Shown piece by piece: positions 1 through 64,000 of a stretch of 64,000 nucleotides of DNA. Every line of letters begins with the position of its first letter. The first letter of the stretch is position 1. The translations under genes and the position numbers were made by a program. Under the pieces are notes generated by a model that saw only the letters and a program-made list of their open reading frames with translations, was not told where the DNA came from and searched no databases. The stretch comes from Lacinutrix sp. Hel_I_90 (GTDB lineage Bacteria; Bacteroidota; Bacteroidia; Flavobacteriales; Flavobacteriaceae): the NCBI RefSeq assembly GCF_000934685.1, contig NZ_JYNQ01000001.1:2344501-2408500 (forward strand), read 5' to 3'.

Positions 1-59
1 AACAAAGGTATTTTTTTTCAATTAAAATAGCTCAAAACATTTGTGTATTTTTGGTGGCT

Positions 60-800
60 ATGATTGTATTTAAATACATGTTTTGGTTGCTCTATCGCAT
101 TTGGTTTTATATACTGGTTGCTTTACCTATTATCGTATTATTTCCACTACTTATTATTTCTATTTTAAAAGAGTCCTGGTACCCATACTTTTTTAAATTA
201 GCCAGAATTTGGGCGAAAACCATTCTTATTGGTATGGGTTTTAAAACCAAAATAGAATGGGAGCAAAAGCCAAGTAAAACAGCGAGTTATATGTTGGTCG
301 CCAATCACACGTCTATGGCCGATATTATGCTCATGTTAGTCACGTTTAAGAATCCGTTTGTGTTTGTTGGGAAAGCAGAATTAGCAAAAATTCCGTTGTT
401 TGGCTTTTTCTATAAACGCACCTGTATCTTAGTCGATAGAAATAGTGCAAAAAGCAGGCAAGCGGTATTTTTAAGAGCACAGCGTAGATTAAAACAAGGT
501 TCAAGTATTTGTATTTTTCCAGAGGGCTTAGTGCCTGAAGAAGACATCTTACTCACCGAATTTAAAGCTGGTGCTTTCCGATTAGCAATCAACCATCAAA
601 TACCAATAATCCCTATTACTTTTGGCGATAACAAAGCCCGTTTTTCTTATTCGTTTTTTAGTGGCGGGCCAGGAAAAATGCGCGTCAAGGTTCATAAGTT
701 TATTGAAACCAAAGGTTTAAAGACTACGGATACTGCTACAGTAAATGAAAAAGCGAGAGCTATTATTTACAATCAATTAAAAGCGTTTGGCTCAAAATAA
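60..800 (+). CDS. 1-acyl-sn-glycerol-3-phosphate acyltransferase (PlsC family)
   Basis: This is probably a membrane-bound acyltransferase that acylates lysophosphatidic acid to phosphatidic acid in phospholipid synthesis. The N-terminal 40 residues are hydrophobic (membrane anchor). The family block NHTSMAD (NHx4D catalytic motif) and the downstream FPEG substrate-binding motif are both visible, and the 246-residue length is normal. The frame opens at a TTG at position 51, but I prefer the ATG at 60 because it begins directly before the hydrophobic anchor. It is followed by a strong hairpin terminator. A second PlsC-family gene lies at 55010-55747. The exact acyl acceptor is inferred from family only. 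Confidence 0.85.
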   Translation: MIVFKYMFWLLYRIWFYILVALPIIVLFPLLIISILKESWYPYFFKLARIWAKTILIGMGFKTKIEWEQKPSKTASYMLVANHTSMADIMLMLVTFKNPFVFVGKAELAKIPLFGFFYKRTCILVDRNSAKSRQAVFLRAQRRLKQGSSICIFPEGLVPEEDILLTEFKAGAFRLAINHQIPIIPITFGDNKARFSYSFFSGGPGKMRVKVHKFIETKGLKTTDTATVNEKARAIIYNQLKAFGSK

Positions 801-817
801 TTAAGAGGCCCAAAAAA

Positions 818-848
818 AAAGCTGCTCTTGGCACAGAGCAGCTTTTAG
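818..848. terminator. Bidirectional rho-independent terminator
   Basis: The hairpin AAAGCTGCTCT / loop TGGCAC / AGAGCAGCTTT is flanked by an A-run on the left and a T-run on the right. It can end both the plus-strand acyltransferase and the minus-strand operon whose last gene stops at 906. Confidence 0.85.
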
Positions 849-905
849 TCATCATGGGTTTCTCGTTTACTCGGTAAAAGTCTAACCAACTAAAAAACTT
901 AAAAC

Positions 906-2681
906 TTAAAATTTATAACTAAAACCAGTATAAACGCCAATGATGTAAGGCTTAAAATTACCAGATGTTTCGGTGTAAGCATTTACCTGATACTTAAAGG
1001 TGGGTTCTAAATTGAACTTAAAAGTATCACTAAACTTATAATCTAATCCAAGACCAAGATTTGTGGTAAAACTCACATTATTTATATTATTGGCTTCCCC
1101 AATTGATGTTTTTCTGTTTTCTACTTCTGTTACCACTTCATTGCCATCTAGAATAAAGGTGCTAACACCACCAATAATATTGACGCCTACACGCGTATTA
1201 ATTAAAGCATATTCTACTTCAACAGGCACTTCAACATAACTTAATCGCTGACTTAGTGCGGCATTCAGAGCGTCATTTGTCACGCCATCTATTTGCTGTA
1301 CCGAGAGGTTGCTAGCACTTAAAACACCGATGCTTTGGCCTTGATTTGCAGGCGCAAAATTAATATTTCTTAAAGGTGCACTACTAGGTGTATTAGAAAC
1401 ATTCTCGTATATAATAACATTCGCGGTATCGTAACTTAAATTAAGTTTACTAATACCAGAGCGCACTTTAAATCTATCGTTTAAGGCGTAGCCAATAGTA
1501 ATACCATAACTGGTATTAATTTCTCCATTTTTTGGGTTGTCAGTAAATTGATCGTGAATATGGGAACCCTTGCCAAGTGTGTTGTAATAAACAGGCGCAA
1601 CATTTGCGTTCACTGTCCACCTGTTCATTACCGTTTCCTCTTTCTCTTTTTCGATAGCATCTTCGGTGTTGGCAAGGGCTGCCTCTTCTAGCGGATTTGG
1701 AGTTTGCGCTTCCTCATCCTGTGGGTTCATATTCGTTTTTTCTTCTTCACTATGGGATTGTGCTAAAGCTTCTTTTGAAGTATTAGCTTTTATTTTACTA
1801 TTTATCGTGTTTTGGTTTGTCTGATTTTCTTCTGATGTCTCAGTATTATCTGCAATGCCATTGTTGTTTAAACGCTCATTATTATCCGCTTTGTTTTGTG
1901 CGTATAGTGGCGAATTAGAAGTGCTTTTGGCGTTCTTGTGAGAAGCATTTTGAGAGGCTTTATTATTTGCAATTGGGTTATAGTGCGTTGATGCGTTTGC
2001 TTCTTGTGAAGACCTGTTCGCTTTATTTATAGTCTTAGCTGCAGTATGACTTTCAGCATTTTGAAAAGCCGTTTTTTTGTTAACAGCCTTTGTAACTGCT
2101 GTGTTTGCAGCTGTTGATTCTAAAGCCGTGTCATTAGATCGTGTTTTCGTGTTCTTCTGAAGGGGTTCAGAAGCCGATAAAGCATTAACAGGTGTTTGTT
2201 TTTTTGTAATAATAGAATTGGTGCTGGTCTTATCTGTATTACCTGAAGTTGTGTTGTTTGTATTTACAATGGAATTTGAACCTTGAGTAGTAGGAACAGT
2301 AGTAGTCGTGTTTCTATTTAACGCATTATTCTTAGGGTCTTTTTCTGAAACGCTTTCGTTTTCTGTTGCAGCCGTGTTATTCGTCTTTGAAGTACCATTG
2401 GTGTTCTCAGGATTACCATTAGTGTCTATTTTAGTGTCTACAATTGTTTCTGTGTTGCCTTCAGAAGTATTGCTTTTTAGGAACGTGTTTCCTATGGTAA
2501 ATAAAAGTACGACCAATGCAGCAACTCCTGCTAGACGTAACCATAAAGGCATCACTTTAGGCTGAACTACTGCTGGCTCTAGTTGATTTTGAATAGCATT
2601 CCAAACCGTATCCTTTGGCTTTGCTTCAAAATCTTTAAACTTTTCTTGAAAAAGTCTGTCGATGTGTTTTTTTTCACTCAT
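906..2681 (-). CDS. Anti-sigma-factor-like protein with long linker and C-terminal outer-membrane barrel-like domain
   Basis: This is probably the regulator of the ECF sigma factor whose gene ends 2 bp upstream. Residues 1-45 are charged and cytoplasmic-like (including AKPKDTVWNAIQNQL). One transmembrane helix follows at about 46-64 (LAGVAALVVLLF). Then come roughly 280 residues rich in Asn, Thr, Ser, Ala, Lys and Glu with no obvious fold. Residues from about 350 to 591 show alternating beta-strand patterns and end in an aromatic residue (FSYKF), like porin-family barrel proteins. One chain may therefore link the inner membrane to an outer-membrane barrel. The anti-sigma role is inferred from gene order and N-terminal layout; the barrel from sequence pattern. 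I do not recognise a named family. Confidence 0.65.
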   Translation of the reverse strand: MSEKKHIDRLFQEKFKDFEAKPKDTVWNAIQNQLEPAVVQPKVMPLWLRLAGVAALVVLLFTIGNTFLKSNTSEGNTETIVDTKIDTNGNPENTNGTSKTNNTAATENESVSEKDPKNNALNRNTTTTVPTTQGSNSIVNTNNTTSGNTDKTSTNSIITKKQTPVNALSASEPLQKNTKTRSNDTALESTAANTAVTKAVNKKTAFQNAESHTAAKTINKANRSSQEANASTHYNPIANNKASQNASHKNAKSTSNSPLYAQNKADNNERLNNNGIADNTETSEENQTNQNTINSKIKANTSKEALAQSHSEEEKTNMNPQDEEAQTPNPLEEAALANTEDAIEKEKEETVMNRWTVNANVAPVYYNTLGKGSHIHDQFTDNPKNGEINTSYGITIGYALNDRFKVRSGISKLNLSYDTANVIIYENVSNTPSSAPLRNINFAPANQGQSIGVLSASNLSVQQIDGVTNDALNAALSQRLSYVEVPVEVEYALINTRVGVNIIGGVSTFILDGNEVVTEVENRKTSIGEANNINNVSFTTNLGLGLDYKFSDTFKFNLEPTFKYQVNAYTETSGNFKPYIIGVYTGFSYKF

Positions 2682-2683
2682 AC

Positions 2684-3229
2684 TTATAAAGATTGGGATT
2701 GGTTACCCATTTTATAGTCCGTTACTTTAGTTTTTAAAATCTGTCTTGCTCTTGCTAAGTTCGATTTTGAGGTTCCCGTATTTATTTTCAATAGATCTGC
2801 GATTTCCTTGTGCGAATAACCATCCAATACATAAAGGTTAAAGACCAACCGGTATCTGTCTGGTAATTCCTGGATGATTTTTAATAAATATTCAATAGAG
2901 ATATCATTATCATCTTCAATAACAATAGTTTCATCTTCAATTAACGCCTCGTTTACTATATCAAAAACGCCTTGACTACGATAGCGCTGTAATGCGGTGT
3001 TTATCGTTACTCGTTTTAACCAACCTTCAAAAGAACCTTTATTTTTATATTGTTCTATTTTCTTAAAAATAGTTACAAAAGCATCCTGCAAATTATCTTC
3101 CGCTTCGACATAATTTCTTGAATACTTAAGGCATACAGAAAACAATTTACTCGAAAAGAGTTTGTAGAGTTCGCTTTGCGCTTTAGTATCATTAATCTTA
3201 CATTTATGTATGAGCTCATCTAAACTCAA
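2684..3229 (-). CDS. RNA polymerase ECF sigma factor (sigma-70 family)
   Basis: This is an alternative sigma factor of 181 residues, the usual ECF length. Region 2 is seen around residues 22-85 (YSRNYVEAEDNLQDAFVTIF, then FEGWLKRVTINTALQRYR). Region 4, with its helix-turn-helix, is around 110-170 (LPDRYRLVFNLYVLDGYSH, KEIADLLKINTGTSKSNLAR). There is no C-terminal extension. It is the middle gene of a minus-strand operon, 24 bp after a lipoprotein gene and 2 bp before the putative anti-sigma gene, a typical arrangement for a sigma/anti-sigma pair in this phylum. Target promoters are unknown. Confidence 0.92.
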   Translation of the reverse strand: MSLDELIHKCKINDTKAQSELYKLFSSKLFSVCLKYSRNYVEAEDNLQDAFVTIFKKIEQYKNKGSFEGWLKRVTINTALQRYRSQGVFDIVNEALIEDETIVIEDDNDISIEYLLKIIQELPDRYRLVFNLYVLDGYSHKEIADLLKINTGTSKSNLARARQILKTKVTDYKMGNQSQSL

Positions 3230-3253
3230 ATGAAATACACATATTAATTGTTA

Positions 3254-3661
3254 TTATTCTACTGCTGGAACTTCTACTATTAAATAATTGTCCGCTCCAT
3301 TTTCATCTTCACCTTGCCAAAATTTAAAAATATAAGACCCTGTTTCTGTTGCTTTAAAATTAAACGTAGCTTCTAATTCGGAGTTTAACGCTGTGCAGTT
3401 GCCATTACTCTGAAAAACAGTGCCAATGACTACTACTGTTCTCTCATTATTATGCTTTTGATAATAAATATCATTAAAAGCATGGCAAGTTGTAGGCCTT
3501 AAATAAGTAACAGTAATCTCATACGTCTCACCAACCGTAAATTCGTCTGGCAATACCGCGGTTTCTATTGGCATTGGATCTTGATAATTTTCGAGTGAAT
3601 CGTTATCTAGACTACAGGAAAACACAGTTAAGGTTACTAATAAAATAAGGAGCTTTTTCAT
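3254..3661 (-). CDS. Hypothetical lipoprotein
   Basis: This is a 135-residue exported protein. The N-terminus MKKLLILLVTLTVFSCS is a lipoprotein signal with the lipobox Cys at 16. The rest is predicted beta-rich (EFTVGETYEITVTYLRP, ETGSYIFKFWQGEDENG), possibly one immunoglobulin-like domain with three internal cysteines. I do not recognise the family. It is the first gene of the operon with the ECF sigma factor 24 bp downstream, so it may act in, or be controlled by, the same envelope response; that is inference from position. Confidence 0.75.
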   Translation of the reverse strand: MKKLLILLVTLTVFSCSLDNDSLENYQDPMPIETAVLPDEFTVGETYEITVTYLRPTTCHAFNDIYYQKHNNERTVVVIGTVFQSNGNCTALNSELEATFNFKATETGSYIFKFWQGEDENGADNYLIVEVPAVE

Positions 3662-3733
3662 TTTAATTCAATATTATACGTGGTGTATCTATTGTATAGA
3701 TGCTTAAAAGGTAAAAGGGTTGCGTCTAAAAAC

Positions 3734-3764
3734 AAAAAAATCCCGAAAGTTTCGGGATTTTTTA
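3734..3764 (-). terminator. Rho-independent terminator of recA
   Basis: The near-perfect hairpin AATCCCGAAA / CTTTCGGGATT sits three bases after the recA stop codon on the minus strand and has a T-run on that strand. The A/T runs on both sides make it possibly bidirectional. Confidence 0.85.
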
Positions 3765-3766
3765 AA

Positions 3767-4771
3767 TTAAACAGCTTCTTTAATCGCTTTTTTAATTTTT
3801 CCTTCAAGCTCTTCAAAAAGCTCTGGATTATCTTTTATTATTGACTTAACGGCATCGCGACCTTGTCCTAATTTGGTGTCCTCGTAGCTAAACCAAGAGC
3901 CGCTCTTTTTTATAATTTCTTTTTCTACCGCTACATCTAATACTTCACCAACTTTACTGATGCCTTCTCCGTACATAATGTCGAATTCTGCTAACTTAAA
4001 TGGTGGTGCAACTTTATTTTTAACAACCTTCACGCGTGTTTTATTACCTAAAACTTCGCCATCGGTACTCTTAATTTGTGTAGAACGACGAATGTCTAAT
4101 CTTACAGAAGCATAAAACTTTAAGGCGTTACCACCAGTTGTTGTTTCTGGATTACCAAACATCACACCAATTTTTTCACGTAATTGGTTAATAAATATTA
4201 CGGTACAATTTGTTTTACTAATTGATGCCGTTAATTTTCTTAAAGCTTGAGACATTAAACGCGCATGCAAGCCCATTTTACTGTCCCCCATTTCTCCTTC
4301 AATTTCACTTTTAGGCGTTAAAGCAGCTACAGAATCGATGACAACAATGTCAATAGCGCCCGAACGAATTAAATTATCTGTAATTTCTAGAGCTTGTTCA
4401 CCATTATCAGGTTGAGAGATAATTAAATTATCAATATCAACACCTAATTTTTCAGCATAAAAACGATCAAAAGCATGTTCGGCATCAATAAATGCTGCTA
4501 TACCACCCGCTTTTTGTGCTTCAGCAATGGCGTGTAACGTTAATGTTGTTTTACCAGAAGATTCTGGACCGTATATCTCTATCACTCTTCCTCTTGGGTA
4601 GCCACCAACTCCCAAAGCAATATCTAAACCTAGTGAACCAGATGGAATAGCTTCTACATCTACAATAGCAGCATCGCTCATTTTCATTACGGTTCCTTTA
4701 CCGTATGCTTTGTCTAATTTATCTAAGGTTAACTTTAGAGCTTTTAATTTTGCTTCTTTTTCATTTGCCAT
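3767..4771 (-). CDS. recA: Recombinase RecA
   Basis: This is the DNA-dependent ATPase that forms filaments on single-stranded DNA, performs strand exchange and triggers the SOS response. It has 334 residues, normal length. Walker A GPESSGKT is at residues 68-75, and the L2-region block [20 protein letters not shown] is intact, as is the acidic/basic C-terminus. It is a single-gene transcription unit with its own terminator. The intergenic region upstream shows no obvious SOS box that I could recognise. Confidence 0.99.
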
Positions 4772-4955
4772 TTTATCTTGATTTTATCAATTGTGCTTGC
4801 TAAAATACTACTTTTTTTAACTTTTTTTTACTTTCTCACGCAACCTTTTTATACTTTCTGCATCTACTAATAAAAGCGGGAAAAGATTTGCTGTGAAAAA
4901 GAAAAATTAGCCCTGTTTTTTAAAGGATTCATCATTAATTTTTAAGTGTTAAACG

Positions 4956-5048
4956 ATGAAATATATTAAAAAAACAATCACCTCGAAGGCATTAGGTGTT
5001 TCAGTCACTGTTTTTATAAACAGTAGCTGTAAAGCCGATGGAGGTTAG
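4956..5048 (+). CDS. Possible 30-residue lipopeptide or small RNA locus
   Basis: A short frame from ATG to TAG encodes a peptide with a basic start (MKYIKKTITSK), a hydrophobic stretch (ALGVSVTVFI) and NSSC followed by KADGG, resembling a minimal lipoprotein signal with Cys25. A strong rho-independent terminator begins 49 bp after the stop, so the locus is probably transcribed. No good ribosome binding site is visible, and an RNA gene without translation is equally possible. I do not recognise a family. Confidence 0.3.
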   Translation: MKYIKKTITSKALGVSVTVFINSSCKADGG

Positions 5049-5096
5049 CTCGTTTAGTTTTTTAGAAATAAAAAATTATTAACGAGTTAGTCTATT

Positions 5097-5130
5097 AAAA
5101 GTCCGTTGCGCAAACAACGGACTTTTTTTG
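5097..5130 (+). terminator. Rho-independent terminator of the small locus
   Basis: The stem AAAGTCCGTTG / CAACGGACTTT with loop CGCAAA is followed by a T-run. No annotated gene other than the 30-codon ORF lies upstream on this strand. Confidence 0.8.
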
Positions 5131-5266
5131 TTTTTAATTTATAGCGAAGTAACAAACTATAGATTAAATTGGCATGAAAACGAGATTGTGTTGCAAAACT
5201 TGAAATTAACACCGTCTTCTTAGAGGATACTGAAATATTGTAAAGCGTTTCAAAATAATATTATAC

Positions 5267-5296
5267 TTGCCAAATCCAACAAAAACAGTACTTTTG
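5267..5296 (+). promoter_or_regulatory. Bacteroidota-type promoter of trhO
   Basis: A -33 TTG (5267-5269) and a -7 box TACTTTTG (5289-5296) are separated by 19 bases, matching the known Bacteroidetes consensus TTG-N19-TAnnTTTG. Transcription would start about 65 bases before the trhO ATG. Confidence 0.6.
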
Positions 5297-5370
5297 TATT
5301 TTTAAATTCATTTTTCTTCCTCACGGAATGTTAGAATGGTAATTCTTTAACCTTAATACATTAGTATAGC

Positions 5371-6438
5371 ATGCAACTGTACAATAAACTAAGCGCCAAA
5401 GAACGAACAGAACTTATTGAAAGTGCTGGAAAAGAGCGTTTAACGCTTTCGTTTTATCAATATGCGAAGATTGGCAACCCGCAAATTCTTAGAGATCATT
5501 TATTTCTTACATGGAATGCACTAGACGTTTTAGGACGAATTTATGTGGCGACCGAAGGTATTAATGCACAATTGTCATTGCCAGCCGATCGCTTTAATGC
5601 GTTTAAAACACATTTAGATAGTATCGCTTTTTTAAAAGATATTCGTTTAAATATTGCTGTAGAGCAAGATAACCTCTCTTTTTTAAAACTGAAAGTCAAA
5701 GTGCGAGACAAAATTGTTGCCGATGGTTTAGAAGACAACACTTTCGATGTCACCAACAAAGGAGTTCATGTAGCTGCTGAGACGTTTAATGCACTCATTG
5801 AAGATGAGAAGACCGTTTTGGTAGATATGCGAAATCACTATGAAAGTGAAATCGGTCATTTTAAAAATGCAATCACTCCAGATGTGGATACTTTTCGTGA
5901 ATCATTAGATATTATTGAAGACGATTTAAAAGCACATAAAGAAGATAGAAATCTTGTGATGTATTGCACTGGTGGGATCAGGTGCGAAAAAGCAAGCGCG
6001 TATTTTAAACACAAAGGTTTTAAGAACGTGTATCAATTAGAAGGCGGAATTATAGAATACACCAGACAAGTCAACGAAAACAGTCTAGAGAATAAATTTA
6101 TAGGTAAAAATTTCGTGTTTGACGATCGTCGTGCCGAAAAAATAAGTGACGATGTCATAGCCAACTGTCACCAATGTGGAACACCATGCGACACGCACGT
6201 AAATTGTGCTAATGATGCATGTCACCTGCTTTTTATACAATGTGAAGCCTGTAAAACAGAGCTGGATAATTGTTGTTCAACAGGGTGTAAAGAGATAAAA
6301 GCCTTGCCTTTTGAAGCCCAAAAAGCGTTACGCAAAGGACAAGGGAATAGTAATGATATTTTCAAAAAGGGAAGAGCAGATCACTTATCTTATAAAAAAG
6401 ACTTGCGGAATATTTTTGAAACTCTTAAAAACAAATAA
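5371..6438 (+). CDS. trhO: tRNA uridine(34) hydroxylase, rhodanese-family
   Basis: It is likely to catalyse oxygen-dependent hydroxylation of U34 in tRNA (TrhO/YceA family, formerly UPF0176). The 355 residues comprise an N-terminal ferredoxin-like acyl-phosphatase-type domain (about 20-125), a rhodanese domain (about 135-235, with VDMRNHYESEIGHF and the loop CTGGIRC, catalytic Cys199) and a cysteine-rich C-terminal segment (about 265-310) with several CxxC-like pairs that could bind a metal. It is a single gene with its own promoter at 5267-5296. The function is by family homology to E. coli TrhO; the active-site loop is intact. Confidence 0.93.
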   Translation: MQLYNKLSAKERTELIESAGKERLTLSFYQYAKIGNPQILRDHLFLTWNALDVLGRIYVATEGINAQLSLPADRFNAFKTHLDSIAFLKDIRLNIAVEQDNLSFLKLKVKVRDKIVADGLEDNTFDVTNKGVHVAAETFNALIEDEKTVLVDMRNHYESEIGHFKNAITPDVDTFRESLDIIEDDLKAHKEDRNLVMYCTGGIRCEKASAYFKHKGFKNVYQLEGGIIEYTRQVNENSLENKFIGKNFVFDDRRAEKISDDVIANCHQCGTPCDTHVNCANDACHLLFIQCEACKTELDNCCSTGCKEIKALPFEAQKALRKGQGNSNDIFKKGRADHLSYKKDLRNIFETLKNK

Positions 6439-6617
6439 TATTATTAAGTAAACGTATACTATTTGCAAAGAGACGAATACTAATCTTATTTTTTTAAGTC
6501 TATAGAATAGTGGTATATTTACGACATGAGAGCTGGGTTTTGTAATCCACTCCAAACAAAGTTTTTTATTAATCGTCTTCTGGTGCTAAAGCATTCAGAA
6601 TCAATATACATACATAT

Positions 6618-7901
6618 ATGGCTTGTGCAAGTTGCTCAACTAAAGACGGCCAACCTAAAGGCTGCAAAAATAACGGTACCTGTGGAACAGATAGCTGTAA
6701 TAAACTAACCGTTTTCGATTGGTTAGCTAACATGGCTATTCCAAATGGGGAAAAACCTTTCGATTTCGTAGAAGTTCGCTTTAAAAACGGAAGAAAACAT
6801 TACTATCAAAATACAGAAAACCTCTCTTTAAGTATTGGTGACGTTGTGGCAACACAAGCACAATCTGGGCATGATATTGGTATGGTCACACTTACTGGTG
6901 AATTGGTTCGGGTGCAAATGAAGCGCAAAAAAATCAATGAAAAACCTGAGGACGTATTAAAAATATACCGAAAAGCCTCCCAAAGAGACATCGATATTTG
7001 GAGTGATGCGCGTGATAAAGAAGAACCAATGAAGGTTAAAGCACGTCAATTTGCTATTGATCTAAAACTGCATATGAAGATCTCCGATATTGAATTTCAA
7101 GGAGATGCTAGCAAAGCAACCTTTTATTATACAGCCGAAGAACGTGTAGATTTCAGAGAATTAATTAAGCTATTTGCTAAAGAATTTAGAACGCGAATTG
7201 AGATGAAACAAGTAGGTTTCAGACAAGAAGCTTCACGATTAGGCGGAATAGGCTCTTGTGGCAGAGAGCTCTGTTGTTCTACCTGGCTAACAGATTTTCG
7301 TTCGGTGAGTACCAGTGCAGCACGTTACCAGCAATTATCATTAAATCCACAAAAACTAGCAGGGCAATGTGGAAAGTTAAAATGCTGTTTAAATTATGAA
7401 TTAGATTCTTACCTAGATGCATTAAAAGCGTTTCCAAAAAACGAAACAAAACTATATACAGAAAAAGGAACCGCGGTCTGCCAGAAAACAGATATTTTTA
7501 AAGGCCATATGTGGTATGCTTACGAAGGCGAATGGATGAACTGGCATAAAATCACAACAGACCAAGCCAGAGAAATTATAGAGTTAAATAAAAAGAAAGA
7601 AAAGATTGCTAGTCTTGAAGAATATGCTACAGATTTAATTGAAGATACTAAAGTAGAATTTGAAAACGTTGTAGGTCAAGATAGTTTAACGCGTTTTGAT
7701 GTTGCAAAAGGGAACAAAAAACGTAGAAACAATAAGAGACGTAATCCTAACAAACCGGCAACTCAAAATAAAACGGAGACTCAAAACAAACCAACAAACC
7801 CAAATAAACCGGCGAATAAACCAGCGAATAAAAATAAAAGAAATAAAAATAATCGCAACAGAAACAACAAGCCAAAACCACAATCTAACAATGAGAAGTA
7901 G
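6618..7901 (+). CDS. PSP1-domain protein (RicT/YaaT family)
   Basis: This 427-residue cytosolic protein starts with a Cys-rich segment (MACASCSTKDGQPKGCKNNG). The PSP1 domain occupies about residues 65-280, with the conserved blocks GGIGSCGRELCCSTWL and QCGKLKCCLNYE, which supply cysteines that in Bacillus RicT bind an iron-sulfur cluster. From about 350 on it has a low-complexity Asn/Lys/Pro tail (NKPANKPANKNKRNKNN), probably disordered and possibly RNA-binding. In Bacillus the family affects RNA maturation through RNase Y; here the role is unknown. The gldH ATG overlaps its last codons (11 bp overlap), indicating translational coupling. Confidence 0.88.
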   Translation: MACASCSTKDGQPKGCKNNGTCGTDSCNKLTVFDWLANMAIPNGEKPFDFVEVRFKNGRKHYYQNTENLSLSIGDVVATQAQSGHDIGMVTLTGELVRVQMKRKKINEKPEDVLKIYRKASQRDIDIWSDARDKEEPMKVKARQFAIDLKLHMKISDIEFQGDASKATFYYTAEERVDFRELIKLFAKEFRTRIEMKQVGFRQEASRLGGIGSCGRELCCSTWLTDFRSVSTSAARYQQLSLNPQKLAGQCGKLKCCLNYELDSYLDALKAFPKNETKLYTEKGTAVCQKTDIFKGHMWYAYEGEWMNWHKITTDQAREIIELNKKKEKIASLEEYATDLIEDTKVEFENVVGQDSLTRFDVAKGNKKRRNNKRRNPNKPATQNKTETQNKPTNPNKPANKPANKNKRNKNNRNRNNKPKPQSNNEK

Positions 7902-8373
7902 CCTTATTTTTTGGTGTATTGTTTTTTTAAGTTTAGCATCTTGTGATTCTAAAAGGGTGTATGATGAGTACCAGACCGTACCAAAAGTTTGGAATAAAAA
8001 TGAAGTGATTAGTTTCACTGTTAAAGCACCAGATTCAACGAAGCCTTATAATCTATTTGTTAATTTAAGAAATACAAGTGATTATAAATACAGTAATTTA
8101 TTTTTAATTGTTGAAATGAATTTCCCTCATGGTAAAACCTTGAGAGATACTTTAGAGTATAAAATGACAGCACCTGATGGTACATTTTTAGGTACAGGAT
8201 TAGGAAGCTTAAAAGAAAACAAGCTGTGGTATAAAGAAGGGGTTGTGTTTAATGAAGGTGGGGAGTACACCGTTAATATTCAGCATGTCATGAGAGAAAG
8301 TGGCAAAGTGAATGGTGTTGAGAATTTAGAAGGAATTACAGATGTGGGGTTTAGAATTGAAAAACCAGAGTAA
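7891..8373 (+). CDS. gldH: Gliding motility lipoprotein GldH
   Basis: This is a lipoprotein needed for gliding motility in flavobacteria (established in F. johnsoniae). It has 160 residues with signal MRSSLIFWCIVFLSLASC, lipobox Cys18, and the family blocks YNLFVNLRNTSDYKYSNLFL and GEYTVNIQHVMRE. I chose the ATG at 7891, inside the end of the PSP1 gene, because it begins directly with the signal peptide; the frame is open further upstream only as the out-of-frame image of the low-complexity tail. It is followed by a class A penicillin-binding protein gene after a 76-bp gap. Confidence 0.93.
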   Translation: MRSSLIFWCIVFLSLASCDSKRVYDEYQTVPKVWNKNEVISFTVKAPDSTKPYNLFVNLRNTSDYKYSNLFLIVEMNFPHGKTLRDTLEYKMTAPDGTFLGTGLGSLKENKLWYKEGVVFNEGGEYTVNIQHVMRESGKVNGVENLEGITDVGFRIEKPE

Positions 8374-8403
8374 AAATAGTGGTCACTTCTAGTGATAGTA
8401 GAT

Positions 8404-8432
8404 TAGCAATCCCGAAGCTGCGGGAGTCTCGA
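8404..8432. repeat. Short imperfect palindrome upstream of the PBP gene
   Basis: TCCCGAAGCTGCGGGA forms a hairpin (TCCCG/CGGGA) between gldH and the penicillin-binding protein gene. It resembles the dispersed short palindromes seen at 11614, 11661, 12921 and 32655. Confidence 0.35.
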
Positions 8433-8449
8433 GAAGAAAAGATGAATTA

Positions 8450-10804
8450 ATGGCAAATAACAAAACAAAACAAAAAAACGAATCACAAAACTTCGACAAC
8501 TATGTCCGTTGGTTTTGGATGCTATTTTTAGGTGGAATAGTTTCAGTAGGATTATTATTTTTTATTGCCTCACTTGGCGGTTTAGGAGAGCTTCCAGATT
8601 ATACCCAATTAGAAAACCCTGAAACTAATTTGGCAACAGAAATTATCTCAAGTGATGGTAAAACATTAGGAAAATTTTATTTTGATGATAATAGAACGCC
8701 TGTTGATTATGATGAATTACCAAAGAATTTAGTAGATGCGCTGGTCGCTACAGAAGATGCTCGTTTCCATGAGCACTCCGGTATTGATGCAAGAAGCACT
8801 TTAAGAGCCTTTTTCTTTCTAGGATCTAAAGGAGGTGCTAGTACCATTTCACAACAATTAGCAAGACAGCTCTTTGTTGGTGTACGTGCTAGAGGGACTT
8901 TTGAAGGTGGTCTTCAAAAAGTAAAAGAATGGGTGATTGCAACGAAACTTGAACGCCAGTATACGAAAGAAGAGATTATTGCTCAATATTTTAATATTTA
9001 CGATTTTGGTAATAATGGAGACGGTATTCGTTCTGCAGCTAATATTTATTTTGACAAAGAGCCAAATGAATTAAATATAAAGGAATCTGCGATGTTGGTC
9101 GGGATGTTTAAAAATTCTTCTTTGTATAACCCGAGAAGGAACCCTGTTGGCGTTAAAAACAGAAGAGATGTAGTATTGGCACAAATGTATAAATATGATT
9201 ACATAACTAAAGAAGTTAAGGACTCACTTCAAAAAACAGAATTAGATTTAAATTATTCACCACAGTCTCATAGAGACGGTACCGCTACTTATTTTAGAGA
9301 ATATTTAAGAGGGTGGATGAAAGATTGGATTAATGACAAGGCCAACAGAAAACCAGATGGATCAAAATACAATATTAATAGTGAAGGCTTAAAAGTATTT
9401 GTAACCATAGATTCTCGTATGCAAAAATATGCAGAGGAGGCTGTTTACAAACATATGCCACGGTTGCAGGCAGAATTTTTTCATCAAAACACCCCAGATC
9501 GTAATAAAACGGCGCCTTTTTTAGAATTAGACAAATCTCAAATAGACGATTTAATGAATCGCTCTATGCGAAGAGGCGAACGTTGGAGAGTACTAAAGGA
9601 TGAAGGGAAATCTGATAAAGAGATTATAGCTTCTTTTGAGAAGCCAACAAAAATGACTGTTTTTAAATGGGAAAAAGGCAAAGCAAGTGAGGTAGATACC
9701 ATTATGAAACCAATGGACTCTATGCGTTATTATAAGTCATTTTTACATCCAGGTATGATGAGTATGGACCCGCAAACAGGACATGTAAAAGCCTGGGTAG
9801 GTGGTATGAACTATAGACATTTTCAATACGATCATGTTAATCAAGGAAAACGTCAAGTGGGTTCTACCTTTAAACCATTTGTTTATGCTACGGCAATAGA
9901 CCAATTACACATGTCGCCTTGCGACAAATTGCCACGGTCTCAAATTACGATTGAGGCCAATAAATATGGTAATCCAGAGCCTTGGTCTCCAAGCAATTCA
10001 GATGGAGATTATGGGGGAGAAATCACACTAAAACAAGCCTTAGCAGGTTCTGTAAACACCGTAACAGCCCGTTTAATGGATAAAGTGGGACCACAACCCG
10101 TAGCAGATTTAGCGAGGCGTTTAGGCATCACTTCTTATATTCCAGAAGTCCCATCTATTGCTTTAGGAACCCCAGACGTGAGTGTTTTGGAAATGGTTGC
10201 TGCATATTCTGCTTTTGCAAATAAAGGCGTCTATACAAAACCCGTAATGATAGAACGTATAGAAGACAAAAACGGAACGACCTTATATCAATTTAAACCA
10301 GAAAGTAAAGATGTATTAAGTGCGGAGTCTGCTTATGTCACCGTTAAATTAATGCAAGGTGTTGTGGAATCAGGTTCAGGGAGTCGCCTGAGAACCACAG
10401 GTAGAGACCAGTGGGATAAGTCTTACGAAGAAGTAGTTACCGGTTACCCATATGAATTAACAAATCCTATCGCAGGAAAAACAGGAACCACACAAAACCA
10501 AAGTGATGGCTGGTTTATGGGTATGGTACCAAATTTAGTTACAGGTGTTTGGGTAGGTGCCGAAGATAGAGCAGCACATTTTGGTTCTATTACCTATGGG
10601 CAGGGCGCCACAATGGCCTTACCTATGTGGGGCATGTATATGAAAAGTTGTTACAAAGATGAAACACTAGACATTTCGAAAGAAGATTTTGAAAGACCGT
10701 CAAATTTATCCATCGCTGTAGATTGTGCTAATTATGAAGCGGACAATCCTAATGGAGATGCTAATACACCTAAAGAAGAACTGCCTGATGGGTTAGAATT
10801 ATAA
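8450..10804 (+). CDS. Bifunctional class A penicillin-binding protein (PBP1A-like)
   Basis: This peptidoglycan polymerase and cross-linker sits in the inner membrane. It has 784 residues with one transmembrane helix at about 24-46. The GT51 transglycosylase domain covers about 70-250, with EDARFHEHSGID carrying the catalytic Glu and ISQQLARQLF. The transpeptidase domain runs from about 430 to 745, with STFK (nucleophile Ser472), SVN near 536 and KTG at 677-679. All catalytic motifs are intact. The region between the two domains is longer than in minimal PBPs. It is followed by a terminator hairpin, so scoA downstream is probably a separate unit. Confidence 0.96.
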   Translation: MANNKTKQKNESQNFDNYVRWFWMLFLGGIVSVGLLFFIASLGGLGELPDYTQLENPETNLATEIISSDGKTLGKFYFDDNRTPVDYDELPKNLVDALVATEDARFHEHSGIDARSTLRAFFFLGSKGGASTISQQLARQLFVGVRARGTFEGGLQKVKEWVIATKLERQYTKEEIIAQYFNIYDFGNNGDGIRSAANIYFDKEPNELNIKESAMLVGMFKNSSLYNPRRNPVGVKNRRDVVLAQMYKYDYITKEVKDSLQKTELDLNYSPQSHRDGTATYFREYLRGWMKDWINDKANRKPDGSKYNINSEGLKVFVTIDSRMQKYAEEAVYKHMPRLQAEFFHQNTPDRNKTAPFLELDKSQIDDLMNRSMRRGERWRVLKDEGKSDKEIIASFEKPTKMTVFKWEKGKASEVDTIMKPMDSMRYYKSFLHPGMMSMDPQTGHVKAWVGGMNYRHFQYDHVNQGKRQVGSTFKPFVYATAIDQLHMSPCDKLPRSQITIEANKYGNPEPWSPSNSDGDYGGEITLKQALAGSVNTVTARLMDKVGPQPVADLARRLGITSYIPEVPSIALGTPDVSVLEMVAAYSAFANKGVYTKPVMIERIEDKNGTTLYQFKPESKDVLSAESAYVTVKLMQGVVESGSGSRLRTTGRDQWDKSYEEVVTGYPYELTNPIAGKTGTTQNQSDGWFMGMVPNLVTGVWVGAEDRAAHFGSITYGQGATMALPMWGMYMKSCYKDETLDISKEDFERPSNLSIAVDCANYEADNPNGDANTPKEELPDGLEL

Positions 10805-10830
10805 TCTAAATAAAAAACAATAAATATTTG

Positions 10831-10860
10831 AAGCCATTCTTTACCGAATGGCTTTTTTAT
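10831..10860 (+). terminator. Rho-independent terminator after the PBP gene
   Basis: The stem AAGCCATTC / GAATGGCTT with loop TTTACC is followed by a T-run and lies 27 bp after the stop codon. Confidence 0.8.
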
Positions 10861-10895
10861 TTCTTAATTTTAAACCAATAAAGAAACACAGTCTT

Positions 10896-11597
10896 ATGAT
10901 TAATAAAAAAGTAAATGGTGTAAGCGAAGCGGTAAAAGGTATTGCAGATAATATGACCTTTATGCTAGGTGGTTTTGGCCTTTCGGGTATTCCAGAAAAT
11001 GCCATCGCCGCTTTGGTAAAAAGTGGTGTAAAAGGACTTACCTGTATCTCAAATAATGCGGGGGTAGACGATTTTGGCTTAGGCTTATTATTACATCAAC
11101 GTCAAATAAAGAAAATGGTGTCGTCTTATGTGGGTGAAAATGATGAGTTTGAACGTCAAATGTTATCTGGAGAGTTGGACGTAGAACTCATTCCTCAAGG
11201 TACTTTAGCCGAGCGTTGTCGTGCAGCACAAGCCGGATTTCCAGCTATTTATACGCCTGCCGGCTATGGCACAGAAGTAGCCGAAGGTAAAGAAACACGA
11301 GAATTTGATGGTAAAATGTATGTTTTAGAGCGTGCTTTTAAAGCCGATTTCGCTTTTGTAAAAGCATGGAAAGGAGATGCCGCTGGAAATTTAGTATTTA
11401 AAGGTACCGCAAGAAATTTCAATCCGTGTATGGCTGGTGCTGCAAAAATTACGGTTGCTGAGGTTGAAGAATTAGTACCTGTTGGCACTTTAGATCCAAA
11501 CCAAATTCATATTCCAGGCATTTTTGTACAGCGTATTTTTCAAGGGGAAACTTATGAAAAACGTATAGAACAACGCACGGTTAGAAAGAGAGACTAA
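10896..11597 (+). CDS. scoA: Succinyl-CoA:3-oxoacid CoA-transferase subunit A
   Basis: This is the alpha subunit of a heteromeric SCOT-type transferase that activates acetoacetate with CoA from succinyl-CoA, feeding ketone bodies into central metabolism. It has 233 residues with the family blocks [33 protein letters not shown] and [20 protein letters not shown]. The frame is open from 10848, but that part overlaps the upstream terminator, so I use the ATG at 10896. The gap to scoB is 127 bp and contains repeat-like palindromes, unlike the tight spacing usual for this pair. Confidence 0.93.
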
Positions 11598-11611
11598 AGA
11601 GACTCTTGTTA

Positions 11612-11680
11612 GTCCTGCGCAGGCAGGAAGCGACAGGTAGTATTTTATTCAATTTGTAAGATTCCCGCTCTCGAAACCTT
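11612..11680. repeat. Dispersed palindromic repeat fragments between scoA and scoB
   Basis: Two short elements lie here: CCTGCGCAGGCAGG at 11614-11627 (self-complementary core CCTGCGCAGG) and ATTCCCGCTCTCGAAA at 11661-11676. The second is a degraded match to the ATTCCCGCTTTCG element found intact inside ogt at 32655-32681. They look like remnants of mobile palindromic repeats that widened the scoA-scoB spacer. Confidence 0.45.
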
Positions 11681-11724
11681 TGAAAAAGGACCAGAACAAG
11701 GGAATGATAAAAAAACAAGGTAAT

Positions 11725-12378
11725 ATGTTAGATAAAACAGGAATAGCAAAACGTATAGCAAAAGAAGTAAAAGATGGATACTATGTTAACTTAGGCATTG
11801 GAATTCCAACGTTAGTAGCCAATTATGTACGTGATGATATAGAGGTAGAATTTCAAAGCGAAAATGGCGTACTTGGTATGGGTCCATTCCCTTTTGAAGG
11901 CGAAGAAGATGCCGATATTATTAACGCAGGAAAGCAGACCATAACGACCTTACCAGGGGCTAGTTTTTTCGACAGTGCCATGAGTTTTGCTATGATTAGA
12001 GGGCAACATGTAGACTTGACTATTTTAGGAGCTATGGAAGTTGCTGAAAACGGGGACATTGCGAACTGGAAAATACCAGGAAAAATGGTTAAGGGTATGG
12101 GTGGTGCTATGGATTTAGTTGCCAGTGCAGAGAATATTATCGTGGCGATGATGCATACCAATAGAGCAGGAGAATCTAAACTGCTCAAGAAATGCTCTCT
12201 ACCCTTAACAGGGGTTGGCTGTGTTAAGAAAGTGGTAACTAACCTCGCCGTATTAGAAGTCACTACTAAAGGCTTTAAATTATTAGAACGTGCACCGGGT
12301 GTTTCAGTGGAAGACATACAGAAAGCTACAGAAGGGACTTTAATAGTAGAAGGCGATATTCCTGAAATGCGTTTGTAG
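11725..12378 (+). CDS. scoB: Succinyl-CoA:3-oxoacid CoA-transferase subunit B
   Basis: This is the beta subunit of the SCOT-type CoA transferase, carrying the catalytic glutamate in SENGVLGMGP (Glu46 of the 217-residue protein). The conserved NLGIGIPTLVANYV and DLTILGAMEV blocks are present. The ATG at 11725 is preferred over upstream in-frame starts (from 11680) because the family begins with MLDKTGIAKRIAKEV, and AAGG lies a few bases upstream. It works with ScoA encoded just upstream. Confidence 0.93.
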   Translation: MLDKTGIAKRIAKEVKDGYYVNLGIGIPTLVANYVRDDIEVEFQSENGVLGMGPFPFEGEEDADIINAGKQTITTLPGASFFDSAMSFAMIRGQHVDLTILGAMEVAENGDIANWKIPGKMVKGMGGAMDLVASAENIIVAMMHTNRAGESKLLKKCSLPLTGVGCVKKVVTNLAVLEVTTKGFKLLERAPGVSVEDIQKATEGTLIVEGDIPEMRL

Positions 12379-12692
12379 TTTTAATTTAATTTATATTGCT
12401 AAAAGCAGAGGCTATGTGGTCATGGTCAATCTTATTAATTACAACGGCAAAAACACTAAATTTTGATAGGGTTTTGTATTATGTTGTTGACTTAAACATA
12501 TAGATTGCGTTTAAAATGTTAAAATTTAGTGTATTTCATCGAATTTTAGTGCTTTTTAACTGATAATTTGAAAATGAATTCTATATTGGTCTACCCAAAA
12601 CTATTTAACCAAATGTACCATAACTTAACCTTTTATGTTATTATTTAACCCCGGTTTACTAATTTTAAAATAATTATTAAAAACGACTAAAA
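12379..12692. other. AT-rich intergenic region before the 41-codon ORF
   Basis: This stretch of over 300 bases has no gene that I can support. Its notable content is three evenly spaced TTAACC boxes (12605-12650, entered separately). The remainder (12379-12600) is AT-rich with no clear hairpin. It probably holds the regulatory region of the following small ORF. Confidence 0.5.
12605..12650. promoter_or_regulatory. Three TTAACC direct repeats at exact 20-bp spacing
   Basis: TTAACC occurs at 12605-12610, 12625-12630 and 12645-12650. Each is preceded by T or CT in an AT-rich context. Helically phased direct repeats of this kind usually mark cooperative binding of a regulator. The last box ends 42 bp before the ATG of the small ORF at 12693. 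Confidence 0.5.
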
Positions 12693-12818
12693 ATGAATAC
12701 AGCTGCAAATCTACCTGAACAAACTACAATTATGAACAGAACCTTTGATGGAATTAAAAACACGTTCCGTTTTACTAAAAGCGTTTTATATCTAACTAGA
12801 AAAGTATTTATGTTGTAA
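12693..12818 (+). CDS. Small protein, 41 residues, function unknown
   Basis: An ATG-to-TAA frame encodes MNTAANLPEQTTIMNRTFDG followed by a basic, hydrophobic C-terminus (IKNTFRFTKSVLYLTRKVFML). The tail could form an amphipathic helix with Lys/Arg on one face and might bind membrane or nucleic acid. It stands alone between scoB and a convergent ABC gene and is preceded by the phased TTAACC repeats, which suggests a regulated transcript. I do not recognise the family; coding status rests on plausible start, composition and context only. Confidence 0.45.
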   Translation: MNTAANLPEQTTIMNRTFDGIKNTFRFTKSVLYLTRKVFML

Positions 12819-12920
12819 GACTTTTTTATTAGCATTTATAAATTAACACGGTAACTTGGCTTACATTCATGAATACCGATTTGTTTGTTTTTAAATTAGA
12901 TACAAAAGCTAATGCATTAC

Positions 12921-12944
12921 TTTCCGCTTTCGAAAGGCATGGGT
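12921..12944. repeat. Short palindrome downstream of the ABC gene
   Basis: TTTCCGCTTTCGAAAGG resembles the CCCGCTTTCG dispersed palindrome family. It lies 19 bp past the end of the minus-strand ABC gene and may serve as part of its terminator. Confidence 0.3.
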
Positions 12945-12962
12945 ACCGCAATAAGAAAGGTA

Positions 12963-14651
12963 TTACTGCAGGGCTTTCGGGATAGCGCCAATCAATTTTT
13001 TAGTATAGTCTTTTTTTGGTGCGCTGTAAATCACATCCGCATCATCAATTTCTTCAATTTTCCCCTTATTCATTACCAACAGTTGATCACTCATGTATTT
13101 CACAACAGACAGATCATGAGAAATAAAAATGTAGGTAAATCCGAATTTTTCTTTCAATTCATTTAGTAAATTTAATACTTGAGCCTGCACTGAAATATCA
13201 AGCGCAGAAACAGATTCATCACAAATAATCAGTTTGGGTTGTAAGGCGACTGTGCGTGCAATACCTATTCGTTGTCTTTGACCTCCAGAAAATTCGTGAG
13301 GATAACGATTAAAGTAACCTTCATTTAAGCCCACACGATTTAAAATAGAAATCGCTTTTTCTTTTCGTTCTTTATCGGTTTTATAGAGGTTGTGTACTTC
13401 CATGGGCTCCATGATGGCGTTACCAACAGTTAACCTAGGGTTTAAAGAAGAGTAGGGGTCTTGAAATATAATTTGAATGTCTTTTCTTAAGGACCTTATT
13501 TCAGATGAAGATAAGGAGGTAATATCGTTTCCTTTGTAGCGTATCGATCCAGCAGTAGGCTTGTCTAGAAGTAAAATGGCATTTCCTAAAGTCGATTTTC
13601 CGCATCCCGACTCACCAACCAAACCAAGAGTTTCACCTTCATATAATTTAAAACTTACATCATTTACAGCTTTAAAAGTAGTCGGTTTTGTAAACCATCC
13701 AGATTTTGACACATATTCCTTTTCCAGATTAATCACTTCTAATAAAGGCGGTTTGCTGTATATCTTTTCATGATTTAGTGCGCGCATTTCAGCTGTTATA
13801 ATCGTTTTCGAAACAGTATCATGCATCACATCATCGATGGTTGGTAAGGTTTTTTGCCGCTGAGTTAATGAGGGCTTTGACTTAATAAGTGCCTGAGTGT
13901 ATTTATGCTGAGGTGATTTAAAAATAGCTTCTACAGTATTTTGTTCTACAATATGTCCTTTATACATAACTAGCACACGGTTTGCAATTTGAGAAATTAA
14001 AGACAAGTCGTGTGTGATAAAAATAATGCTCATTTGAGTTTCGGCCTGTAAGGTTTTAAGCAAGTCGATAATTTCTTTTTGAACAGTAACGTCTAAAGCG
14101 GTCGTAGGCTCGTCTGCAATTAAAATTTTCGGTTTGCAGGCAATAGCTATCGCAATCATAACGCGCTGCTTTTGTCCACCAGAAATTTCATGAGGATAGG
14201 AAGTATAAACGCGCTCTGGTTCTGGGAGTTTCACCTTTGTTAAAAGCGAAAGGGTTTCTTCTTTTATTTGTTTTTTTGAAAGGCTGGTGTGTTGTTTTAA
14301 AACTTCTTCCACCTGCTTTCCACAGCGCATTGATGGATTTAAAGAACTCATGGGTTCTTGAAAAATCATGGCTATTTTTTTGCCTCTGATGCTCTGAAAG
14401 GCTTTAGGGCTAATTTTGGTAAGATCGTCAGCTTCAAAAACAATCTCACCACTAGTAATTTTTGAGATTTTCTTCGGAAGCAAGCCTAAAATAGCTAATG
14501 AAGCGACAGATTTGCCTGAACCAGACTCACCAACTATACCTAATATTTCATTGGTATTTAAATGGTAAGATATGGAATGGATGATTTCATTTTCTTTTCC
14601 GTTAGACAAAAAAGAAATGGATAAGTGATTTATAGAGAGCACTGATTTCAT
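12963..14651 (-). CDS. Peptide/nickel-type ABC transporter, fused double ATPase (OppD-OppF-like)
   Basis: This is an ATPase subunit of a dipeptide/oligopeptide importer with both nucleotide-binding domains on one 562-residue chain. Domain 1 (about 1-260) has Walker A GESGSGKS, signature SGGQKQR and Walker B ILIADEP. Domain 2 (about 305-560) has GESGCGKS, SGGQRQR and LIICDES, where Ser replaces the usual Pro after the catalytic-site Glu. Both domains match the OppD/OppF subfamily. No permease or binding-protein gene is adjacent, so its partners must lie elsewhere. It is followed on the plus strand by the secreted peptidase array, whose peptide products it might import; that link is speculative. 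Confidence 0.92.
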   Translation of the reverse strand: MKSVLSINHLSISFLSNGKENEIIHSISYHLNTNEILGIVGESGSGKSVASLAILGLLPKKISKITSGEIVFEADDLTKISPKAFQSIRGKKIAMIFQEPMSSLNPSMRCGKQVEEVLKQHTSLSKKQIKEETLSLLTKVKLPEPERVYTSYPHEISGGQKQRVMIAIAIACKPKILIADEPTTALDVTVQKEIIDLLKTLQAETQMSIIFITHDLSLISQIANRVLVMYKGHIVEQNTVEAIFKSPQHKYTQALIKSKPSLTQRQKTLPTIDDVMHDTVSKTIITAEMRALNHEKIYSKPPLLEVINLEKEYVSKSGWFTKPTTFKAVNDVSFKLYEGETLGLVGESGCGKSTLGNAILLLDKPTAGSIRYKGNDITSLSSSEIRSLRKDIQIIFQDPYSSLNPRLTVGNAIMEPMEVHNLYKTDKERKEKAISILNRVGLNEGYFNRYPHEFSGGQRQRIGIARTVALQPKLIICDESVSALDISVQAQVLNLLNELKEKFGFTYIFISHDLSVVKYMSDQLLVMNKGKIEEIDDADVIYSAPKKDYTKKLIGAIPKALQ

Positions 14652-14687
14652 AAATTATGTAAATGTAGGAATTACTTGCTATTTTAA

Positions 14688-14746
14688 TATGTTTTTAGCC
14701 GAAATTAAAACCGAACGTTAAAATTTTAACAGTATTTCATCGAAAA
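14688..14746 (+). promoter_or_regulatory. Degenerate protease-operator plus CATCGAAAA element (M43 gene)
   Basis: TATGTTTTTAGCCGAA at 14688-14703 matches 10 of 16 positions of the palindrome seen before the three other peptidase genes. CATCGAAAA at 14738-14746 starts exactly 50 bp after it, the same spacing as in the others. The CATCGAAAA part is clear; the palindrome is weak here. Confidence 0.4.
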
Positions 14747-14835
14747 CTTTATGAAGTTGATAATGGTTTAGGTTTTATTTTAATACTTTCGCTGCCGATA
14801 TAGTAAAAAATTAATTAATCTATTAAACAATCCTC

Positions 14836-16917
14836 ATGAAAAAAACAATTACTTTAACATTATTGAGTTTTATTTTCACGGTGTTCGCCTTTGCTCAACA
14901 GCAAAGAGAATGTGGTGTGATGGAAAATTTGGAGTACAGGAAACAACAAGATCCCCAATTGGAATCTAGAATGGCCCAAATTGAAGCTTTTACAGAACAA
15001 AAAGTAAAAGAATTAGAGTCACAAGACGCTCAAAGTAAAATAGTGGGTAGTATTATAACGATTCCAGTTGTAGTGCATGTGATTTATAGCAATTCTAATG
15101 AAAACATTAGTGAAGCTCAAATTTTATCTCAAATAAAAGTTTTAAATGACGATTTTAGAAGACTAAATTCTGATGCAGATAATACTTGGTCTCAAGCTGC
15201 AGATTCTCAAATTGAATTCTGTATGGCTTCTGTAGATCCTAATGGGAATGCTACTAATGGGATTACAAGAAAGGCATCTTCTAAAACATCTTGGGGAACC
15301 AATGATGCCATGAAAAAATCATCGCAAGGTGGAGTAAATCCATGGGATACCTCACAATATCTGAATATGTGGGTTTGTAATATTGGCGGAGGAATTCTTG
15401 GCTATGCACAATTTCCTGGAGGTAGTGCTTCTACTGATGGTGTAGTGATGGGATCACAATATTTTGGATCTAAAAATGAAGGTTCAGGGTTTTATTTAGC
15501 AGCACCTTTTGACGAAGGCAGAACAGCAACTCACGAAGTAGGTCACTTTTTTAACCTGCGTCATATTTGGGGAGATGCAAATTGTGGTAACGATTTTGTT
15601 AGCGATACACCAACACATCAAACCTCTAATGGAGGTTGTCCTACTGGAAAAGTGTCTTGTGGATCTGTAGATATGGTTCAAAACTATATGGATTACACAA
15701 ACGATTCTTGTATGAACTTATTTACAACAGGACAAAAAAATAGAATGCGTGCGGTTTTAGCTGCAGGAGGATCAAGAAGAGCTTTAGCGTTATCAGAAAA
15801 ATGTGAAGGTACAACAACAACACCAACATGTAATGACGGTATTCAAAATGGAAATGAAACAGGCGTAGATTGTGGCGGTTCTTGTGCACCTTGCCAAACA
15901 GGAAATCAATACTGTGCCTCTCAAGGAAATAGTGTTAATGATGAGTATATTTCAAGAGTACAAGTAGGAAGTATTAATAAATCGTCTGGAGGACAATTAT
16001 ATTCAAACTTTACGAGTACTTCAACCGATTTAAGCATAGGGTCTTCTTACACGATTACCGTAACACCAACTTGGACTGGAACAAAATATAATGAAGGCTA
16101 TGCAGCTTGGATTGATTATAATGGTGATGGAGATTTTACTGATGCAGGAGAGCTAGTTTTCTCTAAATCAGCTTCACAAACAACACCAGTAAGTGGAAGC
16201 TTTACTGTACCATCTGGTACTGTAGTAGGAAACAAAAGATTGCGAGTTTCTATGAAATACAATGGTATTCCATCATCATGCGAAACTTTTAGTTATGGTG
16301 AAGTTGAAGACTATACTGTAAATGTTGTAAGCGGTGGAGGTTCTCCTGATACAACAGTAAGATTAAGTCTAACATTTGATAACTATCCAGAAGAAACCTC
16401 ATGGACAATTCTTGATGGAGGCTCTACAGTTGCATCAGGAGGTACTTATGGTTCACAAGCAGACGGTTCTACCTTGAATATAGATGTAGATTTACCAGCA
16501 GGTTGTTATTCATTAGTTGTTAAGGATGCATATGGAGATGGTATGTGTTGTTCATATGGAAATGGTTCTTACAGATTGTCTGATGGAGGCACAACACTTG
16601 CTAGTGGAGGCTCTTTCTCAAGTTCTCAAACAACTAATTTCTGTGTTGGTGGAGCTTCAAGATCTTATACTAGAGTAACTACGTCTACTTTAGATGATAC
16701 ATTCGTACTATATCCAAATCCAGTGAAACAATCGCTAAACTTATCTTTAAGAGGATTGGAAGCACAAAGCTATCAAGTAATAAATATGCTTGGACAGGTT
16801 GTGTTAAAAGGTGATTTCACAGAATCTATAGATGTTTCTGAATTAAACGGTGGCATGTATATGATTCAATTAAATATTGGAGAGAAAACGAAATTAAAAC
16901 GATTTATAAAAGAATAG
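14836..16917 (+). CDS. T9SS-secreted M43 (pappalysin-like) zinc metallopeptidase
   Basis: This secreted protease has 693 residues. The signal peptide is 1-21 (ends FAFAQQ). The metzincin domain covers about 60-325, with the zinc site HEVGHFFNLRH (His233, Glu234, His237, His243) and the Met-turn QNYMDY (Met285). The Asn where many metzincins have Gly is common in bacterial M43 enzymes. A Cys-rich motif (NGNETGVDCGGSCAPC) is near 335-355. A GEVED domain spans about 357-497, then a DAYGDGMCCSYGNGSY-type domain about 510-615, then a type A T9SS sorting domain about 625-693 (LYPNPVKQ to KRFIKE). It is predicted to be exported by Sec and delivered to the surface by T9SS. Confidence 0.93.
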   Translation: MKKTITLTLLSFIFTVFAFAQQQRECGVMENLEYRKQQDPQLESRMAQIEAFTEQKVKELESQDAQSKIVGSIITIPVVVHVIYSNSNENISEAQILSQIKVLNDDFRRLNSDADNTWSQAADSQIEFCMASVDPNGNATNGITRKASSKTSWGTNDAMKKSSQGGVNPWDTSQYLNMWVCNIGGGILGYAQFPGGSASTDGVVMGSQYFGSKNEGSGFYLAAPFDEGRTATHEVGHFFNLRHIWGDANCGNDFVSDTPTHQTSNGGCPTGKVSCGSVDMVQNYMDYTNDSCMNLFTTGQKNRMRAVLAAGGSRRALALSEKCEGTTTTPTCNDGIQNGNETGVDCGGSCAPCQTGNQYCASQGNSVNDEYISRVQVGSINKSSGGQLYSNFTSTSTDLSIGSSYTITVTPTWTGTKYNEGYAAWIDYNGDGDFTDAGELVFSKSASQTTPVSGSFTVPSGTVVGNKRLRVSMKYNGIPSSCETFSYGEVEDYTVNVVSGGGSPDTTVRLSLTFDNYPEETSWTILDGGSTVASGGTYGSQADGSTLNIDVDLPAGCYSLVVKDAYGDGMCCSYGNGSYRLSDGGTTLASGGSFSSSQTTNFCVGGASRSYTRVTTSTLDDTFVLYPNPVKQSLNLSLRGLEAQSYQVINMLGQVVLKGDFTESIDVSELNGGMYMIQLNIGEKTKLKRFIKE

Positions 16918-16940
16918 TTTTAATTCAGTTATTATTTAAA

Positions 16941-16972
16941 AAGTCCAGATTTAAAATCTGGACTTTTTTTTT
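16941..16972 (+). terminator. Rho-independent terminator of the M43 gene
   Basis: The perfect stem AAGTCCAGAT / ATCTGGACTT with loop TTAAA is followed by an eight-T run, 23 bp after the stop codon. Confidence 0.9.
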
Positions 16973-17008
16973 AGGCCTTATACCTTAATTAAATTAGTTG
17001 CAACTATC

Positions 17009-17024
17009 TCTGGTTAAAACCGTA
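17009..17024 (+). promoter_or_regulatory. Operator-like palindrome next to the degraded tail
   Basis: TCTGGTTAAAACCGTA differs at two positions from the TACGGTTAAAACCGTA upstream of the M4 gene at 17251. It sits only 7 bp before a T9SS-tail remnant, as if a deletion joined an upstream region to the end of a gene. Confidence 0.45.
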
Positions 17025-17031
17025 AATCTCG

Positions 17032-17171
17032 CAGAATATGTTAGATCAACATGTAGCAAGAGGAACATCGACTAACGGTGTTAATGGTAGTAATCTTGAA
17101 ACAGGACTATACGTGACCAATTTAATGTGAATGATAAAATAGAAACGAGAAACTTTATAAAGCAAACATAG
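17032..17171 (+). pseudogene. Remnant of a T9SS C-terminal sorting domain
   Basis: Translation from 17032 gives QNMLDQHVARGTSTNGV, then NGSNLETGLYV. After a one-base deletion near 17116 the frame continues QFNVNDKIETRNFIKQT and stops at 17169-17171. This parallels the end of the M4 peptidase at 20742-20882 ([40 protein letters not shown]). The rest of the gene is absent, and a terminator follows at 17200. It is therefore the tail of a lost member of the peptidase array, most similar to the M4 gene. No function is expected. Confidence 0.8.
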
Positions 17172-17199
17172 CTATTCTTTAAAAGCTAAATTATATCAT

Positions 17200-17229
17200 A
17201 AAAGCCTCAACGAAAGTTGAGGCTTTTTT
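17200..17229 (+). terminator. Rho-independent terminator after the degraded tail
   Basis: The stem AAAGCCTCAAC / GTTGAGGCTTT with loop GAAA and T-run closely resembles the terminator after the M4 gene at 20913-20943. This supports a duplicated gene end. Confidence 0.85.
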
Positions 17230-17250
17230 CAGTTATATAATCCGATGAAC

Positions 17251-17309
17251 TACGGTTAAAACCGTACATCAAGTAGAATATTTTTCTACTTGATGTTATA
17301 CATCGAAAA
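17251..17309 (+). promoter_or_regulatory. Protease operator: TACGGTTAAAACCGTA plus CATCGAAAA (M4 gene)
   Basis: A perfect palindrome with 6-bp arms lies at 17251-17266. CATCGAAAA begins at 17301, exactly 50 bp after the palindrome start and 114 bp before the M4 ATG. The same pair at the same spacing is found upstream of the M36 and M12B genes. Confidence 0.65.
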
Positions 17310-17414
17310 CCCTTTCGTAAAACTACGTATTTAACAAACTTTTAATACATTTCTTGCAGATTTAATAATACAAATCAAAAAAAGTAATTAACTCTTAATT
17401 AATCCATTAGTATT

Positions 17415-20400
17415 ATGAAAAAAAACTCCTTCAAAGCATTGTTCTTATCCATTTTTGCGGCAGGTGTCTGTGCGTCAGGTTTTGCACAAGATAAAGTCCA
17501 GCAAAAAGTTAATGGTGATAATGGGCAGCCCTCTTTAGTTATCTTTAATAAAGAGGCTTCTTATTCTATGCAAGAGGTTAACACTGTTTTGGCAGAACAG
17601 TTAAAGACAAGAGAAAGCGATGGCTTTTTTCAAATTAAATCTGAATCTGACAATATTGGTTTTTTACATCAAAAATACCAACAATCATATAACGGAATTC
17701 CTGTAGAATTTGGAACCTATACTTTACATGGTAGAAATGGAAAAGTCGTTTCAATTAGTGGAGAATATTACGATTTGGAAGGTGTGAATACAACGCCGGC
17801 AATAAATAAATTACAAGGCTTTCAGTCTGCAGTAAATCACATAGGTGCTCAAAGTTACTTATGGGACAATGTTGTTATGGCAAATCAAATGAATTATTCT
17901 AAACCAGTGGGTGAATTAGTTTTACTCCCTAATTTAGATGCTCAGGGAAAAGAGACTTCTAAAAATGCACAACTAGCTTATAAATATGATATCTATGCCA
18001 CTCAGCCAATCAGTAGAGGGGTTATATATGTAGATGCAGTTACAGGCAAAGTTTTGTTTTATAATAGTATCATCAAGCACTTAGATGAGCATGCAAACTC
18101 TTCTAAAAATTTAATCTCTGTTGCTACAGAGCATAGTGTTGAAGCACCAGTTGCTTACAGAGCCACTGGGAATGCAGCGACACGTTATAGTGGTACAAAA
18201 CAAATTACAACACGTATTGTAGGTTCTACCTACGCCCTAAGGGATGATACTCGTGGCAACGGTGTGAATACCTACAATAGTGGAAGACAGCCTTCTTATC
18301 CATCAACTAACTTCACAGATGCCAATAATGATTGGACAGCTGCAGAATTTAATAATACAAATAAAGACAACGCTGCATTAGACGCGCATTGGGGAGCTGA
18401 AAAAACATACGATTACTTGTCATCAGTACATTCAAGAAATTCATATAACGGTTCTGGAGCGGCGATTAATAGTTGGGTGCATTATGATGATGTCGCAGGC
18501 GGCTTAGGTTATGACAATGCCTTTTGGAATGGAAGTGTTATGACCTATGGTGATGGTTCCTCTACTGGAGCAGAAGGCAATGGTTATTTTGATGCTTTAA
18601 CTTCGATAGATGTTGCTGCTCATGAAATAGGTCACGCGGTTACAAGTAGTTCGGCAAACCTAGCTTATCAAAGAGAGTCAGGTGGACTTAATGAAGGGTT
18701 TTCAGATATTTGGGGAGCGGCTGTTGAGCATTTCGCTAAAGGTAATGGAAATGATGCAGCACCAGCATCAATTATCTGGTTAATTGGTGATGAAATTGAT
18801 AGAAGAACAGGGTCTTCAGCACTGCGGTCTATGAGTAATCCAACGTCTCGCAATCAACCAGATACATACGGTGGAACGTACTGGAAAAATCCTAATTGTG
18901 GTACACCAACGCAATCTAATGACTATTGTGGTGTACATACAAACTCAGGTGTTTTAAACTACTGGTTTTACTTAAGTGTGGCCGGAGGAAGTGGTACTAA
19001 CGATATTGGAAATGCATTTAATGTTTCTGGAATCGGCATGACTAAATCTGCTAAAATCGCGTACAGAACATTAACACAGTATTTATCTGCTAACTCAACA
19101 TTTGCAAATGCGAGAACAGGAGCCATACAGTCAGCAAGAGATTTATATGGTGCAGGAGGAGCAGAAGAAATTGCGGTAACAAACGCATGGCATGCCGTGG
19201 GTGTTGGAGCAGCATTCGGTGGTGGCGGAGGCACATCTTATTGTGCTTCTACAAGTTCTAATGTTAATGATGAGTACATTTCTAGAGTACAATTAAATAC
19301 AATTAATAACGCTTCAGGGGCACAAAGCTATTCAAATTTCACAGCTGTTGCGACGACTTTAGCAAAAGGATCTACTCACACAGTAACTATTACTCCAACT
19401 TGGACAGGGACAAAGTACAATGAAGCTTTTGCTGTTTGGATTGATTATAACGGTGATAAAGATTTTGATGATTCAGGAGAACAATTAGGTACTGTGGCTC
19501 CAAACCAAAATGCGACCTCTAGTATTACGTTTACTGTGCCAACAACGGCAAGTGCAACGTCAACTAGAATGCGAGTGTCTATGCAATATAATGCTGTGCC
19601 AACGGCATGTCAGTCATTCACATACGGAGAAGTAGAAGATTACACTATTAACATTGGGGGTACAGCTTCAGATACTCAAGCACCAAGTGCTCCTGGCAGC
19701 TTATCAGCTTCAGGAACTACACAAACAACAACCAATTTATCGTGGACGGCGTCTACAGATAACGTGGGTGTAACAGGTTACGAAGTCTTCCAAGGGAGTA
19801 CAAGTTTAGGAACAGTCACTGCAACATCAGCGAATGTAACAGGTTTAACCGCTAGTACAACCTATTCATTTACAGTTAAAGCTAAAGATGCTGCAGGAAA
19901 TACATCAGCGTCAAGTAATGCGGTTAGTGTAACCACATTGTCAGATACACCATCTGGAGGTTGTACAGGAGGTATTGCGTCTTTCCCTTATGGAGAAAGT
20001 TTCGAAAGCGGATTAGGTGCTTGGACTCAAGCTACTGGAGACGATTTAAACTGGACTAGAGATAGTGGCGGTACGCCATCAGGTAATACAGGACCAACAT
20101 CAGGTTCAGCAGGCTCTTGGTATTTATTCGTTGAAGCATCTTCGCCAAACTACCCAAGTAAGAGTGCGATTTTAAACTCGCCTTGTTTTAACTTAAGTAG
20201 TTTGACTACAGCGAACTTTACCTTTGATTACCATATGTATGGTGCTAATAACTTGGGAAGTATTGCTGTAGAAGCAAGTAACAATAGTGGGGTTTCATGG
20301 GCTTCAATCTGGAATCAGTCTGGAGCGTCACAAGGGAATGCTTGGCAATCTGTTAGTTTAGATTTATCGGCTTATGTTGGTGGTTCAGTACAGCTAAGAT

Positions 20401-20882
20401 TTGTGCGTATCACAGGAGATACATGGCAAGCAGATATTGCAATCGATAATGTGAAGCTTTTAAATTCGGCACCTAGTACAGATATTTGTGCTGGCGTATC
20501 AGAATATGTAAGTACACAATCTTATAGTACAGGTGATAGAGTAACATATCAAGGTAATTTATTTGAAAGAACAGCATCGGGCTGGACAAACTTAGGTGCT
20601 TGTGGAGCAACAGTGAACGCTATTGTTACAGACACAGTTAACTATCCACCAAAGGCGTTAGAGATTTCATTATATCCTAATCCGGTAAAAGGAAATACAC
20701 TGTATGTTAGAACGTCTGCAGAAAACTTACCGTTTATTGTGGTTAATATGTTAGGTCAGCAAGTTGCTAAAGGAAGAACTTCTGCAAATGGTGTTGATGT
20801 TTCAGAGCTTGAATCTGGTTTATATTTAATACAATTTAACGTAAATGATACATTAGAAACAAGAAAGTTTATAAAGCAATAG
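17415..20882 (+). CDS. T9SS-secreted M4 (thermolysin-like) zinc metallopeptidase
   Basis: This secreted protease has 1155 residues. The signal peptide is 1-25 (ends ASGFAQ). The propeptide has an FTP-like region (about 40-110) and a PepSY-like region (about 120-220). The M4 catalytic domain covers about 255-600, with HEIGH (His403, Glu404, His407), zinc-ligand Glu427 in GGLNEGFSD, and catalytic His508 in [14 protein letters not shown]. Accessory domains follow: GEVED (about 615-750), fibronectin III (about 757-840), a MAM-like jelly-roll (about 850-1015) and a short chitin-binding-like module (about 1020-1060, [19 protein letters not shown]). The type A sorting domain is about 1085-1155, ending ETRKFIKQ. 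All catalytic residues are present. Confidence 0.94.
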
Positions 20883-20912
20883 ACACTTATTTTTGAAAAC
20901 TAATTTTAGTAA

Positions 20913-20943
20913 AAAAGTCTCAACGGAAGTTGAGACTTTTTTT
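20913..20943 (+). terminator. Rho-independent terminator of the M4 gene
   Basis: The stem AAAAGTCTCAAC / GTTGAGACTTTT with loop GGAA runs directly into a T-run, 30 bp after the stop codon. Confidence 0.9.
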
Positions 20944-20960
20944 ATTCTAAAAAGTTGAAA

Positions 20961-21020
20961 ATTACGGGTTTAACCGTAATTATTTTAAAAGTAAACCTGT
21001 TTTTTTGTTGTTCATCGAAA
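20961..21020 (+). promoter_or_regulatory. Protease operator: ATTACGG-N6-CCGTAAT plus CATCGAAA (M36 gene)
   Basis: The palindrome ATTACGGGTTTAACCGTAAT occupies 20961-20980. CATCGAAA starts at 21013, exactly 50 bp after the TACGG of the left arm and 111 bp before the M36 ATG. Confidence 0.65.
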
Positions 21021-21123
21021 AGGATGGGATATTATTTAGCATTTAATAAAGATTTAATAAATTCAATGAAGATTTAACAATAATATCTTAAAAAACGTAT
21101 TAATCCATTAATTTATTATCATT

Positions 21124-24100
21124 ATGAAAAACAGTTACAAATTGTTTTTACTGCTAATTTTTGCAGTACAAACCTCATTCTGCCAAAAGCAATTGGATGG
21201 TGTCGTTCAGAACTATTTTAATAGTATTTCTGAAGTATCAGATTCAAAAAAAGCAGATTTATCTGAATGGAAAATTTCAGATGTCGTTCCCTCCTTGAAT
21301 CCGGAAATTCAGCATGTTTATGTACAGCAGTACCACAACAACATTCCCATTCAATTTGCTAGTTATAAGTTAACAGTTAAAAATAACCAAGTGACTTATA
21401 AGCTTAATCAATTTGTTACAGATATAGCATCCAAAACAGCGACGTCAATTCCCTCAATTACACCAGAAACCGCGATATTAAAAACAATTAGGAAGCATGG
21501 TTTACAGAGCCCAACACTTAGAGGCACTAAAAACAAGGAAGGTGTTAACGAGTACAGAAACTCAGGAATAAGTGAAGAGCCTATTAAAGCTAAGTTAATG
21601 TATCAAGTTTATGACGGTAAGCTGAAGTTGGTCTGGAATGTGAATCTATATCAAGCCGACGGGAAACATTGGTGGAGCGAAAACGTAGACGCAAGCACAG
21701 GGCAAGTACTGTATACTGAAGACTGGGTTGTCTCTTGTAATTTTGAGGATCCTAATCATAAAAACCACAATCACAATAGTGAGGCTACGCCCACATTAGA
21801 AAAAGCTGCCCCCTTCTTTTATGAAGCGACTACAACAGCGGAGGCTTTAGTTGGCGGAGGTTCTTATAATGTATTCCCGATAGGGATAGAAAGTCCAAAT
21901 CACGGAAACAGAACGATAGTAACAGATCCTGCTAATGCCTTGGCCTCGCCTTTTGGATGGCATGATACGAACGGTAGTTCTGGAGCAGAATTTACAATAA
22001 CTAGAGGAAACAATGTATGGGCACAAGAAGACACCAATGGAAATAATGGAACTGGTGTTTCTCCTAATGGAGGTAGCGCATTAAATTTTGATTTCGCATT
22101 AAATTTGAATAATAGTCCTTCAACATTTTTACCGGCTGCAACAACAAATCTATTCTATTGGAATAATATTATGCATGATGTATTTTATCAATATGGTTTT
22201 ACTGAAGCTTCTGGAAATTTTCAAGAAAACAATTATGGTAAAGGCGGGGCTGGTAGTGATTCTGTAAACGCAGACGCTCAAGATGGAAGTGGTACGAATA
22301 ATGCAAACTTCGCGACGCCACCAGATGGTAGTAACCCTAGAATGCAAATGTTTCTATTTACAAATCCTACTAGAGATGGTGATTTGGACAATGTAATTAT
22401 TGCTCATGAGTATGGGCATGGTATTTCAACACGTTTAGTAGGTGGGCCAAACTCTAATGTATTAGGAGGTTCTGAGCAAATGGGAGAAGGCTGGTCAGAC
22501 TGGTTAGGTCTAGTACTTACAATACGTCAAGGCGATGATAGAAATACTGCTCGTGGGGTTGGAACCTATGCTATAGGTCAAGCTACAAATGGTGCAGGAA
22601 TTCGCCCTACGCGATATTCTACAGATTTTGCAGTTAATAGCACAGATTATGGCGATATTTCTGGTCTATCAGTACCTCATGGTGTAGGCTATGGTTTTGC
22701 AACTATTCTTTGGGATATGACCTGGGATCTTATAGATTTGGTAGGGTATGATTCAAATTTATATACAGGTAATGGAGGAAATAATATAGCAATGGCACTC
22801 GTTATTGAAGGCCTTAAGAATACAGCAAATAATCCGGGCTTTGTTTCTGGGCGTGATGGTATTCTTCAAGCTGATCAAGATCTTTATGGCGGACAATACA
22901 ATTGTTTAATTTGGGATGCTTTTGCCAAAAGAGGGGTTGGAATAGATGCTGTAGAAAATTCAAATGGTGGTACAAATACTAATAATGATCAAATAATTTC
23001 ATTTACAAGTGGATGTGGTGACCCAATACCCGTAGATTGTGATTCTACTATTGCAAGTTTTCCTTACAATGAAGGTTTTGAAAATACTTTAGGCTCATGG
23101 TCTCAAGGCACTGGAGACGATTTTGATTGGACACTTAGAACCGGAGGAACACCTTCTAGCAATACAGGTCCAGCAGGAGCTTTTGAAGGAACACATTATA
23201 TATACGTCGAAGCTTCTAGCCCAAATTTTGGAGGAAAAAACACCATTCTAAATTCACCTTGTTTCGACTTTACAGGAGTCGCTAGTCCAACTGCGAATTT
23301 TCATTATCAAATGACAGGAGATTCAGTAGGAACGATTAGACTGGAAGCCAGATTAGATGGCGAACAAACCTGGACAGAAGTATGGATTAAAACGGGAGAT
23401 CAAGGTGCTGCCTGGGTGAGTGAGAATGTAGGTCTTTCGGCTTATGCTGGAGAAACAGTGCAATTAAGATTTAGAGGAACAACAAATACCTCTTGGCAAG
23501 GCGATATTGCAATTGATGCGTTTAGCGTTACTACAACCAATCAAGATACGCAAGCACCAACTGCTCCTACAAGCTTAGCCGCTTCAGGAACAACGCAAAC
23601 AACAACTAATTTATCTTGGACCGCGTCTACAGATAACGTGGGTGTTACAGGTTACGAAGTTTTTCAGGGAGCTACAAGTTTAGGAACAGTAACTGCAACG
23701 TCATCGATTGTAACAGGTTTAACAGCGAATACAACCTATTCGTTTACTGTTAAAGCGCAAGATGCGGCAGGAAATGAATCGGCGGCAAGTAATGCTGTTA
23801 GTGTAACCACATTATCAGACACACCACCGGGAGGATGTGCAGGAGGTATTAGTGCTTTTCCATATAGTGAAAGTTTCGAGAGCGGATTAGGCGCTTGGAC
23901 GCAAGCTAGTGGAGACGATTTAAACTGGACACGTGATAGTGGTGGAACACCTTCTTCTAGTACAGGACCTGCATCGGGGTCATCGGGATCTTGGTATGTA
24001 TATGTAGAAGCATCTTCTCCTAATTACCCAAGTAAAAGGGCTATTTTGAATTCGCCTTGTTTTAATCTGAGTTCGGTTTCTCAAGCTAATTTCACTTTTG

Positions 24101-24954
24101 ATTACCATATGAACGGCGCCAATGATTTAGGTAGTATTTCAGTAGAAGCGAGTGATAATGACGGAGCAACCTGGACAACTATTTGGTCTGAATCTGGTGC
24201 TTCACAAGGAAATGTATGGCAATCTGTTAATTTAGACCTTGCCAATTATGTTGGAGACAGTGTGCAACTACGATTTAATCGTTTAACCGGTAATACTTGG
24301 CAAGCAGATATCGCTATTGATAATGTTGGCGTATCCACTGATGGAGGACCACCAACAAGCTGTTCTAATGTAACGCTTTCTTTTACGTTTGATAATTATC
24401 CAGAAGAAACGGCATGGTCTATTGTAAATGGATCGGGGACGACTGTTGCCTCTGGAGGGACCTACGGATCTCAACCAGATGGCTCAACTTTAAATATTGC
24501 TGTTGGATGTTTAGATGATGGCTGTTATAATTTAATTGTCACTGATACTTATGGAGATGGTATTTGTTGTGCTTACGGGAGTGGTTCATACACATTAACT
24601 AATTCTGATACAGGAGGGACGTTAGCTTCTGGGGGAGCTTTTACAAGCTCTGAGACCACTAACTTCTGTTTAGCAAGTTCAGGCTTTGCTGCTGGGTTAA
24701 CGTCAGAACCTGTTAGAGCAGATAATTTAGACCAACACTTTAAATTATATCCAAACCCTGTTGAGGAAGAACTAAAAATATCATTAATGGGCTTTAGAGC
24801 ACAAAGTTTTGAAATTAATAATATGCTAGGACAAACCGTAATTAAAGGGAGATATAGTGATACTATTGATGTTTCAAAATTAGAAGCAGGAATATATATC
24901 ATGCAGTTGAATATTGGAGAGAAAACCAAAATAAAAAGATTTATAAAAGAATAA
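21124..24954 (+). CDS. T9SS-secreted M36 (fungalysin-like) zinc metallopeptidase
   Basis: This secreted protease has 1276 residues. The signal peptide is about 1-20. A propeptide fills about 25-225. The M36 catalytic domain covers about 240-635, with HEYGH (His428, Glu429, His432) and third ligand Glu455 in MGEGWSDW. Then come a MAM-like domain (about 640-805), fibronectin III (about 810-900), a second MAM-like domain (about 905-1075) and a [15 protein letters not shown]-type domain (about 1080-1185). The type A sorting domain is about 1200-1276. The last 1.1 kb is nearly identical to the end of the M12B gene. Head and tail therefore have different histories. Confidence 0.93.
23853..24954 (+). 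repeat. 1.1-kb near-identical tail, copy 1 (in M36 gene)
   Basis: It aligns without net gaps to 28106-29207 (constant offset 4253) with only scattered, mostly silent differences. It covers one MAM-like domain, the TYGDGICC domain and the sorting domain. Similarity fades but continues about 60 bp into the terminator. This indicates recent duplication or gene conversion. Confidence 0.9.
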
Positions 24955-24987
24955 TTAAAGTATTCTAATTAACTCATAATTAGGTTT

Positions 24988-25016
24988 AAAGCCCAAGCGA
25001 AAGCTTGGGCTTTTTT
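24988..25016 (+). terminator. Rho-independent terminator of the M36 gene
   Basis: The perfect stem AAAGCCCAAGC / GCTTGGGCTTT with loop GAAA is followed by a T-run. Confidence 0.9.
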
Positions 25017-25034
25017 ATGTTTTTTAAACAACTC

Positions 25035-25094
25035 ATTACGGTAAACACCGTAATTTGTATGGCATGTTTATTTATTTTGCCTGTTTTATCAAAA
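25035..25094 (+). promoter_or_regulatory. Protease operator: ATTACGGT-N4-ACCGTAAT plus TATCAAAA (M12B gene)
   Basis: The perfect palindrome ATTACGGTAAACACCGTAAT occupies 25035-25054. TATCAAAA, a two-base variant of CATCGAAA, starts at 25087, exactly 50 bp after the TACGG of the left arm and 98 bp before the ATG. Confidence 0.6.
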
Positions 25095-25184
25095 TTTCTG
25101 ATTTAATCTGTTAATATTTGTTAAAAAAGTGATAATTTAATTAAAAATATCACATAAAGTTAATTAATCTTTTAAACCACCCTC

Positions 25185-28100
25185 ATGAAAAAACTATTAC
25201 TATTAGCTTTTTTTATGTCTACAGCGTTTGCTTTTTCTCAAAGCAAATCACTGTGGCAAAAAAAAGCGCCAGCAGCAATTTCTCAAGTTAAAGCAAGTAA
25301 ACAAAACTTGCCAACAACGGCAACTTACCATTTAAACCTTGAAGGTTTAAAACAAGCGTTAACCAAAGCGCCCAAAAGAGATTCAGCAACTAAAAACTCT
25401 AATGTTATTATTGCGTTTCCTAACGAGAAAGGAGAATTTGAGAGTTTTAGAATCTTTGAAGCCTCAGTAATGCATCCTGATTTAGAAGCTAAATATCCAG
25501 GAATTAAATCTTATGCAGGACAAGGTATAAGCGATCCTTCATCAAGAATTCGTTTTAGCGTTTCACCCCTAGGTTTGCAGAGTATGCGGCTATCTGCGGG
25601 AAAACCTGCCGCTTTTATTGAGCCCTATACTAATGATGGTTTACATTATACAGTCTACAAAAGAGAAGACAAAACAACCACGTATGATGATTTTGAATGC
25701 CAAGTTACTGATGCCGCTAATAAAACATTGTTGGGTAATAATGCTGCATTTAGAAATGCAGATGATTCTATTTTAAGAACCTATAGATTAGCCGTATCTA
25801 CTACTGCAGAATATACGACGTATCATGGCGGCACAAAAACATTAGCATTAGCCGCTATTAATACAACCATGACGAGAGTCAACGGTATTTTTGAAAATGA
25901 TTTTAATGTCACCATGATATTAATTGCTAATACAGACGCCGTTATTTACACCAATGCGTCTACAGACCCCTATGGCTCTACTTCTGGTGGTTTTAATAGT
26001 GCTTTACAAAACACTTTAACTAATGTTATTGGTGAAGCAAATTATGATGTAGGGCACTTGTTTGCAAAAGCCTCTAATAATGGTAATGCCGGTTGTATAG
26101 GCTGTGTCTGTGTTAATGGACAAAAAGGTAGCGGATTTACTTCAAGACAAGATCCAGAAGGTGATCCTTTTGATGTAGATTATGTTGCACATGAACTTGG
26201 ACATCAGTTTGGTGGAAACCATACCTGGACACATGGGGGAAATGAAGGCACGAATGTACAAATGGAACCAGGAAGTGGAAGCACAATAATGGGTTATGCC
26301 GGAATTACAGGAGCCAATACAGATGTACAACAAAATAGCGATCCGTATTTTCATGCGATTACTATAGAACAGATAACAGATTATGTAAAGTCAACAAGCT
26401 GTCAAATAAATACCAATACAGGTAATGCTGTGCCTACAGCTAACGCTGGATCCAATTATACGATTCCAAAAGGAACAGCTTTTGTATTAACAGGAGCAGG
26501 TTCTGATGCGAATTCACAAGATGTATTAACTTATTGCTGGGAGCAAATAGATGAAAATAATTCAGCCACACAAAAACCTAGTGTAACCGCTACGACTGGC
26601 CCAGCTTTTAGGTCTTACCTCCCTACGACGAACACTAAAAGGTATTTTCCAAGATTAGCAACCATTAAAACAGGCGCAACAGCTTGGGAATGGGAAGCGG
26701 TTCCTAATGTGGCAAGAAGTTTAAATTTTAGGTTAACTGTTCGAGATAATAGAGCTGGCGGCGCCAATAATAATAGTGATGATATGGCAATATCAGTCAA
26801 TGGTGCGGCCGGACCATTTATTGTTAATACGCCAAATACAAATGTAACCTGGAACGCAGGAACAACGCAGTCGGTAACTTGGAATGTTGCGGGAACAACA
26901 GGAAATGGCGTAAACGCCGCTAATGTTGATATTTTTCTGTCTACAGATGGCGGGAATACCTATCCAATTTCTTTGGCTACGGGCGTACCAAATGATGGCG
27001 CGCAGGATATTGTTGTACCTAATAACCAAGGGTCTCAAAACAGAATCATGGTAAAAGGCGCTAATAATATTTTCTTTGATATTTCTAATAATAATTTTAC
27101 TATTGGAACGCCAGTATCTTGTGTAGCTACTGTGCCGGTAAGTTTAGCGGCGTCAAATGTTGGGGCTTCAACAGCAACTTTAAGCTGGACAGCGGTACCT
27201 GCTGCAACATACGATTTGCGTTATAGAAAAACAGGAACAACAACCTGGACAACGAATGCGGTGACAGGAACGTCTCTAGCTTTATCGGGACTAACGGCTT
27301 TAACGCAATATGAAGCGCAGGTAAGAAGTAAATGTTCAGGCGGAAGTAATTCAGCCTATAGTGCCTCTGTTAGTTTCACAACAACTCAAATACAGTTAAA
27401 TTACTGTGCTTCTGCAAGTACAAATGTTAACGATGAGTATATCTCTAGAGTACAATTAGGGACTATTAACAATAGCTCTGGAGCACAGTTCTATTCAGAT
27501 TTTACTGCACAATCCACAAATTTAGCAAAAGGATCAGCATCTACTATTACAATTACGCCAACTTGGACAGGTACCGTTTATAATGAAGCTTATGCCGTTT
27601 GGATTGATTATAATAAAGATGGTGATTTTACAGATGCCGGAGAACAAGTGTTTTCTCAAGCACCCACACAAGCAACACCAGTAAGTGGAACCTTTACAGT
27701 ACCAAATACGGCTACTAATGGCCCAACAAGAATGCGGGTTTCAATGAAGTATAATGCGGCACCTGCCGCTTGTGAATCGTTCCAGTATGGAGAAGTGGAA
27801 GATTACACCGTAAATATTCAAGCAGGAGCAGTAGATACCATTGCTCCAGTAATTACATTAATAGGCAGTGCTACTATTAACCTATTAGTTGGAGATTCGT
27901 ATAACGATCAAGGAGCTACTGCAACAGATAATGTTGATGGAAACATAACATCAAGTATTGTTACTACAGGAACGGTAAATACGACCGTTGCAGGCACGTA
28001 TATAATTACTTATAATGTAAGCGATGCGGCAGGAAATGCAGCGACACCCGAAATAAGAACTATTAATGTGACAGCGGTGAGCTCAGGATGTACTGCGGGT

Positions 28101-29207
28101 GTTTCCGCTTTTCCATATAGTGAAAGTTTCGAGAGCGGATTAGGCGCTTGGACGCAAGCCAGTGGAGACGATTTAAACTGGACACGTGATAGTGGAGGAA
28201 CACCTTCTTCTAACACAGGACCTGCATCGGGGTCATCGGGATCTTGGTATGTATATGTAGAAGCATCTTCTCCTAATTACCCAAGTAAAAGGGCTATTTT
28301 GAATTCCCCTTGTTTTGATCTGAGTTCGGTTTCTCAAGCTAATTTCACTTTTGATTACCATATGAACGGCGCCAATGATCTCGGTAGTATTTCTGTAGAA
28401 GCTAGTGATAATGACGGAGCAACCTGGACTACGATTTGGTCTGAATCTGGTGCTTCACAAGGAAATGCATGGCAATCTGTTAATTTAGACCTTGCCAATT
28501 ATGTTGGAGACAGTGTGCAACTGCGATTTAATCGTTTAACCGGCAATACTTGGCAAGCAGATATCGCTATTGATAATGTTGGCGTATCCTCTGATGGAGG
28601 ACCACCACCAGGCTGTTCTAATGTAACGCTTTCTTTTACGTTTGATAATTATCCAGAAGAAACGGCATGGTCTATTGTAAATGGATCGGGATCAACTGTT
28701 GCCTCTGGAGGCACTTATGGATCACAACCAGATGGTTCAACTTTAAATATTGCTGTTGGCTGTTTAGATGATGGCTGTTATAATTTAATCGTCACTGATA
28801 CTTATGGAGATGGTATTTGTTGTGCGTATGGGAATGGTTCATACACATTAACTAATTCTGATACAGGAGTCACGTTAGCTTCTGGAGGGGCTTTTACAAG
28901 CTCTGAGACCACGAACTTCTGTTTAGCAAGTTCAGGCTTTGCTTCTGGGTTAGCTTCAGTAACTACTAGAGCAGATAATTTAGACCAACAGTTTAAATTA
29001 TATCCAAACCCAGTTGAGCAAGAACTAAAAATAGCATTAATGGGCTTTAGAGCACAAAGTTTTGAAATTAATAATATGTTAGGACAAACCGTAATTAAAG
29101 GGAGATATAGTGATACGATTGATGTTTCAAAATTAGAAGCAGGAATGTATATCATACAGTTGAATATTGGAGAGAAAACCAAAATAAAAAGATTTATTAA
29201 AGAATAA
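25185..29207 (+). CDS. T9SS-secreted M12B (reprolysin-like) zinc metallopeptidase
   Basis: This secreted protease has 1340 residues. The signal peptide is 1-19 (ends FAFSQS). A propeptide fills about 25-195. The reprolysin-like domain covers about 200-405, with the complete zinc motif HELGHQFGGNH (His336, Glu337, His340, His346) and the Met-turn STIMGYAG (Met369). Then come PKD/Ig-like regions (about 410-640), fibronectin III (about 645-735), GEVED (about 740-880), a DUF5011/HYR-like domain (about 885-965; GDSYNDQGATATDNVDGNIT), a MAM-like domain (about 970-1140), a TYGDGICC domain (about 1145-1250) and a type A sorting domain. It is the last of the four peptidases and shares its tail with the M36 enzyme. 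Confidence 0.93.
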   Translation: MKKLLLLAFFMSTAFAFSQSKSLWQKKAPAAISQVKASKQNLPTTATYHLNLEGLKQALTKAPKRDSATKNSNVIIAFPNEKGEFESFRIFEASVMHPDLEAKYPGIKSYAGQGISDPSSRIRFSVSPLGLQSMRLSAGKPAAFIEPYTNDGLHYTVYKREDKTTTYDDFECQVTDAANKTLLGNNAAFRNADDSILRTYRLAVSTTAEYTTYHGGTKTLALAAINTTMTRVNGIFENDFNVTMILIANTDAVIYTNASTDPYGSTSGGFNSALQNTLTNVIGEANYDVGHLFAKASNNGNAGCIGCVCVNGQKGSGFTSRQDPEGDPFDVDYVAHELGHQFGGNHTWTHGGNEGTNVQMEPGSGSTIMGYAGITGANTDVQQNSDPYFHAITIEQITDYVKSTSCQINTNTGNAVPTANAGSNYTIPKGTAFVLTGAGSDANSQDVLTYCWEQIDENNSATQKPSVTATTGPAFRSYLPTTNTKRYFPRLATIKTGATAWEWEAVPNVARSLNFRLTVRDNRAGGANNNSDDMAISVNGAAGPFIVNTPNTNVTWNAGTTQSVTWNVAGTTGNGVNAANVDIFLSTDGGNTYPISLATGVPNDGAQDIVVPNNQGSQNRIMVKGANNIFFDISNNNFTIGTPVSCVATVPVSLAASNVGASTATLSWTAVPAATYDLRYRKTGTTTWTTNAVTGTSLALSGLTALTQYEAQVRSKCSGGSNSAYSASVSFTTTQIQLNYCASASTNVNDEYISRVQLGTINNSSGAQFYSDFTAQSTNLAKGSASTITITPTWTGTVYNEAYAVWIDYNKDGDFTDAGEQVFSQAPTQATPVSGTFTVPNTATNGPTRMRVSMKYNAAPAACESFQYGEVEDYTVNIQAGAVDTIAPVITLIGSATINLLVGDSYNDQGATATDNVDGNITSSIVTTGTVNTTVAGTYIITYNVSDAAGNAATPEIRTINVTAVSSGCTAGVSAFPYSESFESGLGAWTQASGDDLNWTRDSGGTPSSNTGPASGSSGSWYVYVEASSPNYPSKRAILNSPCFDLSSVSQANFTFDYHMNGANDLGSISVEASDNDGATWTTIWSESGASQGNAWQSVNLDLANYVGDSVQLRFNRLTGNTWQADIAIDNVGVSSDGGPPPGCSNVTLSFTFDNYPEETAWSIVNGSGSTVASGGTYGSQPDGSTLNIAVGCLDDGCYNLIVTDTYGDGICCAYGNGSYTLTNSDTGVTLASGGAFTSSETTNFCLASSGFASGLASVTTRADNLDQQFKLYPNPVEQELKIALMGFRAQSFEINNMLGQTVIKGRYSDTIDVSKLEAGMYIIQLNIGEKTKIKRFIKE
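28106..29207 (+). repeat. 1.1-kb near-identical tail, copy 2 (in M12B gene)
   Basis: This is the partner of 23853-24954. The homology begins abruptly at the codons for AFPYSESFE, directly after an unrelated Ig-like domain, which marks one recombination boundary. Confidence 0.9.
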
Positions 29208-29240
29208 TTATAGTATTCTAACCAACTACTAATTATGTGA

Positions 29241-29268
29241 AAAGTCCAAGCGAAAGTTTGGGCTTTTT
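29241..29268 (+). terminator. Rho-independent terminator of the M12B gene
   Basis: The stem GTCCAAGC / GTTTGGGC (one G-T pair) with loop GAAA and T-run is clearly related to the terminator after the M36 gene. Confidence 0.8.
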
Positions 29269-29764
29269 ATTTGTATTTTTTTTGGGCAAATTTTTGCCAG
29301 AAAAAGGCAAAAACCAGGCGGTCACTACTCAATCTTTTTGTGCCAAAAAGGATTTCAAACATACCGTTCCATCCTTTTTGCGCTAGGTTAGTTTTTAAAG
29401 TAAACTCAAAGATAATATCTATAGTTTTGACATAGAAAAAGAAGTGGTCTATACTTTAGAAGTAATAGTATTGACGCGTCAAATTATTCGAAACTTTAAT
29501 GGCGTCTAAAATTTCAAAAAAGGGATCAGTCAGTTCAGGTAAGACCTGAATACTTTGGTCACTTATAATCTTTTCAGTTAATAGTGTGGATAATTCGGCA
29601 TCATTATAATAGTTGATTTCTTGGTTACAACATAAAGAGGAAATCGAAATAATTAATGATAGTAAAATGCTTCTTGTAAGTTGATTTGGCTAGTTGTATT
29701 GAGAGAAATAGACGCTTCATCGCAATTTTTTCCAGAAAAGAAGTATTGTAACCCCTATTATTAC
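29269..29764. other. Intergenic region after the peptidase array
   Basis: Apart from the degraded minus-strand frame at 29456-29680, I see only weak structure: two similar Lys/Phe-like stretches with CTTTTTG-type repeats (GCCAGAAAAAGGCAAAAACC near 29296; GTGCCAAAAAGGAT near 29340 and CCATCCTTTTTGCGC near 29369). The last two are partly complementary and could form a long hairpin. No promoter or gene is clear. Confidence 0.4.
29456..29680 (-). pseudogene. Degraded small lipoprotein gene
   Basis: An open minus-strand frame of 74 codons reads LTRSILLSLIISISSLCCNQ then a soluble part (DAELSTLLTEKIISDQS, LPELTDPFFEILDAIK) to a TAA at 29456-29458. The start looks like the hydrophobic core and lipobox of a lipoprotein signal, but a TAG lies 12 bases upstream in frame and no ATG or GTG fits. 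A usable ATG (at 29718-29720) lies in another frame, so a frameshift in the signal region is likely. Family unknown. Confidence 0.45.
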
Positions 29765-30478
29765 TTATACATGAATAATCTCATCTGCGGATAAAATAGT
29801 ATCACCGCGCAATCTCAAGAAAATTTGAGCCACCGCAATCGTATCTTTTTCACAGTAGGTAATAATGCGGTCGATGTCTTTTTCTTCATAATAGGTTTTA
29901 TACACCTCACTACCATCAATATCATCTTTAGGCGAAGGAATCCCTAGAACATTAGTCATGAGTTTTAAAGAGGTATAGGTTTTGTAATCACCAAATTTCC
30001 AGAGTTCTAATGTGTCTAAATGTGGCACTTCCCAAGGTTTTTTACCGAAGAGATTGAGTTTATATGGCAATTCGATATTATGAATAATCATGCGTCTGGC
30101 AATATATGGGAAATCGAATTCTTTACCATTATGCGCACAAAGCAAGTGTTTCGCTTGGCTAAAATGCGAAATCAATAAGTTTTTAAAGTCTCTTAACAAA
30201 TCAGGTTCTTCGCCATAAAAAGAGGTCGTACGAAACAAACGGGTGTCACCTTGCAGGGTAAAATATCCAACCGAAATACAAATGATCTTCCCAAACTCTG
30301 CCCAAATGCCTGCGCGGTCGTAGAATTCTTCAGCATTAAACTCTTCTTTTCTCTGGTACCGCGATTTGGCTTCCCAAAGCTCTTGCTTCGTTTTATCTAA
30401 TTCAGAAAAATGTTGTGTTTCCGGAACGGTTTCAATGTCTAAAAAGAGAATGTGTTCAAGATTAAGTTTTGATATCAT
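29765..30478 (-). CDS. 3'-5' exonuclease, PolB-type DEDD family
   Basis: This is a stand-alone proofreading-type exonuclease of 237 residues. The DEDD acidic residues are visible: Asp14 and Glu16 in FLDIETVP, the Asp in LCAHNGKEFDFPYIARR and the Asp in ITYCEKDTIAVAQIFLRL. It matches the predicted PolB-like 3'-5' exonuclease family common in Bacteroidota. It acts presumably on DNA 3' ends in repair, but the substrate is not shown by sequence. It has a 48-bp gap from the serine hydrolase upstream on the same strand. Confidence 0.87.
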   Translation of the reverse strand: MISKLNLEHILFLDIETVPETQHFSELDKTKQELWEAKSRYQRKEEFNAEEFYDRAGIWAEFGKIICISVGYFTLQGDTRLFRTTSFYGEEPDLLRDFKNLLISHFSQAKHLLCAHNGKEFDFPYIARRMIIHNIELPYKLNLFGKKPWEVPHLDTLELWKFGDYKTYTSLKLMTNVLGIPSPKDDIDGSEVYKTYYEEKDIDRIITYCEKDTIAVAQIFLRLRGDTILSADEIIHV

Positions 30479-30526
30479 AGCATGTCACTTTTCCTGAAGT
30501 TTTTGAGAGGACTCGCATTAATAAGT

Positions 30527-31672
30527 TTATTTATTTAACATCTCGTAAGCCTCATCAATATATAGAGAGATATCGTCTGTAAAGCGGCCAACGCCGGCAT
30601 CTGGCGATTTTTGGTGCCCTAAGCGCACGATAATCACGTTGTCTTCTGGCTGTACGATAACATACTGTCCTAAGTGACCACGCATCATTTTAAAGTCTTT
30701 GCCTTTGTGTGTTTTTAACCACCAACCATAGCCATACATCTTGCTATGACGCGGCTTGAGTGATTTCGCTACAAAAGCAGAATCTAAAACTTGTTTACCA
30801 TTCCACTTGCCATGATCTTTATACAATTTTCCAAAACGCGCAAAATCTTTAGCATTGCTCGCGATACAACAATAGGCTTTTACCAGATCGTTTTCGTCAC
30901 TGTCCACTTGCCAGAGGGTTGGGTGTTCTGAGCCTAAGGGTTTCCAGAAGCTTTCTGCTAAATAGTCATACATTTTTTTACCCGTTGCTTTTTCAATAAC
31001 CATGGCTAACATTTGGGTGTCTCCACTGGCATACTTAAACGCTTGTCCAGGTTCTGTTACAACTTTTAAACCATTCATAACTTTGGCTAAATCATCATCA
31101 AAATAAGCGCGCGTAGTAATCGATAATGGCGAATAATAAGCTTCATCCCAATTGGTGCCAGAACTCATAGAAGAGAGATCGCCAACGGTCATTTTAGCGG
31201 CTAAGCCCTCACAAAATGCTGGAAGAAAATCGCAAACTGGTTGGTCTAAACTTTTAATGTCCCCATCCATTATTGCTTTCCCTAATAAACCAGAGACATA
31301 GCTTTTTGCCATAGAAAAAGAGTTCGATTTTGAACTGTCGCTATAGTTATCGTAATATTTTTCATACCAAATACTATCATTTTTAATAATGACGTAAGCG
31401 ACGGTGCCCCAGTCATTATTCGCTTTGTCTAAAGATTCAGTTTCTGCAACAGAATTATAGTCATTGTGATTTGGCCAAGGTTGCGGCGTACCATTAGGAA
31501 CGGTTCTGTTATCAAACTTTTTATAATCGTCTAAAAAAGCAGTCGTGTACCCTCGTAGGTAAATAGTACGCACGGCTTTTATTAAATAGTCTGTATCTGT
31601 AATATATAGTGTGGCAATTAGCAATCCAAAAAGGATCACTAAAACGGCAAGAAACTTTTTTAGGAACGTCAT
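30527..31672 (-). CDS. Serine hydrolase of the beta-lactamase (class C) family
   Basis: This 381-residue membrane-anchored or exported enzyme has one N-terminal hydrophobic helix (6-25, LAVLVILFGLLIATLY). The catalytic SxxK is SMAK (Ser120, Lys123); YAS and HLGQ motifs follow in the expected order (FKYASGDTQML, MRGHLGQYVIVQPED). Family members include esterases, peptidases and penicillin-recognising enzymes, so the substrate cannot be named. It is more likely a periplasmic esterase or peptidase than a resistance beta-lactamase. Confidence 0.85.
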   Translation of the reverse strand: MTFLKKFLAVLVILFGLLIATLYITDTDYLIKAVRTIYLRGYTTAFLDDYKKFDNRTVPNGTPQPWPNHNDYNSVAETESLDKANNDWGTVAYVIIKNDSIWYEKYYDNYSDSSKSNSFSMAKSYVSGLLGKAIMDGDIKSLDQPVCDFLPAFCEGLAAKMTVGDLSSMSSGTNWDEAYYSPLSITTRAYFDDDLAKVMNGLKVVTEPGQAFKYASGDTQMLAMVIEKATGKKMYDYLAESFWKPLGSEHPTLWQVDSDENDLVKAYCCIASNAKDFARFGKLYKDHGKWNGKQVLDSAFVAKSLKPRHSKMYGYGWWLKTHKGKDFKMMRGHLGQYVIVQPEDNVIIVRLGHQKSPDAGVGRFTDDISLYIDEAYEMLNK

Positions 31673-31746
31673 TGAAATAATTTAGTTTAGAGTAATAAAT
31701 ATAGGAAATTAAATTTACCTCGTCTCTAGATTTAAAAAAATCTTGT

Positions 31747-32274
31747 TTAGCGAGTGGTTTCTGCTTTTCTAAGCTTCAATTTCTCTTTATAAAATGCTTT
31801 TTGAGCAACGTAAATCGTTTTTGAAAACTCAGCTACGACTTCATCTTTTGCGTTAATTAGTTTCATGGTTTTAATGAGGTCCATTTGATTGTTTTCAGCT
31901 ACTTTTTTTTTGAGCTCTGTTATTTCTTCAGCCGAAAAAGCGAAATCACCGCTAAGCACACCTTTACCCGGGCGTTTATAGTTTGCCGTCACGGCTTTAT
32001 CCCAAACGACATAATCATCGCCTAAAATTTGAATGAGCTGAATCATGTAAATAGGATCTGTCGCAGCCAACATACTGCCACCAAATAGAGAGCCGGCATA
32101 GTTTCTATTTTTCCAACTGAGCTTTATTTGGATTTTAACATAATGTAAATCGTCACTAACTTCAACGAGTCGCCCAGTAGATCGTCGGTACATTGGCGAC
32201 CAATTGAATCCATATTTGTAGATAGTTGACGCTTTTAAAAAGCGCTTAAGAATGTTTGTGATGACTCTATACAT
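31747..32274 (-). CDS. DUF4442 hot-dog-fold protein (thioesterase-like)
   Basis: A 175-residue cytosolic protein with the hot-dog-type segment YAGSLFGGSMLAATDPIYMI, resembling PaaI/YiiD-like thioesterase relatives (DUF4442). The catalytic residues of true thioesterases are not obvious, so activity is uncertain. Its start codon directly abuts the stop codon of ogt, so the two are translated from one message. Confidence 0.8.
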   Translation of the reverse strand: MYRVITNILKRFLKASTIYKYGFNWSPMYRRSTGRLVEVSDDLHYVKIQIKLSWKNRNYAGSLFGGSMLAATDPIYMIQLIQILGDDYVVWDKAVTANYKRPGKGVLSGDFAFSAEEITELKKKVAENNQMDLIKTMKLINAKDEVVAEFSKTIYVAQKAFYKEKLKLRKAETTR

Positions 32275-32814
32275 TTAGAATAAGGATTGTTGTTTGTAAG
32301 GACTTTCATGTTCCAGAAGCCATTTTTTTCTATGTAATCCACCAGCGTATCCCGTTAAACGACCATCACTACCTATCACACGGTGACAAGGCACAATAAT
32401 CCATAAAGGATTTTTACCGTTGGCACTAGCGACCGCACGAATAGCTTTAACATCACCTAATTGCTTTGAGAGTTCTAAATAGGACGTTGTTTTACCATAC
32501 GGAATGCTTAGCAAAGCATCCCAAACGCGTTCTTGAAACACTGTGCCTTGCGGATTGAGTTTTAAGCTGAATTGCTCTCGTGTGCCCTGAAAATATTCAT
32601 TAAGCTGAAGAACACAATCTTCTAGAACTTCGGGAATAACGTCTGAAACTTTTTCCTTGGATTCCCGCTTTCGCTGGAAGGATAGATTATCTGGCGCGTC
32701 TTCGCTAGCCTCTTCGAATGTGTTATAATTTAATACTGTAACGGAAACAACACCCTCCTCATCACCCATAATCTTTGTGATTCCTAATGGCGAGTTGATG
32801 TAGCAGGTTTCCAT
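32275..32814 (-). CDS. ogt: Methylated-DNA--protein-cysteine S-methyltransferase
   Basis: This suicide enzyme removes methyl groups from O6-methylguanine in DNA. It has 179 residues with the acceptor motif PCHRV (Cys143), the helix-turn-helix SYLELSKQLGDVKAIRAVA and GYAGGLHRKKWLLEHE. It is longer than usual because about 25 residues (about 32-56) are inserted before the conserved PEVLEDCVLQLNEYF. Residues 45-54 (SFQRKRESKE) are encoded by a palindromic repeat at 32655-32681. The insertion is in the N-terminal domain, so activity may be kept. It overlaps the CNNM gene by one base and abuts the DUF4442 gene. Confidence 0.95.
   Translation of the reverse strand: METCYINSPLGITKIMGDEEGVVSVTVLNYNTFEEASEDAPDNLSFQRKRESKEKVSDVIPEVLEDCVLQLNEYFQGTREQFSLKLNPQGTVFQERVWDALLSIPYGKTTSYLELSKQLGDVKAIRAVASANGKNPLWIIVPCHRVIGSDGRLTGYAGGLHRKKWLLEHESPYKQQSLF
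32655..32681 (-). repeat. Dispersed palindromic repeat inserted in frame in ogt
   Basis: The plus strand reads CCTTGG, ATTCCCGCTTTCG, CTGGAAGG. The arms CCTT/AAGG and TTCC/GGAA can pair around a GCTTTCGC core. It encodes SFQRKRESKE in ogt. Degraded relatives lie at 11661 and 12921. Confidence 0.65.
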
Positions 32815-33890
32815 TAGTTTTCGTCTTCTATATTATCTATAATACCGAGTTTCTTTGCTCTGGCTTCCCAGTTTTGTCGGGCTTGTAATTGTAAGTCAGA
32901 CACATTATCACTCTCATCCATTATTTCTAGACCTAACAAGGTTTCAATCACATCTTCCATAGTAACCAAACCACTTACTGTTCCATATTCATCAACCACT
33001 AGGGCCAAATGGTTTCGGCTTTCTACCAGTTGTTCAAATAATTTCGGAATTGGTAAATCGCGAGTCACGATAATAATGTTTCGTTTTAAATCTAATAACT
33101 TTTTAGAACCGTTTCCCAGAGCCATTTCTTTAAAGACTTCATCTTTTAAAACGAGGCCTTTAATGTTGTCTTCGTTCCCCGTATATATAGGAATTCTTGA
33201 AAAACGAACGTTCATGTTGTTGTTAAAGAAATCTTCGACAGTGCAGTCCTCATTTACCGTCTTCATAACCGTTCGTGGTGTCATTACATCTTTAGCATAA
33301 ATCTCTTTAAAGGTTAGTAAGTTCTTTATTATCTTACTTTCATTTTCTAAGAATACGCCTTCTTCATGCGCTATATCTGCCATAACTAAAAAGCCTTCTC
33401 TACTAAAAACACTACCATGACCTTTGCCGCCAACTAAGCGTGTTGTTAATTGCATCAACCACAGTAAACCAGTATATTTTAAAGGAAATATTAAAACTCT
33501 TAATGCTTTAGTGGTAAAATTTGCCAGACTTTTCCAATAGGTGGCGCCTATTGTTTTTGGGATAATCTCTGAAGCCACCAGTATTAAAAGCGTCATGACT
33601 GCCGATACAATAAAGACTCCGTAACTTTCGCCATCACCATACAATTGTTCCGCCTCTTTACCAACTAAAATAGCACCCACAGTATGCGCAATAGTATTTA
33701 GTGTTAGAATAGCAATTAACGGACGGTCAACATCTTTTTTTAAAGCCTCGAGAGCGAGTGCATAATTTTTACCTTCTTTCTTTTTTAAATTTACAAAAGT
33801 TGGGGTCACCGTTAGTAAAACGGCTTCCAGAATAGAGCATAAAAAAGAGAAGACTATTGAAATGATTCCGTAAAGGAGGAGTAAGGTCAT
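32814..33890 (-). CDS. CNNM/CorC-family membrane protein with CBS domains
   Basis: This 358-residue membrane protein has an N-terminal CNNM/DUF21 domain with three to four transmembrane helices (about 1-170; VFSFLCSILEAVLLTVTPTF, AVMTLLILVASEIIPKTIG). Two CBS repeats follow (about 200-320; DVMTPRTVMKTV and LVVDEYGTVSGLVTMEDVI). Relatives take part in magnesium or cobalt export or in hemolysin-like functions; the substrate here is not determinable. The C-terminal transporter-associated domain of longer CorC proteins is missing. It shares one base (TAATG) with ogt. Confidence 0.88.
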   Translation of the reverse strand: MTLLLLYGIISIVFSFLCSILEAVLLTVTPTFVNLKKKEGKNYALALEALKKDVDRPLIAILTLNTIAHTVGAILVGKEAEQLYGDGESYGVFIVSAVMTLLILVASEIIPKTIGATYWKSLANFTTKALRVLIFPLKYTGLLWLMQLTTRLVGGKGHGSVFSREGFLVMADIAHEEGVFLENESKIIKNLLTFKEIYAKDVMTPRTVMKTVNEDCTVEDFFNNNMNVRFSRIPIYTGNEDNIKGLVLKDEVFKEMALGNGSKKLLDLKRNIIIVTRDLPIPKLFEQLVESRNHLALVVDEYGTVSGLVTMEDVIETLLGLEIMDESDNVSDLQLQARQNWEARAKKLGIIDNIEDEN

Positions 33891-34091
33891 TGTGTGTTTA
33901 GAGTTTGTTGCTAAGTTAAAAATTATTAATTACTATCTGTGTACGAAATAATATTAGAAAGCATTTTATTGCTAGCGTTCTAAATTTTAAGCAATACTTA
34001 TGATAACATGGGCGTTTTATTTTACTTTTTTTCCTCAAAAGTCATCCTGAAAGCATATTCTGTAAAACTAAAAGAAGCAAACGTTCCCGGG

Positions 34092-35081
34092 TTACGAAAT
34101 TAATTTCACAACATCTTTAGCAAAATAACTAGCAATCACATCGGCGCCAGCACGTTTAATCGCGGTTACTTGCTCCATCATTACAGCATCATGATCTAAC
34201 CAACCTCTTTCAGAGGCCGCTTTTAGCATCGCATATTCACCAGAGACCTGATACACTGCAACAGGCACATCTACTGCATTTTTAATTTCACGAACGATAT
34301 CTAAATAGCATAAACCTGGTTTTACCATTACGATGTCTGCGCCTTCGTCTATATCCATTTCCGTTTCCTTTATGGCTTCAAAACGATTGGCATAATCCAT
34401 TTGGTAGGTTTTTTTGTCTTTCGGAATGTCTTTTATAGCGGCAGGCGCAGAATCTAGAGCATCACGAAAAGGCCCATAAAAAGCTGAAGCATATTTCGCC
34501 GAATAACTCATAATACCTGTATCTGTAAAGCCTTCATCTTCTAGGGTTTCACGAATAGCCAAAATACGACCATCCATCATATCGCTTGGTGCGACAAAAT
34601 CGGCACCAGCCTGTGCATGAGACAAGCTCATTTCTGCTAAAACGTGAACGGTAGTATCATTAACTATTTTTCCGTTTTCAATAATGCCATCATGACCATA
34701 AGAGGAGTAAGGGTCAAGGGCTACATCGGTCATGACTAACATCTCTGGACAAACACTCTTCACTGTTTTAATAGCACGTTGCATTAATCCGTTCGAGTTT
34801 AAGGCTTCTGTGCCTTTATTGTCTTTTAAATTATTGGGGACTTTTACAAAAAGTAGCACCGATTTTAAACCGAGGTTCCATAGTTCTTTGACTTCAGCTT
34901 CCAATAAATCTAAACTGAAACGGTAGTAATTGGGCATAGAAGCAATTTCTTCCTTTATGCCTTTGCCTTCCACGATAAATAAGGGCACTAAAAAGTCGTT
35001 TGGTGAAATAATGGTCTCTCTAACTAAGCTTCTAATGGCTTCGTTGGTTCTTAATCTTCGGTTTCTTCTTATGGGATACAT
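34092..35081 (-). CDS. hemB: Delta-aminolevulinic acid dehydratase (porphobilinogen synthase)
   Basis: It condenses two 5-aminolevulinate molecules to porphobilinogen. It has 329 residues, full length. The Schiff-base lysine regions AKYASAFYGPFRDAL and DIVMVKPGLCYLDI are present. The metal-site segment reads DVALDPYSSYGHDG with Asp/Ala instead of the Cys residues of zinc-dependent enzymes, so it should be of the magnesium type. It is the last gene of a minus-strand hem operon, after the YchJ-like gene (42-bp gap). Confidence 0.97.
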   Translation of the reverse strand: MYPIRRNRRLRTNEAIRSLVRETIISPNDFLVPLFIVEGKGIKEEIASMPNYYRFSLDLLEAEVKELWNLGLKSVLLFVKVPNNLKDNKGTEALNSNGLMQRAIKTVKSVCPEMLVMTDVALDPYSSYGHDGIIENGKIVNDTTVHVLAEMSLSHAQAGADFVAPSDMMDGRILAIRETLEDEGFTDTGIMSYSAKYASAFYGPFRDALDSAPAAIKDIPKDKKTYQMDYANRFEAIKETEMDIDEGADIVMVKPGLCYLDIVREIKNAVDVPVAVYQVSGEYAMLKAASERGWLDHDAVMMEQVTAIKRAGADVIASYFAKDVVKLIS

Positions 35082-35123
35082 ATATAAAGTTTTCAGTTTG
35101 CAGATGAGCTCTGCAGTTGTTTT

Positions 35124-35510
35124 TTAATGACTTAGGCCTAAGTATTTCCAGTGGTTGTTTTCTTTTACAAAAGCAGATTTTTCATGAATGCTATCCACTT
35201 TTCCGTTTTCATAAAAATAGGCATTAAATGTTACAGTGCCTTCAGTATCATTCTCCAGACCTTTAAAGGTTTCTAACACTTCTAATGTTATCCATTGCAC
35301 TGATTTTGCCCATGCGACTATAGCTTTCTTTTCTTTTACTGGTCGGGTAGAAACGTGATGCGTATGCATTAAATATTCACCATTAGCCAATACAAACGCG
35401 CTATATCGGGAACGCATAAGTTGCTCGGCAGTAACCGCCTGCCTGCTGTCTTTATGTGCTTTTTCACAACATTCGCTATAGGTTTTTAAACTTCCGCAGT
35501 AACAATTCAT
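35124..35510 (-). CDS. YchJ-family protein with SEC-C metal-binding motif
   Basis: A 128-residue protein with an N-terminal zinc-type motif (CYCGSLKTYSECCEKAH) and the family signature TAEQLMRSRYSAFVLANGEY; the rest is NTF2-like. The biochemical role is unknown. It sits between hemF (9 bp) and hemB (42 bp), so it is cotranscribed with heme genes. This is not enough to assign a heme function. Confidence 0.9.
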   Translation of the reverse strand: MNCYCGSLKTYSECCEKAHKDSRQAVTAEQLMRSRYSAFVLANGEYLMHTHHVSTRPVKEKKAIVAWAKSVQWITLEVLETFKGLENDTEGTVTFNAYFYENGKVDSIHEKSAFVKENNHWKYLGLSH

Positions 35511-35519
35511 TTTATTCTA

Positions 35520-36422
35520 TTAAACCCAATCGATGGGGTTTTGTAATACTTTAATTAGTTTTTCTTCTTCACTTCCCGCTTCTGGATGGTGGTCGTAAAC
35601 CCACTGAACATGTGGCGGTAAACTCATTAGTATACTTTCTATCCTTCCGTTGGTTTTTAATCCGAAAAGGGTGCCTTTGTCATGCACTAAATTGAATTCT
35701 ACATAACGCCCACGACGAATTTCCTGCCATGTACGTTGCGCTTCAGTATAGGGCAACGCTTTTCGCTTTTCCATTATAGGAAGATAGGCTTCTACGAAAC
35801 TGTTGCCAACTTCAGTTACGAAATCGTACCAGTTTTGCATGCTCATGTCATCTGATGCCTTACAATAATCGAAAAACAGTCCGCCAACACCACGGCCCTC
35901 ATTGCGATGTGTATTATAAAAATAATCGTCGCAACGTGCCTTGTATGTTTTGTAAAACTCATCATTATGCTTGTTACAAGCGGTTTTGCAGGTTTGATGA
36001 AAGTGTATTGCATCTTCTTCAAACAAATAATAGGGAGTAAGATCTTGACCGCCACCAAACCATTGGTCTACAATATTGCCGTCTTGATCATACATTTCAA
36101 AGTAACGCCAATTGGCGTGAACTGTTGGAATCATTGGGCTCTTTGGGTGAATCACTAAGCTTAATCCACAAGCAAAAAAATCAGCATCTTCGACTCCAAA
36201 GTACTGTTGCATACTATCTGGTAGTTTTCCGTGCACGCCAGAAATGTTGACACCACCTTTTTCGATGAGGTTTCCGTTTTCAATGACACGTGTTCGTCCG
36301 CCGCCGCCTTCCGGGCGCTCCCAAATATCTTCTTTAAATTTCGCTTTCCCATCCATGGTTTCAAAAGCAGAAGTAATGGTGTCTTGTAATTCGTGTATGT
36401 AGTTGAAGAATTTATCTTTCAT
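35520..36422 (-). CDS. hemF: Oxygen-dependent coproporphyrinogen III oxidase
   Basis: It decarboxylates two propionate groups of coproporphyrinogen III to give protoporphyrinogen IX, using O2. It has 300 residues, with hallmarks EGGGGRTRVIENG, GVNISGVHGKLP, WFGGGQDLTPYYLFEEDA and the C-terminal segment RGRYVEFNLVHDKGTLFGL. The presence of HemF rather than HemN fits an aerobic organism. It lies in the minus-strand operon between a GNAT gene and the YchJ-like gene. Confidence 0.98.
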   Translation of the reverse strand: MKDKFFNYIHELQDTITSAFETMDGKAKFKEDIWERPEGGGGRTRVIENGNLIEKGGVNISGVHGKLPDSMQQYFGVEDADFFACGLSLVIHPKSPMIPTVHANWRYFEMYDQDGNIVDQWFGGGQDLTPYYLFEEDAIHFHQTCKTACNKHNDEFYKTYKARCDDYFYNTHRNEGRGVGGLFFDYCKASDDMSMQNWYDFVTEVGNSFVEAYLPIMEKRKALPYTEAQRTWQEIRRGRYVEFNLVHDKGTLFGLKTNGRIESILMSLPPHVQWVYDHHPEAGSEEEKLIKVLQNPIDWV

Positions 36423-36488
36423 GGTAATAGTATTCTATTTACTTTTTGGACGTTGAAGGCTTTCAAAACCTTGCAGGTTCTCTGTAAT

Positions 36489-37028
36489 TTAATGATTGCG
36501 ATATAATTCATATAGCTCCATGTTTAATGGTTGTCCACCAACTGGAGTAAATTCATTTTCTAATGTTTTTTGCCATTTAAAATGGTTTTTCAAGGCCACT
36601 TTTATACTTCCTAGGTTGTCCTTGTGTGAGATAATTTGAAGCGTTTGCAAACCTAATGTTACGAAGGCGTAATCTGATAGTGTTTTTATAGCTCTTGAGG
36701 TTAGGTTTTGCCCTTCAAAAGAATACCCAATACAATAGGAGAATTCGCCTTGTTTTTTATGCCAATCGATTTTTTTGATATAAATAATACCTGCAAGCTC
36801 TCTGGTCTCTTCATGTTTTAAAGTGAACAGAAACGCTTCTTTTAATCGGGATTGTTTCAGCATTTTTTGAACAAATAACTCAGATAATGTTGGTGTTAGG
36901 TTTTGCTCTAATGTTTTTGGGAAATAGTGTTTGAATCGTGCTTCATTGGCTACCATAAAATCACAAATTTTCCAAGCATCCTTTTCTTGAATTTGGTCTA
37001 TAGAATATGCGTCAAATTGTGCAATCAT
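36489..37028 (-). CDS. GNAT family N-acetyltransferase (RimJ/RimL-like)
   Basis: A 179-residue acetyltransferase of the RimJ/RimL type; the acetyl-CoA-binding strand-loop is seen around EFSYCIGYSFEGQNLTSRAI, and the C-terminal LGLQTLQIISHKDNLGSIKV matches the fold. The substrate could be a ribosomal protein N-terminus or an antibiotic/small molecule; it is not determinable. Its start overlaps the end of the EI24-domain gene by 4 bases (ATGA-type), so it is translationally coupled. Confidence 0.85.
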   Translation of the reverse strand: MIAQFDAYSIDQIQEKDAWKICDFMVANEARFKHYFPKTLEQNLTPTLSELFVQKMLKQSRLKEAFLFTLKHEETRELAGIIYIKKIDWHKKQGEFSYCIGYSFEGQNLTSRAIKTLSDYAFVTLGLQTLQIISHKDNLGSIKVALKNHFKWQKTLENEFTPVGGQPLNMELYELYRNH

Positions 37029-37795
37029 TGCCCAGAAATTTCTTTTGATAGCACTACCTTTTCTTCCTTTAAAATGTTAACTGTTTTTAATGATGCTGCA
37101 GTGACACTCAAAGGTAGGACGAGTATAATACCAATAAAAGGAATGAATAAAACCAATATAAAAACAATGCCATTTCCTATAGCTATTCCACGATGTTTTC
37201 TAACAAACCGAATACTTTCATGGTATTTAAAATGCCGTTCTAAAGTGTAATCCATGTTTCCAAAACCAGCATAATAAGCTTGTACTAATAATAATACTAG
37301 TGTAGAAATTATATTAACGCCGGGAATAAATTTTAATAATAAAAGCGGAATGGAAATTAGAAGTTCCTTTAAAAGGTTTCTAAGGTTAATACGAATACCT
37401 CGCCAAAGCTGTTCTTTAAAAGAGGTCTTGCGGCGCTCTTGATTTTCAATTCCTGTTAAATGCATTTCGATTTTTTCTGAGACAGGACTCATAAAAGGCG
37501 CCGATAACGCCATGATGATATGTTTATATACAATTAGTCCAATCGCCAAAATTGCAATCGCACCAATTACACTAGAAATTGAGGTGAATGTTTCTTTTCC
37601 CCAATCCCAAATCCAAATTTTAGCGATGAGTCGTCCTATATTATCAGATAAACCGTAAGCGGTAATACCAATAATCGTTGCCGTTAGAATGCTAATGATT
37701 ATTGGGACTAAGAAGTATTTCCAAAGTTTTAATTTTGAGATTAAGGCAAACGTTCCGGTATAGGCTTTAATCCCTTTTAAAATGTTTTTTATCAT
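37025..37795 (-). CDS. EI24-domain (CysZ-like) membrane protein
   Basis: A 256-residue integral membrane protein of the EI24/CysZ superfamily with four to five predicted helices (FLVPIIISILTATIIGITAY, VIGAIAILAIGLIVYK, LLISIPLLLLKFIPGV, IGNGIVFILVLFIPFIGIIL). CysZ transports sulfate, but family members outside enterobacteria are uncharacterised. I use the ATG at 37795; the frame is open from 37858, but those codons come from a palindromic repeat (37811-37850). It lies between hemE and hemF. Confidence 0.8.
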   Translation of the reverse strand: MIKNILKGIKAYTGTFALISKLKLWKYFLVPIIISILTATIIGITAYGLSDNIGRLIAKIWIWDWGKETFTSISSVIGAIAILAIGLIVYKHIIMALSAPFMSPVSEKIEMHLTGIENQERRKTSFKEQLWRGIRINLRNLLKELLISIPLLLLKFIPGVNIISTLVLLLVQAYYAGFGNMDYTLERHFKYHESIRFVRKHRGIAIGNGIVFILVLFIPFIGIILVLPLSVTAASLKTVNILKEEKVVLSKEISGQ

Positions 37796-37810
37796 AATCC
37801 TGTCCTTAAT

Positions 37811-37850
37811 CCTTTCCACTTCGACTGCGCTCAGCACAAGCTCGGAAAGG
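37811..37850. repeat. Palindromic intergenic repeat
   Basis: A 40-bp element with perfect outer arms CCTTTCC and GGAAAGG, and an inner ACTTCGACTGCGCTCAG, lies between hemE and the EI24 gene. The sequence is of the kind found in many copies in flavobacterial genomes. It can form a hairpin in the mRNA. Confidence 0.6.
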
Positions 37851-37903
37851 AAACTCATATATTTAGCTTTCTTAACGGTAGTAGCGTCTTCCTTTTGGGA
37901 AGG

Positions 37904-38935
37904 TTAAGAAGGGCTTTTGTACTCTTTCACTGCGTCAATAAAGGCTTTTGCATGGTCTAACGGGATGTTTGGTAAAATACCATGACCTAAATTTACAATG
38001 TATTTGTCTTTTCCAAATTCATTAATCATTTGGTTTACCATTTTTTTAATTTCACTAGGTGGCGAGAACAATCTTGTAGGATCAAAGTTGCCTTGTAGTG
38101 TAATATTACCACCTGTTAAATACCTTGCATTTCGCGCAGAACATGTCCAATCGATACCCAAAGCAGCAGCACCAGATTTTGACATTTCATTAAGTGCAAA
38201 CCAACAGCCTTTACCAAAAGCGATAACCGGCGTTTCGTCTTTTAACGCATTAATAATTTGTTGAATATACTGCCAAGAAAACTCTTGGTAATCTACGGGA
38301 GACAACATACCTCCCCAAGAATCAAATACTTGAACGGCATTAACACCCGCTTTCACTTTTTCTTTTAAATAGGCAATGGTTGTATCTGTGATTTTTTGTA
38401 ATAATTGATGTGCAGCGACTGGATTTGTAAAACAAAATTCTTTAGCCTTATCAAAGTTTTTACTGCCTTGGCCTTGTACGCAATAGCAAAGGATTGTCCA
38501 TGGTGAACCCGCGAAACCAATTAATGGCACTTCGTCATTCAGCTTTTCCTTGGTTGCTTTTATCGCTTCGTAAACGTAACTTAAACTTTCTTTTACATCT
38601 GGAACAATGACAGTGTCAACGTCTTTTTGAGTGCGTATAGGGTTTGGTAAATACGGGCCAAAGTTGGGTTTCATTTGTACCTCGATATTCATGGCTTGCG
38701 GTATTACTAAAATATCGCAAAACAAAATAGCAGCATCCATACCGTAACGGCGAATAGGTTGTACTGTGATTTCACTTGCTAATTCTGGTGTTTGGCAACG
38801 GGTGAAGAAATCGTACTTTGCCTTTATTTCCATGAATTCTGGTAAGTAACGACCTGCTTGACGCATCATCCAAACTGGTGGGCGCTCAACTGTTTCTCCT
38901 TTTAATGCTCTTAAAAATAAATCGTTTTTTATCAT
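37904..38935 (-). CDS. hemE: Uroporphyrinogen decarboxylase
   Basis: It removes four carboxyl groups from uroporphyrinogen III to form coproporphyrinogen III. It has 343 residues, with the N-terminal signature [16 protein letters not shown], catalytic aspartate region [14 protein letters not shown] and the loop [14 protein letters not shown]. It is the first gene of the downstream hem operon on the minus strand, separated from hemC-hemD by the tRNA-Ser gene. Confidence 0.98.
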
Positions 38936-39052
38936 TGCTAGCTTTTAACTCTTGGCTGCTTATGTTTTTTATAAGTTTCAGCTGTTTTATACTATTAAAA
39001 GCTAACCTAGTTTATACTATAAAATTAATAGTGGTAACTATGTTAGCTATTG

Positions 39053-39139
39053 CAGAGAGTAAGGGATTCGAACCCTTGGTACCTTTGCAAGTACACTACC
39101 TTTCCAAGGTAGCACGATCGGCCGCTCTGTCAACTCTCT
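39053..39139 (-). tRNA. tRNA-Ser (anticodon GGA)
   Basis: The minus strand folds as a class II tRNA. The acceptor stem is AGAGAGT/ACTCTCT, the anticodon stem CTACC/GGTAG has loop TTGGAAA (anticodon GGA), there is a long variable arm, and the T-arm is AAGGGTTCGAATCCCTT. The discriminator is G, as in serine tRNAs. CCA is not encoded. It reads UCC and UCU codons and sits inside the hem gene run, between hemC-hemD and hemE. Confidence 0.95.
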
Positions 39140-39251
39140 ATTTGATGTCTTCTAAACTTGCTTGAAAATTTCAACAATGTTATTAAAATTTCCAAGGATT
39201 CTAAAGTCTTTCATTACTTATTCTTGCCTAAAGTTAAAAACCTAAAAGTTT

Positions 39252-40835
39252 TTAAACATAATGGGCATTAACCAACTCTATCACACTTTCCACAGTGGGT
39301 ACTTTGGCAACTCTTACATCTTTAAAATGTTTACTTGCTTCTTTAGCCGTGGTTTCTCCAATGCAAAAAGCAATCATACCCTCATCAACAGTGTTTTCTT
39401 GTTTAAAACTTTGTACTGTAGATGGGCTATAAAATAGAACCCCTTCAATACTTTCATTTATGTTTACACCATCCATCTTTGTTTGGTAGGCTTCAACCTC
39501 GTTAACCTTAATGTTATTTTCTGCTAATATGGTAGGTAACTCGTCTAGTCTTAAATCACTACAGAAATAAGTAACTTCGCTTCCTTCCATAAATTCGACT
39601 AAATATTCAGAAAGTTTTTTAGCATTCTTTTCACTATGGGTTACTTTACCGATTCTGTTTTCTATGCTGCGCTTTGTGCGACGACCTACGCAATAAATGT
39701 TTTTAAATTGTAATTCTATTGCTGAGAAATTAGTAAGTAAGGCTTCCACCGCATTTTGACTAGTAATAACTACATTCTGAATCTCATGTTTTAAAAATCT
39801 CGGAGGGATACGATTCAAACTAATTTTAATAAAATCGCTGCTTTCTGCCACAACTTTTTCGTGAAAGAGTTGTTTTTGGGCTTCTGTAAACGATTTTGTA
39901 GAATAGATATTGGTTGGCTTACTTGATTTTCTAAGATCATCCATGAGGCGTTTGCCGCCCTTTTCAATCACATAATTGGCACACCATTCGGCTAAATCGT
40001 AATGCTCTCCTACTTTTTTAACACGAGACACGGTTATTTTTTTACTACCGTCATTACTTAAAAGCACAGCGTCAAAGTTTACTACCTCATCTTTTATATA
40101 AGCTAAAGCTCCTATTGGTGCCGTACAACCTCCTTCTAACCGGTTTAAAAATTCGCGCTCTATGCCTGTGCAAATTTCTGTTTCTTCGTGATTAATTTCA
40201 GAGAGAATGGTTCTCGTCTCTTGATCTTCTTCTAAAGCAGCAATCATGATAGCGCCTTGTGCTGGTGCCGGAATCATCCACTCTAAATTAACAGCTTCTT
40301 CAGGTCTTAACTCTAATCTGCCAATACCAGCGGCAGCGAAAATAGCACCATTCCAATGTGCTGTATCTTCTAGTTTTTGGAGTCTTGTGTTTACGTTACC
40401 ACGAATCTCCTCGATAGTATGTGTTGGATAGCGGTTAAGCCATTGTGCACGACGACGTAAACTGCCAGTAGCAATCACGGCTTCTCTATAGCCTAAAAAC
40501 TCTTCAGTGTTTTTGTAGACTAAAGTGTCGCGTACGTTACCCCGTTTTAAAACGGCAGCTTGAACAATGCCTTTTGGTAAAACGGTGGGCACATCTTTTA
40601 GCGAATGTACCGCAATATCAATATCTCCATTAAGCATCGCAATGTCTAAAGTGCGTGTAAAAATACCCGTAATTCCGAGTTCGTACAAGGGTTTGTCGAG
40701 CACTAAATCACCTGTAGATTTTATAGGTACTAAAACAGTTTTGTGTCCTAAAAATTCTAATTGTTGTTTTACAGCATTGGCCTGATAGAGGGCTAATTCG
40801 CTATCACGCGTACCAATTCTTATTATTTTAGACAT
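39252..40835 (-). CDS. hemC: Hydroxymethylbilane synthase / uroporphyrinogen-III synthase fusion (HemC-HemD)
   Basis: One 527-residue chain carries two consecutive heme enzymes. HemC covers about 1-305, with RIGTRDSELALYQA, HSLKDVPT, and dipyrromethane-cofactor Cys237 in EGGCTAPIGA. HemD covers about 310-527, with NVVITSQNAVEALL and the conserved VLFYSPSTVQSF. It makes uroporphyrinogen III from porphobilinogen without releasing hydroxymethylbilane far from the second site. I chose ATG 40835 (MSKIIRIGTRDS) rather than upstream in-frame starts. It overlaps the end of hemA by 8 bp. Confidence 0.95.
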   Translation of the reverse strand: MSKIIRIGTRDSELALYQANAVKQQLEFLGHKTVLVPIKSTGDLVLDKPLYELGITGIFTRTLDIAMLNGDIDIAVHSLKDVPTVLPKGIVQAAVLKRGNVRDTLVYKNTEEFLGYREAVIATGSLRRRAQWLNRYPTHTIEEIRGNVNTRLQKLEDTAHWNGAIFAAAGIGRLELRPEEAVNLEWMIPAPAQGAIMIAALEEDQETRTILSEINHEETEICTGIEREFLNRLEGGCTAPIGALAYIKDEVVNFDAVLLSNDGSKKITVSRVKKVGEHYDLAEWCANYVIEKGGKRLMDDLRKSSKPTNIYSTKSFTEAQKQLFHEKVVAESSDFIKISLNRIPPRFLKHEIQNVVITSQNAVEALLTNFSAIELQFKNIYCVGRRTKRSIENRIGKVTHSEKNAKKLSEYLVEFMEGSEVTYFCSDLRLDELPTILAENNIKVNEVEAYQTKMDGVNINESIEGVLFYSPSTVQSFKQENTVDEGMIAFCIGETTAKEASKHFKDVRVAKVPTVESVIELVNAHYV

Positions 40836-42087
40836 GCTTTGTTGGTTGTAACTGAAATACTTTTTGGATAAGTTCCAGACTTTCGTTTGTAGAAAACGCG
40901 TCATCTTTTAAGTGATGGGCGAAATGGTTTGTTATTTTTTGAATGAGTTTATTGCTAATCAATTCGGCTTGTTCTTCGTTAAAGCCAGCCATTTTCTTGC
41001 GCTGCGTATCTAATTCAGCGTTTTTAAAATCATGCAACTTACTTTTTAGTGCTTTTATTGTTGGTGCAAACTTTCTGGTTTCTAACCAGCTATTGAATTC
41101 GCTTTTTACGTCTTCAATAATGCTTTCAGCTAATGGGATGTGTTGTTTTCTGTTTTCTAAGGTTTCATCAGTAATCTGCGACAAATCATCTAAGTGAATT
41201 AAGGTGACATTGCTCAACTCAGAAACATTGTTATTAACGTTTTTGGGAATCGATAAATCTAAAATTAATAACTCTTTTTTAGACTGTATAATGTGTTTGT
41301 CAATTGTTGGGTTTTGCGCGCCAGTAGCTACAATCAAGATGTCGGAAGCATTAATCTCTTCCTGAAGATTGGCGTAATCTTTAACGATAAGGTTAAATTT
41401 ACCAGCAACAGCTTCCGCTTTGCCTTTGGTTCTATTAATTAAAGTGATATGCTCATTTTTGGTGTGTTTCACCAAGTTTTCACAAGTGTTTCTTCCTATT
41501 TTCCCTGTTCCAAAAAGCAAAATGTTTTTTTCAGAAACGTTTTCAAAACGCCTCATAATATATTGTACCGAGGCAAATGACACAGAGGTTGCGCCTGAAG
41601 AAATATTGGTTTCTGTTTTAATACGTTTGCTCGCTTGAATCACCGCATTTACTAAACGCTCAATAAAAGGATTCAACAACCCTTGTTTTTTTGAAATACG
41701 CGCACTGGTTTTTAACTGACTAATAATTTCAAAATCGCCTAAAATCTGACTATCTAAACCAGAGCCCACACGAAACATGTGCGAAATGGCGTCTTTGTTT
41801 TTATAGACATAAGCCACTTTTTGAAATTCTTCAACAGTTCCATTGGTGTTTTCACAAAGGAGTTGAATGAGTTGAAAAGGGTGTTCCGCAAAACCAAAAA
41901 TTTCAGTTCTGTTACAAGTCGAACTTACGATGATACTTTCAATACCATTTGTTTTTGCCTGATTAAGCAAATTTATTTTTGCATCCTCAGTCAAACTAAA
42001 GTGTCCACGAATCTCGGCATCAGCTTTTTTATAACTTAAGCCAATGGCGTAGAAAGACGTATTTCGAGAAATATGATATTGTTGCAT
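40828..42087 (-). CDS. hemA: Glutamyl-tRNA reductase
   Basis: It reduces Glu-tRNA with NADPH to glutamate-1-semialdehyde, the first committed step of the C5 heme pathway. It has 419 residues, with the catalytic Cys58 in SSTCNRTE, GSGLDSQILGDFEI, an NADPH-binding segment NILLFGTGKIGRNTCE and the C-terminal dimerisation helix region. It starts a minus-strand operon with hemC-hemD and is divergent from an AraC-type regulator gene. A -7-like box TATTTTTG lies at 42113-42120 on the minus strand. hemL, needed for the next step, is not in the window. Confidence 0.98.
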   Translation of the reverse strand: MQQYHISRNTSFYAIGLSYKKADAEIRGHFSLTEDAKINLLNQAKTNGIESIIVSSTCNRTEIFGFAEHPFQLIQLLCENTNGTVEEFQKVAYVYKNKDAISHMFRVGSGLDSQILGDFEIISQLKTSARISKKQGLLNPFIERLVNAVIQASKRIKTETNISSGATSVSFASVQYIMRRFENVSEKNILLFGTGKIGRNTCENLVKHTKNEHITLINRTKGKAEAVAGKFNLIVKDYANLQEEINASDILIVATGAQNPTIDKHIIQSKKELLILDLSIPKNVNNNVSELSNVTLIHLDDLSQITDETLENRKQHIPLAESIIEDVKSEFNSWLETRKFAPTIKALKSKLHDFKNAELDTQRKKMAGFNEEQAELISNKLIQKITNHFAHHLKDDAFSTNESLELIQKVFQLQPTKHV

Positions 42088-42112
42088 TAAAAGATTTAAA
42101 ATCTATCGGAAG

Positions 42113-42120
42113 CAAAAATA
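42113..42120 (-). promoter_or_regulatory. Possible -7 box of hemA
   Basis: The minus strand reads TATTTTTG 26-33 bp before the hemA start, fitting TAnnTTTG. No well-spaced TTTG is seen at -33. Confidence 0.35.
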
Positions 42121-42187
42121 CTGCGAGACCTTCTTAAAAAGTAACGCTCAAAGAACTATTAATATCGTTTGTGGTTTTTAAACTTAG

Positions 42188-42222
42188 TTTTTGTGTGAAC
42201 AATGATAAATATCATATTTTTG
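42188..42222 (+). promoter_or_regulatory. Bacteroidota-type promoter of the AraC-family gene
   Basis: TTTTTG (42188-42193) and TATTTTTG (42215-42222) are separated by 21 bases, a good match to the Bacteroidetes -33/-7 consensus. It lies 54 bp before the AraC-family ATG. Confidence 0.6.
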
Positions 42223-42276
42223 TAATAGTTACAGCGTTTCGCGTTGTGGTAGTTTAGAATAAATCTAAATAAGGAC

Positions 42277-43185
42277 ATGAACAATTCAGAAAGTAAAACA
42301 GTAGAAAGTAACGCTAAAGGGTTTTTTGTAGAAACCAGAATAGATGATGGTGTTTTTATTTTAACACATCAAAATGATTCTAATGACACAAAAGCTATTG
42401 AGCGTGAGATAGATAGTAGTTATATTCAGTTTCATTTTTGTTTAAAAGGGGAGAGTCTTTTTAAATTTAATAATGGCGATTATACGTTGAATGTGGCCGA
42501 AGAAACCTCTTTGCTTTTGTATAATCCGCAACGCGATTTGCCAATCCATTTGGATGTTAAGCCAAAATCATGGTTGGTTTCTGTTATTATTTCTATTAAA
42601 AAGTTCCATGGGCTATTTTCTCAGGAAGCCGATTACATCACCTTTTTAAGTGCAGACAATCGCGATAAAAAATATTATAAAGACGGAAAAATATCACCAT
42701 CTATGGCTATTGCCTTGAATCAATTGGTGAATTATAATTTAAACCAATCTATTAAAAATATCTATTTTAAAGCCAAAGCTTACGAAATATTAAGCTTGTA
42801 TTTTCACAGGAGTGAAGAGACTGATGTGGAACAATGCCCGTTTTTGGTTGACGAGTCTAATGTTTTAAAAATTAGAAAAGCAAAAGATATTGTGATCTCA
42901 CGAATGGCAGAGCCGCCTAGTTTACAGGAGTTAGCAGATGAAATTGGCTTAACGTTAAAGAAGCTAAAAGAAGGCTTTAAACAGGTTTATGGGGATTCGG
43001 TATATAGCTTTTTATTTGATTATAAAATGGAAGTGGCGCGTAAGTTACTGGAAACAGGAAGTCATAACGTGAATGAAGTAGGATTAAGAGTAGGGTACAG
43101 TACGTCAAGCCATTTTATTGCTGCGTTTAAAAAGAAATATGGAACGACGCCTAAAAAATATATTACTTCGATAAATGTCAATTAA
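42277..43185 (+). CDS. AraC-family transcriptional regulator
   Basis: A 302-residue regulator with an N-terminal cupin-like sensing region (about 25-130) and a C-terminal AraC DNA-binding domain with two helix-turn-helix units (about 205-300; LQELADEIGLTLKKLKEGFK and VNEVGLRVGYSTSSHFIAAF). The family tail FKKKYGTTPKKYI is intact. It is divergent from hemA across a 189-bp gap with promoters on both sides, so control of hemA is a reasonable guess but not shown. Its end overlaps by 4 bp with the convergent TraB/GumN gene. Confidence 0.92.
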   Translation: MNNSESKTVESNAKGFFVETRIDDGVFILTHQNDSNDTKAIEREIDSSYIQFHFCLKGESLFKFNNGDYTLNVAEETSLLLYNPQRDLPIHLDVKPKSWLVSVIISIKKFHGLFSQEADYITFLSADNRDKKYYKDGKISPSMAIALNQLVNYNLNQSIKNIYFKAKAYEILSLYFHRSEETDVEQCPFLVDESNVLKIRKAKDIVISRMAEPPSLQELADEIGLTLKKLKEGFKQVYGDSVYSFLFDYKMEVARKLLETGSHNVNEVGLRVGYSTSSHFIAAFKKKYGTTPKKYITSINVN

Positions 43186-46100
43186 TACTTGTCGTTAACC
43201 CGTTTTCGGGTTTTGTATTTAATACCTTCTAAAGCCTCCGCTATGAGTTCGTCTTCTTTGTCAGTTTCGCTAATATAATTACCACTATAACCAGATTTGT
43301 AAAAAACAGAGGTTACTAATTCTCCCGACTTTTCTGGCTCTAAAAACGCAGCATAGTACAGCTTTTTAGAAGCATCATAATCGTTATTTTGATGGAGCAT
43401 AAAGAAATACATGCTTCCTTTTTTGCCAGCGTCTGTTTCAAACGGCTTTGTGGTCAAGAAGGAAATAGAATCTCTTCCTTTTTCAACAGTAACGCTAGAG
43501 AAGAGGTACGATTTGGCATACATTTTCTGCGAAATAACTTTTGCTAAATAGGGTTTTTTTAAATTTTGTTTGTATAATTTATTTACTAAAAGTGCTTGGT
43601 TTTTATAATAGTCAAGTGTTTTTTCCCTAAGTTTTTTAGGAATAGCTTCATCGGCTTTTTCCAGTAGCACATAATAAGTGGCTAGAGCATCAGCATTATC
43701 ACTATCCAGTAATTTTTCGAAGAACGGTTGGGCATAATTTTCATTTCTAAAAGGGAAAATAAGTTTTACATAAGTATATAAAGAACTTGATTTAGCTCTG
43801 TAGCTCGTTTCACTTAAACTGCGCTTTATCTCAATTTTTCCATCGTTAATAATGGTTTTTTTGAAGCTTTTGTAATTTTTAGGTTTTATTTGGCTGCTAT
43901 CCATAAGCATGGCTAGTAAATTATAAATGGGCGCTTTGTATTCCTGAATACTTGAGTATTCTAATAGCTCTGGAAAGAGCTCCTTTTTTAGTGCTAATGA
44001 GTCATTTTGGGTGTAAAATAATGACCGGATACCGTATTTTTCCAATGGTAAATCCTTCCTTAATAAAAACAAGAAATCTTCATAAACAGCGGCTTCTTTT
44101 TTGTTTAACAAAGCCTTTAAAATAGTCGCTTGTATTTTAGGATCTGAATACGAATTGGTATACAATTGCTTTAAAAACGGTAACACTCTTGCATCATCAT
44201 CTATCGTAATAAGTTCACGAATTAAATTAATCTTTATATTTTGTTTGTTCTCTGGGAACTCAAAATTTTCAATCAAATCAATAATTTTATTGGTATGTGT
44301 TTTATTGAATTTGATGAGATTGTAAGTATTCATTACAATACTATCATCAGCTTTTAATGCAGTGAAAAAGCGGGCTGTCTTATCTTTAAAAATAGATTCG
44401 CCCATCAAGGTATCAATAGGCTTGAACGTATCATAAAAATGAGTAACAAATGTTGATGGTTTTGCCACAGAATCAGACAAGGACTTTATTGTGAATAACA
44501 CGCCCTTTTGTTGAATATGTTTTACACGAATAGCCTTTGAACTAAATGAGTCTGTTAGTGTGTAGCTAAAGGTGTACGTGTTGTTTTCTTTGGTTTTTTT
44601 CTTGTTTGTTACTTTTAAGGACTCAAATTCACCCTCGGTGTCATTCGGTAATTTAGAGGGGTCTATTTCTTCCCATAAACTATCTATACTTTTATACATT
44701 TGAAGGTCATGAAACTTCATACGGGTTACAAAAATTTGCTCGTTGGCTTTCGAGTAGTAACTGGTCTCCTTAGATTCAGCAGCATAATGCTTTTTCTTTT
44801 TTTGGTCATAGCCATAATGTGATGAAAACATGGGTTTCGTGTTCGTTAAAACCGAAAAATGTAAAGACGTATCTACAGTCGTTTCAAAATCAGAATAATT
44901 AATAGTATTAAATTTGAAAGACTTAAAATACGTTTCAGCTTTGGCTTTGTCATCTCCTACATAACCCAATAAATAATAGCTACCATCTTTTACAATGGAT
45001 TTTAAATGGATGTTTTTTGTCGCTGTCCCATCAAATTTAGCCTGAGATTCGTAGCTTTTATAGAGGCCATTATTGAAAGCACCTGAAAGTCCTGTTTCAA
45101 TCTTTAATTGTTTGTAAAAATTACTGATAATATATTTCGCTTCAAAAGCATCTTCTTCAATATAATAGGTGTCTTGATTAACCGCTTCACTCAAAAAGTA
45201 ATACGCATCACCCGCAACACCTTGAATGAATTTATTTCCTGCATTCAGCATATTATCCTGTGTATTAAAACGTGGAAACGCTACACTATACTTCCCATTT
45301 GGCGAACTGAAAGGGGTGATGCTATCTGTAGTTGTTTTAAACTCAATAGCATTGAAAATAGCTTTTTCATAATCTAAAACATAGTTTTTAGGACCGCCAA
45401 ATTTGATGATTATAACTTCTAAAGGTGTTTTGTAAATATGGTATTTTTGATAGTCCCCTTTTTTGGTTTTATTAAGGACGCTCAAACCAGGAAACGGACT
45501 TGAAAGTTGTTCTTTACTAATAATGTCTCCAGGAATATCTTCAAATAAAAAATTTTCTAAGCGCTCTAAAGTAATCTCTTGTTCGCTAGGTAGATACTCA
45601 TATAAGTTAAAACGGTTAATCGTTAAGTAAGCGCCATTGGTCATGTCTGGAGAAACAATAAATTTTTGGCCGTTGTAGTAAAATTCTCGTAACTCAGTAA
45701 AGCTTTTAAGCGATAAAAAACCATCTGCTGTAGTATGCCTTTTCATTTCCGGAACAGCAATAAAATCCTCAATATTTTGTTTGGCTTCTTGTCCTTTTTG
45801 TGTTTGTTTTGACGTTAAAGCGTTTACAGTATACCCTTTCTTTCTTAAGGCATTTAGCAAGCCTTGTTCTCCCGGTAAATGTGCCGCACCAACACCGGCA
45901 AATACAGATTGTTTTTGAATTAAGGTGTCTAAAACGGTAACCATGTTGTCGTTGCGTTTATAAAGCATGTGCTCTCTAAAAAAATCAGTATTAGACGCTT
46001 CACCAATAGAATCTAATAAAGAAAGATTTCGGTCTCGATAGGTGTTTTCCTGTAAAATATAGGGGCTTTCCTTCTCGTAAATTTCAGTTAGCCACGGATC

Positions 46101-46658
46101 TATTTTTTTCTTGTAAGTATTAGCGCTGGCCATTGTTGTAAGATATTCAGCTTCATTCAAATCTTCAAGACTTATAATCGGCTTATTTTTCTTTTTACCC
46201 GCTTGATAAATAAACATATCTAAATACGTTTCTTCTTCAAAATTATCTGCTTGAGAATTTTTTCTATATAAATAACCGTTAATCATCCGGTTGTCTTGGC
46301 GTATCGCACTTCTAACCATTAACTCTTCGGGATGATCAAAATTGAATAATGCGCTATAAAACCCTTTATCATAAGTATTAGCAATGTTTTGAGGCGACAC
46401 AACGGCGTTATTATAGCTGTGTTCTAACCAGGTCGAGGGGTCGCTCTCTAAAGCGATACTTTCGCTCTTTGCTAAGGCTTCAAAAAAGACATCATCTAAA
46501 CGGAATGCTACTTTTTTACTCACATGCATGGTGCCGTAAATGTATGAGGATTTGGTTAATCCGTTACCCGAAATTTCCCATAGTAAACTCTGTTCCTGTT
46601 CTTGGGCGTGACCAAATAAACAGGAAAAAGTTATTATAAATAGAAATAATTTTTGCAT
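43182..46658 (-). CDS. Large secreted protein with N-terminal TraB/GumN domain
   Basis: A 1158-residue exported protein with signal peptide MQKLFLFIITFSCLFGHAQ. Residues about 25-285 form a TraB/GumN domain (LLWEISGNG, YIYGTMHVS, VFAGVGAAHLPGEQGLLNAL), a fold related to Tiki-type metalloproteases that keeps GTMH and GAAH. The remaining about 870 residues are unrecognised, with helical HEAT-like stretches in the final third (TILKALLNKKEAAVYEDFLF). I use ATG 46658 because it starts the signal peptide. This is a much longer chain than typical GumN proteins (about 300 residues). Protease activity is only inferred. Confidence 0.85.
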   Translation of the reverse strand: MQKLFLFIITFSCLFGHAQEQEQSLLWEISGNGLTKSSYIYGTMHVSKKVAFRLDDVFFEALAKSESIALESDPSTWLEHSYNNAVVSPQNIANTYDKGFYSALFNFDHPEELMVRSAIRQDNRMINGYLYRKNSQADNFEEETYLDMFIYQAGKKKNKPIISLEDLNEAEYLTTMASANTYKKKIDPWLTEIYEKESPYILQENTYRDRNLSLLDSIGEASNTDFFREHMLYKRNDNMVTVLDTLIQKQSVFAGVGAAHLPGEQGLLNALRKKGYTVNALTSKQTQKGQEAKQNIEDFIAVPEMKRHTTADGFLSLKSFTELREFYYNGQKFIVSPDMTNGAYLTINRFNLYEYLPSEQEITLERLENFLFEDIPGDIISKEQLSSPFPGLSVLNKTKKGDYQKYHIYKTPLEVIIIKFGGPKNYVLDYEKAIFNAIEFKTTTDSITPFSSPNGKYSVAFPRFNTQDNMLNAGNKFIQGVAGDAYYFLSEAVNQDTYYIEEDAFEAKYIISNFYKQLKIETGLSGAFNNGLYKSYESQAKFDGTATKNIHLKSIVKDGSYYLLGYVGDDKAKAETYFKSFKFNTINYSDFETTVDTSLHFSVLTNTKPMFSSHYGYDQKKKKHYAAESKETSYYSKANEQIFVTRMKFHDLQMYKSIDSLWEEIDPSKLPNDTEGEFESLKVTNKKKTKENNTYTFSYTLTDSFSSKAIRVKHIQQKGVLFTIKSLSDSVAKPSTFVTHFYDTFKPIDTLMGESIFKDKTARFFTALKADDSIVMNTYNLIKFNKTHTNKIIDLIENFEFPENKQNIKINLIRELITIDDDARVLPFLKQLYTNSYSDPKIQATILKALLNKKEAAVYEDFLFLLRKDLPLEKYGIRSLFYTQNDSLALKKELFPELLEYSSIQEYKAPIYNLLAMLMDSSQIKPKNYKSFKKTIINDGKIEIKRSLSETSYRAKSSSLYTYVKLIFPFRNENYAQPFFEKLLDSDNADALATYYVLLEKADEAIPKKLREKTLDYYKNQALLVNKLYKQNLKKPYLAKVISQKMYAKSYLFSSVTVEKGRDSISFLTTKPFETDAGKKGSMYFFMLHQNNDYDASKKLYYAAFLEPEKSGELVTSVFYKSGYSGNYISETDKEDELIAEALEGIKYKTRKRVNDKY

Positions 46659-46785
46659 TGCTAGGGTATTATATAACATAGTAAATATATATAATTCACT
46701 GAAACTTTGGGTTTAATATGGGAATTTTACGCTAATAAACCTAATTAGAACATCCTTTCATTAGGCATATTCGCGTTTAGAGTTG

Positions 46786-46793
46786 TATTTTTG
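46786..46793 (+). promoter_or_regulatory. Possible -7 box of hemH
   Basis: TATTTTTG fits TAnnTTTG and lies 87 bp before the hemH ATG; no clear TTTG is present at the expected -33 distance. Confidence 0.4.
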
Positions 46794-46879
46794 TAATGTG
46801 AATTAGCGTGTGGGAAAGATGAAGTTTTGGTCTCCACGAAAATTAAAAAATTAGAGTATAGCAATACCAGTAGGTGCAT

Positions 46880-47908
46880 ATGAAAGGAGTATTATTAGTT
46901 AATTTAGGTTCGCCAGACAGTCCTGAGCCTAAGGATGTTAAAAAGTATTTAGGAGAATTTTTAATGGATGAGCGTGTCATAGACGTTCCATTTTGGGCGA
47001 GAACATTACTCGTAAAAGGAATTATCTTAAATACACGGCCAAAAGCTTCAGCTAAAGCCTATAAAAAGATCTGGTGGGAAGAGGGGTCGCCTTTAATCGT
47101 GCTATCAGAGCAATTACAGGAAAAAGTGCAAGAGCAGGTTGATTTTCCGGTTGCTTTAGCGATGCGCTATGGTAGTATGACTATCAAAAAAGGGCTGCAG
47201 GAATTGGTAGACAAAGGTGTAGATGAGGTGTTTTTAATCCCGCTGTATCCACAATTCGCAATGGCAACTACAGAAACGATTTTGGTTTTAACTGAAGAAA
47301 TAAGACAAGAGTATTTTCCAAATTTAAAAATTGACTCACTTCCAGCATTCTATAATAATCCTAATTATATTGCTGTACTAGCGGAATCTATAAAAACTGA
47401 TTTAGAAAATAAAGCGTACGAACACTTATTATTTTCTTATCACGGTGTGCCGGAACGTCACATTCGCAAAAGTGACATTACAAAATCACATTGTAAAATA
47501 GATGGAAGCTGTTGCGAAACCCCAAGTATCGCTCATGAATTTTGCTACAGACACCAGTGTAAAGAAGTGACTAGGTTGGTTGCGGAGTATTTAGAATTAG
47601 CACCAGATACGTATTCAACATCTTTTCAGTCACGCTTAGGGTTTGATCCTTGGTTGCAACCTTATACGGACAGGACTATTGAACGTTTGGGTAAAAAAGG
47701 CATAAAAAAAATGGCTATTGTGACACCAGCTTTTGTGAGCGACTGTTTAGAGACTCTAGAAGAAATAGCCATGGAAGGTGAAGAGATTTTTCATGAAGTA
47801 GGTGGGAAAGAATTTACAACCGTTCCTTGTTTAAATACCAATAAGTCTTGGGTGAAATTAATGGCACAATGGATTAATGAATGGTCTAATACCGCTATAG
47901 AAGCCTAA
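46880..47908 (+). CDS. hemH: Ferrochelatase
   Basis: It inserts Fe2+ into protoporphyrin IX to form protoheme, the final step of the pathway. It has 342 residues, with MKGVLLVNLGSPDSPEP, the active-site His region LLFSYHGVPERHIRK and the C-terminal Glu-bearing VTPAFVSDCLETLEEIAMEG. Cys residues cluster in HCKIDGSCCETP and EFCYRHQC. I chose ATG 46880; the frame is open from a GTG at 46874. It is followed by a MATE gene and hemJ on the same strand. Confidence 0.98.
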   Translation: MKGVLLVNLGSPDSPEPKDVKKYLGEFLMDERVIDVPFWARTLLVKGIILNTRPKASAKAYKKIWWEEGSPLIVLSEQLQEKVQEQVDFPVALAMRYGSMTIKKGLQELVDKGVDEVFLIPLYPQFAMATTETILVLTEEIRQEYFPNLKIDSLPAFYNNPNYIAVLAESIKTDLENKAYEHLLFSYHGVPERHIRKSDITKSHCKIDGSCCETPSIAHEFCYRHQCKEVTRLVAEYLELAPDTYSTSFQSRLGFDPWLQPYTDRTIERLGKKGIKKMAIVTPAFVSDCLETLEEIAMEGEEIFHEVGGKEFTTVPCLNTNKSWVKLMAQWINEWSNTAIEA

Positions 47909-47950
47909 TATTTTTATAAGGAAAAAGGTTCCGTTTTCACGGAAAATACT

Positions 47951-49309
47951 ATGCGAAAAAGCAATTCAGCAACTTTAGGCACAGAATCTATTAGCAAACT
48001 CCTAATAAAACAAGCCGTACCAGCATCGATAGGCATTTTAGTCATGTCACTAAATATCTTGGTGGATACTATTTTTGTTGGACAATGGATAGGTTCCACC
48101 GCGATCGCCGCTATTAACGTTGTGCTCCCCGTTTCCTTTTTTATTGCTGCTTTAGGAATGTCTATTGGTATTGGCGGATCTTCTATTATTTCTCGTGCTT
48201 TAGGTGCAGATAATTATCAAAAAGCACTAAAGGTTTTTGGAAATCAAATTACCTTAACCATACTTTTTACCGTAACCTTAGTCATTCCTGGCCTGTGGTT
48301 TATAGATAGTATCATCCCTGCTTTTGGTGGGAAAGGCGCAATATTTGAACCAGCAAAAACCTATTATACCATCGTTCTTTATGGGGTTCCTTTTTTAGCC
48401 TTATGTATGATGGGAAATACGGTTATTCGTGCCGAAGGAAAGCCCAAATTTGCCATGTACGCGATGTTATTTCCTTCCGTGGGTAACTTAATTTTAGATT
48501 ATCTATTTATTAATACTTTAGACTTAGGAATGGCTGGAGCTGCATGGGCAACCACGGGTTCTTATTTGCTTTGTTTTTTATTTATCCTTTGGTTTTTTTT
48601 CTCAAAACATTCAGAATTAAAAATTAATATTTCACATTTTGGACTTAACAGACCTATTGTTTCAGAAATAGGAAGTTTAGGTTTTGTAACGCTAGCAAGG
48701 CAAGCAGTTGTTAGCATCACCTATTTGTTTATGAATAACATTCTATTCGATTTGGGAGGTGAAACCTCCGTAACCGCGTATGCTATTGTAGGCCGTATGT
48801 TAATGTTTGCCTTGTTTCCCGTTTATGGCATCACCCAAGGTTTCTTGCCTATTGCAGGTTATAATTATGGTGCAAATAAGTATGATCGTTTAAAGGAGTC
48901 TATTGGTACGGCTATAAAGTATGCCATAGGATTGGCTATTTTGGTTTTTATTGTTTTAATGGTATTTCCAGAAGCGATTACTAAGTTATTTACTTCAGAC
49001 GCCGAAGTCCTAAAGGAAACACCAACTGCGATGCGGTGGGTGTTTGCGGTTACGCCAATAGTTGCCATTCAACTTATTGGAGCTGCTTATTTTCAGGCCG
49101 TGGGTAAAGCAGTGCCAGCGCTATTATTAACCTTAACACGACAAGGTTTTATTTTTATTCCGTTAATTTTTATACTCCCAAGATTTTATGGGGAATTGGG
49201 CGTTTGGATAGCCTTTCCTATTAGTGATTTTTTGTCAACTATAATAACCGCCTACTTTTTAAATCGCGAAGTAAAGACTAATTTAGTGGAACCAACTACA
49301 GACTCATAA
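47951..49309 (+). CDS. MATE-family efflux transporter
   Basis: A 452-residue multidrug and toxin extrusion family antiporter with 12 predicted transmembrane helices in two homologous halves (LLIKQAVPASIGILVMSLN near the start; VTLARQAVVSITYLFMN in the second). Flavobacterial members use Na+ or H+ gradients; substrate unknown. Its stop codon overlaps the hemJ start (TAATG), so it is cotranscribed with hemH and hemJ. Export of a porphyrin or related compound is possible from context but unproven. Confidence 0.9.
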   Translation: MRKSNSATLGTESISKLLIKQAVPASIGILVMSLNILVDTIFVGQWIGSTAIAAINVVLPVSFFIAALGMSIGIGGSSIISRALGADNYQKALKVFGNQITLTILFTVTLVIPGLWFIDSIIPAFGGKGAIFEPAKTYYTIVLYGVPFLALCMMGNTVIRAEGKPKFAMYAMLFPSVGNLILDYLFINTLDLGMAGAAWATTGSYLLCFLFILWFFFSKHSELKINISHFGLNRPIVSEIGSLGFVTLARQAVVSITYLFMNNILFDLGGETSVTAYAIVGRMLMFALFPVYGITQGFLPIAGYNYGANKYDRLKESIGTAIKYAIGLAILVFIVLMVFPEAITKLFTSDAEVLKETPTAMRWVFAVTPIVAIQLIGAAYFQAVGKAVPALLLTLTRQGFIFIPLIFILPRFYGELGVWIAFPISDFLSTIITAYFLNREVKTNLVEPTTDS

Positions 49310-49857
49310 TGGACTATTATAACTACATAAAATCACTGCACCTCATTTTTGTAATTACCTGGTTTGCGGGCTTATTTTACATTCCACGATTGTTTGTGTA
49401 TCAAATAGAAGCCTTTCACAAGTCCTCGCCAGAAAAGGAAATATTAGGCAAGCAATTAAAGCTTATGGCCAAACGCTTATGGACCATCATCACCTGGCCA
49501 TCAGCAATTTTAGCGATAGGTTTTGCTGTCTGGCTCATTATTTTAGTACCATCATGGTTAGAGCAATCTTGGATGCATGTTAAGTTAGGGTTTGTTATAG
49601 TACTTATCCTATACCATATTCAAACACATAACTATTACAAACAACTACAAAAAGACATCGTAAAAAAGAGTTCTAATTTCATGCGTCTATGGAACGAAGG
49701 CGCCACTTTTATTCTCTTTGCAGTTGTGTTTTTAGTCATTTTAAAGAATGCCTTGAGTTGGATTTTTGGAGTGATTGGAATTGTGGTACTGGGTGTGCTG
49801 TTAATGTTAGGTTTTAAAGTTTATAAACGCATACGTAGTAAAAACCCTGACGCTTAA
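49309..49857 (+). CDS. hemJ: Protoporphyrinogen IX oxidase, HemJ type
   Basis: It oxidises protoporphyrinogen IX to protoporphyrin IX in the inner membrane. It has 182 residues with four transmembrane helices, and the family features His11 in IKSLHLIFVITWFAGLFYIP and Lys92 in MHVKLGF. The sequence belongs to the CopD/HemJ superfamily and matches the HemJ pattern rather than copper proteins. Its location two genes after hemH strongly supports the heme role, as no hemG or hemY is present in the window. Confidence 0.92.
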   Translation: MDYYNYIKSLHLIFVITWFAGLFYIPRLFVYQIEAFHKSSPEKEILGKQLKLMAKRLWTIITWPSAILAIGFAVWLIILVPSWLEQSWMHVKLGFVIVLILYHIQTHNYYKQLQKDIVKKSSNFMRLWNEGATFILFAVVFLVILKNALSWIFGVIGIVVLGVLLMLGFKVYKRIRSKNPDA

Positions 49858-50022
49858 TCTTTTGTCGCCAGCGTTAGGATTAGGAGGGGTTCTACTACGG
49901 TCGCTTGTTCTAATCTATCTTTTTTTGTGCCTGTGTGCACATCGAAAAAGGATACCGTTTCTATAGTTAATACAAAATAATGGTGCGATTATTGTTATAT
50001 TGATGGCAACTTAATTTTTTAG

Positions 50023-51474
50023 ATGAAACTTAAAAAACTGTCTTTACGTACCCGAATTTTCTTAGCCATGATTATGTTGGTGATATTATCATCTATACTA
50101 ATTGCAGCAGTTGCTATTTATCAGTATACAGAAGAAACGCAAGATTATCACAAACAACGTTTAGAGCGTAAAGAAATAGCGATTATAAGGAGTTTAGATT
50201 TTGTTATCCGTGAAACCACATTTCCTGTTATTACAGATAATGTGCCGAGCATCTTTAAAACCAAAATTTATGAGGTTGCAGACGTGCATAACATTCAAAT
50301 AAATCTTTACGATTTAGAAGGCTCACTGCTTATCTCGTCTAAAGCAGATTTAAAACAAGAGGTGACTGAAAAGTGTTTGGACCCAATAGTCTTAAACACT
50401 CTTATGAATACAGTAGAACACCGCTACGAAGAGCGAAGAGAAGAAAACGGGGAAGCATGGAGGTCTTCTTACCGTTATATTACAGATGGTAAATTCAAGC
50501 CATTAGCCATTATAAACTTACCCTATTTAGAAAATGATGATTTTTTAGCAAAAGAGCTTGATGAATTCCTGGAAAGATTATCTTACACAACGCTATTGGT
50601 GCTGTTGTTTGCAATTGCTCTGGCTTTTATTGTTTCCAAATATATTACAAGGTCATTAAAAACGATAAGCGAAAAAATCAATGCCACGCGCTTAGAAAAG
50701 CGTAATGAAAAAATTGAAATTACAGATGGTAGCGAGGAAATTACAACATTGGTGAATTCTTACAATAGAATGATTGATGAGTTGGAAGAAAGCGCAGTAC
50801 AATTAGCAAAAAGCGAACGGGAGCAGGCTTGGCGAGAAATGGCAAAACAAGTCGCTCATGAGATTAAAAATCCACTTACCCCTATGCGATTAAGTGTCCA
50901 AAGTTTTCAACGTAAATTTGATCCCCAAGACCCCAAAATTCATCAAAAGGTAGATGAGTATACAGATACGCTTATACAACAAATAGATACGATGAGCTCA
51001 ATTGCCGGTGCTTTTTCAAATTTCGCAAAAATGCCTGCACAGAAAAACGAAATGCTTAACGTCGTAAAAATTGTAGATTTAGCATTGGATATCTTTAATG
51101 AAGACTACATTACCTTTGAATCTGATAGGGAAGAAATTATCGCTAAATTTGATAGAACACAGTTAATTCGTGTGGTCACAAACCTAATTAAAAACGGTAT
51201 TCAAGCGATTCCAGAAGGACAACAACCAAAAATTATCGTTAATGTTTCTGAAGCAAACAATACTGTAAAAATCACCGTGTCAGATAATGGCATAGGCATT
51301 GCCGAAGAGAATAAATCCAAAGTTTTCGAACCAAAATTCACCACAAAAACCAGTGGTATGGGATTAGGTTTGGCCATGGTAAAAAATATTGTGGAAACTT
51401 ACGGCGGAACGATTACCTTTGTATCTCAAAAAGGAAAAGGCACCCTATTTACAGTTTCTTTTCCTAAAGAATAG
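50023..51474 (+). CDS. Sensor histidine kinase (NtrY-like)
   Basis: A 483-residue inner-membrane kinase. Transmembrane helices are at about 12-32 and 188-208, enclosing a periplasmic sensor of about 155 residues. A HAMP domain follows (about 208-262), then the dimerisation domain with phospho-acceptor His279 in AHEIKNPLTPMRLSVQS, then the ATPase domain with RVVTNLIKNGIQAIP, DNGIGIAEE and GMGLGLAMVKNIVE. The IKNPLTP H-box is typical of NtrY/NtrB-like kinases. No response regulator gene is next to it, so its partner is encoded elsewhere. Confidence 0.93.
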   Translation: MKLKKLSLRTRIFLAMIMLVILSSILIAAVAIYQYTEETQDYHKQRLERKEIAIIRSLDFVIRETTFPVITDNVPSIFKTKIYEVADVHNIQINLYDLEGSLLISSKADLKQEVTEKCLDPIVLNTLMNTVEHRYEERREENGEAWRSSYRYITDGKFKPLAIINLPYLENDDFLAKELDEFLERLSYTTLLVLLFAIALAFIVSKYITRSLKTISEKINATRLEKRNEKIEITDGSEEITTLVNSYNRMIDELEESAVQLAKSEREQAWREMAKQVAHEIKNPLTPMRLSVQSFQRKFDPQDPKIHQKVDEYTDTLIQQIDTMSSIAGAFSNFAKMPAQKNEMLNVVKIVDLALDIFNEDYITFESDREEIIAKFDRTQLIRVVTNLIKNGIQAIPEGQQPKIIVNVSEANNTVKITVSDNGIGIAEENKSKVFEPKFTTKTSGMGLGLAMVKNIVETYGGTITFVSQKGKGTLFTVSFPKE

Positions 51475-51622
51475 GCTTATATCAGCTTTCATTTTGAGTG
51501 GTTTTTAAGGCGCAAAAAATGGTATCTAGGTAAACAAAAACAGGATCTCTAAGTCTTTCAAATTGAAGTATAATATACATTAAACGGATTCCCTTTTTGA
51601 AAGGGAACAAAAAATATTTTTT

Positions 51623-52405
51623 ATGACATACGAAAACGTACTATCGAACACGCAAAATGGAATAACAACCATCACCATTAACAGACCAACAAAATTAAAT
51701 GCGTTAAACAAAGCGACCATAGAAGAACTGCACAAGGCTTTTGATACTGCAAATAAAGATGCTGAAACAAAAGTAATTGTTATAACCGGAAATGGAGAAA
51801 AAGCCTTTGTAGCAGGGGCAGATATTAGTGAATTTGCAAATTTTGATGTTGCTAATGGCGGTAAATTGGCAGCTAAAGGGCAGGCCTTATTATTTGATTT
51901 TGTTGAAAATCTAGAGACTCCAGTGATTGCTGCAATTAATGGTTTCGCATTGGGTGGCGGACTCGAGTTAGCCATGGCTGCACATTTTAGAATAGCAAGT
52001 GATACGGCTAAAATGGGCTTGCCAGAAGTGTCTTTAGGGGTTATTCCTGGTTACGGTGGCACACAACGCTTACCTCAATTGATAGGTAAAGGCCGCGCTA
52101 TGGAAATGGTCATGACCGCAGGTATGATTGATGCGAATACTGCAAAAGACTACGGATTAGTAAATCACGTCGTGCCACAAGAGGAGTTACTGCCTTTAGC
52201 CGAGAAAATAGCGAGCAAGATTATGCGTAATTCTTCAGTGGCCATTGGTAAAGCCATTAAAGCGATAAATGCAAACTATAAAGATGGTGTAAACGGCTTC
52301 GAAACAGAAATAGAACAATTTGGTGCGTGCTTTGGCACTGCCGATTTTAAAGAAGGAACGACAGCGTTTTTAGAAAAACGAAAAGCGGAGTTTCCTGGGA
52401 AATAG
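51623..52405 (+). CDS. Enoyl-CoA hydratase/isomerase (crotonase family)
   Basis: A 260-residue crotonase-fold enzyme. The oxyanion-hole blocks EKAFVAGADISEF and NGFALGGGLELAMAAH are present, as is the PEVSLGVIPGYGGTQRL region with its catalytic Glu residues. It is likely to hydrate short-chain 2-enoyl-CoA, such as crotonyl-CoA, in beta-oxidation or butyrate metabolism. It is a single gene followed by a terminator at 52621. The precise chain-length preference cannot be read from sequence. Confidence 0.92.
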   Translation: MTYENVLSNTQNGITTITINRPTKLNALNKATIEELHKAFDTANKDAETKVIVITGNGEKAFVAGADISEFANFDVANGGKLAAKGQALLFDFVENLETPVIAAINGFALGGGLELAMAAHFRIASDTAKMGLPEVSLGVIPGYGGTQRLPQLIGKGRAMEMVMTAGMIDANTAKDYGLVNHVVPQEELLPLAEKIASKIMRNSSVAIGKAIKAINANYKDGVNGFETEIEQFGACFGTADFKEGTTAFLEKRKAEFPGK

Positions 52406-52620
52406 GGATTGATTGTTTTTTAAGTAAGTAAATCGAGCTGTCGTTTGTTGAAGTTTTTTACACAAGTATGACTAATTTACTTGACGCCTTTATCCATTAT
52501 TTGTTTGTAAACTCAATATAGTTCAACATAGTAGGCTGTGTGACGTTTTTACTTCCTAGCATAAAAGGGAATCACCCACTACTTACACAAGCTTGTGTTT
52601 CCATAAATTTTATCAATAAA

Positions 52621-52653
52621 AAAGTGGGTCCTATGCTAGGACTCACTTTTTCT
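52621..52653. terminator. Bidirectional terminator between convergent genes
   Basis: The stem AAAGTGGGTCCTA / TAGGACTCACTTT with loop TGC has one G/T mismatch and flanking A and T runs. It serves enoyl-CoA hydratase from the left and the secreted protein gene from the right. Confidence 0.8.
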
Positions 52654-52698
52654 GTTTATTTGGCAATAGCATTAGCCAAACCCAAATTCATGGTGCTG

Positions 52699-53280
52699 TT
52701 ATAATGTTACCTTTTTCACGAATGTTCTTCCGTTAGTCTCAAAAACCAATTTATACACCCCAATTTTGCCTTCTGAAAGTTTGTAAATTCTCTGAATCTT
52801 TTGTGTGTTTTCAATCGTTTCAGCATGTATCAAAGTGTTATTATAATACAGCGCAATTTTAAGCGGCTCTTTCTCTAAAGCTAATTTTGTGATATAAAGG
52901 GATTGCTCACTCTCTTTAACAAGAGGCTTATGAATAACGGTCTCCGCTTTTTTATTGAACGTCACCGCGTTAGATTCCACTTTAAAAGGAATAATTTGAA
53001 TGCGCAAGTGCTTATCTAATTCAAAATTATATTTCCCATCTGGAAGTTCAGTTAAATCAAACGCTTTAGAGTAATTGCCATCTTTTGAAATTGATTCTTT
53101 ATAAACGATAAGCCCTAAATCATCTTTAATGATAAGTTGCTCTCCTTCTTCAACATCCGTTAAGAATAAGATTGTTTTTCCATCTTCTACATTTTTTAGA
53201 GAAGAAATTTCTGTTGCGTTGCTACTTAGCGTAGTAAATAGCAGGACTAATACGATACTGTTTTTAAATATTTTTTTCAT
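52699..53280 (-). CDS. Secreted hypothetical protein, beta-rich
   Basis: A 193-residue exported protein with signal peptide MKKIFKNSIVLVLLFTTLSS. The mature part reads as two repeated beta-sandwich-like segments (about 35-105, GLIVYKESISKDGNYSKAFD; about 120-193, LSEGKIGVYKLVFETNGRTF). Both resemble short secretion-associated modules of Bacteroidota but lack a full T9SS motif. Function unknown. It has a plausible promoter at 53313-53346 (minus strand), divergent from an AraC gene. Confidence 0.75.
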   Translation of the reverse strand: MKKIFKNSIVLVLLFTTLSSNATEISSLKNVEDGKTILFLTDVEEGEQLIIKDDLGLIVYKESISKDGNYSKAFDLTELPDGKYNFELDKHLRIQIIPFKVESNAVTFNKKAETVIHKPLVKESEQSLYITKLALEKEPLKIALYYNNTLIHAETIENTQKIQRIYKLSEGKIGVYKLVFETNGRTFVKKVTL

Positions 53281-53312
53281 AACCTAATAATTTGAGATTA
53301 ATAATAATAAGA

Positions 53313-53346
53313 CAAAGTTATCAGTAAAGCCCCGTTTAGAAAACAA
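53313..53346 (-). promoter_or_regulatory. Promoter of the beta-rich secreted protein gene
   Basis: On the minus strand, TTG (53344-53346) and TAACTTTG (53313-53320) are 23 bases apart, close to the Bacteroidetes consensus. Confidence 0.5.
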
Positions 53347-53483
53347 CAGTTTTGACTAATATATGTGTTATATTAACAGTATTAACTTTTTAAGACAGGC
53401 AATAGGTTAATATAGAACATATTTCAGTTAAATTAACATAGGTATTCCTTCAAATAAATAGTAATTTTACGTAAAGGACACAT

Positions 53484-54356
53484 TTGAACACTAAACCAAC
53501 ATACGAAAAGATTACACCAAGCTTTGGAAGCTCAATTTTTGTAGTACAGAAAACTAAAAAAAGAAAGCGTAATCAGGCGTTTTGGCATTTTCATCCAGAA
53601 TTAGAATTGGTGTATGTGAATAAAGGGAAGGGAAGAAGGCATATAGGTAATCATTTGTCTTACTTTAATAATAGTCAGTTGATATTAATAGGTTCTAATT
53701 TACCGCATAATGGTTTTACAGACAGGCTCACGTCTAAAGGAAGGGAAACATTGGTCCAGTTTAAACCTGACTTTTTTGGCGCAGATTTTTATGATTTACC
53801 GGAAATGAAAAACATTTCACTTTTACTAGAAAAAGCGAAAAAAGGGATTTTATATAAACCAGAAATTAAAAAAATAGTAGGTCCTAAAATTGAAAAACTT
53901 CCCAAATACCAGGGCTTAAAACGCATGACGAAGTTGCTGGAGATACTTGAACTGTTGGCTGTATCTAAAGATTATATCTTGTTAAATGCAGATGGGTTTG
54001 CTTTTGAAACGCAACGACAAGACAGTACTAAAATCGATATCATTTTTAAACACATTAATAGTAATTTTCAAAACCACATTAGTCTTGATGAGATCTCAGA
54101 CAAAGTAAGTATGACTGTTCCTGCCTTTTGTCGCTATTTCAAGAAAGTGACAGGCAAAACCTTCACGCAATTAGTTAATGAATATCGGGTGGTTTATGCT
54201 ACAAAGTTACTTTTAGAAAGTAAAAGTAGTATCACAGATATTTGTTTTGAGTGCGGCTTCAATAATTTCTCACACTTTAATAAATCGTTCAAAGAAATAA
54301 CAGGAAAGAGTCCTTCAAAGTATAGAAGTGAAACTAGCTTGATGATTCAAGAGTAA
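53484..54356 (+). CDS. AraC-family regulator with TTG start
   Basis: A 290-residue regulator. The N-terminal cupin domain (about 15-100; FWHFHPELELVYVNKGKGRR, HIGNHLSYF) carries metal- or ligand-type His residues. The C-terminal AraC domain (about 185-285) has ISLDEISDKVSMTVPAFCRY and ITDICFECGFNNFSHFNKSF. The start must be the TTG at 53484: the cupin begins almost at once, there is no ATG before residue 108, and AAAGGA at 53473-53478 lies 5 bases upstream. Members of this subgroup often respond to sugars; the ligand here is unknown. Confidence 0.9.
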   Translation: MNTKPTYEKITPSFGSSIFVVQKTKKRKRNQAFWHFHPELELVYVNKGKGRRHIGNHLSYFNNSQLILIGSNLPHNGFTDRLTSKGRETLVQFKPDFFGADFYDLPEMKNISLLLEKAKKGILYKPEIKKIVGPKIEKLPKYQGLKRMTKLLEILELLAVSKDYILLNADGFAFETQRQDSTKIDIIFKHINSNFQNHISLDEISDKVSMTVPAFCRYFKKVTGKTFTQLVNEYRVVYATKLLLESKSSITDICFECGFNNFSHFNKSFKEITGKSPSKYRSETSLMIQE

Positions 54357-54360
54357 TTTT

Positions 54361-55017
54361 TTAAGCTTCACCATGCCATTCAGCATAAAATTGGTCTAAA
54401 AAAGAAACCATATAATCATGCCGTGCTTGAGCAATTTGTTTCCCCGTTTTAGTATTCATTTTATCTTTTAAAAGCAATAGTTTTTCATAAAAATGATTGA
54501 TTGTAGGCGCCTCCGAAGTCTTATATTCAGCTTTTGACATATTTAAATTTGGGGTTATATCTGGATTATAAATAGCTCTGTTTTTAAAACCGCCGTAGTT
54601 AAACGTGCGGGAAATACCAATAGCGCCAAGTGCATCTAAACGATCGGCATCTTGAATAACATCGAGTTCTAAAGATTTAAAACCTTCAGTTTTATCAATG
54701 TTAGAGCTATAAGAAATGTGTTGAATAATTTTCACCACGTGTTCTATAACGGCAGTATCAACATTGTGTTTAAATAAGAATTCACGCGCCTTTTTTGGAC
54801 CAATGGTGTCATCTCCACCATAAAACTTACTGTCGGCAATATCGTGTAACAAGGCGCCTAACGCAACGACTAAGGCGTTTACGTTTTCTTTTTCAGCAAT
54901 AAGTTTGGCGTTTTTAAACACGCGTAGCGTATGAAACCAATCGTGACCACCTTCAGCATTTACTAATTCTTGTTTTACGTAAGTTTTTGTTGCTTGAATT
55001 AGTGCCTCATTATTCAT
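54361..55017 (-). CDS. HD-domain phosphohydrolase
   Basis: A 218-residue cytosolic HD-superfamily enzyme. The metal-binding residues are visible: His in GGHDWFHTLRV, the HD pair in ALLHDIADSKFYGGDD and Asp in DVIQDADRLDALGAIG. This arrangement is typical of the YedJ/YpgQ-like group, which hydrolyses nucleotides or similar phosphoesters. It overlaps the acyltransferase upstream by 8 bp, so the two are expressed together. The substrate is unknown. Confidence 0.88.
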   Translation of the reverse strand: MNNEALIQATKTYVKQELVNAEGGHDWFHTLRVFKNAKLIAEKENVNALVVALGALLHDIADSKFYGGDDTIGPKKAREFLFKHNVDTAVIEHVVKIIQHISYSSNIDKTEGFKSLELDVIQDADRLDALGAIGISRTFNYGGFKNRAIYNPDITPNLNMSKAEYKTSEAPTINHFYEKLLLLKDKMNTKTGKQIAQARHDYMVSFLDQFYAEWHGEA

Positions 55018-55747
55018 TTACAACAGCATTTACAATGGTAGATTCCACTAGGGTTAAAAGCGCTTTAATTTCAAAATCGTTTACTTTTAATGGTTTGTGG
55101 ATGGTAAATGTGATATGAGCTCCAATACCCATTGGGAATTTTCCATACCTTAGAGTTTTCCAGGAATTGTTAACTGAAATAGGTAATACTAGAGCATTTG
55201 GCGCTTCTTCAAAGAGTGTTTTTAATCCTCTGGTTTGAAATGGTTTTGGAGTTCCAGTCCTACTTCGGGTGCCTTCAGGGAAAATAACAACACCGCGCTT
55301 ATGTTCTTCAATATAAGCAGCCATTGTTTTAATAGCTTGAACAGCTTGCCTAGGATCTTTTCTATTAATTAAAACAGAACCACCATGACGTAAATTATAA
55401 CTCACACTTGGAATCCCTTTACCCAGCTCTTTCTTGCTAATAAATTTTGGGTGGCATCTGCGCATAAACCATATGATTGGTGGAATGTCGTTCATGCTCT
55501 GGTGATTCGCTACCAAAATTACAGGTGCATTTTCAGGAATATGTTCCCGACCAGAGACAGAAAACCGAACCCCTAAAATATGTAAACAGTGCGTTAAAAA
55601 AAAGTTGAGATAATCCACACTTATTTTATGCGCCTGATATCCAAAAAAGGTGAAGCAAACCCATTGTATGGGGTGGAATAAGAGTAAGAAAAACCCAAAA
55701 AACAGGTAATAAATACAGGTTAAAGGATAGGCTAGTAGTTTTCTCAT
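55010..55747 (-). CDS. 1-acyl-sn-glycerol-3-phosphate acyltransferase (second PlsC paralogue)
   Basis: A 245-residue membrane acyltransferase with an N-terminal hydrophobic anchor (YPLTCIYYLFFGFFLLLFHP), the catalytic NHQSMNDI (NHx4D) and the substrate motif FPEGTRSR. FPEGTR is more canonical than in the paralogue at 60-800. I chose ATG 55747 (MRKLLAYPLTCIYY), not the upstream ATG at 55786, because the extra residues lie in the terminator of the previous gene. It overlaps the HD-domain gene. Confidence 0.9.
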   Translation of the reverse strand: MRKLLAYPLTCIYYLFFGFFLLLFHPIQWVCFTFFGYQAHKISVDYLNFFLTHCLHILGVRFSVSGREHIPENAPVILVANHQSMNDIPPIIWFMRRCHPKFISKKELGKGIPSVSYNLRHGGSVLINRKDPRQAVQAIKTMAAYIEEHKRGVVIFPEGTRSRTGTPKPFQTRGLKTLFEEAPNALVLPISVNNSWKTLRYGKFPMGIGAHITFTIHKPLKVNDFEIKALLTLVESTIVNAVVNE

Positions 55748-55778
55748 TTGTTTAGTTCTGTCGCATATCAAAAATAAA

Positions 55779-55805
55779 AAAACCACGTCAATATAACGTG
55801 GTTTA
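55779..55805 (-). terminator. Terminator of the bacilliredoxin gene
   Basis: The stem AAACCACGT / ACGTGGTTT with a 7-base loop has a T-run on the minus strand and lies about 70 bp after the bacilliredoxin stop. Confidence 0.75.
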
Positions 55806-55875
55806 ATCTCTTTTTTGTCATGTGTACTTGCATTGAAGCAGTATTAAATTGCTTCATTCCGTTTATATATACAGA

Positions 55876-56286
55876 TTAACAATACTCATTATAAGCATCT
55901 ACAAGGTTTTCAGCAATTAATTCTGCTGGACGTCCTTCAATATGGTGGCGCTCTAACATGTGTACTAATTCTCCGTTTTTAAATAAAGCCATACATGGCG
56001 AACTTGGAGGAAAAGGCACCATGTGCCCACGTGCACGATCAACGGCTTCTTTATCTACTCCTGCAAATACAGTAACGATAGTCGTTGGTTTTTTATCATT
56101 CTTTAAACTCATTTTTGCTCCTGGACGGGCATTTGCTGCTGCACAACCGCATACCGAATTCACAACGACTAGTGTTGTGCCTTCTTTAGCAATTGCGGCA
56201 TCTACTGCTTCTGCTGTATGCAATGCTTCAAAACCTGCGTTCGTTAAATCTTCGCTCATAGGTTTTACTAATTCTGCTGGATACAT
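55876..56286 (-). CDS. Bacilliredoxin BrxA/BrxB-family protein
   Basis: A 136-residue thioredoxin-fold protein of the YphP/YqiW (bacilliredoxin) family, with the motif CGC at Cys46-Cys48 in NSVCGCAAANARPG. In Bacillus these proteins remove bacillithiol from oxidised proteins. Whether this organism makes bacillithiol is not visible here. It is a single gene with its own terminator, and TAACTTTG at 56322-56329 (minus) could be its -7 box. Confidence 0.9.
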   Translation of the reverse strand: MYPAELVKPMSEDLTNAGFEALHTAEAVDAAIAKEGTTLVVVNSVCGCAAANARPGAKMSLKNDKKPTTIVTVFAGVDKEAVDRARGHMVPFPPSSPCMALFKNGELVHMLERHHIEGRPAELIAENLVDAYNEYC

Positions 56287-56321
56287 ATCTTTTAAAATTT
56301 TATTTATTAATATTTACTTTA

Positions 56322-56329
56322 CAAAGTTA
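56322..56329 (-). promoter_or_regulatory. Possible -7 box of the bacilliredoxin gene
   Basis: The minus strand reads TAACTTTG 36-43 bp before the ATG; it fits TAnnTTTG exactly. No convincing -33 TTTG was found. Confidence 0.4.
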
Positions 56330-56571
56330 AGCAATTTTCATGCTAATGTTGTTTTGGGCGGTATCTTATGCCATTAAGGTGTCATAAGGTCAGCATATAG
56401 GCTGTCTCTTGTTGTTAAAAAAACAACGGTTATACTTAGGGCAGTCGTAGGGTTTTAATCTTTGTCGGCTAACAGATGTTTAACCCAGACTCTGGGATAG
56501 TTTCGTAACAAAAGTAACTTTTTTACAACTAACAAAGTATTATATTTACAGGCTTAAAGAATTTATAAAAA

Positions 56572-57381
56572 ATGAGTGGATTAAAATGGATAGGGGCAGT
56601 ATTGGGTTGGTCGTTTGGAGGGCCAATTGGGGCAATTATAGGTGTAGCGTTAGGTAGTTTAGGTGATGCTTTTGCAGGAAAAGAAGGCTTTTTTTTAGGT
56701 GAGAGATCAGAACAAACACGTGGAAGACAACAGCAAAGACAGCAACCTAATTATAGAAGGCAAACAGATTACAGAACACAACAGCAGCGTCGTGCGCAAA
56801 CCACATCGGGTGATTTTGAAGTGAGCTTACTCATATTAGCCTCTGTGGTTATCAAAGCAGATGGGAATCAGGACCAACGTGAGTTAGATTTTGTGCGTCA
56901 GCAATTTGTGAGTATGTACGGAAAGGACAGAGCCAACAAAGCCTTTAGGTTGTTTAAAGGCATAAGTAGCCAAACGGTACCTTTACGTGAGGTGTGTATG
57001 CAAATACAGCAGATGATGGATCATGCATCACGGCTTCAGCTTTTACATTTCCTCTATGGTATTGCTAAAGCCGACGGAATGGTAACCGCAGATGAAGAAC
57101 GCCAAATTTATACCATTTCAGGGTATTTGGGTATAAGTTCTCGTGATTATAATAGTATTAAAGCGATGTTTTATAACAGTCAGGATAATGCTTATAAAAT
57201 TTTGGAAATCACAAAGACAGCCTCAATAGATGAAATTAAAAAAGCCTACCGACACATGGCTAAAAAATACCATCCAGATAAAGTAGAACACTTGGGCGAA
57301 GAGCACAAAAAAGGAGCCGAAAAGAAGTTCAAGCAAGTGCTTGAAGCTTATGAGCAGTTGCAGAAGGAGCGCGGGTTTTAA
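56572..57381 (+). CDS. TerB and DnaJ domain protein (DjlA-like)
   Basis: A 269-residue co-chaperone-like protein. The N-terminus (1-35, [20 protein letters not shown]) is a Gly-rich hydrophobic segment, likely membrane-associated. A Gln/Arg-rich linker (about 42-72) leads to a TerB/DjlA helical domain (about 80-190) and a J-domain (about 205-269) with HPD in [13 protein letters not shown]. It should stimulate DnaK at the membrane, as DjlA does; the TerB part suggests a link to stress or metal response. It is a single gene. Confidence 0.92.
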
Positions 57382-57461
57382 TTTTGAATTTCTTTTTAGA
57401 AATTTGAAAGTCGGAAAGGACTAGTAAAAATAATCTTAAAAATGAAAATACAACTACAAAA

Positions 57462-57890
57462 ATGAAACACCTAATAGTATCTTTCTTTATAATTTTTAGT
57501 TTAAATAGTTTAGCCCAAACTAAAAATTATGCAGGAAACTATGAATTTAAACTGGAGGCCGGTAATGCTAAATTTGTTCAAAACCTAAGTTTAAATCCAG
57601 ATGGCACTTTTGCGTTTCGTTCATATGAATATCACGATGCTGGTATTCCTAAAGAAATAAACAAATATGCTAAGGGCTATTGGAAGCAAGATAAGAAAAG
57701 CATTTATTTTTTAGCAAAGGCAAGTGATTTTGACGAAAAGTATACTTTAGATTTTAATAATTCTAAAGCACGATTTGAAACAAAATCGCCTAGAGATAAA
57801 TCTGACAGAGATATTAAAACTTTCATCCGGTTTTATGACTCTGAAATTTTTTGGATGAAAGGGAAAACACTGTATCAAGTTAACGATTGA
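57462..57890 (+). CDS. Secreted hypothetical protein
   Basis: A 142-residue exported protein with signal peptide MKHLIVSFFIIFSLNSLAQ. The mature part is lipocalin-like in pattern (NYAGNYEFKLEAGNAKFVQN, LNPDGTFAFRSYEYHDAG, YAKGYWKQDKKSIYFLAK), as in many short Bacteroidota proteins that report an energy-cost or background term. No known family is recognised and no active-site residues are obvious. It stands alone after the DnaJ/TerB gene with an 80-bp gap. Confidence 0.75.
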   Translation: MKHLIVSFFIIFSLNSLAQTKNYAGNYEFKLEAGNAKFVQNLSLNPDGTFAFRSYEYHDAGIPKEINKYAKGYWKQDKKSIYFLAKASDFDEKYTLDFNNSKARFETKSPRDKSDRDIKTFIRFYDSEIFWMKGKTLYQVND

Positions 57891-58045
57891 TTTAAAAATA
57901 ATATCTTTAAATATAGCATTTAATGCTTTTCAGCCCTCACCGTTTTTTAAAAGCTATGAGGACTTGTTTAAATTATTATAAGCATTCCTTTTCATGAGAT
58001 TGGTATGTCCTTCGCCGCAGTAATGACAAAACATTTTTATTTCAA

Positions 58046-59206
58046 TTACCCTCTAAACAAAAAGAAATCATCCTTCATGTCTTCAATCTGCGCATCGCGA
58101 TTAGTAATAATATAGTCAATGGCCTTTGATGTAAAGGTATCTCCTTTTTCGGTGAGTGACACGATATTTTTTTCAACCACAATCATATTATTTTTAAGTG
58201 CCAATTCTAAAACCGTTTTGGCTCTTACTTTTTGCCAGTTAATGTGTTCTCGAAGATGATTTACATGGCGTTCTTCGGCTTCATCATGATTTTTTAAATG
58301 GAGCAGAAAAGTTAATAATGACACTTCGGTACGTTGTTGTTTTTCTCTATACAAAACGGCAATTACGCCTTTGCTAGGGGCAAATAAATAGACCATTAAA
58401 AATAGTAACCCTAGCATAGTAGTTATAGAACCAGCAATAGATGCATCTAGCCAATGCGCAAACCAATAGCCAGAAATAGCACTGAGCACACCAAAACCAA
58501 TGGCTAAACCGAGCATTTTCTTTAAATTTGTAGTTAATAAATAAGCAGTTGCAGCAGGTGCAATCATTAAAGCGACCACTAAAATAGCGCCAACAGCATC
58601 AAAAGCACCAACAGTGGTCACTGATGCTACAGACATGAGTCCGTAGTGGATAATCGCGGGTGAAAATCCTAAAGAAGCTGCCAAGCCAGCATCAAAGGTG
58701 CTTACTTTTAATTCTTTAAAAAAGGCTATTAGAAGGGAAAGCGTTATTAATAAAATACTACCAATAATCCATAAAGATTTTGGGCCAACATCTACGTTAG
58801 CAATCAGTAATCTGTCAAAAGGCGCAAAGGCTAATTCACCTAATAGAACGGCATCAATATCTAAATGGACGTCATTAGCATTTTTTGCGATGAGAATCAC
58901 GCCAATACTAAACAGGGCGGGAAACACCAAGCCAATGGCGGTGTCTTCTTTAACAAGTCCGGTTTTCTGTATGTATTCTACCAAAACCACTGTAATAACA
59001 CCTGTAAAAGCAGCTAAAAGAATTAATAGGGGGGAGTTGAGGTCTTGCGTTATAAAAAATCCAATAACAATACCAGGCAAAATAGAATGGCTAATCGCAT
59101 CGCTTATCATGGCCATCTTCCTAAGCACTAAAAACGTACCTGGAATGGCGCATGCAATGGCCACTAAACTTGCAATCAGTTGTATTTCTATTTGAGCACT
59201 ATTCAT
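58046..59206 (-). CDS. Metal ABC transporter permease with C-terminal winged-helix-like domain (1)
   Basis: A permease of a Mn/Zn/Fe-type ABC-3 importer with 386 residues, well above the usual 280. The membrane part covers about 1-285 with eight or so helices (IACAIPGTFLVLRKMAMISD, ISHSILPGIVIGFFI). The last 100 residues are soluble (QQRTEVSLLTFLLHLKNHDE, ENHINW-type helix, LTEKGDTFTSKAIDY), resembling a DtxR-type winged helix. I chose ATG 59206, which overlaps the upstream permease gene by 8 bp. It is the last gene of the operon. Confidence 0.88.
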   Translation of the reverse strand: MNSAQIEIQLIASLVAIACAIPGTFLVLRKMAMISDAISHSILPGIVIGFFITQDLNSPLLILLAAFTGVITVVLVEYIQKTGLVKEDTAIGLVFPALFSIGVILIAKNANDVHLDIDAVLLGELAFAPFDRLLIANVDVGPKSLWIIGSILLITLSLLIAFFKELKVSTFDAGLAASLGFSPAIIHYGLMSVASVTTVGAFDAVGAILVVALMIAPAATAYLLTTNLKKMLGLAIGFGVLSAISGYWFAHWLDASIAGSITTMLGLLFLMVYLFAPSKGVIAVLYREKQQRTEVSLLTFLLHLKNHDEAEERHVNHLREHINWQKVRAKTVLELALKNNMIVVEKNIVSLTEKGDTFTSKAIDYIITNRDAQIEDMKDDFFLFRG

Positions 59207-60326
59207 CTTTTGTACTTTGTTTAGTATATAAATTGGCTGCCGTTTCAAAGCCAGTTTCGGTTAAGCACCATAGGTTGCCTTCAAGCCTTACATAATCTTT
59301 CTCTACTAATTTTTGAAGGGTGGCACGGGTATAGCCCTGGAAATTATTCAATAGTTTTATGGCGTGCGGGTGTGAAATATCCTCATGTGTTGCAGCAATA
59401 TGATGCATGAAAGCAAGTGTTTTATGCAATTCTAAATCACGTCTGTTTTTAATAAAACGGATTTTTTTAAATAATAAACCACGGCCAGGCGAAAAAATAA
59501 AGGAGAAAATAACAAACACAGCAGCAACAAGAACAATTACTGGGCCTGTAGATAAATTATTTTGACTAGCACTTATCGCTGTTCCAAAAACACCAGAAAA
59601 GGCACCAAATAATGCCGCAAGAATCACCATAGTGCTTAAGCTGTTGGTCCATTGTCTTGCTGCAGCCGCCGGCGCTAACAACATGGCGCTCATTAGAACA
59701 ACACCTACGGTTTGCAACCCTAAAACAATGGCTAATACGATGAAACTGGTTATTAATATATCTATAAAAGTGGTGTTGAAACCTAATGTTTTGGTGTAAT
59801 CTGCATCAAATAATAGCAATTTGAACTCTTTCCAGAATAATAGTAAAACGAACAGGCAGAACCCTGTAACGATGGCCATTAGCCACACATCGCTTTCCAC
59901 TAAAGTTGCAGCTTGACCAAATAAATATTTATCTAAACCGGCTTGATTAGCATTGGGTTGCTTTTGTATAAACGTAAGCAACAGCATACCAAAACCAAAA
60001 AACAGCGACAAAATTAAACCCAAAGCCGTGTCACTTTTCAAATGTGTTTTCTTCACAATGCCCCGAATCCAAAAGGTGCCAATTAAACCACTTACCAATG
60101 CGCCTAATAATAAAACATTGGTGTCTTTAGCTCCTGTAATTAAAAAGGCAATCGCGATTCCTGGCAAAGCAGCATGTGAAATAGCATCGCCAAGTAAACT
60201 TTGCTTTCTCAAGACGGCAAAACTACCTAGCATGCCAGTTACAGCTCCTAAAATAGCTGTGCCTAATGTGATGGTGCGTAGCGTGTAATCGCTAAAAACT
60301 AATGAAAAATAGTCTTGAATATCCAT
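59199..60326 (-). CDS. Metal ABC transporter permease with C-terminal winged-helix-like domain (2)
   Basis: The partner permease has 375 residues. The membrane part is about 1-285 (LGSFAVLRKQSLLGDAISHA, ALPGIAIAFLITG). The soluble C-terminal part is about 290-375 (RDLELHKTLAFMHHIAATHE, LNNFQGYTRATLQKLVEKDY, CLTETGFETAANLY), like the tail of the other permease. Two paralogous permeases in tandem imply a heterodimeric channel. Its start shares one base with the ATPase stop (TAATG). Confidence 0.88.
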   Translation of the reverse strand: MDIQDYFSLVFSDYTLRTITLGTAILGAVTGMLGSFAVLRKQSLLGDAISHAALPGIAIAFLITGAKDTNVLLLGALVSGLIGTFWIRGIVKKTHLKSDTALGLILSLFFGFGMLLLTFIQKQPNANQAGLDKYLFGQAATLVESDVWLMAIVTGFCLFVLLLFWKEFKLLLFDADYTKTLGFNTTFIDILITSFIVLAIVLGLQTVGVVLMSAMLLAPAAAARQWTNSLSTMVILAALFGAFSGVFGTAISASQNNLSTGPVIVLVAAVFVIFSFIFSPGRGLLFKKIRFIKNRRDLELHKTLAFMHHIAATHEDISHPHAIKLLNNFQGYTRATLQKLVEKDYVRLEGNLWCLTETGFETAANLYTKQSTKDE

Positions 60327-61063
60327 TATTCTTGAATGCTTACTTTATAATTAATACCGTATGTTTTTGTCAAATTATCGTCGTTAAAAATGTCTTTTAC
60401 TGGACCTGTGGCAATTTTTTTCACGTTTAAAAACGTTACCCAATCAAAGTATTCTGGAACGGTTTGTAAATCGTGATGAACGACAATGACTGTTTTCCCT
60501 GCTTTTCGCAACTCTTTTAATATATTGATAATCGCAATTTCGGTAGTAGCATCTACGCCTTGAAAGGGTTCATCCATAAAGTAGATGGATGCATTTTGAA
60601 CCAAGGCACGCGCTAAAAATATACGCTGTTGTTGACCGCCAGATAACTGACTAATTTGTCGGCTTTTAAAAGCTAACATGCCCACTTTTTCCAAAGCCTC
60701 TAAAGCAGTTTTTTTCTCTTTTTGTCCAGGACGTTTTATCCACCCTAAACTACCATAGGTGCCCATCATGACAACATCTAAAGCAGTCGTTGGAAAATCC
60801 CAGTCTACACTTCCTTTTTGAGGGACATAAGCTACTAATTGCCGTTGTTTTTCGTAAGGTTTTCCATAAATGGTTACGCTTCCTGCAATTGGTTTTAATA
60901 TGCCCAAAATTGATTTAATTAATGTCGATTTCCCAGCGCCGTTAGGCCCAACAATTGCCATTAAAACACCTTCTGGAATTTCCAGATCAATATCCCAAAG
61001 GACCGGTTTGTAATTGTAGGCTACAGTAAGGTCATCTACTTTAACTGCTATTTTGTTTTCCAT
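60326..61063 (-). CDS. Metal ABC transporter ATP-binding protein
   Basis: A 245-residue ATPase subunit with Walker A GPNGAGKS, signature LSGGQQQR, Walker [13 protein letters not shown] and switch His in VVHHDLQTV. These match the ATPases of Mn/Zn/Fe importers (MntB/ZnuC type). It is tightly linked to the two permease genes downstream. A 243-bp gap separates it from the substrate-binding protein gene upstream, so it may have its own promoter. Confidence 0.95.
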
Positions 61064-61306
61064 CTTTTCCCCCTTTTTTCTTATGCCGTCCCGAATCTTC
61101 AGGATTATTCGTTTATTTTAAAGAATTCTAAGCTTTCTAGCTTCCGAATTTCTTTTCCTAAATTCAAAACCACCTTTCCTTATACAAAGCAAAGGCGCTT
61201 TTAATTATTCATATTTTTTTTTAACGATTAAGTTAGCGTTGATTAAGCACTATGAGCTGATACTGATAACTTTTTAACCCCTGAATTAGCACTGCCAACG
61301 GCTGTA

Positions 61307-62221
61307 TTATTTCAATGCATTCACAATTGTATTTACATTATATTCAAACATGCCAATATATGTTCCTTCATCGGTTCCAAGGTTTCCTAACGCATCGGAG
61401 AATAATGTGCCTCCAATTTGTACATCATGATTCTTAGATTGAACGGCAGCTTGAAGCGCTTCAATGGTGCGTTTTGGCACAGAGCTTTCCACAAAAATGG
61501 CTTTTACTTTGTTCTCTATTATAAATGTAGCTAATTTTTGTACGTCTTGCACGCCAGCCTCAGTTGCAGTGCTTAAGCCTTGTAATCCTACTACGTTAAA
61601 ACCGTAGTTTTTTCCAAAGTAGTTAAAGGCATCATGAGCAGTAACTAATACTCTTTTCTCTTTAGGAAGGGTTTCAATTATCGCTAAAACGTTGGTTTGT
61701 AATGCATCTAACTTACTCAGGTATGCGGTCATGTTTGCATTGTATTGCATAGCGTTTTTTGGATCTTTTTCAGACAGAACTAAAGTTGCTTTTTTTGCAA
61801 ATTGTTTAAAAAACGCAATATTGAACCATACATGCGGATCGTAATTTGAAGCGAAATATTCAGAACCAATCAATTCAGATTTGTCTAAACTCTCACCTAA
61901 AGCAATTGGTGTTTTGGTCTTGCTTCCCATTTTCTCAAAGACCTCTACGAGTTTGCCTTCTAAATGCAAACCGTTATAGAAAATAATATCAGCATTAACA
62001 AGTTTAGAAACGTCCCCTTCGCTTGCTTTGTATAAGTGTGGATCAATACCACTTCCCATTAGGCCTTGCACGTTTATTAAATCTCCGCCAATGTTTTTAA
62101 CTAAGTCCGTGATCATGGAAGTGGTGGTTACAATATTTAGTTTTCCATTGTCTGGCTTTGTTTCTTTTTTACAGTTAAATAATATAAGTGTAATGATAAA
62201 TAGTACGCTGTATTTTTTCAT
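61307..62221 (-). CDS. Metal ABC transporter substrate-binding lipoprotein
   Basis: A 304-residue cluster A-I (ZnuA/TroA/MntC-like) binding lipoprotein. The signal ends in the lipobox ILFNC (Cys17). Metal-ligand candidates are His62 (GIDPHLY), the His in YDPHVWFN and the His in VTAHDAFNYFGKNYG, and a distal Asp/Glu. There is no His-rich loop as in many ZnuA proteins, which favours Mn or Fe over Zn, but this is weak evidence. It delivers metal to the ABC complex encoded downstream. Confidence 0.92.
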   Translation of the reverse strand: MKKYSVLFIITLILFNCKKETKPDNGKLNIVTTTSMITDLVKNIGGDLINVQGLMGSGIDPHLYKASEGDVSKLVNADIIFYNGLHLEGKLVEVFEKMGSKTKTPIALGESLDKSELIGSEYFASNYDPHVWFNIAFFKQFAKKATLVLSEKDPKNAMQYNANMTAYLSKLDALQTNVLAIIETLPKEKRVLVTAHDAFNYFGKNYGFNVVGLQGLSTATEAGVQDVQKLATFIIENKVKAIFVESSVPKRTIEALQAAVQSKNHDVQIGGTLFSDALGNLGTDEGTYIGMFEYNVNTIVNALK

Positions 62222-62352
62222 ATTTATTTTCCTTGAAAAAGGAACTTTTTTTTAATTAGACTTGTATTTATATAAGATGCTTCTCGCATCAGCTTTCAAT
62301 AAATTTTATTTTTGCTTTATGAATTCTGATCAGGGTGTTTTTGATTCTCTTT

Positions 62353-63150
62353 CTAATTTGGCAACCTAAAGCTTACACCGGCACTTAGCAAAAGATCTTG
62401 TCCTTTTGTAATACTTGAACCAACGGTTGCATCTAGTTGGACGTTGTTGGATAGTAAGTAGGTAATTCCTGCATCCCACAAATGATTGGCTTTGTTGTTT
62501 TCGGGGAAATCACCATAAAGTTCTACATAAGCTCCCCATGTATCACTCAAGCTATAACCATAAGCAAGCGTATATAAATAAGCTGCTTCTGGCGAATCGT
62601 TTTCCCAGGCAGCACCTAAATTATAAGATAAACTTGATTTTTCGTTTAATGTATGTGCAAATGAAAATCTAAAATCTACTCCCGTGTTCTCTGGTCTCAG
62701 GTCTTTTTTTACTGAAAATGGTAAATTTAAATGACCAAGAAATCCAATTTCTGGTATTATGCCACGCTCTTCTGCAATGCTAACTTTAAAACCTAGAAGT
62801 AATGGTGAAAAGCTATCTGTAGATCGTATTTCAGTGTCATTAAATTTTGTTTTAGTATTGGTGTAGTCCCAGCCTAAACGGAATTCTAAATTATCTAATA
62901 CACCATAGCGAATGAGCATTGTATTGTATGTGAAATTTTCTGTTCTGAAATTGTTTTCTTCAAAACTGTCTTAAAAGGCACCAGTTTCTACTTGTATGTA
63001 GTTTTTAGGTACTACAGAAGGAGACTCAGTAGCATCTGGACGGTCTGTTATTAAAGTACCAAGTGTGTTTTCTTCTTGTGCATAAAGTGAGAGGGATAGT
63101 GCCATGAAGGCCCCAGTTAAGAGCTGTTTTGTGTAGTGTTTAAAGTTCAT
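62353..63150 (-). pseudogene. Outer-membrane transporter-family protein with in-frame stop
   Basis: One reading frame of 265 codons, interrupted by a single TAA at 62971-62973. The first part has a signal peptide (FMALSLSLYAQ) and LGTLITDRPDATESPSVVPK, IQVETGAF. After the stop the same frame continues DSFEENNFRTENFTYN, then LIRYGVLDNLEFRLGWDYT to a C-terminal barrel ending SAGVSFRLPN. This matches the MetA-pathway/transporter family of beta-barrel proteins. TAT or TAC at the stop would restore a full-length protein. It overlaps the DtxR-family gene end by 11 bp and precedes the metal-binding lipoprotein, so a metal-related role is likely. Confidence 0.8.
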
Positions 63151-63796
63151 TGACATAGATGATTTTTGTAAAGTCTTCATTTAATAGAATTGTTTTATTG
63201 TTGATTAAAAGTTGCGTCATTTTTGTGCTGGTGAATTGTTTAACTATAGAAACAGTATTACCATATTTTAAACCGTTTTGTGCACAGAAATCGAAAAACT
63301 CTTTGTCATCACTCATCAAACGAGAAATGATATAGTTTTTATTTTCTTTCGTGTTAAATAAAGTGATAGAAGTGTCAACAGTCGTTATTTCACCAGCTTC
63401 ATTTGGTATTGGATCGCCGTGTGGATCGAATTTTGGATTGCCTAAATAATCACTTATTTTATTCGCTAAGAAATTAGACGTTTCGTGCTCTAATAATTCA
63501 GCCTCACGATGAATTTCGTGTAAAGACATATCAAACATTTTATGCAATAAGGCTTCCCAAAGCCGGTGTTTCCTAATGACATTTAAGGCCATTTTTTCTC
63601 CTTTCTCGGTCAAGCGCAATGCTTGATATTTTTCGTAGTTTAGTAAATCTTTTGTCGCTAGTTTCTTTGCCATGTCTGTGGCAGCAGCATTAGAAATTCC
63701 CAGTTTTTTTGCAATGTTACCAGGCTTAGTATCCTTGGTATCGTGGTGATCGTTTTTGTAAATGGCTTTTACAAAATTTTCAATAGCTACAGACAT
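63140..63796 (-). CDS. DtxR/MntR-family metal-dependent transcriptional regulator
   Basis: A 218-residue iron- or manganese-dependent repressor. The N-terminal winged helix is at about 5-65 (PGNIAKKLGISNAAATDMAK). The dimerisation domain with metal ligands is about 70-140 (LWEALLHKMFDMSLHEIHRE, AELLEHETSNFLANKI, PKFDPHGDPIP). A FeoA/SH3-like domain is about 150-218. It is the first gene of the metal-import locus and presumably represses it when metal is plentiful. A likely -7 box lies at 63841-63848. Confidence 0.93.
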   Translation of the reverse strand: MSVAIENFVKAIYKNDHHDTKDTKPGNIAKKLGISNAAATDMAKKLATKDLLNYEKYQALRLTEKGEKMALNVIRKHRLWEALLHKMFDMSLHEIHREAELLEHETSNFLANKISDYLGNPKFDPHGDPIPNEAGEITTVDTSITLFNTKENKNYIISRLMSDDKEFFDFCAQNGLKYGNTVSIVKQFTSTKMTQLLINNKTILLNEDFTKIIYVNEL

Positions 63797-63840
63797 TTCT
63801 TAGTGCTTTAATTAATTTTTAAGTAAGCTTAAATTTTTTT

Positions 63841-63848
63841 CAAAGATA
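63841..63848 (-). promoter_or_regulatory. Promoter -7 box of the DtxR-family gene
   Basis: The minus strand reads TATCTTTG 45-52 bp before the start codon, an exact TAnnTTTG match. A TTG lies 23 bases upstream of it. The nearby TTTAGG (63885-63890) and CTAAA (63904-63908) could be arms of a metal-regulator operator, but their spacing is wider than in classical DtxR boxes. Confidence 0.5.
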
Positions 63849-63924
63849 ACTAAAATTTTAATTATCCTACACAATTTGGCATGATTTAGGTTATATTTAA
63901 AGTCTAAACCCTAATTAATTAGAA

Positions 63925-64000
63925 ATGAAACACACAATCACTGTATTATTAGTACTTATTTCGGCATTTAGCTTTGCTCAGGATTCTATAAAAGTCAATG
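63925..64000 (+). CDS. Start of a secreted protein, cut by the window end
   Basis: Only 25 codons are visible: a signal peptide MKHTITVLLVLISAFSFAQ followed by DSIKVN. The gene is divergent from the DtxR-family regulator gene, so it may be metal-regulated, for example an outer-membrane receptor; this is a guess. No domain can be seen. Confidence 0.7.
   Translation, partial: MKHTITVLLVLISAFSFAQDSIKVN

Follow-up and report, generated by a model that had tools for sequence, protein, structure and literature searches.

The window analyzed here is a stretch of 64,000 nucleotides from Lacinutrix sp. Hel_I_90 (assembly GCF_000934685.1, contig NZ_JYNQ01000001.1, positions 2,344,501 to 2,408,500, forward strand), in which four metallopeptidase genes lie one after another on the plus strand. 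The first encodes an M43 peptidase composed of the catalytic head, a GEVED domain, a TYGDGICC (TYG) module, and a sorting tail (14836 to 16917). It is followed by the genes of a thermolysin-type M4 peptidase (17415 to 20882; FTP, M4, GEVED, fn3, MAM, a CBM-like piece, and tail), a fungalysin-type M36 peptidase (21124 to 24954; FTP, M36, MAM, fn3, MAM, TYG, and tail), and an M12B-like peptidase (25185 to 29207; head, Ig/PKD-like region, fn3, GEVED, surface Ig, MAM, TYG, and tail). The array occupies a slot between two minus-strand genes. The conserved left neighbor (12963 to 14651) encodes a double ABC-transporter ATPase of the peptide/oligopeptide type, matching the GsiA/OppF/DppF-type ATPases of NCBIfam, and shares a divergent upstream region (14652 to 14835, 184 bp) with the first slot gene, which starts at a similar distance from the ABC gene in most filled slots. 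The right neighbor (29765 to 30478) is a PolB-exonuclease/RNase H-like gene (Pfam DNA_pol_B_exo2 and RNase_H_2), and 258 of the 299 genomes of the family contain a match to it at E ≤ 1e-60.

An earlier note had read this locus as a tandem of four peptidase families with type IX secretion system (T9SS) tails, and a Pfam domain search bore this out. All heads were over the cut-off: Peptidase_M43 (57.8 bits against a cut-off of 23; site HEVGHFFNLRH), Peptidase_M4 with M4_C (122.5 and 179.7 bits; HEIGH), Peptidase_M36 (446.6 bits; HEYGH), and, for the M12B-like protein, Reprolysin_4/_3/_5 (Reprolysin_4, 144 bits against 22; HExxHxxGxxH site HELGHQFGGNH). Each protein has exactly one HExxH motif, and all four exceed both curated cut-offs for the T9SS type A sorting domain (TIGR04183/PF18962, Por_Secre_tail). 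Judging from these families, motifs, and tails, the four proteins are probably T9SS cargo with a role in extracellular proteolysis. The accessory modules are shuffled, as the note had also claimed: GEVED, fn3, MAM, and TYG each occur in three of the four proteins in differing sets, GEVED being absent from M36, fn3 and MAM from M43, and TYG from M4, while M36 holds two MAM domains. The CBM_5_12-like piece of the M4 protein is below the Pfam cut-off. For the TYG module, no Pfam family was over the cut-off in the member shown, no best E-value was below 5e-4 among 32 members, no PDB sequence was found at E ≤ 0.1, and Foldseek gave no match at E ≤ 0.001. Its fold was compared with calcium-dependent CBM60/CBM36, for which the best VIA Z was 7.7 (rmsd 2.6 over 87 residues), with many other beta-sandwiches at 6 to 7.

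The suggestion that the four proteins wear the same tail was right in that the tails are related and too strong as to their likeness. The M36 and M12B tails are near-copies (93% identity), the M43 tail is intermediate (60 to 63% to both), and the M4 tail belongs to another class (39 to 42% to all three). The six array pairs, 40 to 93% identical in the genome-wide comparison, lie above the bulk of the genome's other 459 tail pairs (median, 26%; 95th percentile, 34%) in a comparison of 31 tail rows in which one of the 459 pairs is the same gene held twice; up to four or five of these pairs are as alike as the M4 pairs. The earlier note had expected each tail to be nearest to its array neighbors rather than to orthologues in other species, which by identity holds for M36 and M12B and fails for M43, whose tail is nearest to a Bizionia M43 (74%), and for M4, nearest to Lacinutrix mariniflava M4 (77 to 78%) or, by tree path, to Lacinutrix neustonica M43. 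No recent copying of the M4 tail from its array neighbors was seen.

The same four genes in L. neustonica provided the closest comparison, although the array there is broken by frameshifts and its M4 and M36 genes are split. The heads are 88 to 92% identical between the species (M43 and M12B; M4 and M36 compared in parts), with dS values of 0.66 to 1.07. The nearest relative found of the proximal modules (the three GEVED, the fn3 of M4 and M12B, the surface Ig, the MAM of M4, and the first MAM of M36) is the L. neustonica orthologue, at 86 to 94%, and the CBM-like piece of M4 is 98% identical to its orthologue. The M36 fn3 is the exception, being 88% identical to the M4 fn3 of both species against 79% to its own orthologue; perhaps this reflects an older exchange. 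The polarity of the changes described below rests on this one close genome, whose gene order could be the derived one.

The last 1.2 kb of the M12B gene is a recent copy of the end of its M36 neighbor. The shared plus-strand tract, running from MAM through TYG, tail, and stop codon to the terminator, lies at 23832 to 25025 on M36 and at 28085 to 29283 on M12B, and the two copies are 93.7% identical in DNA over 1199 columns. Their dS is 0.14 overall (MAM, 0.12; TYG, 0.22; tail, 0.10), compared with between-species values for the M36 modules of 0.67, 0.62, and 0.42, respectively. In three-way site patterns, 143 sites join the two window copies and 32 and 32 support the other pairings; the MAM tree joins the window copies at 100/95. 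The M36 and M12B tails are 84 to 86% identical to that of L. neustonica M36, well below their identity to each other, although the amino acid tail tree, of 78 columns like the other tail trees, pairs the window M36 with the M36 of locus L104 rather than with the window M12B, with weak values (95/43). One switch point is at about 28081, the Ig/MAM boundary of M12B, upstream of which the gene is collinear with its L. neustonica orthologue and downstream of which it is M36-like; site patterns place another at about 24970, just past the M36 stop codon. A collapsed copy produced by the assembly is unlikely, given two contigs, 100% completeness, and copies that differ at about 6% of sites. A fossil of an older M12B tail was sought past 29207, and the intergenic stretches of the array other than 16918 to 17414 gave no match at E ≤ 1.

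The M43 gene had its tail replaced, and the old tail was left behind as a fossil. The gene stays collinear with L. neustonica M43 as far as the end of GEVED (16326) and diverges over the cassette of TYG, tail, stop codon, and terminator that follows (16327 to 16972; terminator at 16940 to 16972). This cassette is nearest to Bizionia M43 (TYG, 85 to 87%; tail, 70 to 74%), which points to a donor in another lineage. Beyond it, at 16975 to 17171 on the plus strand and outside any gene, lies a frameshifted sorting tail identified by tblastn, DNA alignment, and tree: in tblastn it matches the tail of L. neustonica M43 best (E = 3.6e-12 in a fixed search space), its DNA is collinear with L. neustonica from 17035, and the tree joins the two at 99/86. 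The L. neustonica M43 orthologue still has the tail that is dead in the window, and a leftover terminator at 17200 to 17229 (plus strand) aligns with the L. neustonica M43 terminator. A further switch point lies inside the M4 tail, at about 20793, where the site patterns pass from L104 M4-like to L104 M12B-like.

We surveyed the slot in 79 relatives, the best matches to the right flank. It was empty in 36, held one to four T9SS modular genes in 31 and other cargo in one, and could not be resolved in 11. In the empty slots, the flanks are 11 to 108 bp apart (median, 18). In each of the 68 closed cases the two flank genes share a strand, and all 46 T9SS modular genes of the 32 closed nonempty slots are on the plus strand. 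The closed slots also contain 12 other open reading frames of at least 100 amino acids, six of them in the single slot with other cargo. In a check for an integron or transposon cassette array, no recombinase was found among the eight non-T9SS frames scanned by Pfam, and no inverted repeats of at least 40 bp were detected in 12000 to 32000 at seed 14. Two loci stand outside these counts: G002, where an M43 gene adjoins the ABC gene but the right flank lies 57 kb off, and G006, in which the contig ends at the slot. Head sets vary widely between filled slots. The correlation of head identity with flank identity is weak and not significant (Spearman, 0.17 and 0.22; 18 and 13 of 200 permutations were as high); it is compatible with turnover and decides nothing, including about vertical inheritance of the heads. 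The stronger side of the finding lies in the fixed slot, the empty sites, and the tail fossil.

Exchange between slot neighbors is real and recurrent but episodic, and tail sharing is the exception rather than the standing state, because only 11 of the 61 tails in the 25 slots with at least two tails are nearest to a slot neighbor and the other 50 resemble some tail outside the slot more closely; permutations gave a mean of 1.4 and a maximum of 9 in 2000. Tracts of at least 80% identity over 150 bp between neighbors with different heads occur in 6 of 26 slots (the window, L063, L072, L193, L195, and L248), a search that takes in L065 and L094 and leaves out L104. L196 was not scored as exchange, as its two overlapping frames look like one broken gene. 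On a tree of 92 tails (78 columns; L104 added by hand; L065, a near-duplicate of L064, L094, the same record as L222, and the partial slots L187, L188, L189, and L191 left out), the head label needs 41 changes, or 34 without unassigned heads, where the least possible is 7. Mixed heads are thus seen over related tails across genera, in a tree that cannot tell which part moved. The earlier image of a head-swapping platform survives as regards exchange, while the replacements that could be traced in the window changed the C-terminal cassette and kept the conserved head, rather than placing new heads on a fixed tail.

Taken together, the best explanation, and in our judgment a probable one, is a filled slot in which neighbors recombine their C-terminal ends. 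The array is the filled state of a fixed slot between the exonuclease-like and peptide-type ABC ATPase genes, which in the slots read takes one to four T9SS modular secreted proteins, mostly peptidases, in one direction, and the empty slot would be ancestral. Recombination between homologous C-terminal modules of neighbors would swap ends, reorder genes, and leave scars; the tracts, switch points, and tail fossil are observed, and homologous recombination is the presumed agent. A chain comprising a single tandem duplication of [M12B-M36] and a pair of deletions, its crossovers lying in the tails, just after a stop codon, and at a module edge, would account for both the gene order and the M12B gene with an M36 end and fits the three mapped junctions. 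In a separate event, the M43 tail was replaced by a TYG-tail cassette, presumably from another lineage. Alternatively, M36 could have converted the end of M12B, and one gene could have moved independently by translocation. This predicts the same tract and the same dS, and the 1789-bp tract (99.4%) between unlike-tailed neighbors in L072 is as expected of conversion; the alternative needs extra events for the M4-tail and M36-stop junctions, which the duplication chain predicts, and we regard it as rather unlikely. The whole genes might instead have arrived with ready-made C-terminal ends by horizontal transfer, without exchange within the array. That head identity tracks flank identity only weakly and that Bizionia M43 is the closest match of the M43 cassette favor such arrivals, but the abrupt change of affinity within M12B at about 28081 opposes them, as does the fact that nothing found in the 299 family genomes or in the loci read is closer to the M12B copy than the M36 of its own genome, and this origin seems quite improbable.

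Recombination is also to be weighed against a secretion-machinery constraint that would keep tails and modules alike without any DNA exchange. The four tails do match one T9SS type A profile, and the module classes recur in different genera. However, the synonymous sites of M36 and M12B agree, which already contradicts this view for that pair and would leave it standing for the M4 tail; the identity extends across the stop codon and terminator, the genome's other tail pairs are far less alike, and a dead tail lies beside M43, so that we give constraint hardly any weight. It is likewise doubtful that the filled state is ancestral and the empty slots are losses from an old, decaying protease locus. 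Filled and empty slots are clustered on a quickly built flank tree with 83 rows, since their state requires at least 13 changes (10 of them forced by starred branches) compared with 27 in shuffles, counts that cannot distinguish gain from loss. The short gaps of the empty slots, with flanks on one strand as in an intact operon, and the widely differing head sets speak for the slot as a landing site. More tentatively, and with rather less confidence than in end recombination itself, we suggest that the slot may serve T9SS proteases throughout Flavobacteriaceae as a strand-locked site of assembly, where new heads would arrive beside shared promoters that bear the palindrome and unequal crossing-over in the common C-terminal modules would recombine heads, adhesion modules, and tails, rebuilding extracellular enzyme repertoires at a single address.

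The genes had been said each to have its own terminator and operator. The former was upheld: a hairpin with a T-run, read by eye and then placed, starts 23 to 34 nt past each of the four stop codons, although among the array genes a consensus scan picked up just the hairpins of M36 and M12B, and its total of 13 was not remarkable against 9.7 (SD, 3.4) in shuffles. For the latter, three genes have a candidate site. The palindrome TACGG-N6-CCGTA has three copies in the window (0.03 expected), located upstream of M4 (TACGGTTAAAACCGTA, 17251 to 17266), M36 (TACGGGTTTAACCGTA, 20963 to 20978), and M12B (TACGGTAAACACCGTA, 25037 to 25052), and no exact copy precedes M43. The exact palindrome is also missing at 24 of 47 first slot genes surveyed; these 47 stretches comprise 46 distinct ones (L094 and L222 are identical), 23 of which carry it. 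A genome-wide protease regulon was rejected, as the genome total of 14 sites in 3.8 Mb is not enriched over the 12 of the reversed control. Two of the 11 palindrome loci outside the array were scanned by Pfam, chosen because their frames looked like secreted peptidases; both encode M57 peptidases, and the palindrome lies upstream of the first Met of the frame, by about 108 nt in L280 and 162 nt in L270. Its presence upstream of many slot genes suggests a common regulator.

Several known systems resemble the array. For the KLIKK proteases of Tannerella forsythia, the part of the report available (PMC4404884) describes a stretch between head and tail that is unique to each protease, the exceptions being a 30-residue motif and a pair of serine proteases that have it in common, whereas here modules are shared as well; that part mentions neither recombination junctions nor an empty site nor a slot found across a family, whereas here exchange is traced in DNA. 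Near-identical tails on different heads occur here only in M36 and M12B, and the array proteins end in RFIKE, KFIKQ, RFIKE, and RFIKE rather than in KLIKK fashion. In the accessible portion of PMC5266723, the gingipains RgpA and Kgp and HagA of Porphyromonas gingivalis are described as surface proteins that carry a conserved C-terminal domain; their adhesin modules recur both inside single genes and from one gene to another and are rearranged, as in the array, and domain rearrangement, allelic exchange, and gene conversion are invoked there. However, their heads are gingipain catalytic domains, with none in HagA, whereas the slot heads are M43, M4, M36, M12B, M14, and S8 at one address. The array M36 matches the T9SS-dependent M36 family NF038113 (770 bits; E = 4e-231) below its curated cut-off of 885 bits, perhaps owing to a different C-terminal half. 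A search of the open literature found nothing on GEVED and type IX secretion, domain shuffling in Flavobacteriaceae, tandem sorting-domain metallopeptidases, integration hotspots of extracellular proteases, or recombination of the Por secretion system.

Multidomain T9SS enzymes are thought to evolve through module shuffling, and to our knowledge the individual steps have seldom been caught. Here, one locus shows a recipient, a likely donor, the switch points, and a discarded tail. The flanking gene pair provides an address at which the frequency of head, module, and tail exchange may be measured in hundreds of genomes, and comparison of the slots could show whether the class of tail affects export or attachment to the surface. 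The palindrome, in turn, would yield a testable set of candidate coregulated extracellular proteases.

The four adjacent metallopeptidase genes reported in the earlier note, all on the forward strand of the window (M43, 14836-16917; M4, 17415-20882; M36, 21124-24954; M12B, 25185-29207), were confirmed by ORFs and domain matches. Each protein has a signal-peptide-like start (judged by eye), one HExxH motif, accessory modules, and a sorting tail, and the products are predicted to be exported through the T9SS and to carry out extracellular proteolysis. The modules are spread non-uniformly, GEVED, fn3, MAM, and TYG each occurring in three of the four genes. The TYGDGICC (TYG) module, of about 107 aa (16348-16656, 24361-24681, and 28614-28934), had no Pfam family over the cut-off for the member shown, and a PDB sequence search with it returned no match. 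The structure predicted for it (pLDDT 92.6) is a beta-sandwich, and the calcium-dependent CBM60/CBM36 are its closest structural neighbors, although the Z score may reflect the common arrangement alone.

The sorting tails resemble one another beyond expectation, if to an uneven degree. Among 31 own-genome tail rows (from 42 matches in the genome, one gene entered twice), identity is 40-93% across the six array pairs, compared with a median of 26% and a 95th percentile of 34% for the remaining 459 pairs. The M36 and M12B tails share 93%, and that of M43 shares 60-63% with both, but the M4 tail reaches only 39-42% with the other three. For the heads and most proximal modules, the closest relative found was the orthologous one from L. 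neustonica or from a different member of the genus. The exception is the fn3 of M36, which is 88% identical to the M4 fn3 of both species and 79% to its own orthologue; its dS to M4 in the window is 0.41, compared with 0.76 between the M4 copies of the two species (86 codons), and it perhaps reflects an older exchange.

In the M12B gene, the closest relative changes at the Ig/MAM boundary from the orthologue to the neighboring M36 gene, with identities of 96% (MAM), 97% (TYG), and 93% (tail) to the window M36 and 84-89% to the L. neustonica M36. The DNA tract common to the two genes (23832-25025 and 28085-29283; 1199 columns, 93.7% identity) includes the stop codon and terminator. Its dS is 0.14 over 370 codons, and the dS between window and L. 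neustonica is 0.67, 0.62, and 0.42 for the MAM, TYG, and tail of M36 and 0.66-1.07 for the heads. In a three-way alignment, 143 sites group the two window copies and 32 support each of the other pairings.

A trace of the former end of the M43 gene lies downstream of it. Starting at the left flank, the window aligns collinearly with L. neustonica as far as 16326, the end of the M43 GEVED, and does so again from 17035 onward; the stretches in between differ and measure 708 bp in the window and 276 bp in L. neustonica. Collinearity restarts within the tail of the L. neustonica M43; the matching window stretch is a frameshifted fossil outside any gene. The terminator and M4 upstream region beyond the fossil match those of L. 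neustonica, and a tree places the fossil with the L. neustonica M43 tail (99/86). The M43 of nine other genomes of the genus (G002, G004, G005, and G007-G012) ends in a CBM-like piece and a tail of the fossil's class, that of G001 ends in TYG-TYG-tail, and no M43 was seen in the slots of G003 and G006. The present C-terminal end of the window M43 is therefore a replacement.

Three further switches fall at a module edge, inside a tail, or beyond a stop. In the M4 tail (~20793), informative sites like the L. neustonica M4 and M12B change from 83:26 to 34:88; past the M36 stop (~24970), M36-like and M4-like sites change from 65:6 to 19:68; and in M12B (~28081), M12B-like and M36-like sites change from 97:15 to 66:392. 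The L. neustonica order is M43-M4-M12B-M36 (L104, 6021-20164), where frameshifts, from either sequencing errors or decay, break the M4, M12B, and M36 genes. A tandem duplication of M12B-M36 by crossover between the M4 and M36 3' ends, followed by a deletion between the tails of M4 and M12B and another between the MAM modules of M12B and M36, would yield the window order and all three junctions, with polarity taken from L. neustonica as a single genome. We infer homologous recombination as the agent of exchange.

The array occupies a slot with fixed flanks, a peptide-type ABC ATPase gene (12963-14651) on the left and an exonuclease/RNase H-like gene (29765-30478) on the right, both on the reverse strand; a tRNA-Ser(gga) gene (39052-39139) lies 9 kb right of it. 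The right-flank gene has a match at E <= 1e-60 in 258 of 299 family genomes, and the best 79 matches of that list, down to genome G159, were surveyed with up to 20 kb beside each, including the window and three earlier loci. The slot was empty in 36, with flank genes 11-108 bp apart (median, 18), closed around T9SS modular genes in 31, and closed around other cargo in one. In the remaining 11 the ABC gene was not reached; a modular gene adjoins the right flank in six, one unclassified ORF separates M4-M43-M36 from it in locus L193, and no modular gene was found among the five ORFs listed in four. Both flanks lie on one strand in 68/68 closed cases, and all 46 modular genes of the 32 closed non-empty slots are on the plus strand (13 M43, 13 M12B, 5 M4, 1 M36, and 14 other heads). 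These slots hold one modular gene in 19 cases, two in 10, and three, four, and none in one each, besides 12 other ORFs of at least 100 aa. The sole closed slot with other cargo (L221, 828-11435) contains oxidoreductases, a glycoside hydrolase 109-type protein, and a 3-keto-disaccharide hydrolase, a sugar-oxidation-type block that runs opposite to the usual cargo.

Across all slots read, 32 of 95 modular genes (a total that includes duplicate records) have other heads, and scanned members of the clusters of 13, 6, and 5 gave matches to M14 carboxypeptidase, S8 subtilase, and sortilin/VPS10, respectively. The 13 M12B genes of the closed slots have 13 distinct module strings. M12B T9SS genes resembling those of Flavobacteriaceae also occur in two records (L112 and L114) that bear the names Bifidobacterium breve and Candidatus Nitrotoga and are probably contaminated or misnamed metagenome bins. 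Among 13 genomes of the genus, window included, the slot state was not assigned in G002 and G006. It is empty in G003, holds one M43 in six (G001, G004, G007, G009, G011, and G012; a further small ORF in some), M43-M4 in L. mariniflava (G005), and M12B-M43-M36 in G010; in L. neustonica (G008), 13 kb more follow the four genes up to the right flank, with no module among the ORFs listed. Heads would reach the slot by horizontal transfer.

The claim that tails are nearest to their neighbors and not to orthologues is borne out by the M36 and M12B tails, but 50 of 61 tails in the 25 slots with two or more are nearest to one outside the slot. The 11 neighbor-nearest tails (permuted slot membership: mean 1.4, maximum 9 in 2000) belong to M36/M12B in the window, M4/M36 (L193), M43/M4 (L195), VPS10/M14 (L248), S8/M12B (L265), and the M14 of L139, with margins of 1-10 points at L265 and 2 points at L139. 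Neighbors with different heads share DNA tracts (80% identity or more over 150 bp) in the window and five other slots, out of 26 searched: 882 and 420 bp in L193, 225 bp of tail only in L195, 1744 and 290 bp in L248, 431 bp of GEVED in L063, and 1789 bp of modules at 99.4% in L072. In this last locus, the genes with a VPS10-like head (6041-12055) and an M12B head (12298-16989) have tails only 22% alike; the exchange is very recent and spared the tails. On a 92-tail tree (78 columns; 49/89 inner branches without resolution), the head label needs 41 changes, compared with a shuffled mean of 55.8 and a least possible of 7; therefore, tails are partly loyal to their heads, and this loyalty is often broken.

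A palindrome, ACGG-N5-6-CCGT, precedes 23 of 47 first slot genes by ~110-190 nt before the ATG (letter shuffles, 0.01), namely 12/20 M43, 8/14 M12B, 3/11 other, and 0/2 M4. It occurs in 13/35 internal intergenic stretches (shuffles, 0.015), whereas the coding sequence of the slots, 361 kb in all, contains none; a genome-wide count gave no enrichment over the reversed pattern. The palindrome is likely an operator, and the slot genes may be under common regulation. Elsewhere in the genome, it also precedes two genes for M57 metallopeptidases (L270:487-1380 and L280:1622-2455), at ~162 and ~108 nt from the frame's first Met, respectively.

Clustered, different proteases with near-identical T9SS-type tails have been described for the KLIKK proteases (PMC4404884), and C-terminal modules common to several proteins and rearranged for the gingipains and HagA (PMC5266723). 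Compared with these descriptions, the array and slot hold more head families, modules as well as tails are shared, the slot recurs in many genera of one family, and exchange is traced at the DNA level. No paper on a slot between exonuclease-like and ABC genes was found in the openly available literature searched.
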